41,314 bases of DNA from an uncultured Sporosarcina sp. (GTDB lineage Bacteria; Bacillota; Bacilli; Bacillales_A; Planococcaceae), in contig CANSAF010000020.1 of the NCBI GenBank assembly GCA_947644645.1, positions 1-41,314 of the forward strand, read 5' to 3'. A program made the position numbers and the translations under genes. Below, in pieces: positions 1-41,314 of the stretch; position 1 is the first letter of the stretch, and every line of letters begins with the position of its first letter. Below the pieces are notes generated by a model. It searched no databases. It was given only the letters and a program-made list of their open reading frames with translations, and was not told the DNA's origin.

Positions 1-32
1 TAATGCCGACGATGCCACAGGACGTGGCGGTT

Positions 33-662
33 TTAGTCGGCCTGTCCGTTAATGCGGGATAACTTAAATGCTTCTCCAACAACTGCATCTGTTTCTAGCA
101 CAAGAATGCCTACATTTTGCTCCGCATTTGGAATTGCTAATTCAGAAGCCGAGCAAATCATACCAGATGATGGTACGCCGCGCAGTTCAGCATCACGAAT
201 CACCATTCCAGATGGCATAACCGCGCCTACTTTTGCTACTACTACTTTTTGATCCGCGTCAATATTTGCCGCGCCGCAAACGATTTGTAGTTGTTCTGTT
301 CCAACATCTACCGTACAAACACTTAGTTTATCAGCATTTGGATGCTTTTCTTTTGAAACAACATGACCAATAACAAATTTTGGCGATAAATCCACATCAA
401 ACGTGTACGCTACGTTATTTTTCGTCATTGCCTGTTGTAAAGTTTCCACTAATTCCTCAGTCAATTCAACTTGACCATTTGCTTCTACTTCCGCATATGA
501 GCTTGCTTCAAAAATATTGAAACCGATAATTTCTTCTGTTTGAGCATCGCGAAGAATGACAACATCTCCGGACTGTTCAGTCGCAACCTCTTTCGGCGTA
601 TTTGTTGTTAATTGGATAAGAAATACATTCCCTACCCCTTCTTTGTTGTAAAATAAATTCAT
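33..662 (-). CDS. ytpR: YtpR-type tRNA-binding domain protein
   Basis: Stand-alone protein of 209 residues. An N-terminal part of about 90 residues resembles the DUF4479 region of YtpR. It is followed by an EMAP-II/PheT-type OB-fold tRNA-binding domain (about 96-200), recognisable by HPNADKL (107-113), VCGAAN (129-134) and the G-x-x-S-x-GM-x-CS loop (162-171). The family resembles the N-terminal tRNA-binding module of the phenylalanyl-tRNA synthetase beta chain; its role in Bacillus is undefined. The ATG is preceded by AAAGGAC, and the stop of ytpQ lies 1-2 nt upstream, so the two are probably translated from one mRNA. Family assignment is firm; function is not. Confidence 0.93.
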   Translation of the reverse strand: MNLFYNKEGVGNVFLIQLTTNTPKEVATEQSGDVVILRDAQTEEIIGFNIFEASSYAEVEANGQVELTEELVETLQQAMTKNNVAYTFDVDLSPKFVIGHVVSKEKHPNADKLSVCTVDVGTEQLQIVCGAANIDADQKVVVAKVGAVMPSGMVIRDAELRGVPSSGMICSASELAIPNAEQNVGILVLETDAVVGEAFKLSRINGQAD

Positions 663-663
663 C

Positions 664-1479
664 TTATTCTTGTCCTTTCTTTCGTGACGTACGATTTTTT
701 GCCATGATGAAAATCGGCTCTAATTGACCATTCTCATAAACAAATGACAATGACGTAACCGGCACAATACCATTTGTAAAAAATTGCATCGTCATTTGTG
801 CTAGTATATCATAGCCTGTTTTATTGCGAATGTCGCCGATGATAAGTACATCTTGATGTGGAACGGAAACCGTCATATCCCCTTCAATTTTTGAACTCAT
901 ATCTTTTAAAAAGGCTTCATTTAAAATACGACTCGCATCATAACCATCATTATTATTCACAAAGTAAAAAATATTGCCTGCTACTTCATCTTTTTTCATT
1001 TTCGTAGATAAACTGCGCACATTAAATAATGCAATTTCTTTAATGTTTTCTGCTATTTTCCCCAATTGCTCCAACATACTTTCGTCAATTAGGCGATACG
1101 TTTCACCTAAATCTAACGCGTAATAAATGCGCGTTTCCGCAGTATGTGCTTTCGTAATAAACGCATGACCACTCGCTGTTTTTTCAGCAAAAGACGTCGA
1201 ACGAATAACAGGATAAATTGTATCTTCGCCTTTAAATCCTGTTAATTGCTCTTTTTCCATCGCTCGAAAAGTTGCTGCGATTGTATAAACAACCTCATCA
1301 ATGGCTTGTTCTTTTTTCAGTTTATATTTCGCTAAAATTTCTGTTAGTGAAATTTCCATCCCCTTTTTTAATAACGTATGATCTAATCTTAATTGCTCTT
1401 TTTCTTTATCATACGTCCACTCAAAATGTTCAGAGGTTAAACGTTCCTGTAAAATCTCTACTAGTTTTTTAGACTTCAA
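664..1479 (-). CDS. ytpQ: DUF1444 family protein YtpQ
   Basis: Soluble protein of about 271 residues with the composition and length of B. subtilis YtpQ (DUF1444), a conserved Bacillales protein of unknown function that sits next to ytpR in relatives. I start it at the TTG at 1479. An AAAGGAGG lies 7 nt upstream, and the product then begins MKSKKLVEIL like its relatives; the longer open frame to 1512 would put that ribosome site inside the gene. The ribosome site overlaps the stop codon of the upstream lipoprotein gene, suggesting translational coupling. No signal peptide or membrane segment is visible. No catalytic motif is recognised. Confidence 0.88.
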   Translation of the reverse strand: MKSKKLVEILQERLTSEHFEWTYDKEKEQLRLDHTLLKKGMEISLTEILAKYKLKKEQAIDEVVYTIAATFRAMEKEQLTGFKGEDTIYPVIRSTSFAEKTASGHAFITKAHTAETRIYYALDLGETYRLIDESMLEQLGKIAENIKEIALFNVRSLSTKMKKDEVAGNIFYFVNNNDGYDASRILNEAFLKDMSSKIEGDMTVSVPHQDVLIIGDIRNKTGYDILAQMTMQFFTNGIVPVTSLSFVYENGQLEPIFIMAKNRTSRKKGQE

Positions 1480-1492
1480 TTTGAAACCTCCT

Positions 1493-2002
1493 TTAATCGA
1501 TCGATTGGACAATTTGCATCATCGACTCTAAATCTTTGGCAATCGCTTTTTCTTTCGTTTGTGTCGTGATTTTTGCACCACCCACATTGGCGATTAATTC
1601 GACTGTCTCATCTTGATTTTGAATGACTGCAACAAAGCCAAATGTATCTCCATCACTGAATTTTTTCTCATCAATTAATTCGAGATTTTCATCCGCTTGC
1701 AATAAATCATAAAATAATTGACTATCTTTCTTTTCATTCGGGTTGATAAAAAGAATGAATGGTTGTTTTCCTTTATTCAAAACAATATTTTGCGCATCAG
1801 AATTTTCATCGACTTTAAATCCTGTTGGTTTATATAATTTCACACTGTCTACTTCTTCATTTTGTGTTTTACGTTTTTCAAAGAAAACATTCTCGGCAGC
1901 TTTTATCCCATCTATCGTACGTTCTTCTACTGTTTTACCGCAAGCCGCAAGGAGTACGACCGCCGTCAGTAAAAGGACCACTAATTTCCACATTCGGAAC
2001 AA
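1493..2002 (-). CDS. small lipoprotein of unknown function
   Basis: 169 residues starting at a TTG with GGAGGAG six bases upstream (an internal ATG three codons later is too far from that site). The N-terminus has basic residues, a hydrophobic stretch and the lipobox L-A-A-C with the lipidated Cys at residue 21, so the mature protein should be anchored to the outer face of the membrane. The rest is charged and soluble with no further Cys. It occupies the place where B. subtilis carries the thioredoxin-like ytpP, but I see no CxxC motif and do not claim homology. Its TAA lies inside the ribosome binding region of ytpQ, so the two are probably co-translated. Confidence 0.82.
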   Translation of the reverse strand: MFRMWKLVVLLLTAVVLLAACGKTVEERTIDGIKAAENVFFEKRKTQNEEVDSVKLYKPTGFKVDENSDAQNIVLNKGKQPFILFINPNEKKDSQLFYDLLQADENLELIDEKKFSDGDTFGFVAVIQNQDETVELIANVGGAKITTQTKEKAIAKDLESMMQIVQSID

Positions 2003-2092
2003 TTATTTCTCCTCCTATCTACGTTTCATCACTTTAGTTTGATTTGATTATCGTTTCTTATTTTAAAGATGTTGTTTAGGAGTTGCAACCTT

Positions 2093-2620
2093 TCAGTCCT
2101 TTAATGATTGGTTCAAATACATCATTTGTCCAATTAATAATTGCATAATATGAGAAAAAAGTTCAACACGCGTAATCTTTCCAGCAGTAAATACCCCCAT
2201 TGCCCCTTCTTTTTGACGTATGTTTTTGTCATTTACATACATTTCCATGACTGGACCGAGTTCTTTTCCTTTTTTTATTTCCGCTGCAAGTTGGGAAGGT
2301 AGTGGGATTTGCGCTCCGCCCGCAGTAATGATTTTTCCATTCGGTAATGAGAGCGCTCCCCAATTGCAAATATACATCTCCTCTCCGATCAAACGCACAC
2401 CACCCTCTAATCCGATGCCAATTGCTTCCGGATGATTTTCTCGAACGAACTCGGCACGATTTACCGCGCCTAAAACCGTTTCTTCATCCCCTATAGGTTG
2501 CGCATGCACACCTGATTCCGATGCCATTTCCCGAATTATTGCTTCAGGAAAATAAGTCGTAATCACTTCTGTTGCTGCTTTTACTTTTGCTGGATTTTTT
2601 GAACCGATGATAAATTCCAT
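2093..2620 (-). CDS. DUF84 family ITP/XTP phosphatase-like protein
   Basis: About 175 residues beginning MEFIIGSKNPAK, the N-terminal signature of the DUF84/YjjX family, plus the G-IG-LEGG motif near residue 65-71. Characterised members hydrolyse inosine and xanthosine triphosphates and so keep deaminated purines out of nucleic acids; this activity is inferred from family membership. The start at 2620 follows AGGGATGAC; the longer frame to 2686 would run through the terminator hairpin of the upstream aminopeptidase gene (2667-2701), so it is rejected. Length matches the family. Confidence 0.85.
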   Translation of the reverse strand: MEFIIGSKNPAKVKAATEVITTYFPEAIIREMASESGVHAQPIGDEETVLGAVNRAEFVRENHPEAIGIGLEGGVRLIGEEMYICNWGALSLPNGKIITAGGAQIPLPSQLAAEIKKGKELGPVMEMYVNDKNIRQKEGAMGVFTAGKITRVELFSHIMQLLIGQMMYLNQSLKD

Positions 2621-2659
2621 ACTGTCATCCCTATCTTTTCTTAGTTTAATTGTTGAAAC

Positions 2660-2702
2660 AAAAATAAGAGCGTTCCTAAAATTCATTTTAAGAACAGCTC
2701 TA
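2660..2702 (-). terminator. Rho-independent terminator of the M42 aminopeptidase gene
   Basis: Read on the minus strand, a long imperfect stem (AGAGCTGTTCTTAAAAT pairing with the segment ending GGAACGCTCT) is followed by a T-rich tract. It lies directly after the ytoP stop and before the DUF84 start, so it separates these two minus-strand genes. Confidence 0.8.
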
Positions 2703-2717
2703 ATTTATGAAAAATTA

Positions 2718-3791
2718 TTAACCGTTTTGCTTAATCGTATCAATCGTTGTTTGATCACATGACTGAACTAATTTCACAAGTAACTCTTTCGCAGCTGCAT
2801 AATCATCGGTATGAATAATCGAAGATGATGTATGAATATAACGTGAACAAATCCCGATAACTGCACTTGGAATCCCTTCATTGGCCATATGCACACGTCC
2901 AGCATCCGTTCCACCTGGTGAAACAAAATACTGGTACGGGATATCATTTGATTCCGCAGTATCTAAAATAAATTCTCGCATGCCGCGATGCGTAATCATC
3001 GTGCGGTCCATAATTCGTAGAAGCGTTCCTTTCCCGAGTTGACCAAATTCTTCTTTATTACCAGAAGCGTCATTGGCAGGGCTTGCATCTAAAGCAAAGA
3101 ATAAGTCGGGCTGAATCATAGCTGCTGAAACCGCTGCACCACGAAGTCCAACTTCTTCCATTACATTCGCACCAGAATACAATGTATTTGGCAGTTCTTT
3201 ACCATGTAATTCCTTTAATAATTCAATCGACAAGCCACAACCATAGCGATTATCCCATGCTTTCGCTAAAATTTTCTTGTCGTTTGCCATTGGCGTAAAT
3301 GGACAAACAGGTACAATTTGTTGTCCCGGACGAATGCCCATTCTTTTCACATCTTCACGGTCATCCGCACCAACGTCAATTAACATATTTTTAATATCCA
3401 TCGGTTTATTGCGAACTTCATCGCTGAGTAAATGCGGAGGAATCGATCCAATCACACCAATGACTGGACCTTGATCGGTAATGACTTCAACACGTTGTGC
3501 AAGCATGACTTGGCTCCACCAACCACCAAGCGTTTGAAAGCGAATCATGCCATTTTCCGTAATTCCAGTGACCATAAAACCAACTTCGTCCATATGACCT
3601 GCTACTAAAATTTTCGGACCATTTTCTGGACCTTTGCGCACGCCAAAAATGCCGCCAAGTTGATCTTGAACGACGTCGTCTGCATATTTTTTAAGTTCTT
3701 CACGCATATAATTTCTGACTGCATGTTCATTCCCCGGCGCACCAGGTAGTTCCGTTAATGTTTTAAACATTTCTAAAGTCTCTTTTTTCAC
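2718..3791 (-). CDS. ytoP: M42 family glutamyl aminopeptidase/endoglucanase-type peptidase YtoP
   Basis: 357-residue cytosolic metallo-aminopeptidase. Metal ligands of family M42 are all visible: H66 and D68 in [10 protein letters not shown], bridging D180 in [11 protein letters not shown], the catalytic and metal Glu pair in MEEVG (E212-E213), D235 in FALDASP, and H320 in the RYIH motif. M42 enzymes form large tetrahedral particles that trim N-terminal residues from peptides. The start is a GTG with GGGGAGG seven bases upstream. It is transcribed alone, with its own terminator downstream and a hairpin-rich repeat element upstream. Confidence in family is very high; substrate preference is inferred from the YtoP relatives. 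Confidence 0.95.
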
Positions 3792-3814
3792 AAATACGTC
3801 CTCCCCACAAAATC

Positions 3815-3998
3815 AATCTCACCTCGACGTGATTGCGTCGGGATTTTGAATTGAGCAAACTCAATTTAAAATCCCTGACATCCGCCCGAAGCTTGAACTT
3901 GAATCAGCAGAGAGCTTGAATTCCCACTGATTTAAAAGAATCTCGACATTCGTCCCACCACTTATAGAAATAAGAAACTTCTGCTGAATCAAGTTAAA
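3815..3998. repeat. hairpin-rich intergenic element, probable dispersed repeat
   Basis: The 350-bp gap between the divergent ytoP and ytzB genes holds three inverted repeats: CGACG/CGTCG just before 3840, a 16-bp near-perfect hairpin at 3840-3875 (GGGATTTT-AATTGAG against its complement with a CAAA loop), and a long-range pair at 3896-3911 and 3980-3995 (one mismatch). None is followed by a T-tract, so terminator function is unlikely. The nested structure, lack of coding capacity and my recollection of similar segments in Planococcaceae intergenic regions suggest a dispersed non-coding element; copy number cannot be seen here. Confidence 0.55.
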
Positions 3999-4141
3999 TT
4001 CTATCTTGTTTTAAGTGTAAACGATTATTCAGAAAGTTGCCATCATCTTTTAGGAATTGTAATGTTTTTTAACATTCGATTACCAAGAAATTAATAATCT
4101 ATGTTACACTAAAAGAAAGACTACATAGGAGGTTTTTAATA

Positions 4142-4459
4142 ATGAAATGTAAAGATTTTCTTGCAGGTATTTTAACAGGTGTGGCGGCTGGAATTGTTGT
4201 CAAAGAATTAGTTGATCGTGCAAACCCGTATGTTTCTGCGGATGTAGCATTAAATGATATTAAAGAGCAATTTAAAAAAGAAGGACCAATCGATGGTTCT
4301 TGGATTGTCATGAAAACTGAGCCATTTGAAAATAAAATGATTTCAATGGAGGTTTATCGCGGCGGAATTTCAAGAGTGATGAACGGCGAACTCGAACAAT
4401 ATGAATTCGCTGCAGATGCAAAAACAGGAACAGTTGTCGAGCTTAAGAAACGCGTTTAA
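4142..4459 (+). CDS. ytzB: YtzB-like small PepSY-type protein
   Basis: 105 residues. A short hydrophobic segment (about residues 6-20, FLAGILTGVAAGIVV) follows a short charged N-terminus, then a compact domain (about 33-105) with the strand-turn pattern of PepSY-like proteins. It matches B. subtilis YtzB in size and in its position next to ytoP. The ATG at 4142 is preceded by TAGGAGG. An AT-rich promoter-like stretch ending in TATGTT lies about 40 bp upstream. The gene is monocistronic, with a strong terminator immediately after it. Function is unknown in the family; membrane or cell-surface association is inferred. Confidence 0.85.
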   Translation: MKCKDFLAGILTGVAAGIVVKELVDRANPYVSADVALNDIKEQFKKEGPIDGSWIVMKTEPFENKMISMEVYRGGISRVMNGELEQYEFAADAKTGTVVELKKRV

Positions 4460-4461
4460 GG

Positions 4462-4513
4462 GAGGTTGCTTGAAAAGTCGGAGTTCGTGACTTTCCAAGC
4501 GCCTCGCTTTTTT
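4462..4513 (+). terminator. terminator of ytzB, AGTTCGT-loop type
   Basis: GAGG..GCTTGAAAAGTC, loop GGAGTTCGT, then GACTTTCCAAGC..CCTC, followed by a run of T. The loop and the flanking CTCGCTTTTTTGTTTG are shared almost exactly with the terminator at 7884-7937, although the stems differ. Confidence 0.92.
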
Positions 4514-4596
4514 GTTTGCGTTGATTTTTAAGGATTTGTGGCGAATTGGTGTTTCCTAGAACTTCGCCTCTGAAATCATAACTTTTAGAACAAACT

Positions 4597-5445
4597 TTAG
4601 CGCTTCGTTCTTGCTACTGATGTTGTTATATTTTTGCCGGTTTCGTCCCATTTAACGAGTCTGTAAACCGCATCATGGTAAAAACTATACCAGTAATTTC
4701 CTTTTAATCCTTCTCCCATTAACTGCTGTTTCGCAGCAATCGAATCCATCGGATAATCATCATAAGCGAGTACCCATAACGGATTGCTATGTGCATGCGT
4801 TGGCATTAAATCCCCCATATGCAAAATCGTTTCATCATTTTGAGTTAATTTGACAACCGCATGACCATTGCTATGTCCGCCCGTATGAATCATTTCAATC
4901 CCTGGAAGAACTGTTAGCCTTTTCCGGAAAGGCTTTACTTGATGCTGTACAGGTTCCCAATTTTCCTTCCAATATGTATTTTTCGAGCGAATATTCGGGT
5001 CAAGCATTTCATCCCACTCAACGTCAGTCGTATAAATCACAGCATTCGGGAAAACGGAAACAAGTTTATCTCCCTCCCATTTCGTCAGTCCTGCCGCATG
5101 ATCATTATGCAAATGCGTCATTAAAATATAGTCTATTTCCTCAGGCTCAATCCCCAATTCAGCTAATTCTGCCAACATATTCGATTCATCGACAATACCT
5201 AAATTTCGCTTCATTTTATCACTTAATTTACCATTGCCAAGCCCCGTATCAATTAAAATATTCTTTCCTTCATAACGGATTAAAATCGGATGAGCTGCCA
5301 ATTCAATTAAGTTATTTTCGTTCACTTCATACCTTTTTGACCATAACACTTTCGGCACAGGGCCAAACATTGTTCCCCCGTCCAAATAATTTAACCCGCC
5401 GTCCAACCATGTTAAAGTCATCTCGTGAAATGTAAATTGATCCAT
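4597..5445 (-). CDS. ytnP: metallo-beta-lactamase-fold lactonase YtnP
   Basis: 282-residue metallo-hydrolase. The zinc-binding set is complete: H111-x-H113-x-D115-H116 in [13 protein letters not shown]191 in [10 protein letters not shown]212 in HMGDLMP and H257 in the C-terminal FYHDAV segment. This arrangement matches the lactonase branch (AiiA/YtnP) that opens homoserine- or butyro-lactone signals; in B. subtilis YtnP is reported as a quorum-quenching lactonase. Activity here is inferred. No signal peptide is present. The ATG follows AAGGGGTG. It is the last gene of a minus-strand run after the aminotransferase and the NERD-like gene, 31 bp from the latter. Confidence 0.9.
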
Positions 5446-5476
5446 TTAACACACCCCTTTATATTGATTCGCGTCT

Positions 5477-6457
5477 TTACTCTTCTTCCTCAGTTTCCGC
5501 ATAATCTTCTTCATCCAATAAACGACTCATTGCTGTTGTTTGTCCAACATCCAAAAGCGTTTGCGCAGCACGAAACTGTGTGAATTTTAAAGGTGTGGAC
5601 ATCTTTTTCAGCGAATTAAACCACGCATCATAAGAACGGCGGTCAATCACTTCCAAATCGAACCCACCTAACGGGTAGTCAATATACCCATTTCTTGAAA
5701 TTAAACATTTACGGACTGGAAAATCTATTTCTTGTTCTTTCAATAATTGCGTAACAATCTTTGTCATTCGATTCAAGGAAATAAGTGGATTTAATACTTT
5801 GACTTCTTCATCCCCAATTCTTTTCAACCAAAAACGATTATCTTCATCACTAAATGCTGCTAAATCTTCCGCCTCAATCACCGTAATACAGAGGCATTCA
5901 ACAGGTGTCATTAAAATAATATCTAACTCAATTGGTGCTTTTTGAAGCTTAATAATTGGATCATAAAATAATAAATAACTATCCGGTAGTTCTTGTAAGA
6001 AAGACCGCAATAATGAATCTCGCATATACTTCGGTGCAACTCTAGACTTATCCATCAATGTCGAACTCGCCCATTTAATTTGGAAATGGAATAATTGATC
6101 CAAATATAATTTGCGCAATTGTTCACGCGAATTTGGTTGATAAATCAAATTTGGATTAAAACCGAAATCATCTTCTTCCTCTTCGACTGGCTGATCTTCT
6201 ATTTCTTCTATTTCTTCTACTTCTTTTTTCCCTTTAAATAATTGTAAAAATGACGGAAATCCTTTTTTCTTTTTCGGCTCTTCTATCTCTGGGATGTGGT
6301 CTTCATCATTTTCAATCGGCAAAAGTCCACCAGCTTCCCACTGGACACTCATTCGATTCCATTGATATTTTTTGAGTCGTAGAAATTGGTTCGGATAACG
6401 CGTTAAGTCATTTTCATACCTCGAAACATAATCGAGTAACTTGACGAGTTGTGCCAT
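5477..6457 (-). CDS. NERD-like (nuclease-related domain) protein
   Basis: 326-residue cytosolic protein. The N-terminal 70 residues are basic and aromatic. They are followed by a strongly acidic low-complexity linker (about 80-125: PKKKKGF then runs of Glu/Asp) and a C-terminal domain (about 135-300). The strand pattern of that domain (IELDIILMTPVECLCITVIEAEDL) resembles NERD domains, in which a D-x-x and an E-x-K form the putative nuclease site. The E-x-K is not clearly preserved (IEAED), so enzymatic activity is doubtful. The ribosome binding site (GGGGTTGATG) is weak. It lies between dat and ytnP on the same strand, presumably one operon. Function unknown. Confidence 0.72.
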   Translation of the reverse strand: MAQLVKLLDYVSRYENDLTRYPNQFLRLKKYQWNRMSVQWEAGGLLPIENDEDHIPEIEEPKKKKGFPSFLQLFKGKKEVEEIEEIEDQPVEEEEDDFGFNPNLIYQPNSREQLRKLYLDQLFHFQIKWASSTLMDKSRVAPKYMRDSLLRSFLQELPDSYLLFYDPIIKLQKAPIELDIILMTPVECLCITVIEAEDLAAFSDEDNRFWLKRIGDEEVKVLNPLISLNRMTKIVTQLLKEQEIDFPVRKCLISRNGYIDYPLGGFDLEVIDRRSYDAWFNSLKKMSTPLKFTQFRAAQTLLDVGQTTAMSRLLDEEDYAETEEEE

Positions 6458-6522
6458 ATTTCATCAACCCCATTCTTTTACTCCTATCTTACCACTTTCT
6501 CTCTGAAAATACCTCTTTACGA

Positions 6523-7359
6523 TTAAGGTGTTTCTAATGTAAAGGCTTCTTGTAGTTGTTTCGTAATCGTACCAATTTCCCCGTTTCCGATGACTCGATC
6601 ATCGATTTGAATAATCGGCATCACTTCAGCAGTTGTGGATGTGAAGAAAAACTCATCCATTTCATAAGCTTCCTCTACCGTGAATGCTTTTTCCTCTACT
6701 GGAATATTTAATTTCTGACAAATTTGTAAAACAACTTGTCTCGTAATGCCTTCTAATATCAAATTCGAAACAGGATGCGTGCGGACGACTCCATCTTTCA
6801 CGCCAAACATATTCGTAGAAGAACCTTCCGTAACAAGACCATCTCGGTGCAACATTGCTTCTTCGCAACCCGCTTGTTTCGCTTCTTCTTTCGCGAGTAC
6901 ACTCCCGAGTAAATTTAAACTTTTAATATCGCAACGAAGCCAACGAATATCCGCGACTGTTTTCACCTTTACACCGTTTTCCATATTTGCTGTCGGGCGC
7001 TCCCCTTCAACCGTATAAGCTGTCAGAACAGCTGGCACTTCAGGCATCGGGAAATGATGTTGTCTAGCAGAAACACCACGCGTCACTTGTAAATAAACAT
7101 GCCCATTGACTAAATTGTTTTTTTCAATTAAAGCCTTCACAATCTCGACCAGTTCTTTTTCAGTATGTGAAATGGATAAATGAATTTTTGCTGCGCTATT
7201 GAATAATCGTTCAATATGCTCTTTTTCTGTAAATAATTGTCCATTATATACTTTAATTACTTCATAAACACCATCACCAAAATAATAACCACGGTCATCG
7301 ATTGAAACTTTCACTTCATCTTTCCCCGTAAACTGCCCATCAATAAAATACACTGTCAT
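6523..7359 (-). CDS. dat: D-amino-acid aminotransferase
   Basis: 278-residue fold-type IV PLP enzyme. It interconverts D-alanine and 2-oxoglutarate with pyruvate and D-glutamate, feeding peptidoglycan precursor synthesis. Visible signatures are the N-terminal DDRGYYFGDGVYEV, R at TRGVS (about 94), the PLP Schiff-base lysine K146 in DIKSLNLL, and EGSSTNMF in the cofactor-phosphate region. Length is that of Bacillus D-alanine transaminases (about 280). The ATG follows AAAGGGTC. It is divergent from ytzE, with the 300-bp gap shared. Branched-chain aminotransferase is excluded by length and motif spacing. Confidence 0.94.
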   Translation of the reverse strand: MTVYFIDGQFTGKDEVKVSIDDRGYYFGDGVYEVIKVYNGQLFTEKEHIERLFNSAAKIHLSISHTEKELVEIVKALIEKNNLVNGHVYLQVTRGVSARQHHFPMPEVPAVLTAYTVEGERPTANMENGVKVKTVADIRWLRCDIKSLNLLGSVLAKEEAKQAGCEEAMLHRDGLVTEGSSTNMFGVKDGVVRTHPVSNLILEGITRQVVLQICQKLNIPVEEKAFTVEEAYEMDEFFFTSTTAEVMPIIQIDDRVIGNGEIGTITKQLQEAFTLETP

Positions 7360-7475
7360 ACCATTCGACCCTTTCGTTTAATACTTCTCTTAAATTTTCC
7401 TATAATCGTCTACAGTTCATTTTCCCATGTTTCTCAAGGAAAGGAAAGAGAAAGTCAAATTTCCGTCAGTATGTA

Positions 7476-7504
7476 TTGAATTTTCTAATTAAATTTATTA
7501 TAAT
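7476..7504 (+). promoter_or_regulatory. sigma-A type promoter upstream of ytzE
   Basis: TTGAAT at 7476-7481, a 17-bp spacer, then a perfect TATAAT at 7499-7504. This predicts transcription starting near 7511 and a leader of about 150 nt before the ytzE start. The rest of the 7360-7659 gap holds the upstream side of dat and the short open frame 7563-7655 discussed in the findings. Confidence 0.75.
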
Positions 7505-7659
7505 GAAATAGAGTCAAACAAAACACTGACTTTTCATTAAGTATACTGAAGTCATAGGAAGGATGTGCGGCGCTTATAAATTTCAACATGTTTCATATAA
7601 CAATTCACAATCTCATGCTTTTCGTTTTGGAAACCAGATGATAAAGGAGTGTTGAACAG

Positions 7660-7875
7660 TTGAAAGAAGCTACTGAACGCATGCTCACCCGTGTTAAAGA
7701 CGTCTATATGTATATCCTTGATAATGGTACAGTGACTACACAAAACGTAGTCGATGAATTTGACATTACACCTCGTACCGCACAAAGGGATTTAAACGTG
7801 CTTGAGTACAATGAACTGGTAACAAGCCCTGTACGTGGAAAATGGACGACAACATCTAAAAAAGTTATTTCGTAA
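7660..7875 (+). CDS. ytzE: small DeoR-type HTH protein YtzE
   Basis: 71-residue protein that is essentially a lone helix-turn-helix of the DeoR family. VTTQNVVDEFDITPRTAQRD (about 25-44) carries the recognition helix, and the typical sugar-phosphate-binding C-terminal domain is absent. Length and sequence match B. subtilis YtzE. The start is a TTG at 7660 with AAAGGAGT nine bases upstream; the first internal ATG (codon 8) would remove conserved residues. A strong terminator follows. It probably acts as a DNA-binding regulator, but its targets are unknown. Confidence 0.88.
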   Translation: MKEATERMLTRVKDVYMYILDNGTVTTQNVVDEFDITPRTAQRDLNVLEYNELVTSPVRGKWTTTSKKVIS

Positions 7876-7883
7876 ATTTAAGT

Positions 7884-7937
7884 GAGGCTGACCAAAAAGT
7901 CGAAGTTCGTGACTTTTTGGTCGTCTCGCTTTTTTGT
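7884..7937 (+). terminator. terminator of ytzE, AGTTCGT-loop type
   Basis: A perfect 12-bp stem, GACCAAAAAGTC (7890-7901) with GACTTTTTGGTC (7911-7922), loop GAAGTTCGT, outer GAGGC/GTCTC pairing, then CGCTTTTTTG. Confidence 0.95.
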
Positions 7938-7946
7938 TTGTGTACG

Positions 7947-8198
7947 TTTATAGCGATGAGAAGTGTATTTATCACGCGCGGGGTCGAGTTTACAACGAGT
8001 GGAGGTGAGTTTACAAAGATCAAATGAGTTCACAGCGCGGGGGCGCGAGTTTACAACAAAGCATGACGTATTTACAGCGCAGGACGGTGAGTTTACAAAG
8101 CCTAAACGAGTTCACAGCGCAGGGCCGCGAGTTTACAACAAAACATGACGTATTTACAGCGCAGGGCGGTGAGTTTACAAAGACCATACGAGTTCATA
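7947..8198. repeat. 21-bp phased repeat array (array 1, 13 units)
   Basis: The core TTTACA (variants TTTATA, TTTATC, TTCACA, TTCATA) starts at 7947, 7968, 7989, 8010, 8029, 8050, 8071, 8092, 8111, 8132, 8153, 8174 and 8193. Spacing is 21-21-21-19 repeated three times, producing an 82-bp higher-order unit; the second and third copies are nearly identical and the first is diverged. Cores are usually preceded by GAG or GTA and often followed by GCGC. The array fills the gap between the ytzE terminator and the ytzG terminator, that is, between two convergent genes. No gene is supported here. Confidence 0.93.
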
Positions 8199-8239
8199 AA
8201 AAAAAGCGTTCAAGAAAGTCATCGACTCCTCAAACGCTT
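8197..8239 (-). terminator. terminator of the ytzG gene
   Basis: On the minus strand, AAGCGTTTGAGGAGTC pairs imperfectly with GACTTTCTTGAACGCTT and is followed by eight T residues. It starts about 10 bases after the ytzG stop and abuts the last unit of the 21-bp array. Confidence 0.9.
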
Positions 8240-8248
8240 AAATTTCTA

Positions 8249-8968
8249 CTAATCTTCTGCTAAATGCTCTAATAATGCAAGTTCTTCTTCGGTCAATTCA
8301 CGATAATGACCGAGTGGAATTGATTCATCGAGTTGCAGCGGTCCCATTGATAAGCGTTTTAAATAAACGACTTTTTTTCCGACTGCCTCGAACATTCTTT
8401 TCACTTGATGGAACTTTCCTTCTGTAATCGTTAGTTCAATTTCTGAAACTTGATCCGATTTAAGAATTTTTAATTGTCCCGGCTTTGTTTCATAACCATC
8501 ATCTAATGTAACACCTTTTAGAAAAGCTTCGACATCTTCTTCCGTCACAACGCCTTCGATATGCGCATAATACGTTTTCGGTACGTTTTTCTTCGGTGCA
8601 AGTAAATTATGCGCGAGCTTGCCGTTGTTTGAAATGAGTAAAAAGCCTTCTGTATCTTTATCTAAACGCCCAACTGGGAATGGTTTAAAATGACGATGTT
8701 CTGCACTTAACAGATCAATGACCGTTCGTTCTCTCGTATCTTCTGTCGCAGATAAGATGCCTTGGCTTTTATTCATCATTAAATATATAAATTCTTGATA
8801 AATCACTGGCTCCCCGAAACAAGTTACAACATCATTTTCCGTATCAATATGAATATTTGGCTTTTTCACCACTTCTTCATTGACGCGAACTGCGCCATTT
8901 TTTAAATACTGCTTTACTTCTTTTCGCGAACCGAAGCCCATATTCGCGAGTAATTTATCTAAACGCAT
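8249..8968 (-). CDS. ytzG: RsuA-family 16S rRNA pseudouridine synthase
   Basis: 239 residues: an N-terminal S4 RNA-binding domain (RLDKLLANMGFGSRKEVK, about 2-45) followed by the RsuA/RluB-type catalytic domain with the nucleophilic Asp in GRLDKDTEG (D103). It isomerises a specific uridine of rRNA, probably in the small subunit as RsuA does; the target is inferred. I start at 8968, where AGGAGG lies seven bases upstream; the longer frame to 8989 overlaps murJ. The ribosome site overlaps the murJ stop codon (CTAGGAGG), a coupled arrangement. Named after the B. subtilis gene in the same place. Confidence 0.92.
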   Translation of the reverse strand: MRLDKLLANMGFGSRKEVKQYLKNGAVRVNEEVVKKPNIHIDTENDVVTCFGEPVIYQEFIYLMMNKSQGILSATEDTRERTVIDLLSAEHRHFKPFPVGRLDKDTEGFLLISNNGKLAHNLLAPKKNVPKTYYAHIEGVVTEEDVEAFLKGVTLDDGYETKPGQLKILKSDQVSEIELTITEGKFHQVKRMFEAVGKKVVYLKRLSMGPLQLDESIPLGHYRELTEEELALLEHLAED

Positions 8969-8978
8969 TGAATTCCTC

Positions 8979-10592
8979 CTAGAAACCAAACTTCGATGTA
9001 ATTCTTTTCAGCCTGTCACCAAATAACTTTTGTGCAAGCCCTGTTTTTAAAGATAAAATTCCGTAAACGACGACGCCAACAGTCGCACAAATTAAAATAT
9101 AAAGCAGTGCATGCATTTTACCGCCAACTGGACTCAATGCATTTAAACCTTTTAATGTAAAGAACACGGCGATAAACATAACAAGGTTCAATAAAAGAAT
9201 GAGCACCAATCTTCTAAGTACCATTTGAGATCTATAATGAAGCGTTTTTGTAATGACGCCGATATTTAAACCGACCGCTACTGTATAACCAATCACTGTC
9301 GCTAAAATTGCGCCGTTCGTTTCGAATAATTTAATGAGTGGAATATTTAACATTAATTTCAATAACAAACCAAATAATGATGTAAATACAATCCATTTAT
9401 GACGGTCAATCCCTTGTAAAATCGCCGCCGTCACTGTATATAAACCAAATAAAACTGCAACTGGTGCATAGTTTGCTAAAATAGACGCACCCATTTCGCT
9501 TTTACTATAAAGCAATTGGTAAAGTTCATTGGATAATACTGAAATCCCAATGACCATTGGAACAGTTAAATAAATCATAATTTGATATGTTTGATCCAAT
9601 GAACGAGTAATTCCTTTTTGATTGCCTTTTGTATAATACCCCGTCAACACAGGTATTAATGCCATCGAAAAGCCCGTTGCGACCATCACTGGAATCATCA
9701 CAAATTTATGGGTTAATAAATTGAGCATCCCTAAATACGTATTTGAATCTTTACCCGCTACACCAATCGACTGCATCGCATTGTTAAAAGTTACCATATC
9801 GACAAATTGATAAAGTGGATTGATCACTCCTACTAATACAAATGGAAGGATATATGCGACAATTTCTTTCACCATATCTTTCACTGGAACATGACCAGCT
9901 GGTGGACTATTTGCTAATAAATAATCGAATTCCGGTTTATATTTTCGCCAATACCAATATAAAACACCTAGACTCGCAAGTGCGCCAATTGAAGCGGCAA
10001 AAACAGCAAAATTAATCGCAATTGTCGGAGATTCATGTAAAAAGTTTACAACAATAAATGCCCCAGCCAAAACAACGATAATTCTTACAATCTGTTCAAT
10101 TAATTGAGAAACCGCAGTCGGTTCCATTTTATTATAGCCTTGTAAAAAACCGCGAACGACACTCATCATCGGTACTGCAAGAAGTGCATAACTTGCCCAA
10201 CGAATAACACTCGCAATTTCTTCAATCGTAAATGTTTCTTCATCATCCGCAATGACTAAATGTGCCAGTGGTTCCGCCAAAAAGAACAACACTAAAAACG
10301 AGGAAATCCCCGTTATGACCATGATTCCCATACTACCTTTTAATATTTTACGTCCCGTCGCGTAATCACCAAGTGCATTATAGCGCGCAACAAACTTAGA
10401 AATCGCAAGCGGCGCGCCTCCGATCGCAATCGATAACGCAATATTATAAGGAATATAACCATATTGATATAATCCAATATTTTCTTCTCCAACAATCGCA
10501 TAAAAGGGAATTAAATAAAACAAACCGAGCGCCTTTGAAAGAAACAGCCCAATTGTTAAAATTGCGGTCCCTTTAAGAAGTTTTGACGACAT
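8979..10592 (-). CDS. murJ: lipid II flippase MurJ (YtgP), MviN/MATE-like
   Basis: 537-residue polytopic membrane protein with about 14 hydrophobic segments, basic loops and the MOP-superfamily start (LLKGTAILTIGLFLSKALGL). The B. subtilis gene in this position, ytgP, encodes MurJ, which flips lipid II across the membrane for wall synthesis. SpoVB-type relatives are the alternative, but conserved order ytzE-ytzG-ytgP-ytfP favours MurJ. The ATG is preceded by AAGGTTGA. It is co-transcribed with ytzG downstream and divergent from ytfP, with the promoters in the 150-bp gap 10593-10743. Confidence 0.9.
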   Translation of the reverse strand: MSSKLLKGTAILTIGLFLSKALGLFYLIPFYAIVGEENIGLYQYGYIPYNIALSIAIGGAPLAISKFVARYNALGDYATGRKILKGSMGIMVITGISSFLVLFFLAEPLAHLVIADDEETFTIEEIASVIRWASYALLAVPMMSVVRGFLQGYNKMEPTAVSQLIEQIVRIIVVLAGAFIVVNFLHESPTIAINFAVFAASIGALASLGVLYWYWRKYKPEFDYLLANSPPAGHVPVKDMVKEIVAYILPFVLVGVINPLYQFVDMVTFNNAMQSIGVAGKDSNTYLGMLNLLTHKFVMIPVMVATGFSMALIPVLTGYYTKGNQKGITRSLDQTYQIMIYLTVPMVIGISVLSNELYQLLYSKSEMGASILANYAPVAVLFGLYTVTAAILQGIDRHKWIVFTSLFGLLLKLMLNIPLIKLFETNGAILATVIGYTVAVGLNIGVITKTLHYRSQMVLRRLVLILLLNLVMFIAVFFTLKGLNALSPVGGKMHALLYILICATVGVVVYGILSLKTGLAQKLFGDRLKRITSKFGF

Positions 10593-10743
10593 AATTCAAC
10601 CTTCCATTCTGTAAAATCTACTCTTTAGTTTACCCCTGTAAATGACAATAAACAATCTTTATCGTAATATGATGTGTGAGCAATGTTTAAAAACGTCTCA
10701 AGATTTCATTATAACATCCAATTGAAAGTGTGGTTAATATAAA

Positions 10744-12009
10744 ATGTACGATGTAATTATTATTGGCGCAGGTCCTTCGGGATTAATGGCCTCTATCGCC
10801 GCTGCAGAAAACGGCAGTAAAGTACTTGTGCTTGAAAAAGGTAAAAAGCCGGGCAATAAATTAGCAATTTCAGGCGGTGGACGTTGTAACGTCACCAACC
10901 GTTTGCCAGAAGAAGAAATCATCAAAAATATTCCTGGTAATGGACGATTTTTATACGGTCCATTTTCTGTATTTAATAATGATGATATTATCCGGTTTTT
11001 CGAAGGGTTAGGTGTTCCCCTTAAAGAAGAGGACCATGGAAGGATGTTTCCGGTTTCAAATAAAGCAAAAGATGTCGTGGGTGCTTTATTAAATGAAATG
11101 GAAAGACTTCATGTCGAATTGAAACTCGAAACAAAAGTTGCAAAATTATTAATGGATGATGAAAAAATTCTTGGCGTCCGTTTAACGACAGGAGAAGAAA
11201 TTCGCGCACATGCGGTTGTTCTAGCAGTCGGCGGTAAAGCAGTCCCACAAACTGGAAGTACCGGAGATGGCTATCCTTGGGCAGAACGTGCGGGACATAC
11301 GATTACAACTTTATATCCAACTGAAGTGCCTTTATTATCCAAAGAGTCGTTTATCGTTACAAAAGAACTTCAAGGGCTTGCGCTCCGCGACGTCGCCGTT
11401 TCTGTGTTAAATAAAAAAGGAAAATCGATTATCACACATACGATGGACATGCTTTTCACCCACTTCGGATTAAGCGGTCCTGCCATTTTACGTTGCAGCC
11501 AATTTGTCGTAAAAGAACAGATGAAAAATGGCGGGGCACCTGTCACGATGAAGATCGATACAATGCCGACATTAAATGAGGAAGAGATTTTCCAGTTATT
11601 AAATAAAACTGTAAAAGATGAAGCAAAAAAACAAGTAAATAATGCTTTAAAAAATCTTGCACCTGAAAGATGGTTAAACTTCTTACTGGAACGCGCAGTG
11701 ATTTCACCAACAGATACAGGCGCAACATTATCAGCAGAAAAGCTACGAAATTTAGCAGCATTATTAAAAGGATTCACAATGGAAGTAAATGGCACACAAC
11801 CCATTGAAAAAGCTTTCGTAACGGGCGGCGGCGTTTCCACAAAAGAAATCGTCCCTAAAACAATGGCATCTAAAAAGAAAGACGGGCTTTATTTCTGCGG
11901 AGAAATCCTAGACATTCACGGCTACACAGGCGGCTATAATATTACCTCTGCGCTTGTTACGGGAAGAATTGCGGGAATGAGTGCTGGCGAATTTTCGGGG
12001 ATGCAGTGA
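10744..12009 (+). CDS. ytfP: YtfP, HI0933/YhiN-type FAD-binding oxidoreductase
   Basis: 421-residue flavoprotein. The N-terminal Rossmann motif is [19 protein letters not shown] (6-24), followed by E32 for the FAD ribose, the family signature [10 protein letters not shown] (about 44-53), and a C-terminal FAD-contact region with [10 protein letters not shown] and HGYTGGYNI. The family (HI0933-like, NAD(P)/FAD-dependent oxidoreductase) is widespread and its substrate is unknown. Only a weak Shine-Dalgarno (AAAGTGTGG) precedes the ATG. The coding region runs directly into 21-bp repeat array 2 after the stop; I see no clear terminator of its own. Confidence 0.92.
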
Positions 12010-12021
12010 TTTAGAAATTGC

Positions 12022-12072
12022 GCGGACATTTTCGGCGATTGCGCGGACATTATTTGACTTTCCGCGGACATT
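12022..12072. repeat. 21-bp phased repeat array (array 2, 3 units)
   Basis: GCGGACATT begins at 12022, 12043 and 12064, exactly 21 bp apart, immediately downstream of the ytfP stop and pointing toward leuS. Read on the minus strand the core is AATGTCCGCG, which shares TCCGCG with the TTTATCCGCG core of array 3. Confidence 0.85.
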
Positions 12073-12121
12073 TCCAGTGAGCGTGCATTAAATCTATGAA
12101 CATGCAAACAGCAAGCGCATT

Positions 12122-12460
12122 TGCCAAGTAACTCGCAAGAAGTCGAGGATTTCCTCAACCGCCACGAACTCGAAACCGCGAAATGCAGCTTGGATGCAGT
12201 GACAGTCACTATCACAATTCGCGGAAGGACGCGAATGGTGTTAGTGAGCTGTCACTGGTGCGTTTCTTTCCTTTTTGTGTATACATAGCAGAAGGAAAGA
12301 ATGCTAAAAAAACGCAAAACCCCCGCTAAACAAAGCCTAAACTTAAGCTTTGTTTAGCGGGGCAACTTTCACTCTTGTACTTTTCCTTTTTCAGGAAGCA
12401 AATCTGCCTAGTAACTCGCTAAAAGCCGAGTGATGCATATCCATCACGCATACACACCGC
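12122..12460. repeat. pair of diverged hairpin elements in the ytfP-leuS gap
   Basis: Two 26-nt segments (12122-12147 and 12405-12430) agree at 22 positions; both read TGCC-AGTAACTCGC-A-AAG-CGAG. Each contains a short CTCG/CGAG hairpin on the minus strand and is followed by a second hairpin of different sequence (GAGG/CCTC in one, GTGATG/CATCAC in the other) and then ACCGCGAA. The 496-bp gap 12010-12505 otherwise holds array 2, two terminator-like hairpins and no supported gene. Confidence 0.5.
12311..12362 (-). terminator. probable leuS terminator
   Basis: A perfect 16-bp stem CCCCGCTAAACAAAGC (12321-12336) with its complement at 12347-12362. On the minus strand it is followed by GGTTTTGCGTTTTTTT. 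It lies about 140 bp past the leuS stop, so leuS would have a long 3' end that includes the hairpin at 12462-12502. Confidence 0.75.
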
Positions 12461-12461
12461 G

Positions 12462-12502
12462 AAGCGCACCTAAAAGCACGAACTTAGCTTTTAGGTGCAG
12501 CT
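12462..12502 (-). other. AGTTCGT-loop hairpin directly after leuS, without a T-tract
   Basis: GCACCTAAAAGC, loop (minus strand) TAAGTTCGT, GCTTTTAGGTGC, with an outer AAGC/GCTT pairing. It belongs with the hairpins at 4462-4513 and 7884-7937 by its loop but lacks the downstream T-run, so it may protect or process the leuS 3' end rather than terminate. Confidence 0.7.
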
Positions 12503-12505
12503 TTC

Positions 12506-14923
12506 CTACTTCGCTACAATATTAACCAGTCTTCCTGGAATTCCAATAATCTTTTTCACTTCTTTGCCATCTAAAAACTCTTTCACTTTTTCGTCTTCTA
12601 ACGCAATTGCTTCGAGCTCTTCTTTTGTGCTGTCTTTGGCAACTTCGATACGCGCGCGTACTTTTCCATTAATTTGAACAGCAATTTCAACTGTATCATC
12701 CACTAATTTAGACGCGTCATATGTTGGCCATGCTTCGTAGACAACTGTATTTATATAACCTAATTTCTCCCATAATTCTTCCGCTAAGTGAGGAACAATT
12801 GGTGAGATTAGTTTTACAAAGCCTTCTGCGTATTCAGTTGGTACGCGTTCTGCTTTATAACAATCATTGATGAAGACCATCATTTGAGAAATCGCCGTAT
12901 TATTACGCATTCCTTCAAAGTCATCCGTCACTTTTTGAACCGTTTGGTGATACACTTTTTCAAGGTCTCCACCAGCTTCACCGTTGATTTTATCGCTTAA
13001 TTCGCCCGTTTCATCATTGACGAATAAACGCCAAATGCGGTCTAAGAAACGACGTGAGCCATCCAGTCCATTTGTTGACCAAGCTTTTGAAGCATCTAAT
13101 GGCCCCATGAACATTTCATACAGACGAAGTGTGTCTGCACCGTGTGAATGCACGATATCATCAGGGTTAATGACATTGCCTAGTGATTTAGACATTTTTT
13201 CATTACCTTCTCCTAAAATCATTCCTTGGTTGAATAATTTTTGGAATGGCTCTTTCGTCTCGACAACGCCGATATCATATAAAACTTTATGCCAGAAACG
13301 TGCGTATAGTAAATGAAGTACCGCATGCTCTGCACCACCAACGTAAATGTCAACTGGTAACCAACGTTTCGCTAAATCTGGATCAATAATCATCTCATCA
13401 TTATTTGGATCGATATAACGTAAGTAATACCAGCAGCTTCCTGCCCATTGTGGCATTGTATTCGTTTCACGGCGACCTTTCATACCTGTTTCAGGATGAA
13501 CCACATTAACCCACTCATCGATATTCGCAAGTGGTGATTCGCCTGTTCCACTTGGTTTAATATCCGATGTTTTCGGTAATTCAAGTGGTAATTCTGATTC
13601 ATCTAACGCTGTCATTGTGCCATCTTCCCAATGGATAATCGGGATTGGCTCGCCCCAATAACGTTGTCTTGAGAATAACCAGTCGCGTAGGCGGTAAGTA
13701 ATTTTCTTTTCACCATTGCCTTTTTCTTCAAACCAAGCAATCGCTTTTTCAATCGCTTCTTCTTTTCCTAAACCATTTAAGAAATCTGAATTGATATGGC
13801 TACCATCCCCAACATAAGGCTCTTTAGAAACGTCTCCACCTTCAACGACTTCAATAATTGGTAAATCAAATTTCGTTGCGAACTCAAAATCACGATCATC
13901 ATGTGCTGGAACTGCCATGATTGCGCCTGTACCGTAAGAAACAAGTACATAATCTGCAATCCAAATTGGCATTTTCTCGCCGCTTGCCGGGTTAATGGCA
14001 TAAGCACCTGTAAATACGCCCGTTTTCTCGTCTGCCAAATCTGTACGTTCTAAATCACTTTTCAGCTTCACTTCATTCAAATATGCTTCTACAGCTGCTT
14101 TTTGCGCTTCTGTCGTAATTTCTTTTACAAGTTTATGTTCAGGCGCTAAAACTGCGTATGTTGCACCGAAAATTGTATCAGGACGTGTAGTAAATGCTTT
14201 AAATGTTTTGTCTGTGCCATCGATTTCAAACGTTAATTCAGCACCTTCTGAACGACCAATCCAGTTACGTTGCATATCTTTTAAGCTTTCTGGCCAATCA
14301 AGATCTTCTAAGTCTTCTAATAAACGATCCGCATATTCTGTAATACGAAGCACCCATTGACGCATCGGACGGCGTTCAACAGGGTGTCCACCACGTTCCG
14401 AAAGACCATCTACAATTTCTTCGTTCGCAAGGACTGTACCAAGTGCCGGGCACCAGTTCACATCGACTTCGTCCACATAAGCAAGTCCTTTTTTATACAG
14501 TTGAATGAAAATCCATTGTGTCCATTTATAATAAGATGGATCTGTCGTATTAATTTCACGGTCCCAATCATATGAAAACCCAAGATCTTTCATTTGACGT
14601 TTAAATGTCGCAATGTTTTTTGCAGTAAATTCCGCTGGATCATTTCCAGTATCTAGTGCATATTGTTCAGCTGGTAAACCGAAAGCGTCCCATCCCATCG
14701 GGTGAAGGACATTATACCCTTGCTTACGTTTAAATGAACTTAAAATATCCGTTGCGATATAACCAAGTGGATGCCCAACATGTAACCCCGCACCAGATGG
14801 ATACGGGAACATATCCAATGCATAAAACTTCGGTTTTGACGGATCGTCTGTCATTTTATATGTTTTATTTTCTTCCCAATATTGTTGCCATTTCTTTTCG
14901 ATTTGACCATGATTGTAACTCAT
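12506..14923 (-). CDS. leuS: leucyl-tRNA synthetase
   Basis: 805-residue class I aminoacyl-tRNA synthetase charging tRNA-Leu. The HIGH signature appears as HVGH (about 48-51) inside [16 protein letters not shown]. The inserted CP1 editing domain follows ([12 protein letters not shown] and the [16 protein letters not shown] motif that binds mischarged aminoacyl ends), then KMSKS in EKMSKSLGN and the C-terminal anticodon-binding domain. Length is typical for Bacillus LeuRS. I chose the ATG at 14923, eight bases after AGGAGG, over the TTG directly before it. The upstream T-box with a CUC specifier independently confirms the amino acid. Confidence 0.98.
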
Positions 14924-15051
14924 CAATAATTCCTCCTAAAATCAATTACACTTCGGTATATTTTCATCCAACGCGCGTTTACACACCCGCCAATTGAAAA
15001 ATAAAACCTTATGTTGCCAACCATTAACTTGGATGGATGATGTCCTTAAAA

Positions 15052-15306
15052 TGAAAATAAAAAACTCGTCCCTTAAAAAAATATAAGGGACGAGATCCTA
15101 TACATTGCTCCCGCGGTACCACCCAAATTGACGAATTTTCGTCCAACTTGTATCCTTAACGCGGATCACGGCAGAAGTTACTTCATTTCACTTTTGCATG
15201 CTCGAAGGTGAGTTCATCTATTCGTTCACTATCGGCTCGCACCACCCGCCGATTCTCTGGAAGTCACGTTAACAGATTACTAATCCTTTTCAAAGCAAAG
15301 ACTTAT
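15052..15306 (-). promoter_or_regulatory. leucine T-box riboswitch of leuS
   Basis: On the minus strand, a stem I region (about 15300-15180) contains the specifier loop GAACTCACC, whose CTC (forward 15210-15212) is a leucine codon. The T-box core GGGTGGTACCGCGG lies at 15111-15124, and a terminator stem (CTCGTCCCTTA, 15065-15075, with 15084-15094) is followed by a T-run. Uncharged tRNA-Leu should pair with both sites and favour the antiterminator. The remaining 130 nt to the start codon (14924-15051) show no further recognisable element. Confidence 0.96.
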
Positions 15307-15314
15307 TTGTTCTC

Positions 15315-15343
15315 ATCTTACCCGAATTCATCAAATTTAACAA
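15315..15343 (-). promoter_or_regulatory. sigma-A type promoter of leuS
   Basis: On the minus strand, TTGTTA (15338-15343), a 17-bp spacer, then TAAGAT (15315-15320). It lies between the scoB stop and the T-box, placing the RNA start close to the 5' end of stem I. Confidence 0.7.
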
Positions 15344-16006
15344 CTATACTTGCACATTTTGGGCAACATTTTCAGTTATTAACGTGGCTTCTGTCGAATT
15401 AACTACATCTTCCACTGTAAATCCTTCAAAGACTTCTTTTAAAACAAGCCCTTCATCTGTCACTTCAATTAAAGCTCTTTCCGTAATAATCTTATCGACA
15501 ACGCCTTTACCCGTTAATGGCAAAACGCATTCTTTTTTAATTTTCGCAGAACCGTCTTTTGCGACATGATCCATAATGACGATGATCTTTTTCGCACCAT
15601 GTACAAGATCCATTGCCCCGCCCATTCCTTTAATCATTTTTCCAGGAATCATCCAGTTTGCCAAATCGCCTGTTTCAGATACTTCCATTCCACCTAAAAT
15701 GGCTACATCAATATGTCCACCGCGAATCATCGCGAAGGATTCGGCACTTGTAAAAAAAGAAGAGCCCGGAATCGTCGTAATCGTTTCTTTCCCCGCATTG
15801 ATCAAATCTGGATCAACATGCTCTTTTGTCGGATACGGTCCAATGCCAAGTAAACCATTTTCAGACTGTAAAACAACTGTTTTATCATCCGAAATATAAT
15901 TTGCCACCAAAGTCGGCATGCCAATCCCTAAATTGACATAATCCCCATGATTAATTTCTTTTTCTGCACGTTTCGCAATACGTTCCCTATAATTTACTAC
16001 GCCCAT
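15344..16006 (-). CDS. scoB: 3-oxoacid CoA-transferase subunit B
   Basis: About 220 residues, the beta subunit of a two-subunit CoA-transferase. It contains the catalytic glutamate in the [10 protein letters not shown] motif (E about residue 49), NLGIGMP near the N-terminus and GGMEVS further on, all as in B. subtilis ScoB. With ScoA it moves CoA between succinyl-CoA or acetyl-CoA and acetoacetate-type acids. I prefer the ATG at 16006, nine bases after AAGGGG; the ATG at 16015 directly abuts that site. It follows scoA by about 23 bp on the same strand. Butyrate- or other-acid specificity cannot be excluded. Confidence 0.9.
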
Positions 16007-16029
16007 TTCTTCCATCCCCTTCCCAATGA

Positions 16030-16716
16030 TTATTGTGTTGTTAAACGCTCAATTCGTTTTTCAGCTTCCGCCTGTAAAAGTCCTTGAACATAAATGCTTG
16101 GCGTATGAATTTCAGCTGGATTTAAATCACCCGTTTCAACAATTTCTTCCACTTCTGCAATCGTGAATTTACCTGCTGCAGCCATCATTGGATTGAAATT
16201 TTGCGCCGTTTTATTGTAAATTAAATTTCCAAAGCGATCAGCAGTCTGTGCTTTAACTAATGAAAAATCTGCGTAAAGCGCTTCTTCTAATACATATTCT
16301 TTCCCGTCAAATACGCGGATTTCTTTTCCTTCCGCGACTGTTGTCCCAACGCCAGCCGGAGTAAAGAAAGCTGGAATACCTGCACCGCCTGCACGAATTT
16401 TTTCCGCAAGCGTACCTTGTGGGGTTAGCTCTACTTCAATTTCGCCAGACAATACTTGACGCTCAAACTCTTTATTTTCGCCCACATATGAACCGATCAT
16501 TTTTTTAATTTGTTTATTTTTTAATAGTAGACCAAGCCCCCACTCGTCTACACCGCAGTTATTTGAAATTACCGTTAAATCTTTAACGCCTTTATCGACC
16601 AGTGCCAAAATCAATTGTTCTGGAATACCTACAAGTCCAAAACCACCAACCATTAACGTCGCACCATCATGAATATTTTCGACCGCTTCTTTTGCTGAAC
16701 TATAAATTGGTTTCAT
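16030..16716 (-). CDS. scoA: 3-oxoacid CoA-transferase subunit A
   Basis: 228 residues, the alpha subunit partner of ScoB. The CoA-binding glycine-rich motif [11 protein letters not shown] (about 22-32) and the later [15 protein letters not shown] motif (about 111-125) are typical of the family I CoA-transferase A chain (ScoA/AtoD). The ATG has AAGGGGG eight bases upstream. It lies downstream of, and is separated by a terminator from, the DUF485-symporter pair, which suggests related but separately controlled roles in organic-acid use. Confidence 0.92.
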
Positions 16717-16785
16717 CCATATATCCCCCTTTAAAATTCAATCTCCCTCTTTATCATTAAATCAAAATAATCTTAACTTTGCAAC

Positions 16786-16847
16786 GAAAGAAAGAGGCAT
16801 GACTAGAATAAGAGCTTCTTACTAAGCGCTCTATTCCTTCATGCCCC
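16786..16847 (-). terminator. terminator of the symporter gene
   Basis: On the minus strand, GGGGCATGA..GAAT..GAGC pairs with GCTC..ATTC..TCATGCCTC around a loop of about 11 nt and is followed by TTTCTTTC. It lies just past the symporter stop. Confidence 0.7.
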
Positions 16848-16857
16848 TTCTTATATC

Positions 16858-18423
16858 TTATAAAGTTTTTTCGTTAGAGTGAACTTTTCTCATAAAAGCA
16901 TTTACATCAGCTGGAACTTTGCCATCTATTAAAGAAACGATATAAACAGTTAAGAAACCAATTGGTACAGTGATAATTCCTGGTACTCTAAACTGTAATG
17001 CTTCTGGTAAAACTGAAGAAAAGAAAATCATAAACATCGAAACAACAAAACCTGTAACTAAACCAGCAATTGCTCCCTTTTCCGTAATTCCGCGCCACCA
17101 AATCCCTAAGACGAAAATTGGGGCAAATGTGCTCGCACCTACTGTAAAGGCAAGAGCAACAAGATGGCCAATTGAAGCCTCTTTAACAGCTAAGCCAAGA
17201 ATCCCATAAAAAACACCTAGAAAAACAATAGACACTTTTGCCGCTAATACTCTTTGCTTTTGCGTTAATTCCTTTTTCGAAAACTTTGCATATAAATCGT
17301 GAGCGATTGCCCCTGAACTTGCAATGAATAACCCCGATAAATTCGAAAAGACTGCGGCAAATGCACCAGCAATAACAAATCCAAGTAGCCATTTACCACC
17401 TAAAGCAGTTGCAATCGCTGGGATAACCATATTATCTCCGCCATTAATTAAGTTTTGCATCACTTCTGGGCTTGCATCGCCACTCAAAAAGATTGCGCGA
17501 CCGACAACCCCTAAATAAATGGCAAAAGCGAAAAATAAACTAGCAATTCCGATTGCTAATACTGCCGACTTTCTAGCAGCTTTCGCATCTGGATTTGTAT
17601 AAAAACGTAGTAATATATGTGGAAGTCCCAATGTCCCTAAAGAAAGCCCAATTAACAATGAAGCGGAATGCCAAAAATTCGGACTAAACGTCCCAACTTT
17701 AGACCATGCTTCCCCGTCAAATACAACGTCCTTTCCATCAGTTGTGTACGCTCCTGTATTTAGGACTGTCCCACTATATTCAGTGATAACAGATAAAATC
17801 CTTTCATAATGAAGCCCGCCATAAATTGCCGCAGCTACCATTACGATAAAAGCGAAAAAACGAATCCAAAGCTCTAAAGCTTGGTTTAATGTTGTCCCTT
17901 TCATTCCCCCGACACCAACATAGAAAATCATAATGACACTTGTAAAGATAATGCCAAACTCATAGGATGTCCCAAAAAACATACTTAAAATTTGAGCTGC
18001 ACCGAGTAATTGTGGTGCCGCATAAAATCCTGAAATCGCAAGAACGACAATGACAGCTACAATTCTCGCTCTTTTACTATGAAAACGATAAGCAACAAAA
18101 TCTGCCACTGTAAAAGCACCAAATCGTCGCAATGGTCCTGCAATAAAAAGTGCTAAAAGAGTTAGTCCAATCGTAAAACTAAACGTATAAAAAGCCCCGT
18201 CATAACCAATTGTAAAAGTAAGTCCTGCCAAACCTAAAAATGTGGCGGCACTTAAATAGTCTCCCCCTATTGCTGAACCATTTGCAAACCAACCAAAACC
18301 TCTACCGCCAACAAAAAAATCACTAGCACTTTCGTTTCTTTTAGACAAATACGTAATATAAACAACTGTTCCTAATAATAGGATTGTAAAGAGGTACTTC
18401 GGATCTCCCAAGATTTGCATCAT
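16858..18423 (-). CDS. sodium:solute symporter (ActP/YwcA-like, SSS family)
   Basis: 521-residue protein with about 13 transmembrane segments. The N-terminal region has the SSS signature spacing (ESASDFFVGGRGFGWFANG, GDYLSAATFLG). It resembles the acetate/monocarboxylate branch (E. coli ActP, B. subtilis YwcA). It overlaps the upstream DUF485 gene by four bases (ATGA), the usual pairing of YjcH/YwcB with ActP/YwcA. With scoAB beside it, uptake of acetate, acetoacetate or a similar short acid is likely, but the substrate is inferred. Confidence 0.88.
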   Translation of the reverse strand: MMQILGDPKYLFTILLLGTVVYITYLSKRNESASDFFVGGRGFGWFANGSAIGGDYLSAATFLGLAGLTFTIGYDGAFYTFSFTIGLTLLALFIAGPLRRFGAFTVADFVAYRFHSKRARIVAVIVVLAISGFYAAPQLLGAAQILSMFFGTSYEFGIIFTSVIMIFYVGVGGMKGTTLNQALELWIRFFAFIVMVAAAIYGGLHYERILSVITEYSGTVLNTGAYTTDGKDVVFDGEAWSKVGTFSPNFWHSASLLIGLSLGTLGLPHILLRFYTNPDAKAARKSAVLAIGIASLFFAFAIYLGVVGRAIFLSGDASPEVMQNLINGGDNMVIPAIATALGGKWLLGFVIAGAFAAVFSNLSGLFIASSGAIAHDLYAKFSKKELTQKQRVLAAKVSIVFLGVFYGILGLAVKEASIGHLVALAFTVGASTFAPIFVLGIWWRGITEKGAIAGLVTGFVVSMFMIFFSSVLPEALQFRVPGIITVPIGFLTVYIVSLIDGKVPADVNAFMRKVHSNEKTL

Positions 18424-18782
18424 CGAGATGTTTCCCCCTTTTCCGCCTTATCGTTTTCTTGTTCAGCCGTCTTTTTCTCCCATCCTTCATAAAGCTTCGT
18501 GTGTAAATAAGCAATGATAAAAGCCATTGCCATAGCGGCGATTGTTGTTAAAAACCAACTAAAAGACATTCCGCCATACATTTTGGCAAATGCCCATTCT
18601 GGTTTAAACCAGTTCATTGCAGGCACAGAAAAAATAAATATAAAATAAACAATTGCTAAAGATAAGCCTGTTGATAATTCCGTCTTAATGCTAGATGTTG
18701 TTTTATCATCTAGCTTCGGTAACTTTTTAATGTCAACGGTTTCACATTTTTCATCCGTCATAAGATACTTTTTTTCTTCCAT
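18420..18782 (-). CDS. DUF485 membrane protein, symporter partner
   Basis: About 120 residues. A charged N-terminus of 40 residues is followed by two transmembrane helices (about 47-65 and 80-105), with FSVPAMNWFKPEWAFAKMYGG between them, the pattern of DUF485 (YjcH/YwcB). The start at 18782 has AAGGAGGG upstream; the open frame to 18821 is an extension without a ribosome site. DUF485 proteins are nearly always encoded immediately before an acetate-type SSS symporter and probably assist it. Confidence 0.87.
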   Translation of the reverse strand: MEEKKYLMTDEKCETVDIKKLPKLDDKTTSSIKTELSTGLSLAIVYFIFIFSVPAMNWFKPEWAFAKMYGGMSFSWFLTTIAAMAMAFIIAYLHTKLYEGWEKKTAEQENDKAEKGETSR

Positions 18783-19008
18783 TTGTATCCCTCCTTGAAT
18801 TTTTAAATGATAAACGCTCAAAACTAGTTTGATTTAAAGCAGGTGAATCTAAATACTTCGCCTCCTTTGAATAAATAACTTGTATAGCTCGTCTCTTTAT
18901 TAATTCCTAATGTATGCTACTATTTCCTAAAAATGCTATCTAACGTATAACTTTTCTAAATGAAGTTCGGATTGCATGCTAGTAGTAATTATTTTCTTAA
19001 AAAAGAAA

Positions 19009-19054
19009 TAAAAAAAGACATGCAGAAAGTCCATTTCCGACTTTCCACATGTCT
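19009..19054 (-). terminator. terminator of the MFS gene
   Basis: On the minus strand, AGACATGTGGAAAGTC pairs with GACTTTCTGCATGTCT across a 7-nt loop and is followed by TTTTTTATTT. The gap 18783-19008 holds only the upstream region of the DUF485 gene; an isolated AAAGGAGG near 18862 has no start codon behind it. Confidence 0.93.
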
Positions 19055-19055
19055 C

Positions 19056-20240
19056 TTATTCATTTTTTAACTGATAACCCACTTTTTTCGTCGGTCGATC
19101 ATATAATAAAGTTGTCATAATCGAAAAACTCATGATGCCAATCAAAATAAAAATCATGACGCGCATATCATATAAATCGACTAACATACCTCCTGCAACC
19201 GGCCCAATCATTCGCCCAATTGTCGCAGATGAGTTCACAATTCCTTGATAAAATCCTTCTCTTCCTTTAGGCGCGAGCTGATTAGCGATTGTTGGGATTG
19301 CTGGCCAAACGAACATTTCCCCGAATGTAACAATAACCATCGCCGCCACAAACATTTTAAAACTACCCGCATAGGCAACAACCACAAAAGAGATCATAAA
19401 AATAATAATTCCAATGAGCATTTGCGCTTTCAATTGATGTTCTAATCGTTTAATGATTGGTTTAATAATTGGCTGACCAAGTACAATTAACGCCCCATTT
19501 ATCGTCCAAATTAAACTGTACTCCTTTAACGTCACGCCAAGTCCTAGCGCATGTGTTGAAATCGTTGTGGACCACTGCGAGTAAATAATCCATGTCAGTA
19601 AATACCCACCTGTAATAATTAACAATGCATAAAAAGGTGCTTTTTGTTTAATTTTCTTCTTTTCTTTCAGCACATTTGTATGAATTTCGGGCTTCATTTC
19701 CATGTTTTTATAACCGAAAAACGCAATGACGAAAAAGACAAAGTAGAAAAATAAATTTGCCCCGAATATATAATCGATACTTATCGAAGCAACCAGCCCA
19801 GCCAATGAAGGTCCAACTGCCACACCAAGATTTTGCGATAAATAAAGCGCATTAAACGCACGCCTTCCACCTTCTGGCCAAACAGAGCCAATCATCGCAT
19901 ACATACTTGGAAAAACAATCCCACCACTAAACCCAAGAATCGTTAAAAACCAAACATAATGCGGCCAATCATGCCAAAAGACAAGCCCAACTAGCGTTAA
20001 AACTGATAATCCGATGCCCCCAATAATCGATTTATATCCGCCAATTTTATCAAATAAAACACCGCCTAATAAGTTTCCAACAACACCTGCTGCCGCATTC
20101 AACATAAGTACAAAACCAGCAACCGTCAATGATTTCCCTAAATACTCATGCATGTAAATCGTATTTAACGGCCATAAAAATGAATTCCCCGTCACATTGA
20201 CAAGCATTCCAATAATTAACAACCACACCGCTTTTGGCAT
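19056..20240 (-). CDS. yttB: MFS drug-efflux-type transporter (YttB-like)
   Basis: 394 residues, 12 predicted transmembrane helices. Motif A appears as GGVLFDKIGGYKS between helices 2 and 3, and GRMIGPVAGG later on is typical of 12-TM MFS exporters. It occupies the position of yttB in B. subtilis, between leuS and ytqA. Substrate unknown; multidrug export is the usual annotation. The start at 20240 follows GTGGGGGAAA; the longer frame to 20279 lacks a ribosome site. Confidence 0.82.
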   Translation of the reverse strand: MPKAVWLLIIGMLVNVTGNSFLWPLNTIYMHEYLGKSLTVAGFVLMLNAAAGVVGNLLGGVLFDKIGGYKSIIGGIGLSVLTLVGLVFWHDWPHYVWFLTILGFSGGIVFPSMYAMIGSVWPEGGRRAFNALYLSQNLGVAVGPSLAGLVASISIDYIFGANLFFYFVFFVIAFFGYKNMEMKPEIHTNVLKEKKKIKQKAPFYALLIITGGYLLTWIIYSQWSTTISTHALGLGVTLKEYSLIWTINGALIVLGQPIIKPIIKRLEHQLKAQMLIGIIIFMISFVVVAYAGSFKMFVAAMVIVTFGEMFVWPAIPTIANQLAPKGREGFYQGIVNSSATIGRMIGPVAGGMLVDLYDMRVMIFILIGIMSFSIMTTLLYDRPTKKVGYQLKNE

Positions 20241-20323
20241 TTTATTTCCCCCACTTCTATTTGCTTCCCAATCAATCATCCCATTCTTGCATTTCCCTTG
20301 AATAATTATTTTTACACTTTTGA

Positions 20324-20367
20324 TTAAAAAAACGCTCTTACTTAGAAAGCCTAAGTAAAAGAGCGTT
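20324..20367 (-). terminator. terminator of the S24 remnant gene
   Basis: On the minus strand, AACGCTCTTTTACTTAG pairs with CTAAGTAAGAGCGTT and is followed by TTTTTTAATC, six bases after the 20374 stop. Confidence 0.92.
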
Positions 20368-20373
20368 CTTGCG

Positions 20374-20610
20374 TTAATTTTTTTCTTTTAAAACTCCGAT
20401 GACTTTCCCGTTAATTTGCACATGTTCTGCATTCATTTGAATCGGTTCATAAGCTGGGTTCTCAGAAATCAATAAAATCGAGCTACCCATTGGCATATAT
20501 CTCTTCATCGTTGCATCTTCCCCAATCCTGATATTAATTATATTACCACCCATCACGCGTAACGCAATTGTTTTTTGCTCTTTATTTCGTAATATTTTGC
20601 CGAAATTCAT
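20374..20610 (-). pseudogene. internally deleted S24/cI-type repressor remnant
   Basis: 78 residues. Residues about 17-78 match the C-terminal end of LexA/cI-type S24 proteins: a G-N-I-I..R-I-G-E-D-A-T-M-K-R segment with the lysine (K36) of the Ser-Lys dyad, then SENPAYEPI and INGKVIGVL. The Ser half of the peptidase is missing. The first residues, MNFGKILRN, resemble the start of an XRE repressor, so the gene looks like a fusion of both ends after loss of the middle. It keeps a ribosome site (AGGAAA), a terminator and a dyad at its divergent promoter, so the peptide may still be made. A domesticated small protein is the alternative. Confidence 0.6.
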
Positions 20611-20641
20611 TGGATAAAATTTCCTACCAATTCAATCAAAA

Positions 20642-20657
20642 ATGTAGATTACTACAT
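20642..20657. promoter_or_regulatory. operator-like dyad between the S24 remnant and speG
   Basis: ATGTAG-ATTA-CTACAT, a perfect 6+4+6 inverted repeat, sits between the divergent starts at 20610 and 20719. Its position suits an autoregulated repressor site of the type used by S24/XRE regulators. No terminator features are present. Confidence 0.45.
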
Positions 20658-20718
20658 GGATTCACTGTAAATGTGGTATTTTATAAGAAGACAGAAACAC
20701 TTTGGAGGTTTTTATTTA

Positions 20719-21237
20719 ATGAGTACGGAACTTGAAATACGATCTTTGGAAAGAGATGACTTACAATTTATTCATAAATTGAATAATGATGCAGAAATTA
20801 TGTCTTACTGGTTTGAAGAGCCTTACGAAGCTTTTGTAGAACTTCAAAGCTTATACGATAAACATATTCATGACCAAAGCGAGCGACGTTTTGTGTTAGA
20901 AAGAGACGGCGAAAGAGTTGGGATTGTTGAATTAGTTGAGATTGACTATATTCACCGGAATACAGAATTCCAAATTATTATTGATCCAAAACATCAAGGA
21001 AAAGGCTTTGCAGAACCTGCGACGCGTTTAGGTCTTGACTATGCGTTCCGTGTATTAAATATGCATAAAGTGTATTTAATCGTCGACACAACAAATGAAG
21101 CAGCAATCCATGTTTATAAAAAAGCGGGATTTGTCGTCGAAGCAAAATTATTGGAAGAATTCTTTGTAGAAGGTCGTTATCATGATGTTCTTCGCATGTA
21201 TATGTTCCAAAGAGATTACTTAAATCTAGAGCAATAA
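20719..21237 (+). CDS. speG: spermidine N-acetyltransferase (SpeG-like GNAT)
   Basis: 172-residue GNAT enzyme. The N-terminus [20 protein letters not shown] and the [10 protein letters not shown] segment are those of SpeG, which acetylates spermidine and spermine using acetyl-CoA to limit polyamine toxicity. The acetyl-CoA loop is seen as QGKGFAEPA (about 94-102). The start at 20719 is placed by GGAGG upstream; the open frame to 20671 precedes the ribosome site. It is divergent from the S24 remnant and ends in a bidirectional terminator shared with dctM. Confidence 0.88.
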
Positions 21238-21239
21238 CA

Positions 21240-21279
21240 AAAACGAGGGCCGTGTACAAATGTACAAGCCCTCTTCTTC
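21240..21279. terminator. bidirectional terminator between speG and dctM
   Basis: GAGGGC..TGTAC-AAAT-GTACA..GCCCTC (21245-21273) between convergent genes. T-rich on the plus side (TTCTTCGTT) and a T5 run on the minus side. Confidence 0.88.
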
Positions 21280-21280
21280 G

Positions 21281-22567
21281 TTATTTCGTTAAATTCGGTA
21301 GCCATAATGATAATTGCGGAATATATGTAATAACTAAAATACATAAAATCATCACGAGTATAAATGGAATCACCGCAACAACAATTTTTTCGAACTGAAC
21401 TTTCCCGACACTTGAGGCGACAAATAGGTTAACACCTAGTGGTGGTGTCACAAATCCAATCGCTAAGTTTGCCACAAGAATGACACCGAAATGGATTGGA
21501 TCTACGCCTACACTTACTACGACAGGTAATAAAATCGGCGTTAAAACAACCAATGCAGAAATCGTATCGATAAACATCCCAACAATTAATAAAAAGATAT
21601 TAATCATTAATAAAATAATAATTGGACTTTCTGAAACAGTTGTTAAAAATTCCGCAATCGACGCTGGAATTTTTTCAATCGTCATAAAGTAAGCAAATGA
21701 TACTGAAAAACCAATAATAATCATCGTCGTTGCATTAATGACAATTGCTTCCATAAAACTTTCATAAATACTTTTCAAATCTAATTCTTTATAAACAAAT
21801 GTCCCAACAATTAAAGCATAGACAACTGCTACGACAGATGCTTCAGTCGGAGAGAAATATCCTCCGTAAATTCCACCCAAAATAATTACCGGAATTAACA
21901 ATGCCCATTTTGCATTATTTAACGCGATAAGTACATCTTTAAAATTAAAAGATTGAATCTCATCATCTTGTTTATAACCTGCTTTTTTCGAAAGCATATA
22001 AGCCAATAATAATAAACTAAAGCCAATTAATAACCCCGGAATAATTCCTGCAATAAACATATCTCCTACAGAAACACTCGCAATAACCCCGTAAAGAACA
22101 AATGGAATACTCGGCGGGATAATCACCCCGATTGAACCTGCCGCTGCCGGAACTGCCGCCGCAAATCCAGGTGCATATTTCCTTTGAATCATCGCTGGAA
22201 TCATAAAGCCACCAATTGCCGAAACTGTCGCAGGTCCTGAACCTGAAATGGCCGCGAAGAACATACAAGCAATAATCGTTACTAAAGATAATCCACCCGT
22301 AATCCAGCCGACAAGCGCAGTCGCTAAGTCTAGTAATCGTTTAGATACCCCACCTTTTCCCATTAAAACACCAGCTAACATAAAAAATGGAATCGCCAGT
22401 AATGGAAATGAATCGAGTGAAGTAAACGCCTTTTGCGATAAAATATCCAGTGGTAAATTCGTTCCAAAATAAATGGCAATCAAAGCAGAGACACCTAAAG
22501 AAATAGCGATTGGCACCCCAATTAACAAACAAATAAACAAGGTGAAAAATAGTAAAAATATTGTCAT
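21281..22567 (-). CDS. dctM: TRAP transporter large permease subunit
   Basis: 428-residue DctM subunit with about 12 transmembrane segments, carrying the ion-coupled transport path. Characteristic segments are the GPATVSAIG motif (about 111-119, preceded by SGS), IIPPSIPFVLYG and GFVTPPLGVNLF. It overlaps dctQ by four bases (ATGA), so the two membrane subunits are coupled. TRAP systems use a sodium gradient and an external binding protein for acids such as C4-dicarboxylates, sialic acid, keto acids or amino-acid derivatives; the ligand cannot be read from this subunit. Confidence 0.95.
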   Translation of the reverse strand: MTIFLLFFTLFICLLIGVPIAISLGVSALIAIYFGTNLPLDILSQKAFTSLDSFPLLAIPFFMLAGVLMGKGGVSKRLLDLATALVGWITGGLSLVTIIACMFFAAISGSGPATVSAIGGFMIPAMIQRKYAPGFAAAVPAAAGSIGVIIPPSIPFVLYGVIASVSVGDMFIAGIIPGLLIGFSLLLLAYMLSKKAGYKQDDEIQSFNFKDVLIALNNAKWALLIPVIILGGIYGGYFSPTEASVVAVVYALIVGTFVYKELDLKSIYESFMEAIVINATTMIIIGFSVSFAYFMTIEKIPASIAEFLTTVSESPIIILLMINIFLLIVGMFIDTISALVVLTPILLPVVVSVGVDPIHFGVILVANLAIGFVTPPLGVNLFVASSVGKVQFEKIVVAVIPFILVMILCILVITYIPQLSLWLPNLTK

Positions 22568-23052
22568 TGGGAAACCTCATCTCCTTTTCTGTAATCTGTT
22601 CTAGCAATGACTCTAAGCTGTTGAATTAATCGAATCGACATACTTAATCCGCCAATTGGTATCGCTAAAAATGGAATCCAAAATGGAATTTGAATTGCTG
22701 GTGAAACTTGTCCATTTTGCATACTTTTTAAAACTAAAGACGTTCCTAAAATCGCTAATATCACCGCGAGAACGAACCAAATCACAGTCGCTGTAAATTC
22801 CAAAACTTTTCTAATCGTCCCGTGAAATAAATCAATAAACGCGGAAACTCTAATATGTTCTCTTAACTTAATCGCATATCCCGCACCAATCCATACTTGA
22901 AAAACATGTATGTATCTTGCTGCTTCTTCCGTCCAACTGGGTGCACTTTGAAAAATATATCTACCCAATACTTGCCAAAAAATTAAAGCGACCATGATAG
23001 CCAATGACGCAACAAGCAAGCCTTCTTCAAACTTATTAAATTTTTTGATCAT
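22564..23052 (-). CDS. dctQ: TRAP transporter small permease subunit
   Basis: 162 residues with four transmembrane helices; WTEEAARYIHVFQVWIGAGY (about 48-67) is the DctQ-family signature. It forms the membrane complex with DctM. The start at 23052 follows AAAGGATG; the longer frame from a TTG at 23076 contains that ribosome site and is rejected. It lies between dctP and dctM in the usual P-Q-M order. Confidence 0.93.
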   Translation of the reverse strand: MIKKFNKFEEGLLVASLAIMVALIFWQVLGRYIFQSAPSWTEEAARYIHVFQVWIGAGYAIKLREHIRVSAFIDLFHGTIRKVLEFTATVIWFVLAVILAILGTSLVLKSMQNGQVSPAIQIPFWIPFLAIPIGGLSMSIRLIQQLRVIARTDYRKGDEVSQ

Positions 23053-23129
23053 GTTAAAACATCCTTTAACATTCATTTTTTAAAATAGGAAGAAAGAAAG
23101 GCATTGCCTCCCCCTCTTCCTTCTCTCGG

Positions 23130-24155
23130 TTAATTCTTACTAGACTCGATTGCGCGGTCCATTAAATCTCCGCCGATTTTATCACGATACTTTTCATAAA
23201 TTGGCTCAGAAGCTTCCTTAAACACTTCTAATTGTTCTTCTGTCAATTCATTCACTTGCATGCCTTCTTCTTTAATTAATTCAATCCATTCAGCATCTTG
23301 CTCTGTTGCAAGCTTTCTTTGACTATCACGATAGTCTTCTGACGCTTTTTCCACTAACACTTGTAAATCTTCTGGTAAACCATCAAAGAAATCTTTATTC
23401 ATCGCTAAAATTGTCGGTGCATAAAAATGATTACTTAATGTTAAATAGTTTTGAACTTCATAAAACTTATTCGTATAAATTAATGAAATCGGGTTTTCCA
23501 TCGCATCATATGTGCCTTGCTGTAATGCTGTATAAAGCTCTCCAAACGCAAATGGTGATGCATTCGCACCGTATTCTTTAAATGAATCTGTTTGTAATGG
23601 ACTTTCCATCGTTCTTAATTTTAACCCTTTCAGATCTTCCGGCTTTTCAACTGGACCTTTATTATTGGTAATATGGCGGAAACCATTTTCAGCATAAGCC
23701 AATCCTTTTAACCCTTTATCATCTAATTCAGCTAATAATTCTTGTCCAACTTCACCGTCTAATGTACGATATGCTGCTTCTTTATCATCGAATAAAAAAG
23801 GTAAATCAAAAACCATGAAATTTTGGTTAAATGACGAAACAGCTGCTAATGCTGGAATGGTCATCTCAACATTTCCTAATTGTACAGCCTCAATTGCTTC
23901 ACGATCCGAACCATAAAGTGAACCATTCGGATGTAGTTCTACTTGTAAACGTCCATCAGATTCTTTTTCTAATTGCTCTTTAAAATCAACCGCCGCTAGA
24001 TGCGTAGATTGCTCCTCAGATACTAAATAAGCGATATTAATTTTATACTTTTCATCCCCATCCTCTGATGAACTTCCACCACTCGGGCGACCACATGCTG
24101 CCAAAACCAAAACAATCGACAATAATAAAAATACTTGAATTTTAATTTTCTTCAT
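23130..24155 (-). CDS. dctP: TRAP transporter substrate-binding lipoprotein (DctP family)
   Basis: 341 residues with a lipoprotein signal peptide (LVLAAC, Cys about 21) and then the DctP fold. The conserved arginine is in LKLRTMESP (about 180) with GELYTALQQGTYDAMENPISLI after it, which contact a ligand carboxylate in known members. The ligand therefore almost certainly has a carboxylate group; more cannot be said. The ATG follows AGGAGGAAGAAA. It is downstream of the aminotransferase gene and presumably in one transcript with it, under the 17-bp operator. Confidence 0.93.
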   Translation of the reverse strand: MKKIKIQVFLLLSIVLVLAACGRPSGGSSSEDGDEKYKINIAYLVSEEQSTHLAAVDFKEQLEKESDGRLQVELHPNGSLYGSDREAIEAVQLGNVEMTIPALAAVSSFNQNFMVFDLPFLFDDKEAAYRTLDGEVGQELLAELDDKGLKGLAYAENGFRHITNNKGPVEKPEDLKGLKLRTMESPLQTDSFKEYGANASPFAFGELYTALQQGTYDAMENPISLIYTNKFYEVQNYLTLSNHFYAPTILAMNKDFFDGLPEDLQVLVEKASEDYRDSQRKLATEQDAEWIELIKEEGMQVNELTEEQLEVFKEASEPIYEKYRDKIGGDLMDRAIESSKN

Positions 24156-24195
24156 TTTCTTCCTCCTAAAAATCTTTTATCCATCGACTAAATCT

Positions 24196-25350
24196 TTACA
24201 AAGAACTAATAAACTGCTCGATTCGATCCATTCCTTCTTTTAAGTTTTCAAGTGAATTCGCAAAAGAAATCCGAATAGAACCTTCTCCAAACTCCGTAAA
24301 CGCACTTCCTGGAACAATTGCGACATGATATTCTTCCAATAAACGTTCCGCAAACTCTAGCGAACTTACAGAGAATTTTCTAATGGAAGGAAAAATATAA
24401 AAAGTTGCTACTGGTTTTTCAACTTCGAACCCCATATCTTTCAATCTTTTATAAACATATTCACTTCTTTCGATATATGCCTTATTCATCTCATCGGGAC
24501 TATTCCGTGAATTTTGCAGCGCTTCAATTGCCGCATATTGTCCAGGTGTTGACGCACAAATCACATTATATAAATGTACTTTTAACACTTGCTCCATTAA
24601 GTATTTCGGACCTAATATGTAACCAATTCTCCATCCTGTCATTGCGTGAGACTTCGATAAGCCATGCAATAAAAATAATTTATCTCTTAATTCACTGTAA
24701 GATGCAAATGAATGATGTTCTTCAAAAAACATATTTTCACTATAAATCTCATCTGATAACACAAATATTTCATGTCTATCTAAAACTGCCGCAATTTCAT
24801 CCATTAAATCCTTCGATAAAACAGTGCCTGTTGGATTACATGGATAATTTAGTATCACCGCCTTTGTTCGATCAGTGATTAACCTTTCCAACTCTTCAGG
24901 ATCCGGCTGAAATTGATTATCTGCAGTATTTAAATAGATAACTTTTGCACCTAGTAAATGGACAATCGGCTCATATGCCGAATAAATAGGTGCTGGAATA
25001 ATGACTTCATCCCCTGGTTGTAAAATCGTTCTTAAAATAGAATCGATTCCCTGGCTGACGCCGTTGGTGATAATGATTTCATTTTCAGGATTGTAGGAAA
25101 GATGATATTGATCATAAAAAAACGATGCAACCGCCTCGCGCAGTTCTAGTAATCCCGCATTATGCGTATAACCTGTATGATTTTTATGAATTGCTTCTAT
25201 CCCAACGCGTTTAATATTTTCAGGTGTGGAAAAATCAGGTTCTCCAATCGTCAAATTTACACCATCTTCATACTGTGTTACGCGATTCGAGAAAACTCGT
25301 ATACCCGGAACTTCAATATCGATTACTTCTTGATTCACTTTCCCTAACAT
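24196..25350 (-). CDS. class I/II PLP aminotransferase (PatA-like)
   Basis: 384 residues, fold-type I aminotransferase. Visible: N172 in NYPCNPTG, D200 and Y203 in LSDEIYSE, Schiff-base lysine K233 in GLSKSHAMTGWRIGY, and the substrate-carboxylate arginine near the C-terminus (GSIRISFAN). It is closest in feel to PatA/aspartate-type enzymes, but here it belongs to a transporter/hydrolase locus, so a catabolic role on an imported amino compound is more likely than diaminopimelate synthesis. The start at 25350 follows TTAGGGGGGAG; the long frame to 25446 runs through the promoter and operator. Confidence 0.88.
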   Translation of the reverse strand: MLGKVNQEVIDIEVPGIRVFSNRVTQYEDGVNLTIGEPDFSTPENIKRVGIEAIHKNHTGYTHNAGLLELREAVASFFYDQYHLSYNPENEIIITNGVSQGIDSILRTILQPGDEVIIPAPIYSAYEPIVHLLGAKVIYLNTADNQFQPDPEELERLITDRTKAVILNYPCNPTGTVLSKDLMDEIAAVLDRHEIFVLSDEIYSENMFFEEHHSFASYSELRDKLFLLHGLSKSHAMTGWRIGYILGPKYLMEQVLKVHLYNVICASTPGQYAAIEALQNSRNSPDEMNKAYIERSEYVYKRLKDMGFEVEKPVATFYIFPSIRKFSVSSLEFAERLLEEYHVAIVPGSAFTEFGEGSIRISFANSLENLKEGMDRIEQFISSL

Positions 25351-25365
25351 TTTCTCCCCCCCTAA

Positions 25366-25382
25366 AAGTATACTGTATACAA
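25366..25382. promoter_or_regulatory. GntR-type operator overlapping the aminotransferase-TRAP promoter
   Basis: AAGTATACTGTATACAA, the complement of TTGTATACAGTATACTT, differs from the site at 25577-25593 in one half-site end only. It covers the predicted start of the minus-strand transcript, so binding there would block initiation. Confidence 0.85.
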
Positions 25383-25384
25383 TT

Positions 25385-25413
25385 ATAATAGAGTATGTTA
25401 TGTTACTTGTAAA
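25385..25413 (-). promoter_or_regulatory. promoter of the aminotransferase-dctPQM transcript
   Basis: On the minus strand, TTTACA (25408-25413), a 17-bp spacer, TATTAT (25385-25390); five of six matches in each box. The operator lies directly downstream over the predicted +1. Confidence 0.75.
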
Positions 25414-25576
25414 TAGATTCCCATGATTCAGATAATTGATACTCATATATTCTCCCGTAAAAGCTTATCCTACAACGAATCTATAGAAAAAATATATCAA
25501 ATCCAAAAAGAAAATTACTTAAAATAACCGATTTCTGATTAATAAAACTTAAGTGTTTTTATTTTTATAACCATAG

Positions 25577-25593
25577 TTGTATACAGTATACAA
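25577..25593. promoter_or_regulatory. GntR-type operator upstream of the regulator gene
   Basis: TTGTATACAGTATACAA, a perfect 8+1+8 palindrome 22 bp before the gntR start. GntR/FCD proteins bind such short dyads as dimers. The same site stands at the divergent promoter 200 bp away, implying autoregulation plus control of the transport operon. Confidence 0.88.
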
Positions 25594-25614
25594 TCTTTCA
25601 AAGAGGTGCTGAAG

Positions 25615-26268
25615 ATGAAAAAAATTAAGCAAAGTGAAAGTTTAGCTGACTTAGCTTATAAAACATTAAAAGAAGCGATTATCCATGGAAAATTAAAAGA
25701 CGAGGAATTATTACCTGAGGAAAAGCTTGCTAAACAACTAGGCATTAGCAGAACCCCACTTCGAGGCGCTTTATCACGGCTGGCAATCGAAGGCTTAGTC
25801 GTTTTGGAAAGAGATAAACCTGCAAAAGTTTCAAGCTTTTCTAAAGAACGATCATTAGATTTTTTAGAAATAAGAAGTTTACTAGAAATCTATAATATTG
25901 AAAAAATCATCTCAAAAGTTGATACAACCTTTATTGAACAGCTGAAAAAGAATTTAGTTTTACAAAATAAAGCCATTATTCAAGATAATTATGATGAATT
26001 TATGGATTTAGATCGGGCATTTCACTTGTTATTAGCCTCTCAAAATGTCAATCGTGAATTACAAGAGATTATTCATAGAATGAACTCGGGAATAAGTCGC
26101 TCATTTTTAATCTTGTCCAAGACGGTTCCAGCGAGCGCAGTGGAAGCTTATCAAGAACATGAAGAAATTGTTCATGCGTTGGAAAATCGGGATATTAGTT
26201 TGGCTCGTAATAAGATGATCGTCCATATGAACAATGTCGAAAAAAGATTTCTAACCTATTATGCTTAA
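25615..26268 (+). CDS. GntR family (FadR/FCD subfamily) transcriptional regulator
   Basis: 217 residues. An N-terminal winged helix (about 8-70; LAKQLGISRTPLRGALSRLAIEGLV is the GntR signature) is joined to an all-helical FCD effector domain (about 80-210) with the D-x-x-F-H motif (DLDRAFH), whose histidines usually hold a metal that helps bind a carboxylate effector. The start at 25615 follows GAGGTG. It is divergent from the aminotransferase-TRAP operon and directly upstream of the RocB-like hydrolase gene. Repression relieved by the imported substrate or a product is the likely mode (inferred). Confidence 0.92.
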   Translation: MKKIKQSESLADLAYKTLKEAIIHGKLKDEELLPEEKLAKQLGISRTPLRGALSRLAIEGLVVLERDKPAKVSSFSKERSLDFLEIRSLLEIYNIEKIISKVDTTFIEQLKKNLVLQNKAIIQDNYDEFMDLDRAFHLLLASQNVNRELQEIIHRMNSGISRSFLILSKTVPASAVEAYQEHEEIVHALENRDISLARNKMIVHMNNVEKRFLTYYA

Positions 26269-26295
26269 AAAACAATCATTGGAGGCGTATTTTAT

Positions 26296-27924
26296 ATGAA
26301 ATGGAATTCTTATGAAGATTTACAAAACCTCATTTGTGAAGTTGTTAGTTGGGACAGTCGAACTGGAACAAAAGGTGAAATTCAATTTGCCTATCAATTA
26401 AAAGACAAATTATTGGAATTACCTTATTTCCAAAATCATCCTTCTTATATTGAGCTTCATGATGCGGGCAAGGAACGCAATATTGTAAGCGCTTTATATA
26501 AAAGTGATACAACCAATCAAACAATCGTATTAATGAGTCATTTTGATACCGTTCATACAGATGAGTTTGGCGAAATTGAAGCACTTGCTTTTAACCCTTT
26601 AGCATTAACAAAGGAATTACATAATCGAATCAATGAACTTCCTGAAGGTGCCCAATTAGACTTACAATCGGGAGATTATTTATTTGGCAGAGGCATTATG
26701 GATATGAAAATGGGGTTAGTATTACATTTGCACTTATTAGAAATAGCTGCAAAAGAACAATGGCCGATTAATTTATTGCTGTTAACCGTTCCAGACGAGG
26801 AAGTAAACTCTTCTGGTATGAGAGTTGCGGCAGATAAACTACTAGAAATTAAAGAAAAGTACAAACTAGATTATCAATTATTTTTAAACAGTGAACCATC
26901 ATTTTCTCAAAAACCAAATGATGAAAATTATTATATTTACTCAGGAACAATCGGAAAAATCATGCCAACAGCCTTATTTTATGGGATGGAAACGCATGCA
27001 GGTGAGCCATTAAGCGGCATAACGGGACATTTTATCGCATCTTATTTCACAAAAAAAATGGAGTATAATCCTTCCTTTGTTGAGGAAGTTTATGGTGAAA
27101 AAACACCACTTCCCGTCTGTTTAAAAGCCTATGATTTAAAACAAGACTATTCAACACAAACATCTAATCACACGGCAGCCTTATACAATGTTTTTTTAAT
27201 GGAACAAAGTGCCCAGCAAGTAATGGATACGTTTGAATCCGTCGCAAAAATAGCGATGAAAGAGTGTCAAAAAGATTATGAAGCCATTTGTAAACGGGAA
27301 AATGCAGCGCCAATTGGAGAAATTAAAGTCCTTCAATATAGTGAATTATTATCCTATGCAACGGTCAAATTAGGTCAAGAAAAAATCGATGAAATGTATG
27401 AATTTGTGATTAATAACTCGGACTTAGATGAACGTGAAATGTCTATTCAAATTGCAGATCAATTAATGGCGCATTGTTTAGAACTTGCACCAGCGACAGT
27501 GCTATTTTTCGCGCCACCTTATTATCCGGCAATTAATTCATCTGAAAACCCTTTAATCATTGAGAAAATCGAATTTGCACAAAATTACTTGCAAGAAAAA
27601 TTCAATATCAATGCGCAACAAGTCCATTATTTTAACGGCATTTCAGATTTAAGCTATGTTAATTATGACGAGCATGATGAAGGTTGGAAATCCTACAAAG
27701 AAAATACACCTGTTTGGGGAGATGTGTATACCATTCCTTTTGCCAGCATGCAAAAACTAAATGCGCCCGTCTTAAACATTGGACCTTTCGGAAAAGATGC
27801 TCATAAATTTACAGAAAGACTGCATAAAGAGTCAGCTTTTACCTATACACCTTATGTATTACGAAAAGTGATTGAAACGATGTTTGTTACAGAAGATGTC
27901 AAAAGCAATTTGGAAAGTGTATAA
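26296..27924 (+). CDS. rocB: RocB-like M20 family metallohydrolase
   Basis: 542 residues, long for family M20 and matching B. subtilis RocB of the arginine utilisation operon. Metal and catalytic residues are visible: H82 and D84 in MSHFDTVH, D136 in GRGIMDMKMG, E168/E169 in VPDEEV, and a C-terminal His in GKDAHKFTER. M20 enzymes cleave amide bonds of acylated or carbamoylated amino acids and small peptides. The ATG follows GGAGG. It is the second gene after gntR with a 27-bp gap, so probably one operon. The symbol reflects homology only; the other roc genes are not in this window. Confidence 0.85.
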   Translation: MKWNSYEDLQNLICEVVSWDSRTGTKGEIQFAYQLKDKLLELPYFQNHPSYIELHDAGKERNIVSALYKSDTTNQTIVLMSHFDTVHTDEFGEIEALAFNPLALTKELHNRINELPEGAQLDLQSGDYLFGRGIMDMKMGLVLHLHLLEIAAKEQWPINLLLLTVPDEEVNSSGMRVAADKLLEIKEKYKLDYQLFLNSEPSFSQKPNDENYYIYSGTIGKIMPTALFYGMETHAGEPLSGITGHFIASYFTKKMEYNPSFVEEVYGEKTPLPVCLKAYDLKQDYSTQTSNHTAALYNVFLMEQSAQQVMDTFESVAKIAMKECQKDYEAICKRENAAPIGEIKVLQYSELLSYATVKLGQEKIDEMYEFVINNSDLDEREMSIQIADQLMAHCLELAPATVLFFAPPYYPAINSSENPLIIEKIEFAQNYLQEKFNINAQQVHYFNGISDLSYVNYDEHDEGWKSYKENTPVWGDVYTIPFASMQKLNAPVLNIGPFGKDAHKFTERLHKESAFTYTPYVLRKVIETMFVTEDVKSNLESV

Positions 27925-27994
27925 GTTTAAAGCCTGTTCTAACGCCACTTTCTCGTCAAACATGCTATACTTTGACTTACGAGGAGTGAATGAA

Positions 27995-28954
27995 ATGAAA
28001 CAACAAAATTTCCCTTTTCCTACAGAAGGAAAACGGTATTATACATGGTCAAGACATTTAAAAGATGAATTTGGATTTAAAGTATTTAAAGTTGCACTGG
28101 ACGCTGGTTTTGATTGTCCGAATCGTGATGGAACGGTCGCTTACGGAGGCTGTACATTTTGTAGTGTAGCGGGTTCTGGTGATTTTGCAGGTGATCGTGT
28201 CGATCCAATCGATGTACAATTCGCGGAGATTAAAGCGAAAATGCATCGCAAATGGAAAGATGGTAAACCGATGGCGTATTTCCAAGCCTATACAAATACG
28301 CATGCCCCTTTACCTGTCTTAAAAGAAAAATTCGAAGCAGCCCTTGCACAAGAAGGTATCATGGGCATTTCGATCGCGACACGTCCAGATTGCCTGCCAG
28401 ATGATGTCGTTGAATATTTAGCGGAATTAAATGAACGTACTTATTTATGGGTTGAACTCGGTTTACAAACTGTTCATGAAAAAACAGCAAAACTCGTCAA
28501 CCGCGCCCATGATTTCGCTACATATGTGGAAGGCGTGGAAAAGTTACGCAAACATAATATTCGCATCGTTTCACATATTATTAATGGCTTGCCGATGGAA
28601 GATTACGATATGATGATGGAAACAGCGCGTGCCGTGTCCAAATTAGACGTACAAGGCATTAAAATTCACTTGCTTCATTTACTAAAAGGAACACCGATGG
28701 TTAAACAATACGAAAAAGGTAAATTACAGTTTTTAGAAAAAGACGAGTATATTAATCTTGTCGCAGATCAACTTGAAATTTTACCACCTGAAATGATTAT
28801 CCACCGAATCACAGGCGATGGACCGATTGAATTAATGATTGGTCCGATGTGGAGCGTGACGAAATGGGAAGTATTAAACGGGATCGATAAAGAATTACAA
28901 CGCCGAAATAGTTGGCAAGGGAAGTATTTTAAAAAGGAAGTTGAAATCAATTGA
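27995..28954 (+). CDS. ytqA: YtqA, TIGR01212-type radical SAM protein
   Basis: 319-residue radical S-adenosylmethionine protein of the YhcC/YtqA family. The 4Fe-4S cluster cysteines are C41, C53 and C56, in the family spacing C-x11-C-x2-C (DCPNRDGT..GGCTFC) rather than CxxxCxxC. E. coli YhcC-type relatives are not assigned a firm reaction. The start at 27995 follows GAGGAGTGA; a longer frame starting inside rocB is rejected. TATACT at 27966-27971 may be its -10 box. It overlaps ytqB. Confidence 0.93.
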   Translation: MKQQNFPFPTEGKRYYTWSRHLKDEFGFKVFKVALDAGFDCPNRDGTVAYGGCTFCSVAGSGDFAGDRVDPIDVQFAEIKAKMHRKWKDGKPMAYFQAYTNTHAPLPVLKEKFEAALAQEGIMGISIATRPDCLPDDVVEYLAELNERTYLWVELGLQTVHEKTAKLVNRAHDFATYVEGVEKLRKHNIRIVSHIINGLPMEDYDMMMETARAVSKLDVQGIKIHLLHLLKGTPMVKQYEKGKLQFLEKDEYINLVADQLEILPPEMIIHRITGDGPIELMIGPMWSVTKWEVLNGIDKELQRRNSWQGKYFKKEVEIN

Positions 28955-29547
28955 GTCAAATCATTCTTCACCGTGTATTGCCTTTTTCCAAGCGATTAAT
29001 TTCAAAAACTGTTTTCGCGGGCGAAACTGTTGTCGATGCGACAGCTGGTAATGGCAATGACACACAATTTTTAGCAGAGCATGTCGGCGAAAATGGACAT
29101 GTTTACGCATTCGATATTCAACAACAAGCACTCGATTCGACGAAAACGCGTCTAGGCGATTTAACAAAACGCACAACGCTTATTTTAGACAGTCATGCAA
29201 ATGTTGATGAATATGTAAAAGGGACAATTGGCGGCGCCATGTTCAATTTAGGTTATTTACCGTATAGTGAAGATTTATCCGTCATTACTAAAGCAGATTC
29301 GACCATTGCGGCGGTTCACAAATTGCTCGGTTTATTGAAAGTAGATGGGATGATCACAATTTCAGTTTACGATGGACATGAAGGTGGAAAAGAAGAACGT
29401 GATGCTTTACTGGATTACGTTGGCAAACTTCATCAAGCAGATGTCCATGTAGCAAGATATGAAATTATCAATCAGCGAAACAACCCACCATTTTTACTTG
29501 CGATTGAAAAACTACGGGACTTTACAGAAGTTCGGGTTGTTGAATAA
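28951..29547 (+). CDS. ytqB: YtqB, class I SAM-dependent methyltransferase
   Basis: 198 residues. The Rossmann methyltransferase motif I is VVDATAGNGNDTQFLAEHVG (about 27-46) and the acidic motif II is YAFDIQ (about 52-57). It belongs to the YtqB family, adjacent to ytqA throughout Bacillales; an RNA or small-molecule substrate is proposed, none is certain. The start is a TTG that overlaps the ytqA stop (TTGA), with AAGGAAG ten bases upstream. A strong terminator follows the stop. Confidence 0.92.
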   Translation: MSQIILHRVLPFSKRLISKTVFAGETVVDATAGNGNDTQFLAEHVGENGHVYAFDIQQQALDSTKTRLGDLTKRTTLILDSHANVDEYVKGTIGGAMFNLGYLPYSEDLSVITKADSTIAAVHKLLGLLKVDGMITISVYDGHEGGKEERDALLDYVGKLHQADVHVARYEIINQRNNPPFLLAIEKLRDFTEVRVVE

Positions 29548-29554
29548 GAAGAAG

Positions 29555-29590
29555 AACGCAAATTTCTATGATGATTTTTGCGTTTTTTTG
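29555..29590 (+). terminator. terminator of the ytqAB operon
   Basis: AACGCAAA (29555-29562) pairs with TTTGCGTT and is followed by five more T residues. The ATG at 29568 of the next open frame falls in the loop of this hairpin, which argues against its use as a start. Confidence 0.9.
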
Positions 29591-29672
29591 TTGGACTTTT
29601 TTCTTGATAACATTCCTGAGTGGATGCACATATAGTATAACGATTACTAGGCATCTTAGAGGAGGAATAGGC

Positions 29673-30164
29673 ATCGCAAATTATCAAGAACTTACAGGAA
29701 CCGTCATTGGCATGGATGACATCGCAGTGGGTCCTTACCGGGAAGTCGGGTGTCATAAACTTATGTCGCTCGATTTAGGTTATGGCACAATTGTCAATTT
29801 TGTCCTAGCGCCAAACACTTATTTTTTAAACCATAAATTAATATCCGTTGGCGATCGAGTATCTGGATTTTATGACTTAAATACAGCTGCACCAATTGGC
29901 AACCAAGCGAATCATCTTGCACGTGTCGTAAGTGAATATAAATCTAATCGCATCGTCAAAGTAGATTATTTCAACAATCAACTCGTCAGCAGTGGCGGCT
30001 TTCTCCAAATTAACATTGGCCCTAACACAAATATTACCATGCAAAACGGGCAATCATTTACTGGAGATATCGCCAACCGTGAATTGGTCGTTGTGTACAG
30101 CGAAGCTTCTATTGGCATGCCTTCGCAAACGACACCTTCAGAAATTATTGTACTTTGCGCTTAA
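29673..30164 (+). CDS. conserved hypothetical protein; start codon non-canonical or lost
   Basis: The frame is open from 29568 to 30164, but the only ATG pair at its 5' end lies in the ytqB terminator. The best ribosome site, AGAGGAGG at 29658-29665, is followed by in-frame ATA and ATC codons (29667, 29673), not ATG/GTG/TTG; the next ATG is at 29709. From ATC the protein has about 163 residues and begins ANYQELTGTVIG. It is rich in beta-strands, with VDYFNNQLVSSGGFLQINIGP and TTPSEIIVLC near the end, and has the look of a conserved small Firmicute protein of unknown function. A lipobox-like LSGC in the upstream part (if 29568 were used) is probably fortuitous. Confidence 0.6.
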   Translation: MANYQELTGTVIGMDDIAVGPYREVGCHKLMSLDLGYGTIVNFVLAPNTYFLNHKLISVGDRVSGFYDLNTAAPIGNQANHLARVVSEYKSNRIVKVDYFNNQLVSSGGFLQINIGPNTNITMQNGQSFTGDIANRELVVVYSEASIGMPSQTTPSEIIVLCA

Positions 30165-30169
30165 TTAAT

Positions 30170-30203
30170 CAAAATAACGACTTACAAAAATTCAGTAAGT
30201 CGT
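30170..30203 (-). terminator. terminator of the ASCH gene
   Basis: ACGACTTAC (30177-30185) and GTAAGTCGT (30195-30203) with a 9-nt loop; the minus strand then reads TATTTTGATT. It abuts the ASCH stop codon. Confidence 0.8.
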
Positions 30204-30204
30204 C

Positions 30205-30543
30205 TCAATATTGAATCGTAATCGCCAAGGCTCCCCATTCTTTTTCCTGTTCTTTTGTAAAAATCTCATAAGTTCCCTCAATCATTTCTTTCATCGTCCA
30301 TCCTTCACAATCAAAAGCTTTAAATGGAATCTCCTCGTACATTTTTTCAAATGTTTCATATACTTGTAAATCAATGACTTGCACTTGTAAAATCTGAGTT
30401 CGACTTGGTACTTCAACAAATTCAATCATATCCCCCACTTTAATTTCCCTTCTTTTCTCATCATTCAGCCAAACTTCAATCCGTTTTCTTCCCGCTTGAA
30501 TTGCATTGAAATATTCTTGATATAATCCCATTTTATGTTTCAT
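30205..30543 (-). CDS. ASCH domain protein
   Basis: 112 residues covering a single ASCH domain, a PUA-like fold: the family motif G-x-K-x-x-E-x-R appears as GRKRIEVWLND (about 17-27), followed by KVGDMIEF. ASCH proteins bind RNA or modified nucleosides (one branch hydrolyses N4-acetylcytidine), so an RNA-related role is inferred. The start at 30543 follows AAAGGAGCC; the longer frame to 30582 overlaps the upstream membrane-protein gene. It is the last gene of a four-gene minus-strand run (31454 to 30205). Confidence 0.85.
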   Translation of the reverse strand: MKHKMGLYQEYFNAIQAGRKRIEVWLNDEKRREIKVGDMIEFVEVPSRTQILQVQVIDLQVYETFEKMYEEIPFKAFDCEGWTMKEMIEGTYEIFTKEQEKEWGALAITIQY

Positions 30544-30556
30544 CAACTGGCTCCTT

Positions 30557-31000
30557 TCACCAAAGCTCTCCAAACAAGCCAAAAATATTTGTCATATATA
30601 ATACAATCAATAGGATGATAATAAAGATTAGTTGAAACAGCGTCAGCAAATAAGCATTACGATTCTCCGCATATTTCCGCTCCATCCATATTCTTACGGA
30701 TTCTGTCACAAAAATCATCACGAATAACAAAAAATACGGCTCTAAAAATAAGAGTGTCGAAGGATACCTTGCTATATTCACAAATCCACCTACTACAATC
30801 ATAATCATCGCCGCAATTCGTAAACCCCAGTCAATTTTCTTATGGCGCGCATTTACATGATTATAGGAAAACATCTTCCTCCGCTCGACTTTCAATAATC
30901 GCCTCGTCACTTCGCCAAACAAAAATAAGATCAACCATAAGCCAACAATTAGTAAGATAAACTTTAAACCGAAGAACGATCCCCCGCCTTCAACAATCAC
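30557..31000 (-). CDS. DUF4181-like membrane protein
   Basis: 147 residues with four hydrophobic helices (about 10-30, 61-78, 84-101, 117-140). The basic segment LKVERRKMFSYNHVNARHKKIDW between the first two resembles the DUF4181 family of Bacillales membrane proteins. It starts at a GTG with TAGGGGA upstream; an ATG three bases earlier is out of frame. Function unknown; found in many accessory gene runs. Confidence 0.72.
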   Translation of the reverse strand: MIVEGGGSFFGLKFILLIVGLWLILFLFGEVTRRLLKVERRKMFSYNHVNARHKKIDWGLRIAAMIMIVVGGFVNIARYPSTLLFLEPYFLLFVMIFVTESVRIWMERKYAENRNAYLLTLFQLIFIIILLIVLYMTNIFGLFGELW

Positions 31001-31009
31001 ATAAATCCC

Positions 31010-31252
31010 CTACCCATCATTTACATTCAATTTGTTTTTACTAAGCATTCTAGTAATAACAGACCATAACCCGTAGATTAAAAAAGCATTAATCAGCAAA
31101 GTCGACAAATCAAAAAACATATACTGAAAACCCAATTCCTTCACTTGAAAAATCGAAACCATTTCTTCGCCTTTATATTGAATCCAATTGAAAGGAATGC
31201 CCATTAGAAATGCAAGACATGCACTGATCAAAATCTTTTGTTTTCTCGTCAT
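31010..31252 (-). CDS. small two-helix membrane protein
   Basis: 80 residues with transmembrane segments at about 6-24 and 45-68 and a short charged C-terminus. The ATG follows TAGGAGGG. It lies between the glycine-rich protein gene and the DUF4181-like gene with gaps of about 10 bp. I do not recognise the family. Confidence 0.7.
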   Translation of the reverse strand: MTRKQKILISACLAFLMGIPFNWIQYKGEEMVSIFQVKELGFQYMFFDLSTLLINAFLIYGLWSVITRMLSKNKLNVNDG

Positions 31253-31262
31253 TCAATCCCTC

Positions 31263-31454
31263 CTACTCATCGTGATCCTTAGATTTTTTAGCATCCATTG
31301 AAGCACCAATCGCAACGCCAATCGATAAACCCATACCGATGCCAAGCGCAATATTATCAAAGACAACTAAACCAAGCACCACACCAAAACTAAGTCCAAG
31401 ACTAATACCTAGCGAAATATAGGAAGTTTCTTTATCTGGTTTTTGTTTAGTCAT
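31263..31454 (-). CDS. small glycine-zipper membrane protein
   Basis: 63 residues. The centre (about 12-50) is one continuous hydrophobic stretch with Gly spaced every four residues (LGISLGLSFGVVLGLV, LGIGMGLSIGVAIG), a glycine-zipper pattern that favours close helix packing in membranes; ends are charged. The ATG follows AAAGGAAGG. Function unknown. Confidence 0.72.
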   Translation of the reverse strand: MTKQKPDKETSYISLGISLGLSFGVVLGLVVFDNIALGIGMGLSIGVAIGASMDAKKSKDHDE

Positions 31455-31506
31455 TATAAAACCTTCCTTTCAAATTCTTTTAAGAAGCTCACTTCATAAT
31501 AAAAAA

Positions 31507-32034
31507 TTATTCTTTGAGAAGTGAATAAATATATGTATCATGTGCAGCGCCACCTTGATACATATAATTTCTCAAAATCCCTTCTTGTTGAAAGCCAATT
31601 TTTTGCAATAATTGATTCGACGCTTCATTTTCAATAAACACAACCGCGCCAATTCGCGTTAACCCCATTATCTCAAAACCATAAGAAAGGACTTCAGCTA
31701 TGGCCTCTGAAGTGTACCCCTTTCGCCAATATTTTGGGTGTATTTCATACCCAATTTCAGCACGTTTATGTTTGGGTAACCAAGCGTTAAAACCAATTGT
31801 GCCAATGATTTCTTGAGTTCCTTTACGTTCAATTCCCCATCGTATTCCTCTTTTTTCATGAAAGTTTCTTGAGAATCGTTCAATGAATTTCTCCGCCTCT
31901 TCTATTTCTTTCAGCGGTTCTTGCCCGTAAAAACGCATGACATCCTCATTAGAAAAACACGCAAAAATCCCTTCCGCATCTTCATTATTTAATTCCCTCA
32001 ATATAAGCCGATCCGTCTCTAATATTGGAAACAT
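31507..32034 (-). CDS. GNAT acetyltransferase, RimJ/RimL type
   Basis: 175 residues starting ILETDRLILREL, the RimJ/RimL-type opening. The acetyl-CoA loop is YWRKGYTSEA (about 107-116), then the conserved N-x-x-S segment ENEASNQLLQKIGF near residue 140-153. Such enzymes acetylate N-termini of proteins or small amines; substrate unknown. The ATG follows AAGGGGAGAG. First of three RimJ-like/GNAT genes in this accessory run, which are only distantly alike. Confidence 0.88.
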   Translation of the reverse strand: MFPILETDRLILRELNNEDAEGIFACFSNEDVMRFYGQEPLKEIEEAEKFIERFSRNFHEKRGIRWGIERKGTQEIIGTIGFNAWLPKHKRAEIGYEIHPKYWRKGYTSEAIAEVLSYGFEIMGLTRIGAVVFIENEASNQLLQKIGFQQEGILRNYMYQGGAAHDTYIYSLLKE

Positions 32035-32057
32035 TTAATCTCTCCCCTTATTTTCAC

Positions 32058-32249
32058 TCAACGAATAAAAGCAAAATAAATAATCCCGACAAATATTAAT
32101 ACAAGCATCATAATCCCTGTACTTTTCCATCCCATTCCACCAACTGTATCTGAAAGATTGCTGCCATGAATACTACTTGAAGGATGTTTTAATTCTTTCT
32201 GTCGTAATTTCTCCCTTCTCTCCCCGGGTGTTTGACGATGATTACTCAT
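32058..32249 (-). CDS. DUF6366-like small membrane protein
   Basis: 63 residues. A charged N-terminal half with TPGERREKLRQKELKHP, a middle SDTVGGMGWKSTG and one C-terminal transmembrane helix (about 43-61) match the layout of DUF6366 proteins of Bacillales. The start at 32249 follows GGAGGAGA; the frame to 32273 is an extension. Function unknown. Confidence 0.75.
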   Translation of the reverse strand: MSNHRQTPGERREKLRQKELKHPSSSIHGSNLSDTVGGMGWKSTGIMMLVLIFVGIIYFAFIR

Positions 32250-32284
32250 TTTATCTCCTCCAATCTTTCTCATCTGCTATTCTC

Positions 32285-32815
32285 CTAATACGTTAATGTA
32301 ATGATGTAGTAAATGCCAAGTAACTCAACAACAGAAAGGTCAACATCTTCTGCTAAATAACTAATCTTCAAAGACAGCGGAATCTTTTTCTCAATGCTAA
32401 TCTTCGCACAAACTTGATTGTCTACTTGTACTTCACAAACTCGATTGAACATTTCTTTTTTTAATAGATATTCTTTATCGTTTTTGGAATAAACCATACG
32501 CGGATTTGTGCTAATCTTTGTTTTATCCTCTAACAAGTATTGATTCACTTGATCAGCATGCGTCAACGACACATCCCACTTCATTTTCAATAAATTGGAT
32601 TTAAAAGATTGTTCTTGTATATCAATTACATGCGCTTTATTTTCGCCGTAGACATTAATTTTCCGTCCAATTGGCAAAGAAGATGTCTGAATCAGTTTAT
32701 CCCATTTGTTTTTATACTTTCTTCCAATAAACCCTACTTCAACATCCTCTTCATTATGAATAGTGATTCGTTTACTTGAATCCCGCCACATAGGCAATAC
32801 TGCGTAAAAATTCAT
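32285..32815 (-). CDS. tubby C-terminal-like domain protein
   Basis: 176 residues, no signal peptide, alternating strands with a hydrophobic C-terminal segment (VVELLGIYYIITLTY). The organisation resembles the tubby-like/LURP-one beta-barrel proteins seen in Bacillus accessory regions. Homology is a judgment from pattern, not from a definite motif. The ATG follows AAGGAGT. Function unknown. Confidence 0.6.
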   Translation of the reverse strand: MNFYAVLPMWRDSSKRITIHNEEDVEVGFIGRKYKNKWDKLIQTSSLPIGRKINVYGENKAHVIDIQEQSFKSNLLKMKWDVSLTHADQVNQYLLEDKTKISTNPRMVYSKNDKEYLLKKEMFNRVCEVQVDNQVCAKISIEKKIPLSLKISYLAEDVDLSVVELLGIYYIITLTY

Positions 32816-32829
32816 TAAAATACTCCTTA

Positions 32830-33069
32830 CTATAAATTCTGACTACTCTTCTTAGAAGTCAATTGAACGAGCACAAAAGAGATAATAAATGAAATAAAAC
32901 CAAATATAAATACTTTCAACCAAGATATTTCCATATTGTAAGGAGATAGTTCCTCCATATTCAAAGTGTATAATGACCACCATTCATCTGTCGTAGCTAG
33001 CAGGACTGAAGCCAGTAACCAAACTGCAAAGAGAATGATTGCATTCACAAAAATCAGAACCTTTTTCAT
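32830..33069 (-). CDS. small two-helix membrane protein
   Basis: 79 residues with transmembrane segments at about 3-25 and 48-70. The external loop is acidic and aromatic (DEWWSLYTLNMEELSPYN). The start at 33069 follows AAGGAGAG; the longer frame to 33084 contains that site. It precedes the tubby-like gene by 14 bp. I do not recognise the family. Confidence 0.68.
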   Translation of the reverse strand: MKKVLIFVNAIILFAVWLLASVLLATTDEWWSLYTLNMEELSPYNMEISWLKVFIFGFISFIISFVLVQLTSKKSSQNL

Positions 33070-33110
33070 ACTTCTCTCCTTCATTCCATTAAATACTCGT
33101 TAGTAAGTGA

Positions 33111-33665
33111 TTAATTCGGTCGTTTTTCATAAGGATGGATTCTGCCGATGAGCGATTCAGAATTCCCTGATTGAATATGTTGAATGACTCCCGCCGATAT
33201 TTCTTCATGCGTTAACCATCTTGAATGATTTCCTTCCAATATAAAACCTAAGTAAATACTACTCTGCGTACAATTCGATGGGACATTTAAGATGTCATCA
33301 TTAAAATACCTTCTACTCCCCTTCACTTGATACAAATGCCAATGTTTAATATACTCAGAAACCAATTTATTGACAATTTCCAACGCCTGCGTAGAAGGAG
33401 TCCAACTGACAACTAATGATATAGGTCCATATTTTTGAATGGATTTTCTTATCTGTTCTTCTAATAATGAATGATTATGATAGTCTACCTTCAAACTATT
33501 CATCAAATCAGAATGAGTCGCTTTCTTCATTAACCGATCATGCTTTTCTTTACTTCTTCCAATGACAGAGGTCTGATAACCCATTTCCATCAGCCAAAGC
33601 GAAACCTCTGATAACATGCCTGTACCGCCAACTACAAGTGCATGTTTTTCACTCAATTTAACCAC
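33111..33665 (-). CDS. short-chain dehydrogenase-like Rossmann protein
   Basis: About 184 residues. The NAD(P)-binding motif is ALVVGGTGMLSEVSLWL (about 9-25), followed by a basic SVIGRSKEKHDRL that suggests NADP. The SDR catalytic Y-x3-K is present only as YQVKG (about residues 111-115) and may not be functional; the chain is short for an SDR (usually about 250). The start is uncertain: a GTG at 33665 after GGAG and a TTG at 33656 after GGGGTGG are both reasonable. Reaction unknown. Confidence 0.72.
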   Translation of the reverse strand: MVKLSEKHALVVGGTGMLSEVSLWLMEMGYQTSVIGRSKEKHDRLMKKATHSDLMNSLKVDYHNHSLLEEQIRKSIQKYGPISLVVSWTPSTQALEIVNKLVSEYIKHWHLYQVKGSRRYFNDDILNVPSNCTQSSIYLGFILEGNHSRWLTHEEISAGVIQHIQSGNSESLIGRIHPYEKRPN

Positions 33666-33697
33666 CCCATATTTCTCCAACAATTGCGAAGTTCATT

Positions 33698-33775
33698 TTA
33701 CAAAACTTGAAATAAAGCCGCAATCACAAAATAAGTGAAGACGCCCGCTAGAAAAATCAATACCTTTTTCTTCAT
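33698..33775 (-). CDS. 25-residue single-helix membrane microprotein
   Basis: MKKKVLIFLAGVFTYFVIAA and five more residues: a basic N-terminus and one hydrophobic helix. The ATG at 33775 has GGGAGACG at good spacing, and the stop lies about 30 bp before the dehydrogenase-like gene. Too short for automatic gene finders. A real gene is supported by the ribosome site and amphipathic design, but no homolog is recalled. Confidence 0.55.
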   Translation of the reverse strand: MKKKVLIFLAGVFTYFVIAALFQVL

Positions 33776-33884
33776 AAATTTCGTCTCCCTTCTCAGCTAC
33801 CTAGTTTGCCTTCTTCTAGTGCAGTATGAAAATTAAAGACTCATTGTGAATTCACAAAAAATCATTCTCAAATTTTCCTACTTA

Positions 33885-34457
33885 TTAATCCACTTTAGAA
33901 TTTTTATAGTAAATCAGATTATCCGTCCACTCACCAAACTCAAAAATAAATCGTTTTCTTGTACACTCATATTCCATGCCCACACTCTTCGCCAAATTAA
34001 TTGACGCTGAATTATCTAAATTAATATGCGCCTCAATACGATGATATTTCAAATCCTTAAAAGCAATGTTAAGCGCTTCTTTTACCGCTTCTTTACCATA
34101 ACCCATTCCCCAATACTGATTATGAAGCGTGTATCCTATTCTTCCCCATTGGAAGTCCTCTCTTTCCAAAGTTGAAAAATCGATCATGCCTATATGAGTG
34201 CCATCGCTTTTATTAAAAACAGCAAATACATAAGCAGTATCTTTTAACGCTAACTCTTGATGTTTATTAACCAGATTAGTAAACCATTCAAGCGTACATT
34301 CACGCATATCTATTTTCCCTAAATCATGCCTATGCTTAGATAATTGACGATTGTTAAACCCTTCTAACCATTTTTCATAATCAGCAATATTTAAGGGTCT
34401 GATTTCCAATCGCTCTGTTTCTAACACAATGTTAAAACGTTCTTCTTCCAATATCAA
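33885..34457 (-). CDS. GNAT acetyltransferase, RimJ/RimL type
   Basis: 190 residues; LETERLEIRPLNIADYEKWLEG near the N-terminus, acetyl-CoA loop NQYWGMGYGKEAVKEAL (about 113-129) and the N-x-A-S segment NLDNSASINLAKSVGM. The start is a TTG, eight bases after AGGAG; an ATG between them is out of frame and closed after two codons. Acceptor substrate unknown. The 169-bp gap upstream (34458-34626) holds no supported gene. Confidence 0.87.
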   Translation of the reverse strand: MILEEERFNIVLETERLEIRPLNIADYEKWLEGFNNRQLSKHRHDLGKIDMRECTLEWFTNLVNKHQELALKDTAYVFAVFNKSDGTHIGMIDFSTLEREDFQWGRIGYTLHNQYWGMGYGKEAVKEALNIAFKDLKYHRIEAHINLDNSASINLAKSVGMEYECTRKRFIFEFGEWTDNLIYYKNSKVD

Positions 34458-34626
34458 TGTAACATCTCCTCTGTATTAATTTCCCTAATAAAAATAATCT
34501 AGCATGTAAACAATAAAAAAACACATCTTTCACTACTTTTTCCAATTAAGCCGATTAAACCCCTACAGATAAAACAACTGTCTTTTAAAAGTTAGTAAAT
34601 CTTATATCTTATTGAACTTCACCATA

Positions 34627-34989
34627 TTACTTTGCGCGTACTTCTACTTTCTCCATTCCACGTTGAGGCGGATTGGAATCTAATTGGCTCCCATCCCAAT
34701 ACACAATGACTTCAGTACCCACAATTAAATTCTCGTATTCACCAGACTTAAAGCCGTAATATGCGCCTTTTTGTTCTTGTGCCATTTCGATTAACGCTTC
34801 TTGTTCTTTATTGACTAAATCGGCTGCCTCTATATTTGGAATGACCAATATTTGATTCCATCCATCTGGATTTTCCAGTACGTCAGCAATGATGCCTTCT
34901 TGTTGCTCCAAGGCACTGTTCTTTTTTTCTGGGCTACAACCTACTAACAAGACGACCAAAACAAACAATAAAACAAATCGCTTTTTCAT
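34627..34989 (-). CDS. DUF3221 lipoprotein
   Basis: 120 residues. Signal peptide with lipobox LLVGC (Cys 18), then a compact beta domain with EGIIADV, ILVIPN and VYWDGSQLDSNPPQ, the pattern of DUF3221 (YobA-type) secreted proteins of Bacillus. It should be tethered outside the membrane. The ATG follows TAGGGGG. Function unknown. Confidence 0.82.
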   Translation of the reverse strand: MKKRFVLLFVLVVLLVGCSPEKKNSALEQQEGIIADVLENPDGWNQILVIPNIEAADLVNKEQEALIEMAQEQKGAYYGFKSGEYENLIVGTEVIVYWDGSQLDSNPPQRGMEKVEVRAK

Positions 34990-35012
34990 AAAGAGCCCCC
35001 TAAATATGCTTA

Positions 35013-35531
35013 CTAAACAAACTTACACATCAAAACATCATCAATATAGCTGCCGTTTTCCATTTTAAATTCTTTAACTTTTCTCCCTTCCTCTGTAAAG
35101 CCCATTTTTTCATATAAAGCAATCGCTCTTTCATTTGTGGAAAAAACGCCTAAAGAAACTTTTTCGATAAGTGGATTTATTTCCGCCCAATCCAAAATTC
35201 CTTTAATAAGTAATTTTCCAATACCCGAATTTCTATATTTCTTCTCAATCATCATGCCAATAGAACCGGTATGAGACAACCTGATTCTGTTTGGCGCTAA
35301 AAACACAATCCAACCTACAATGCCTTTTGAAGTTTCTGCAACAAGCATCGTTTCATAATCATTATGTAAAACTTTATTTATCCAATCTCTTTGTTGATCC
35401 ACCGTCTTATCGAATTCTTCCGCGGAAGTTGTTAAATAAATTCCTTCTGCCACAACCTCTCTCTGAATTTGTAGTGTCCTTAAAGCATCTTCAACCTTTG
35501 CCGTTCGGACTACTATATTTTCTTTAAACAT
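35013..35531 (-). CDS. GNAT acetyltransferase
   Basis: 172 residues with the full GNAT layout: strand VRTAKVEDA, MLVAETSKGIVGWIVF, acetyl-CoA loop EKKYRNSGIGKLLIKGIL (about 111-128) and the late NERAIALYEKMGF motif. Closest in design to the PhnO/RimI-like N-acetyltransferases. The ATG follows GGGGGGGAAG. Substrate unknown. Confidence 0.88.
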   Translation of the reverse strand: MFKENIVVRTAKVEDALRTLQIQREVVAEGIYLTTSAEEFDKTVDQQRDWINKVLHNDYETMLVAETSKGIVGWIVFLAPNRIRLSHTGSIGMMIEKKYRNSGIGKLLIKGILDWAEINPLIEKVSLGVFSTNERAIALYEKMGFTEEGRKVKEFKMENGSYIDDVLMCKFV

Positions 35532-35546
35532 CCCACTTCCCCCCCT

Positions 35547-36005
35547 TCATTTTTCCTTGATGTTCACAAGGGATGTAAATTGATTAAAAGAACTTAATAC
35601 ATCTTCACTTAACGGATGACTAAATTCTTGTGTTTTCAACGGTAACACCCCTTCTTGTTCAACTTGCTTTAAATATTCTTGAAACCCTAAAACAATAGCC
35701 ACCATGTATTTTCTTAGCTCAAATTGATATTCAAATATACCTTCTGGATAATGACCAATATGCTTTATAAAAAGGGTTATACCATCTGTTGAAAATATAT
35801 AATAATCAAAATTCCCATGACAATCTAATTGTACCTCACTCATTTCTTCCTTATATAAAGATGAAAGAGCTGACAAGAAATTCGGAATTGACATAAAGCC
35901 TAAACCTGACTTAAAGCTAAATAACTGCGTATCAGTCGAAACGTCAAATTGAATATCTCCACCGCTCAAGTCAATATTAACTAAGCATGTATAATATGAA
36001 TCCAC
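35547..36005 (-). CDS. hypothetical protein
   Basis: About 152 residues, soluble, mixed alpha/beta, with a SFKSGLGFMSIPNFLSALSSLY segment and a C-terminal acidic helix. I do not recognise the family. The start is the GTG at 36005, nine bases after GGAGG; the ATG at 36020 lies within that ribosome site. It is followed after 15 bp by a GNAT gene and is probably co-transcribed with it. Confidence 0.68.
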   Translation of the reverse strand: MDSYYTCLVNIDLSGGDIQFDVSTDTQLFSFKSGLGFMSIPNFLSALSSLYKEEMSEVQLDCHGNFDYYIFSTDGITLFIKHIGHYPEGIFEYQFELRKYMVAIVLGFQEYLKQVEQEGVLPLKTQEFSHPLSEDVLSSFNQFTSLVNIKEK

Positions 36006-36082
36006 AATATCAACCTCCATTAACCTTTTCGGTTGTTAAGAAAAAAAGAATATATTGCTATTGTAGTTCTTGGAATAAATAC

Positions 36083-36865
36083 TTAAATATCAATGAGCTT
36101 AATTGCTCTCGTAGCAATAAAAGTTTTAATATGCTTGTCTATTATTCTTGTTCCCCCGAAATCATCTTCGTAAAAACCTGAGATTACAAATCCAGCTTCA
36201 ATCTGACCTTGAATTTGATCTTCTAAAGTATGTGCATATTCTATCGTTTTTTTTGAACTGATATATGCTTGAATTTCATCCTTAGGCAAGTAATCCAATG
36301 TCGATGAAGGGATGGAATTTTTAACATCAAGGATACCTTTTCTTTCTTGATTATCGTCAAATATCCATAGTAAAGGATTCGTAAATCCAGCAATCAAAAT
36401 CCCTTTCTCTTTTAAAACCCTCGATGCTTCATTCCATACGGGTTTTACATCCTTTACAAATAAGTTGGAAACCGGATGAACAACAATATCAAAATATTCA
36501 TCTTCGAAATCACTTAAGTCGGACATATCTCCTTGAACCGTTTTTAAATTTAGGCCATCGCGTTTTGCTACAATTTCATCTTGCTCTAATTGTTTCTTGG
36601 AAATATCAGTAACCGTTACATCTGCCCCAGCTGCTGCTAAAATTGGACCTTGTTGACCTCCACCAGAAGCAAGGCATAATATCTTTAATCCATCTAAAAC
36701 TTTTGGAAACCATTCTCTCGGAACAGATTTTTCTGTCGTAACAGAAATTTCCCAATGACCGGCTTTGCTTTTTTTAATTGTTTCACTACTCACCTGTTGC
36801 GTATACCTAGAACCTTCATCTACTTTTTTATCCCAAGCATCGCTGTTATGTTTTATTAAATCCAT
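36083..36865 (-). CDS. class I SAM-dependent methyltransferase
   Basis: 260 residues. Motif I is ILCLASGGGQQGPILAAAGA (about 62-81), the acidic residue after strand 2 is in VTVTDIS, motif post-II is QGDMSDL and motif III FDIVVHP. The N-terminus NSDAWDKKVDEGSRYTQ is typical of small-molecule methyltransferases of Bacillales accessory regions. Substrate unknown. The ATG follows GTAGGGGGAG. It is complete, with no sign of decay. Confidence 0.88.
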   Translation of the reverse strand: MDLIKHNSDAWDKKVDEGSRYTQQVSSETIKKSKAGHWEISVTTEKSVPREWFPKVLDGLKILCLASGGGQQGPILAAAGADVTVTDISKKQLEQDEIVAKRDGLNLKTVQGDMSDLSDFEDEYFDIVVHPVSNLFVKDVKPVWNEASRVLKEKGILIAGFTNPLLWIFDDNQERKGILDVKNSIPSSTLDYLPKDEIQAYISSKKTIEYAHTLEDQIQGQIEAGFVISGFYEDDFGGTRIIDKHIKTFIATRAIKLIDI

Positions 36866-36930
36866 TATTTTTTCTCCCCCTACAAAGAAACTAACTTTCT
36901 TGAAGCATCTTTTTTAAGTCGCCCACCAAA

Positions 36931-37260
36931 CTATGGCTGTTGAAAACCAAAAGTCCCTATCAGCATAATAAAAAGGTAAAAGAGCATTGCTAAAACATTA
37001 ATAAATAATAAGCCCCCTCTTATTCCCTCCTTCACGCCAAACCATCCAAATACTATGCCCAATGCTCCGAAACCAAATGGCAAAAATAAACTTATATTAA
37101 TCAAAGTAGTAAACAAATTAAAGTTCCATATTGGCGTAATGATTAGCAATATAAATGCACCAGATAAAAGGGAATTCACTTTGGCTCTGATGTTAGATGG
37201 ATTTTTTAAAATAAAATAATAGGCGAACACTGTATATAGAAGCAAAAAAATCCAAATCAT
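36931..37260 (-). CDS. small polytopic membrane protein
   Basis: 109 residues with four hydrophobic segments (about 2-18, 28-45, 50-72, 81-105) joined by short loops. The ATG follows GGTGGAGG. I do not recognise the family. The 37261-37339 gap before the next gene shows nothing. Confidence 0.68.
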   Translation of the reverse strand: MIWIFLLLYTVFAYYFILKNPSNIRAKVNSLLSGAFILLIITPIWNFNLFTTLINISLFLPFGFGALGIVFGWFGVKEGIRGGLLFINVLAMLFYLFIMLIGTFGFQQP

Positions 37261-37339
37261 TTTCCTCCACCTTTTATGATTTTTTAAGCGTATACGGATG
37301 TCATTTAAACAAAAAAATCAGCTCATCGATGGACTATAA

Positions 37340-37513
37340 TTATTGCTTTTTCTTATCAAAACACTCTTCACAAATAAATTTCCCTTCATTTCTTAACTAG
37401 GCCTTGATTTCAGTTACTCCTCTACTTTTAGGGTAACGCATTTTCACATAAACGATGTCATTCTCTTTAATCTCCGCGTCACATTCCACACACTTTGGTT
37501 TACTTCTAAACAT
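37340..37513 (-). pseudogene. small Cys-pair (zinc-ribbon-like) protein interrupted by an amber codon
   Basis: From an ATG at 37513 with GGGAGGG upstream the frame encodes MFRSKPKCVECDAEIKEND.. to codon 38, then TAG (37397-37399), then continues in the same frame for 18 codons (..NEGKFICEECFDKKK) to TAA at 37340. One CxxC pair lies on each side of the stop, and the whole is 57 codons long, the size of a small Firmicute protein family I recall with IKAYL at this point, so the TAG probably replaced a Tyr codon. A truncated 38-residue peptide may still be made. Confidence 0.6.
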
Positions 37514-37541
37514 AATAACCCTCCCGCTTCAATTCGAATCT

Positions 37542-37628
37542 CTAAGGACGTTCCCCAGTTAACCAAGCAATTAAATAACCGAGAAACATTAGGATAAAAA
37601 AAAGAATGAGCCGCAATTTCCTCAGCAA
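37542..37628 (-). CDS. 28-residue single-helix membrane microprotein
   Basis: TTG start with AGGGAG six bases upstream; the peptide begins MLRKLRLILFFILMFLGYLI and ends AWLTGERP: basic N-terminus, one helix, short polar tail. It lies just upstream of the interrupted Cys-pair gene on the same strand. No homolog recalled. Confidence 0.5.
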   Translation of the reverse strand: MLRKLRLILFFILMFLGYLIAWLTGERP

Positions 37629-37663
37629 TGTTTCTCCCTTCCTTTCCAATCCCACTCAAATGA

Positions 37664-37744
37664 TTAAACTTCATTTTTCTTAAAAATCCCCACCAACAAT
37701 AAAACAAATCCGATGAGGAAGATTACTGGAAAGATGAATAACAA
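37664..37744 (-). CDS. possible 26-residue membrane microprotein
   Basis: TTG at 37744, then LFIFPVIFLIGFVLLLVGIF and a charged KKNEV end. No good ribosome site is close to the TTG, and translation may depend on coupling to the gene that ends at 37769. The frame is the same as that of the upstream gene, separated only by its stop. Confidence 0.33.
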   Translation of the reverse strand: MLFIFPVIFLIGFVLLLVGIFKKNEV

Positions 37745-37768
37745 TATTAGTGTTGCCCAAGGATTTCC

Positions 37769-38062
37769 TTAGATTATGGCGTATGTTAAACCCATTGAAT
37801 ACGCTAAAGGTAAAGAAATTGGGATGATTAAAATCGTTCCCCAGATTTTATATTTCACTTTCTTTGATTTCCCCGAAGCAAGTAAAAAGGCAATCGGTAA
37901 ACTAATGCATGTAATGATATAGCCTAAATACAAGGGAGATATCCAAATCTCTGGCTCCCCAAAACCGAAAAGAAATGCAGCAATTCTTAACCAAGGCACC
38001 AAAAAAATCAGCAACAACACAAAAAGGATACTTAATAAAATCTTTTTCACAGTTTGATTCAT
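37769..38062 (-). CDS. small polytopic membrane protein
   Basis: 97 residues with three hydrophobic segments (about 8-35, 43-62 and 73-95) and a basic KSKKVKYK loop before the last. The ATG follows AAGGGG. I do not recognise the family. Confidence 0.7.
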   Translation of the reverse strand: MNQTVKKILLSILFVLLLIFLVPWLRIAAFLFGFGEPEIWISPLYLGYIITCISLPIAFLLASGKSKKVKYKIWGTILIIPISLPLAYSMGLTYAII

Positions 38063-38087
38063 CTCGATACCCCTTTGTTTTTCAAAT

Positions 38088-38243
38088 TTATCTTTTCTCT
38101 ACAAACAATAAAATAAGCGTTGCCAATGGTCCAATAAACAAAGATAAAATAAACCAATTCAAGCCACTTCGATTTTTCCCTTGTGCTAATCCTGCATTAA
38201 TGAGTGCCAATGTCCCCCATCCAATATAATATCCGCCGTCCAC
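38088..38243 (-). CDS. 51-residue small membrane protein
   Basis: GTG start with AGAAGGG upstream. The sequence begins MDGGYYIGWGTLALINAGLA, then QGKNRSGLNWFILSLFIGPL and a hydrophobic end closing in VEKR: two membrane segments around a basic turn. The K-N-R-S-G-L-x-W-F-x-x-x-x-F-x-G-P-x-A-T pattern is a recurrent bacterial small-membrane-protein motif. It precedes the 97-residue membrane gene by about 25 bp, probably the same transcript. Confidence 0.7.
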   Translation of the reverse strand: MDGGYYIGWGTLALINAGLAQGKNRSGLNWFILSLFIGPLATLILLFVEKR

Positions 38244-38264
38244 ATAAAACCCTTCTTTCTACTT

Positions 38265-38633
38265 TTATATTACCGTTACACTGTCAAATGCTTTGGATTT
38301 CCCATCAATATGCACATCAATTGTGCCGTGGTTAACTCCTGTCGCTAAATAATATACATATTGTTTGGCAGCACCTTCCCGATTACCATTGACATCAATT
38401 TTAACAATGACTGTATCATCCACTGCATCTAATTTTGCGACGACATCCCCACTCGCGTGAAACACAATATATTTGCCATCTTTAACGTTAATCGATTGAA
38501 GTTGTAAAGTCGGATCAATATGCTCTTGTACGTGATTTGGTACGTTTTCAATTACAGCTAAACTTGAATCATCCGATTGGCATGCCGTTAACATAAAAAC
38601 CGCCACGACCAATAAAACTAGCAATCTTTTCAT
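38265..38633 (-). CDS. small lipoprotein of unknown function
   Basis: 122 residues. Signal peptide MKRLLVLLVVAVFMLTAC with lipidated Cys 18, then a single beta-rich domain of about 100 residues (VIVKIDVNG, GTIDVHIDGKSKAFD). The start at 38633 follows GAGGGGAAA; the frame to 38654 contains that site. Surface-anchored; no family recognised. Confidence 0.76.
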   Translation of the reverse strand: MKRLLVLLVVAVFMLTACQSDDSSLAVIENVPNHVQEHIDPTLQLQSINVKDGKYIVFHASGDVVAKLDAVDDTVIVKIDVNGNREGAAKQYVYYLATGVNHGTIDVHIDGKSKAFDSVTVI

Positions 38634-38723
38634 ACAATTTCCCCTCTCGTTCAATCCCTATTACTATTAATACGGATTGAAACGAGAAAAGTTTCTTTTT
38701 TCTGTTTTTTCATCATATATTTT

Positions 38724-39308
38724 TCAATTTATTTCCAAAAACATCAATACTTTCCCCATTGTAGACTTTGTTAATGCTGCATCATAGTTTAATGACGAAG
38801 GATCTGTAAAACCGTGTGCTGCATGACAAATTTGAATTTCCACAGTTGATTCACGAAGCTTTGAAAGAATTGTTTCGATATGAAATGATTTTTCATTGGT
38901 CGAGAAAAATAATAATGTTGGACAATTTGGAACGATCCCCAAGTAATCTCGAATCCGGGAACCATAATAACCAATCACTCCGTCAACCCCTAACACGCTA
39001 CATCTCCATGCGATTGTTGCACCTACACTAAAACCGAGGATGAAAACTTTTTCGTAATTATTCTTCATCGTATGGACGAGATTTTTCACCTTATCAAAAG
39101 CTAGGTCAAAACCGATATTTTCAACGAAGTTCTGATAGGCTTTTTCTTCTTCCGTATAATGAAAAGGTGATTCCTGGTTCAGTAGATTGGGACAAACAAC
39201 ATCAAAACCCTTCATTCTAAACTGTTCACATACATCTTGAATATGTTCATTGACACCATAAATCTCATGTAAAATAATCATACATTTTTCTTGTTTCGAT
39301 ATTTTCAT
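38724..39308 (-). CDS. dienelactone-hydrolase-type alpha/beta hydrolase
   Basis: 194 residues. HEIYGVNEHIQDVCEQF at the N-terminus is the dienelactone hydrolase opening. The nucleophile is S94 in GFSVG (classical members have Cys), and the histidine is in AAHGFTDP (about 169), with a probable Asp/Glu in the FFSTNEKSFH region. A generic esterase role is inferred. The ATG follows AAAGGATTTAG and is one base from the stop of the preceding hydrolase gene (TAGTATG), so the two are coupled. Confidence 0.83.
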   Translation of the reverse strand: MKISKQEKCMIILHEIYGVNEHIQDVCEQFRMKGFDVVCPNLLNQESPFHYTEEEKAYQNFVENIGFDLAFDKVKNLVHTMKNNYEKVFILGFSVGATIAWRCSVLGVDGVIGYYGSRIRDYLGIVPNCPTLLFFSTNEKSFHIETILSKLRESTVEIQICHAAHGFTDPSSLNYDAALTKSTMGKVLMFLEIN

Positions 39309-39309
39309 A

Positions 39310-40068
39310 CTAAATCCTTTCTGAATCATTTAACCAATTCCCCACTACTTGATTAAACAAATCTGGTGTAGCCAATGGAAAACCGTGACCTATATTCGAT
39401 ATCATAATCACTTTGCTATTTGGATGGTGATCTCCGATAGCCATTGCAGATTTTTTCATCATCTCTTTTTCGTTCTCACCGAACGTTACAAGAATTTTTG
39501 TAGTTGATTTACTAAATTCGCTTGGTATTTTAAACGACATATTCTCTTCTAATATTTGAATGAGCGTAGATTGCTTCATTTTCAAACTTTCTTCATAATA
39601 TTGTTCAAATTGTGCCCCTTCAATATAAAGTGTTTTTGCTTGCCATTTTGAAAATGTTTTATTTTTAATCAGCGGAAATGTCAGTTTTAGCACCGGTCGA
39701 ACGCTCATTTCTCCTATTTTGCTTGGTCTTACAAGTGCGCTATTAATCACCGCATAAGCGATCAAATCTGGTGCCAGGCTTAAAAGCTTAATCAACACTT
39801 GCGCACCGAGTGAAAAACCAATAACAATAATCTTTTCCCCATGTACTGCCCGTTTTTGAATTACTTCGATTAACTGCACTGCGCTGTCTTCTATCGTAAA
39901 ACTTTCCGCTTCTACATGATACCCATGCCCAGGTAAATCGACAGTCACACAATGAGCCTCACTAAAATATTTCACCTGACTTTCCCACATCCAACTGCTT
40001 ACTCCCCCACCATGTAAAAAAAGCATTAAGGGTCCTGATTTATTTCCATACTCTTGTACACTAAGCAT
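39310..40068 (-). CDS. alpha/beta hydrolase
   Basis: 252 residues: oxyanion region LFLHGGGVSSWMWE (17-30), nucleophile S86 in VIGFSLGAQ, acid in the TFGENEKEM strand and histidine in SNIGHGFPL (about 228). Small-ester or lactone hydrolysis is typical; substrate unknown. The start overlaps the end of the kinase gene by eight bases. It forms a tight three-gene unit with the kinase and the dienelactone-type hydrolase. Confidence 0.87.
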   Translation of the reverse strand: MLSVQEYGNKSGPLMLFLHGGGVSSWMWESQVKYFSEAHCVTVDLPGHGYHVEAESFTIEDSAVQLIEVIQKRAVHGEKIIVIGFSLGAQVLIKLLSLAPDLIAYAVINSALVRPSKIGEMSVRPVLKLTFPLIKNKTFSKWQAKTLYIEGAQFEQYYEESLKMKQSTLIQILEENMSFKIPSEFSKSTTKILVTFGENEKEMMKKSAMAIGDHHPNSKVIMISNIGHGFPLATPDLFNQVVGNWLNDSERI

Positions 40069-40624
40069 CCTTCATCACTCCCGCTATATACCGATCAATC
40101 TCTTTCATTTCCCGCTCATAATCCTCATGAATTTTAAAATAAGAAATCCCAGCATCAAGACATTTTCTCCGATAACTTTCATGACTTTGAATCATTTCCT
40201 CAATCTCATCATCCGATGCGACATGTTCTTGACGATTTTCAATCACATTTCGATTTTGCAAAATCCCCGTTCGATAATTCTTTCGGATATATTGCGGAGA
40301 AAACGTCACGAAAATAGGAATAATTTTTTCAGCATAACATTCATCAAACTCCTGTAAATGATGTGGAAAGACATAACAACCTTCCACAATCAAATTTTGA
40401 CCGTTTTCAATATTCGTTTTAACAATTTCTCGAATGATTGGCCATAACTGTTCCGCAATCACCTCATCGTCGTCTAGCGGCGTAAAACCGCAATGCGGGT
40501 TACTTCTGTAAATTCCCATTTTCAAATGATCCATTGACAAATAGGGCATATGATATTTTTCCAACAACTTTTGTGCCATAAATGTCTTCCCAACCTGACC
40601 ACTTCCACCAATTAATATAATCAT
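40061..40624 (-). CDS. P-loop kinase-like ATPase
   Basis: 187 residues. Walker A is GGSGQVGKT (6-14), a Walker-B-like LIVEGCYVFP (about 98-107) follows, and the basic lid is at RKNYRTGILQNRN. The design is that of a small-molecule kinase (2-phosphoglycerate/zeta-toxin-like AAA or cytidylate-kinase type) rather than a motor ATPase. Substrate unknown. First gene of the three-gene unit; array 3 lies just upstream of its start. Confidence 0.82.
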   Translation of the reverse strand: MIILIGGSGQVGKTFMAQKLLEKYHMPYLSMDHLKMGIYRSNPHCGFTPLDDDEVIAEQLWPIIREIVKTNIENGQNLIVEGCYVFPHHLQEFDECYAEKIIPIFVTFSPQYIRKNYRTGILQNRNVIENRQEHVASDDEIEEMIQSHESYRRKCLDAGISYFKIHEDYEREMKEIDRYIAGVMKDA

Positions 40625-40676
40625 ACGCTACACCTCCATTCTAAATTAACTGCCCTAATTAGAATGCGGAGCATAC

Positions 40677-40770
40677 TTTATCCGCGTTCGAGACGAGTTT
40701 ATCCGCGCTTAGGTACCCGTTATCCGCGTTCAGAACTAGTTTATCCGCGCTCAAGCACACTTTATCCGCG
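40677..40770. repeat. 21-bp phased repeat array (array 3, 5 units)
   Basis: TTTATCCGCG (one copy GTTATCCGCG) begins at 40677, 40698, 40719, 40740 and 40761, exactly 21 bp apart; the intervening 11 bases vary. It fills most of the gap between the kinase start and the terminator at 40836-40880. Confidence 0.93.
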
Positions 40771-40835
40771 CAACAGCATATTTTTAATAAAAACTCAACA
40801 AAAAAACGCCCAGATTCTCCCCCCAAACAAAACAA

Positions 40836-40880
40836 CAGAAAACGCCTTCAAAACCCAAATTCAGGCTTTGAAGGCATTAT
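40836..40880 (-). terminator. terminator of the DUF4825 gene
   Basis: GCCTTCAAAACC (40844-40855) and GGCTTTGAAGGC (40864-40875) form a stem; the minus strand continues with GTTTTCTGTTG. It lies about 40 bp after the stop at 40918. Confidence 0.85.
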
Positions 40881-40917
40881 GCACTAACGATTAGCCGTCA
40901 ACAAGCTAATCTCTCAA

Positions 40918-41314
40918 CTATTCTTCTCCAACATAAGCTAAAAACCATGGCGCCACGTCTTTTTTCAATTGACTTTGTACTTTTTCTTGAAAAATTTCTG
41001 GATCTTTGAAATCAACCAATGTTGTACCAAACCATTGCTCTACACGATCCCTCGACACCTTATATGTTTCATCTTTAAATTGAATATCCATTTGTTGTAA
41101 ATTTTCAATTAAGGCAAATGTAGCCGTTGAGTTGTAAATGACACTTTGTTTTACTTGTTCTTCAATTTCCGTGGCCTTGACATCATAATCAACAGATAGC
41201 TTTAAATCATCCGAATCAAGCGCAATGCCATCTTTATATTGATTGAGTGGTAATTCATTCAGTAAATCACCTAAATTAGAAGCGTCTCCCATATAATCCG
41301 ATTCATATTTTGTC
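40918..41314 (-). CDS. DUF4825 domain protein, 5' part beyond the window
   Basis: The frame is open to the edge of the window: residues TKYESDY precede the internal ATG at 41292, so the real start lies outside. T-K-Y-x-S-D-Y-M-G-D-x-S-x-L-G-x-L-L-x-x-L-P is the core of the DUF4825 domain (K-T-x-Y-V-G-D-x-S-x-V-G), usually the extracellular part of a lipoprotein or membrane protein. About 130 residues are visible and the C-terminus is complete. Function unknown. Confidence 0.8.
   Translation of the reverse strand, partial: TKYESDYMGDASNLGDLLNELPLNQYKDGIALDSDDLKLSVDYDVKATEIEEQVKQSVIYNSTATFALIENLQQMDIQFKDETYKVSRDRVEQWFGTTLVDFKDPEIFQEKVQSQLKKDVAPWFLAYVGEE

Follow-up and report, generated by a model that had tools for sequence, protein, structure and literature searches.

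Bacterial intergenic DNA is usually regarded as short and shaped by regulation. In an uncultured Sporosarcina sp., the gap between a DeoR-type HTH gene and a pseudouridine synthase gene is filled by a tandem array of short units that start at strictly repeated intervals. This locus raises two questions: does the same spacing occur elsewhere, and what could maintain it? The window, by which we mean the whole stretch of 41,314 nt analysed here, corresponds to contig C20 of a draft assembly that totals 3,359,205 bases (160 contigs); at the protein level, its nearest relatives are Sporosarcina.

The window array and its flanks

We recomputed the intervals between the core starts (7947, 7968, 7989, 8010, 8029, 8050, 8071, 8092, 8111, 8132, 8153, 8174 and 8193) and obtained 13 cores with steps of 21-21-21-19 bp three times over, exactly as the initial annotation had it. 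TTYACA fits 10 of the 13 cores, the degenerate ones being the first two (TTTATA and TTTATC) and the last (TTCATA). Tandem Repeats Finder independently reported a period of 82 with a score of 323 at 8004-8196, and rows of period 42 and period 40 also cover the array. A hairpin scan found two terminator-like hairpins, compared to a shuffle mean of 0.8; they bracket the array, and the annotated location between two convergent terminators thus holds. No promoter-like site was found in 7600-8400, and Rfam gave no match in the array region. Within 7800-8350, inverted repeats were limited to the hairpin of the left terminator and a single 14-nt pair bridging both flanks, with none inside the units. 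The array neighbours are housekeeping genes. The coordinates are collected in Table 1, together with other features of the window.

Table 1. Features located in the window
Feature	Position	Strand	Description
Partial Bacillaceae-1 RNA match	1-53		At the contig edge
Terminator-like hairpin	7889-7923	+	3' of DeoR-type HTH gene 7660-7875 (Pfam HTH_DeoR)
Family-1 array	7947-8198	+	13 units with core GARTTYACA; step order 21-21-21-19, run three times
Terminator-like hairpin	8204-8239	-	3' of pseudouridine synthase gene 8249-8968 (PseudoU_synth_2, S4)
Family-3 array	12010-12073	+	Three 21-bp units, core TGCGCGGACATT; abuts the stop codon of the HI0933-like gene
T-box leader	15083-15302		Upstream of leucyl-tRNA synthetase gene 12506-14926
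Long series of small ORFs	30205-40068	-	Coding scores weak for several; may be an integrated element
Family-2 array	40670-40771	-	Five units of 21 bp; minus-strand core GCGCGGATAAA
Family-2 AT-rich leader	40772-40799	-	Immediately precedes the first unit; consensus of 14 copies TTTTTATTAAAAATATGTTAT

The pseudouridine synthase-HTH gap measures 373 bp here and 39 to 170 bp at 10 other Sporosarcina loci; the window array is thus extra DNA of the source lineage. Among the 67 other genomes of the genus, the highest identity was that of G233 (two pieces of 8249-12009, at 78% and 81%), in which this gap is short and, by eye, holds one terminator-like hairpin. The region 3' of the HI0933-like gene was compared across the 70 loci that carry this gene, the window included. 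Arrays of period 20-21 or 42 and of very different sequence were found at nine of them (L003, L008, L017, L025, L037, L061, L062, L065, and L069), and weak ones in L012 and L015.

Core families in the source genome

BLAST with the window array returned 25 matches in the source genome, itself included, at E values up to 10. The pattern TTYACA N10-12 GARTTYACA gave 86 phased pairs (38 + 48), against 0 for the reversed control, and these fall at about 24 places by manual grouping. The more generic pair TTTAYMNNGC matched once in a genome scan, at the window itself. In 19 family-1 arrays (529 kb of the source genome), we counted 78 steps of 21 bp, 19 of 19 bp, and one each of 20 and 22 bp; seven other intervals took the values 10, 11, 18, 41, and 42. 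The initial annotation had asked whether this spacing recurs at all. It does, genome-wide and in congeners (see below), which rules out a one-off satellite.

The order of the steps also recurs. The 21-21-21-19 order was found in family-1 arrays at C11, C41, C86 (in which a step is interrupted by one additional weak core), C40, C57, and C24, and a 21-21-19 order at C116, C23, and C50; the arrays at C64, C2, C4, C37, C113, C126, C63, and C15 show all 21s or a different order. Across 11 arrays, entered by hand, the distance from one 19-bp step to the next was four steps in 5 of 7 instances (p of 2e-4 by permutation), and in 3 of 5 (p of 0.012) when the window was left out. With exact cores only, TTC occurred in the unit following a 19-bp step in 10 of 13 cases, compared to 18 of 53 following a 21-bp step. 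An 82-bp block is present in family 4 too, which reads 21-21-21-19 twice. Since this order appears at other loci with unrelated spacers, and with unrelated cores, the suggestion that the 82-bp superunit arose by local duplication of blocks within an older array of 21-bp units does not suffice. The accompanying idea of growth by multi-unit blocks is supported.

Conservation within family 1 is concentrated in the core. The consensus is GAGTTYACARCAM, with a pyrimidine preceding the next G; core columns 1 to 9 carry 0.93 to 2.0 bits and spacer columns 14 to 20 at most 0.35, and 77 of the 78 21-mers are distinct. Between arrays, the spacers of 21-mers were identical at 4.42 of 12 positions (4.45 in column shuffles), and those of 19-mers at 4.09 of 10 (4.24 when shuffled). 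This identity is at shuffle level, and therefore family-1 cores are shared genome-wide, but spacers are not. Within arrays, the corresponding values were 5.04 against 4.46 and 7.11 against 4.26. Near-identical spacers across arrays were about as frequent as in shuffles (6 compared to a mean of 3.0, and 5 compared to a mean of 2.8; maximum of 9 in both). The nearest of the congeners compared, at about 80% DNA identity, implies time enough for spacers to drift, so that fixed cores would need either selection or core-specific copying.

Family 1 is one of six core families in a 441-kb sample of the source genome. The cores of families 3, 4, 5, and 6 in this sample are TGCGGACATT, TTAGGTAATT, TTTTCAGTGC, and ACTTCGGGG, respectively, with families 3 and 5 at two places each; the second family-3 array lies at L131 19081-19441. 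The family-2 pattern GCGCGGATAA gave 24 + 21 matches in the source genome, against 1 + 1 when reversed; by manual grouping, it occupies 17 places, with 41 of the 45 matches grouped and 4 single. The AT-rich leader precedes 14 aligned family-2 copies and is diverged in C12 and C30.

We next consider the genes around the arrays. Among 31 array rows with both flanks (two contig-edge rows were dropped), 21 lay between co-directional, 8 between convergent, and 2 between divergent genes; background gaps of at least 50 bp numbered 159, 31, and 39, respectively. The bias is not significant for either divergent (2 of 31, p of 0.19) or convergent gaps (8 of 31, p of 0.10), and as a nonsignificant trend, an excess near convergent genes and terminators was rejected as functional proof. 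Sets from the repeat finder gave 9 co-directional, 2 convergent, and 1 divergent gap in the source genome (n = 12) and 6, 5, and 0 in congeners (n = 11). For 43 of 53 neighbour proteins at 26 loci, Pfam returned 69 families, none of the 25 most frequent occurring in more than two proteins; for the same 43, PADLOC returned 16 families, none in more than two and none a Cas model by name. A local gene system or defence island was set aside, since no Pfam or PADLOC family recurs more than twice among these neighbours.

Step length and distribution among relatives

To describe the step independently of any core, we use 16-bp near-matches in the intergenic DNA of the source genome (203 regions, 57.8 kb). 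These were found at lags of 21 (89 sequence windows in 12 regions), 42 (101 in 9), 61 (27 in 2), 63 (23 in 7), and 82 (141 in 3), with a minor peak at 24 (20 in 3); lags of 10, 31, and 52 had 0 to 2 windows. Neither coding nor shuffled DNA showed such peaks. Curvature alone was rejected as an explanation, since the lags have no peak at 10 or 31 bp, which bending alone would permit. Lag 21 was seen in 11 of 425 regions of Bacillaceae loci.

We defined strong noncoding arrays by a score of at least 100, an AT content of at most 75%, and an overlap with called ORFs of at most 50%, a filter that may drop true arrays and may include RNA genes. The period fell within 0.75 bp of a multiple of 20.5 bp, a band that takes 24 of the 112 integers from 9 to 120, in 31 of 35 strong arrays from Planococcaceae, 3 of 17 from Bacillaceae, and 0 of 3 from elsewhere. 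The Planococcaceae count comprises 8 of 8 in the source genome, 15 of 17 in five congeners (G001, G002, G006, G014, and G016), 3 of 4 in Sporosarcina loci, and 5 of 6 in other Planococcaceae; the four outliers are L187 (78), L191 (67, CRISPR-like), L005 (25), and L062 (120). In a later sample of five congeners, 4 of 10 were in the band (G233, 0 of 1; G248, 1 of 2; G218, 1 of 3; G005, 1 of 3; G013, 1 of 1), and the one from G218 is a tRNA cluster by its sequence.

Separately, intergenic arrays of Bacillaceae cluster at 51 to 53 bp, about five helical turns (10 of 17 strong arrays; examples are L021 5907-6407, L041 4506-5054, L036 17147-17500, L052 423-737, and L038 10739-10890). It is possible that they form a second period class; some of their units look hairpin-like by eye.

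In 30 hand-picked arrays, 275 steps of 17 to 24 bp comprised 218 of 21, 43 of 20, 13 of 19, and 1 of 22 bp, a count that is not blind, since the core finder favours chains of 18 to 23. Many of these arrays are all-21 and two are almost all-20. An order of 21-21-19 runs six consecutive times in G006, 21 and 20 alternate in G002, G006, and G016, and an array of G248 with core GTTGCAAA shows 21-42-19 twice, readable as 21-21-21-19. The initial annotation placed the cores of the window array on one face of the helix. Their phase coherence was 0.94 at about 10.26 bp per turn but 0.48 at 10.5, so that the proposal stands for a pitch of about 10.2 to 10.3 and falls at 10.5 bp per turn. Because all-21 and all-20 arrays fit pitches other than that of the mixed ones, strict alignment of a whole array on one face is not general.

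The cores themselves are restricted in range. Family 1 was at chance level in 260 other genomes of the same family (80 with a match, at most three each; the reversed control gave up to five per genome). The family-2 type pair occurred in 9 of 261 genomes, the source included, with zero in controls. A different core, ACCRAKCATW, was found in 11 of 68 genomes of the genus, also with zero in controls: G219 has 160 pairs, G002 has 151, G228 has 131, and eight others have 1 to 39. Among the units sampled, its steps were 73 of 20 bp and 131 of 21 bp, plus multiples of 40 to 42 bp; a separate list includes one step of 19 bp. An orthologous gap retains the core ACCRATCATAW in G002/G219, G228, G009, and G220/G221, between which the spacers differ, with close genome pairs sharing them in part; G229 has a terminator-like hairpin alone at this gap. 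In a direct comparison of arrays in G220 and G221, in which one of ten array pairs did not align, differences numbered 12 in 648 core positions, 21 in 568 spacer positions (p of 0.053, borderline), and 99 in 7504 flanking positions. Several congeners carry arrays of the same step with other cores. None of these arrays was present in the DNA sampled from three congeners (80 kb of G001, 130 kb of G233, and 59 kb of G218). Two-turn arrays in Planococcaceae are thus common but patchy.

Two more sets of arrays were seen in passing. Four genomes of another genus, g29 (L214 to L217), carry family-2-like arrays, TTTATCCGCGCC, at 21 bp, with a different leader that ends in GGCT; this distribution is patchy, and the arrays are perhaps horizontal or convergent. 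A further family, TGCAAGCAAA, was present in three of three stretches from G013 (L386, L387, and L388), and its complement in G005 (L383).

Explanations of the arrays and comparison with known systems

The same spacing with different words across species points to a candidate system, one that binds DNA or generates repeats, in which the spacing would be retained as the letters change. Judging from sequence alone, we favor, with a probability of roughly 0.4, a reading in which the arrays would be phased rows of asymmetric sites for a co-evolving DNA-binding factor, placed between genes and grown by duplication of blocks of one to four units. Each row would present sites of about 9 to 13 bp at steps of 19 to 21 bp, or two helical turns, in intergenic DNA. 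A candidate sequence-specific factor would occupy each core, and adjacent molecules may contact each other across two turns to form a filament. Selection for binding would preserve the cores and steps, leaving the spacers of 8 to 12 bp to drift. Most likely, such an array would act architecturally or as a roadblock, keeping neighbouring transcription units apart or retaining supercoils between them. The factor would change along with its core from lineage to lineage, and thus the spacing would outlive the sequence. Rows of binding sites agree with the finding that the core and step are constrained and the spacer free (the direct substitution test being borderline), with the gain and loss of whole units, and with the unrelated neighbours. 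The several unrelated cores in the source genome need either several factors or one that is loosely specific, and whatever function the arrays have would be dispensable in some species, given the array-free samples of congeners.

A broader proposal, which we regard as tentative, is that many Planococcaceae share a two-turn system independent of sequence, in which a factor or copying enzyme with a two-turn ruler would keep the steps at 19 to 21 bp (blocks of 21, 41, 61, and 82 bp) in intergenic gaps and the core would be replaced genome-wide between lineages. If this is true, bacteria would have an equivalent of centromeric satellites, with a partner protein evolving as in an arms race.

The strongest rival to the binding-site reading is a copying enzyme acting in trans. 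A recombinase or transposase would recognise the cores and copy the arrays, as self-spreading non-autonomous repeats, into intergenic gaps, with no gain to the host, and DNA near terminators would merely tolerate them. We consider this explanation rather unlikely, although several observations agree with it: family 2 resembles a discrete element, having a leader and, in 9 of 14 copies, a count of exactly five units; families are restricted to lineages and patchy across genera, as the count for the family-2 type illustrates; and the window array lengthens a gap that is short at the other Sporosarcina loci. However, family-1 spacers show no block copying between loci, no shared leader was seen by eye in family 1, and no transposase family recurs among the array neighbours. 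Moreover, self-spreading alone leaves the common step of unrelated cores unexplained.

Alternatively, the arrays could be neutral satellites, arising through replication slippage or unequal exchange whose inherent step would be about two turns, the cores seeming conserved only because the arrays are young. Whole units do come and go: two array indels between G220 and G221 are 21 bp each, and array length at an orthologous gap varies, G002 having 412 bp of period-81 rows, G219 having 575 bp, and G009 retaining about 131 bp of array. The higher-order blocks of two, three, and four units and the greater likeness of spacers within than between arrays would also be expected. Yet youth cannot give fixed cores and randomised spacers in the same units, 20-bp steps are nearly missing in family 1, and local slippage does not put one core at about 24 places; we therefore judge this explanation improbable. 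Transcription of the arrays as a terminator, attenuator, small RNA, or repeat peptide is very improbable, since, even though many arrays sit 3' of gene ends and family-2 copies run one way relative to co-directional genes (the same in 11 of 12 rows and 8 of 9 sites), family 1 runs both ways (5 opposite, 4 same), no reading frame survives the 82- and 61-bp blocks, and the window array lies between two terminators with neither a promoter-like site nor an Rfam match.

The binding-site reading has to be set against known repeat systems. Like minisatellites (VNTRs), the arrays consist of head-to-tail units and change by whole units, here between species and not strains; unlike them, they show the same step over unrelated cores and species, a division into core and spacer, and one core at many loci. 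Centromeric satellites have a conserved monomer length, species-specific sequence, and higher-order blocks. The arrays share all three, an analogy and not membership, but they are bacterial, with a monomer of about 21 bp, and scattered over gaps instead of gathered at one site. Across many species of one family, they amount to satellite-like DNA in which the spacing is conserved and the sequence is not; with several families in one genome and different cores between clades, spacing is separable from sequence as a conserved property, and the arrays provide a naturally occurring example of bacterial concerted evolution.

CRISPR arrays have repeats of about 23 to 50 bp and long spacers. Repeats with variable spacers, and the leader in family 2, recall them. 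However, the units are too short (core of 9 to 13 bp, spacer of 8 to 12 bp), the window neighbours include no cas genes, in line with the initial annotation, and no Cas model by PADLOC name was found among the 43 neighbours at the 26 other loci; a CRISPR-like array of G016 (L191 2886-5390, period 67) looks very unlike these arrays. Plasmid iterons are direct repeats of about 19 to 22 bp, set two helical turns apart, each with an asymmetric core. In unit length and spacing the arrays agree with iterons, but they lie at about 24 dispersed chromosomal places with unrelated, in the window housekeeping, neighbours and not at an origin beside a rep gene. At the sensitivity used, blastn gave no match for families 1, 2, and ACC in 72,556 plasmid records and none for family 1 in 50,697 phage records. 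REP and BIME elements are described (PMC2817692) as intergenic, of high copy number, regularly clustered, and sometimes protein binding, with REPs being palindromes that alternate in orientation within BIMEs. The cores here are asymmetric and unidirectional within an array, at a fixed two-turn step; a REP/BIME identity is not supported, since GARTTYACA is asymmetric and the units of the window array contain no inverted repeats that would form hairpins. No description of these arrays was found among the literature matches listed; one of them ranks tandem heptamers first in frequency among intergenic DNA repeats and notes that many periodic repeats await explanation (PMC6344855).

Viral contigs yielded no stretch with family 2 and 21 with family 1, of which 19 have a single pair; by our estimate, made without a control, these matches are due to chance, given the size of the collection. 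The other two stretches have two pairs each. One (L304) is an apparent low-complexity repeat. The other (L308 1-120, an IMG/VR contig) is a repeat array of six 20-bp units with identical spacers and the family-1 core on the minus strand; its step is in the same range, and it is possibly a chance match or a related array on a viral contig.
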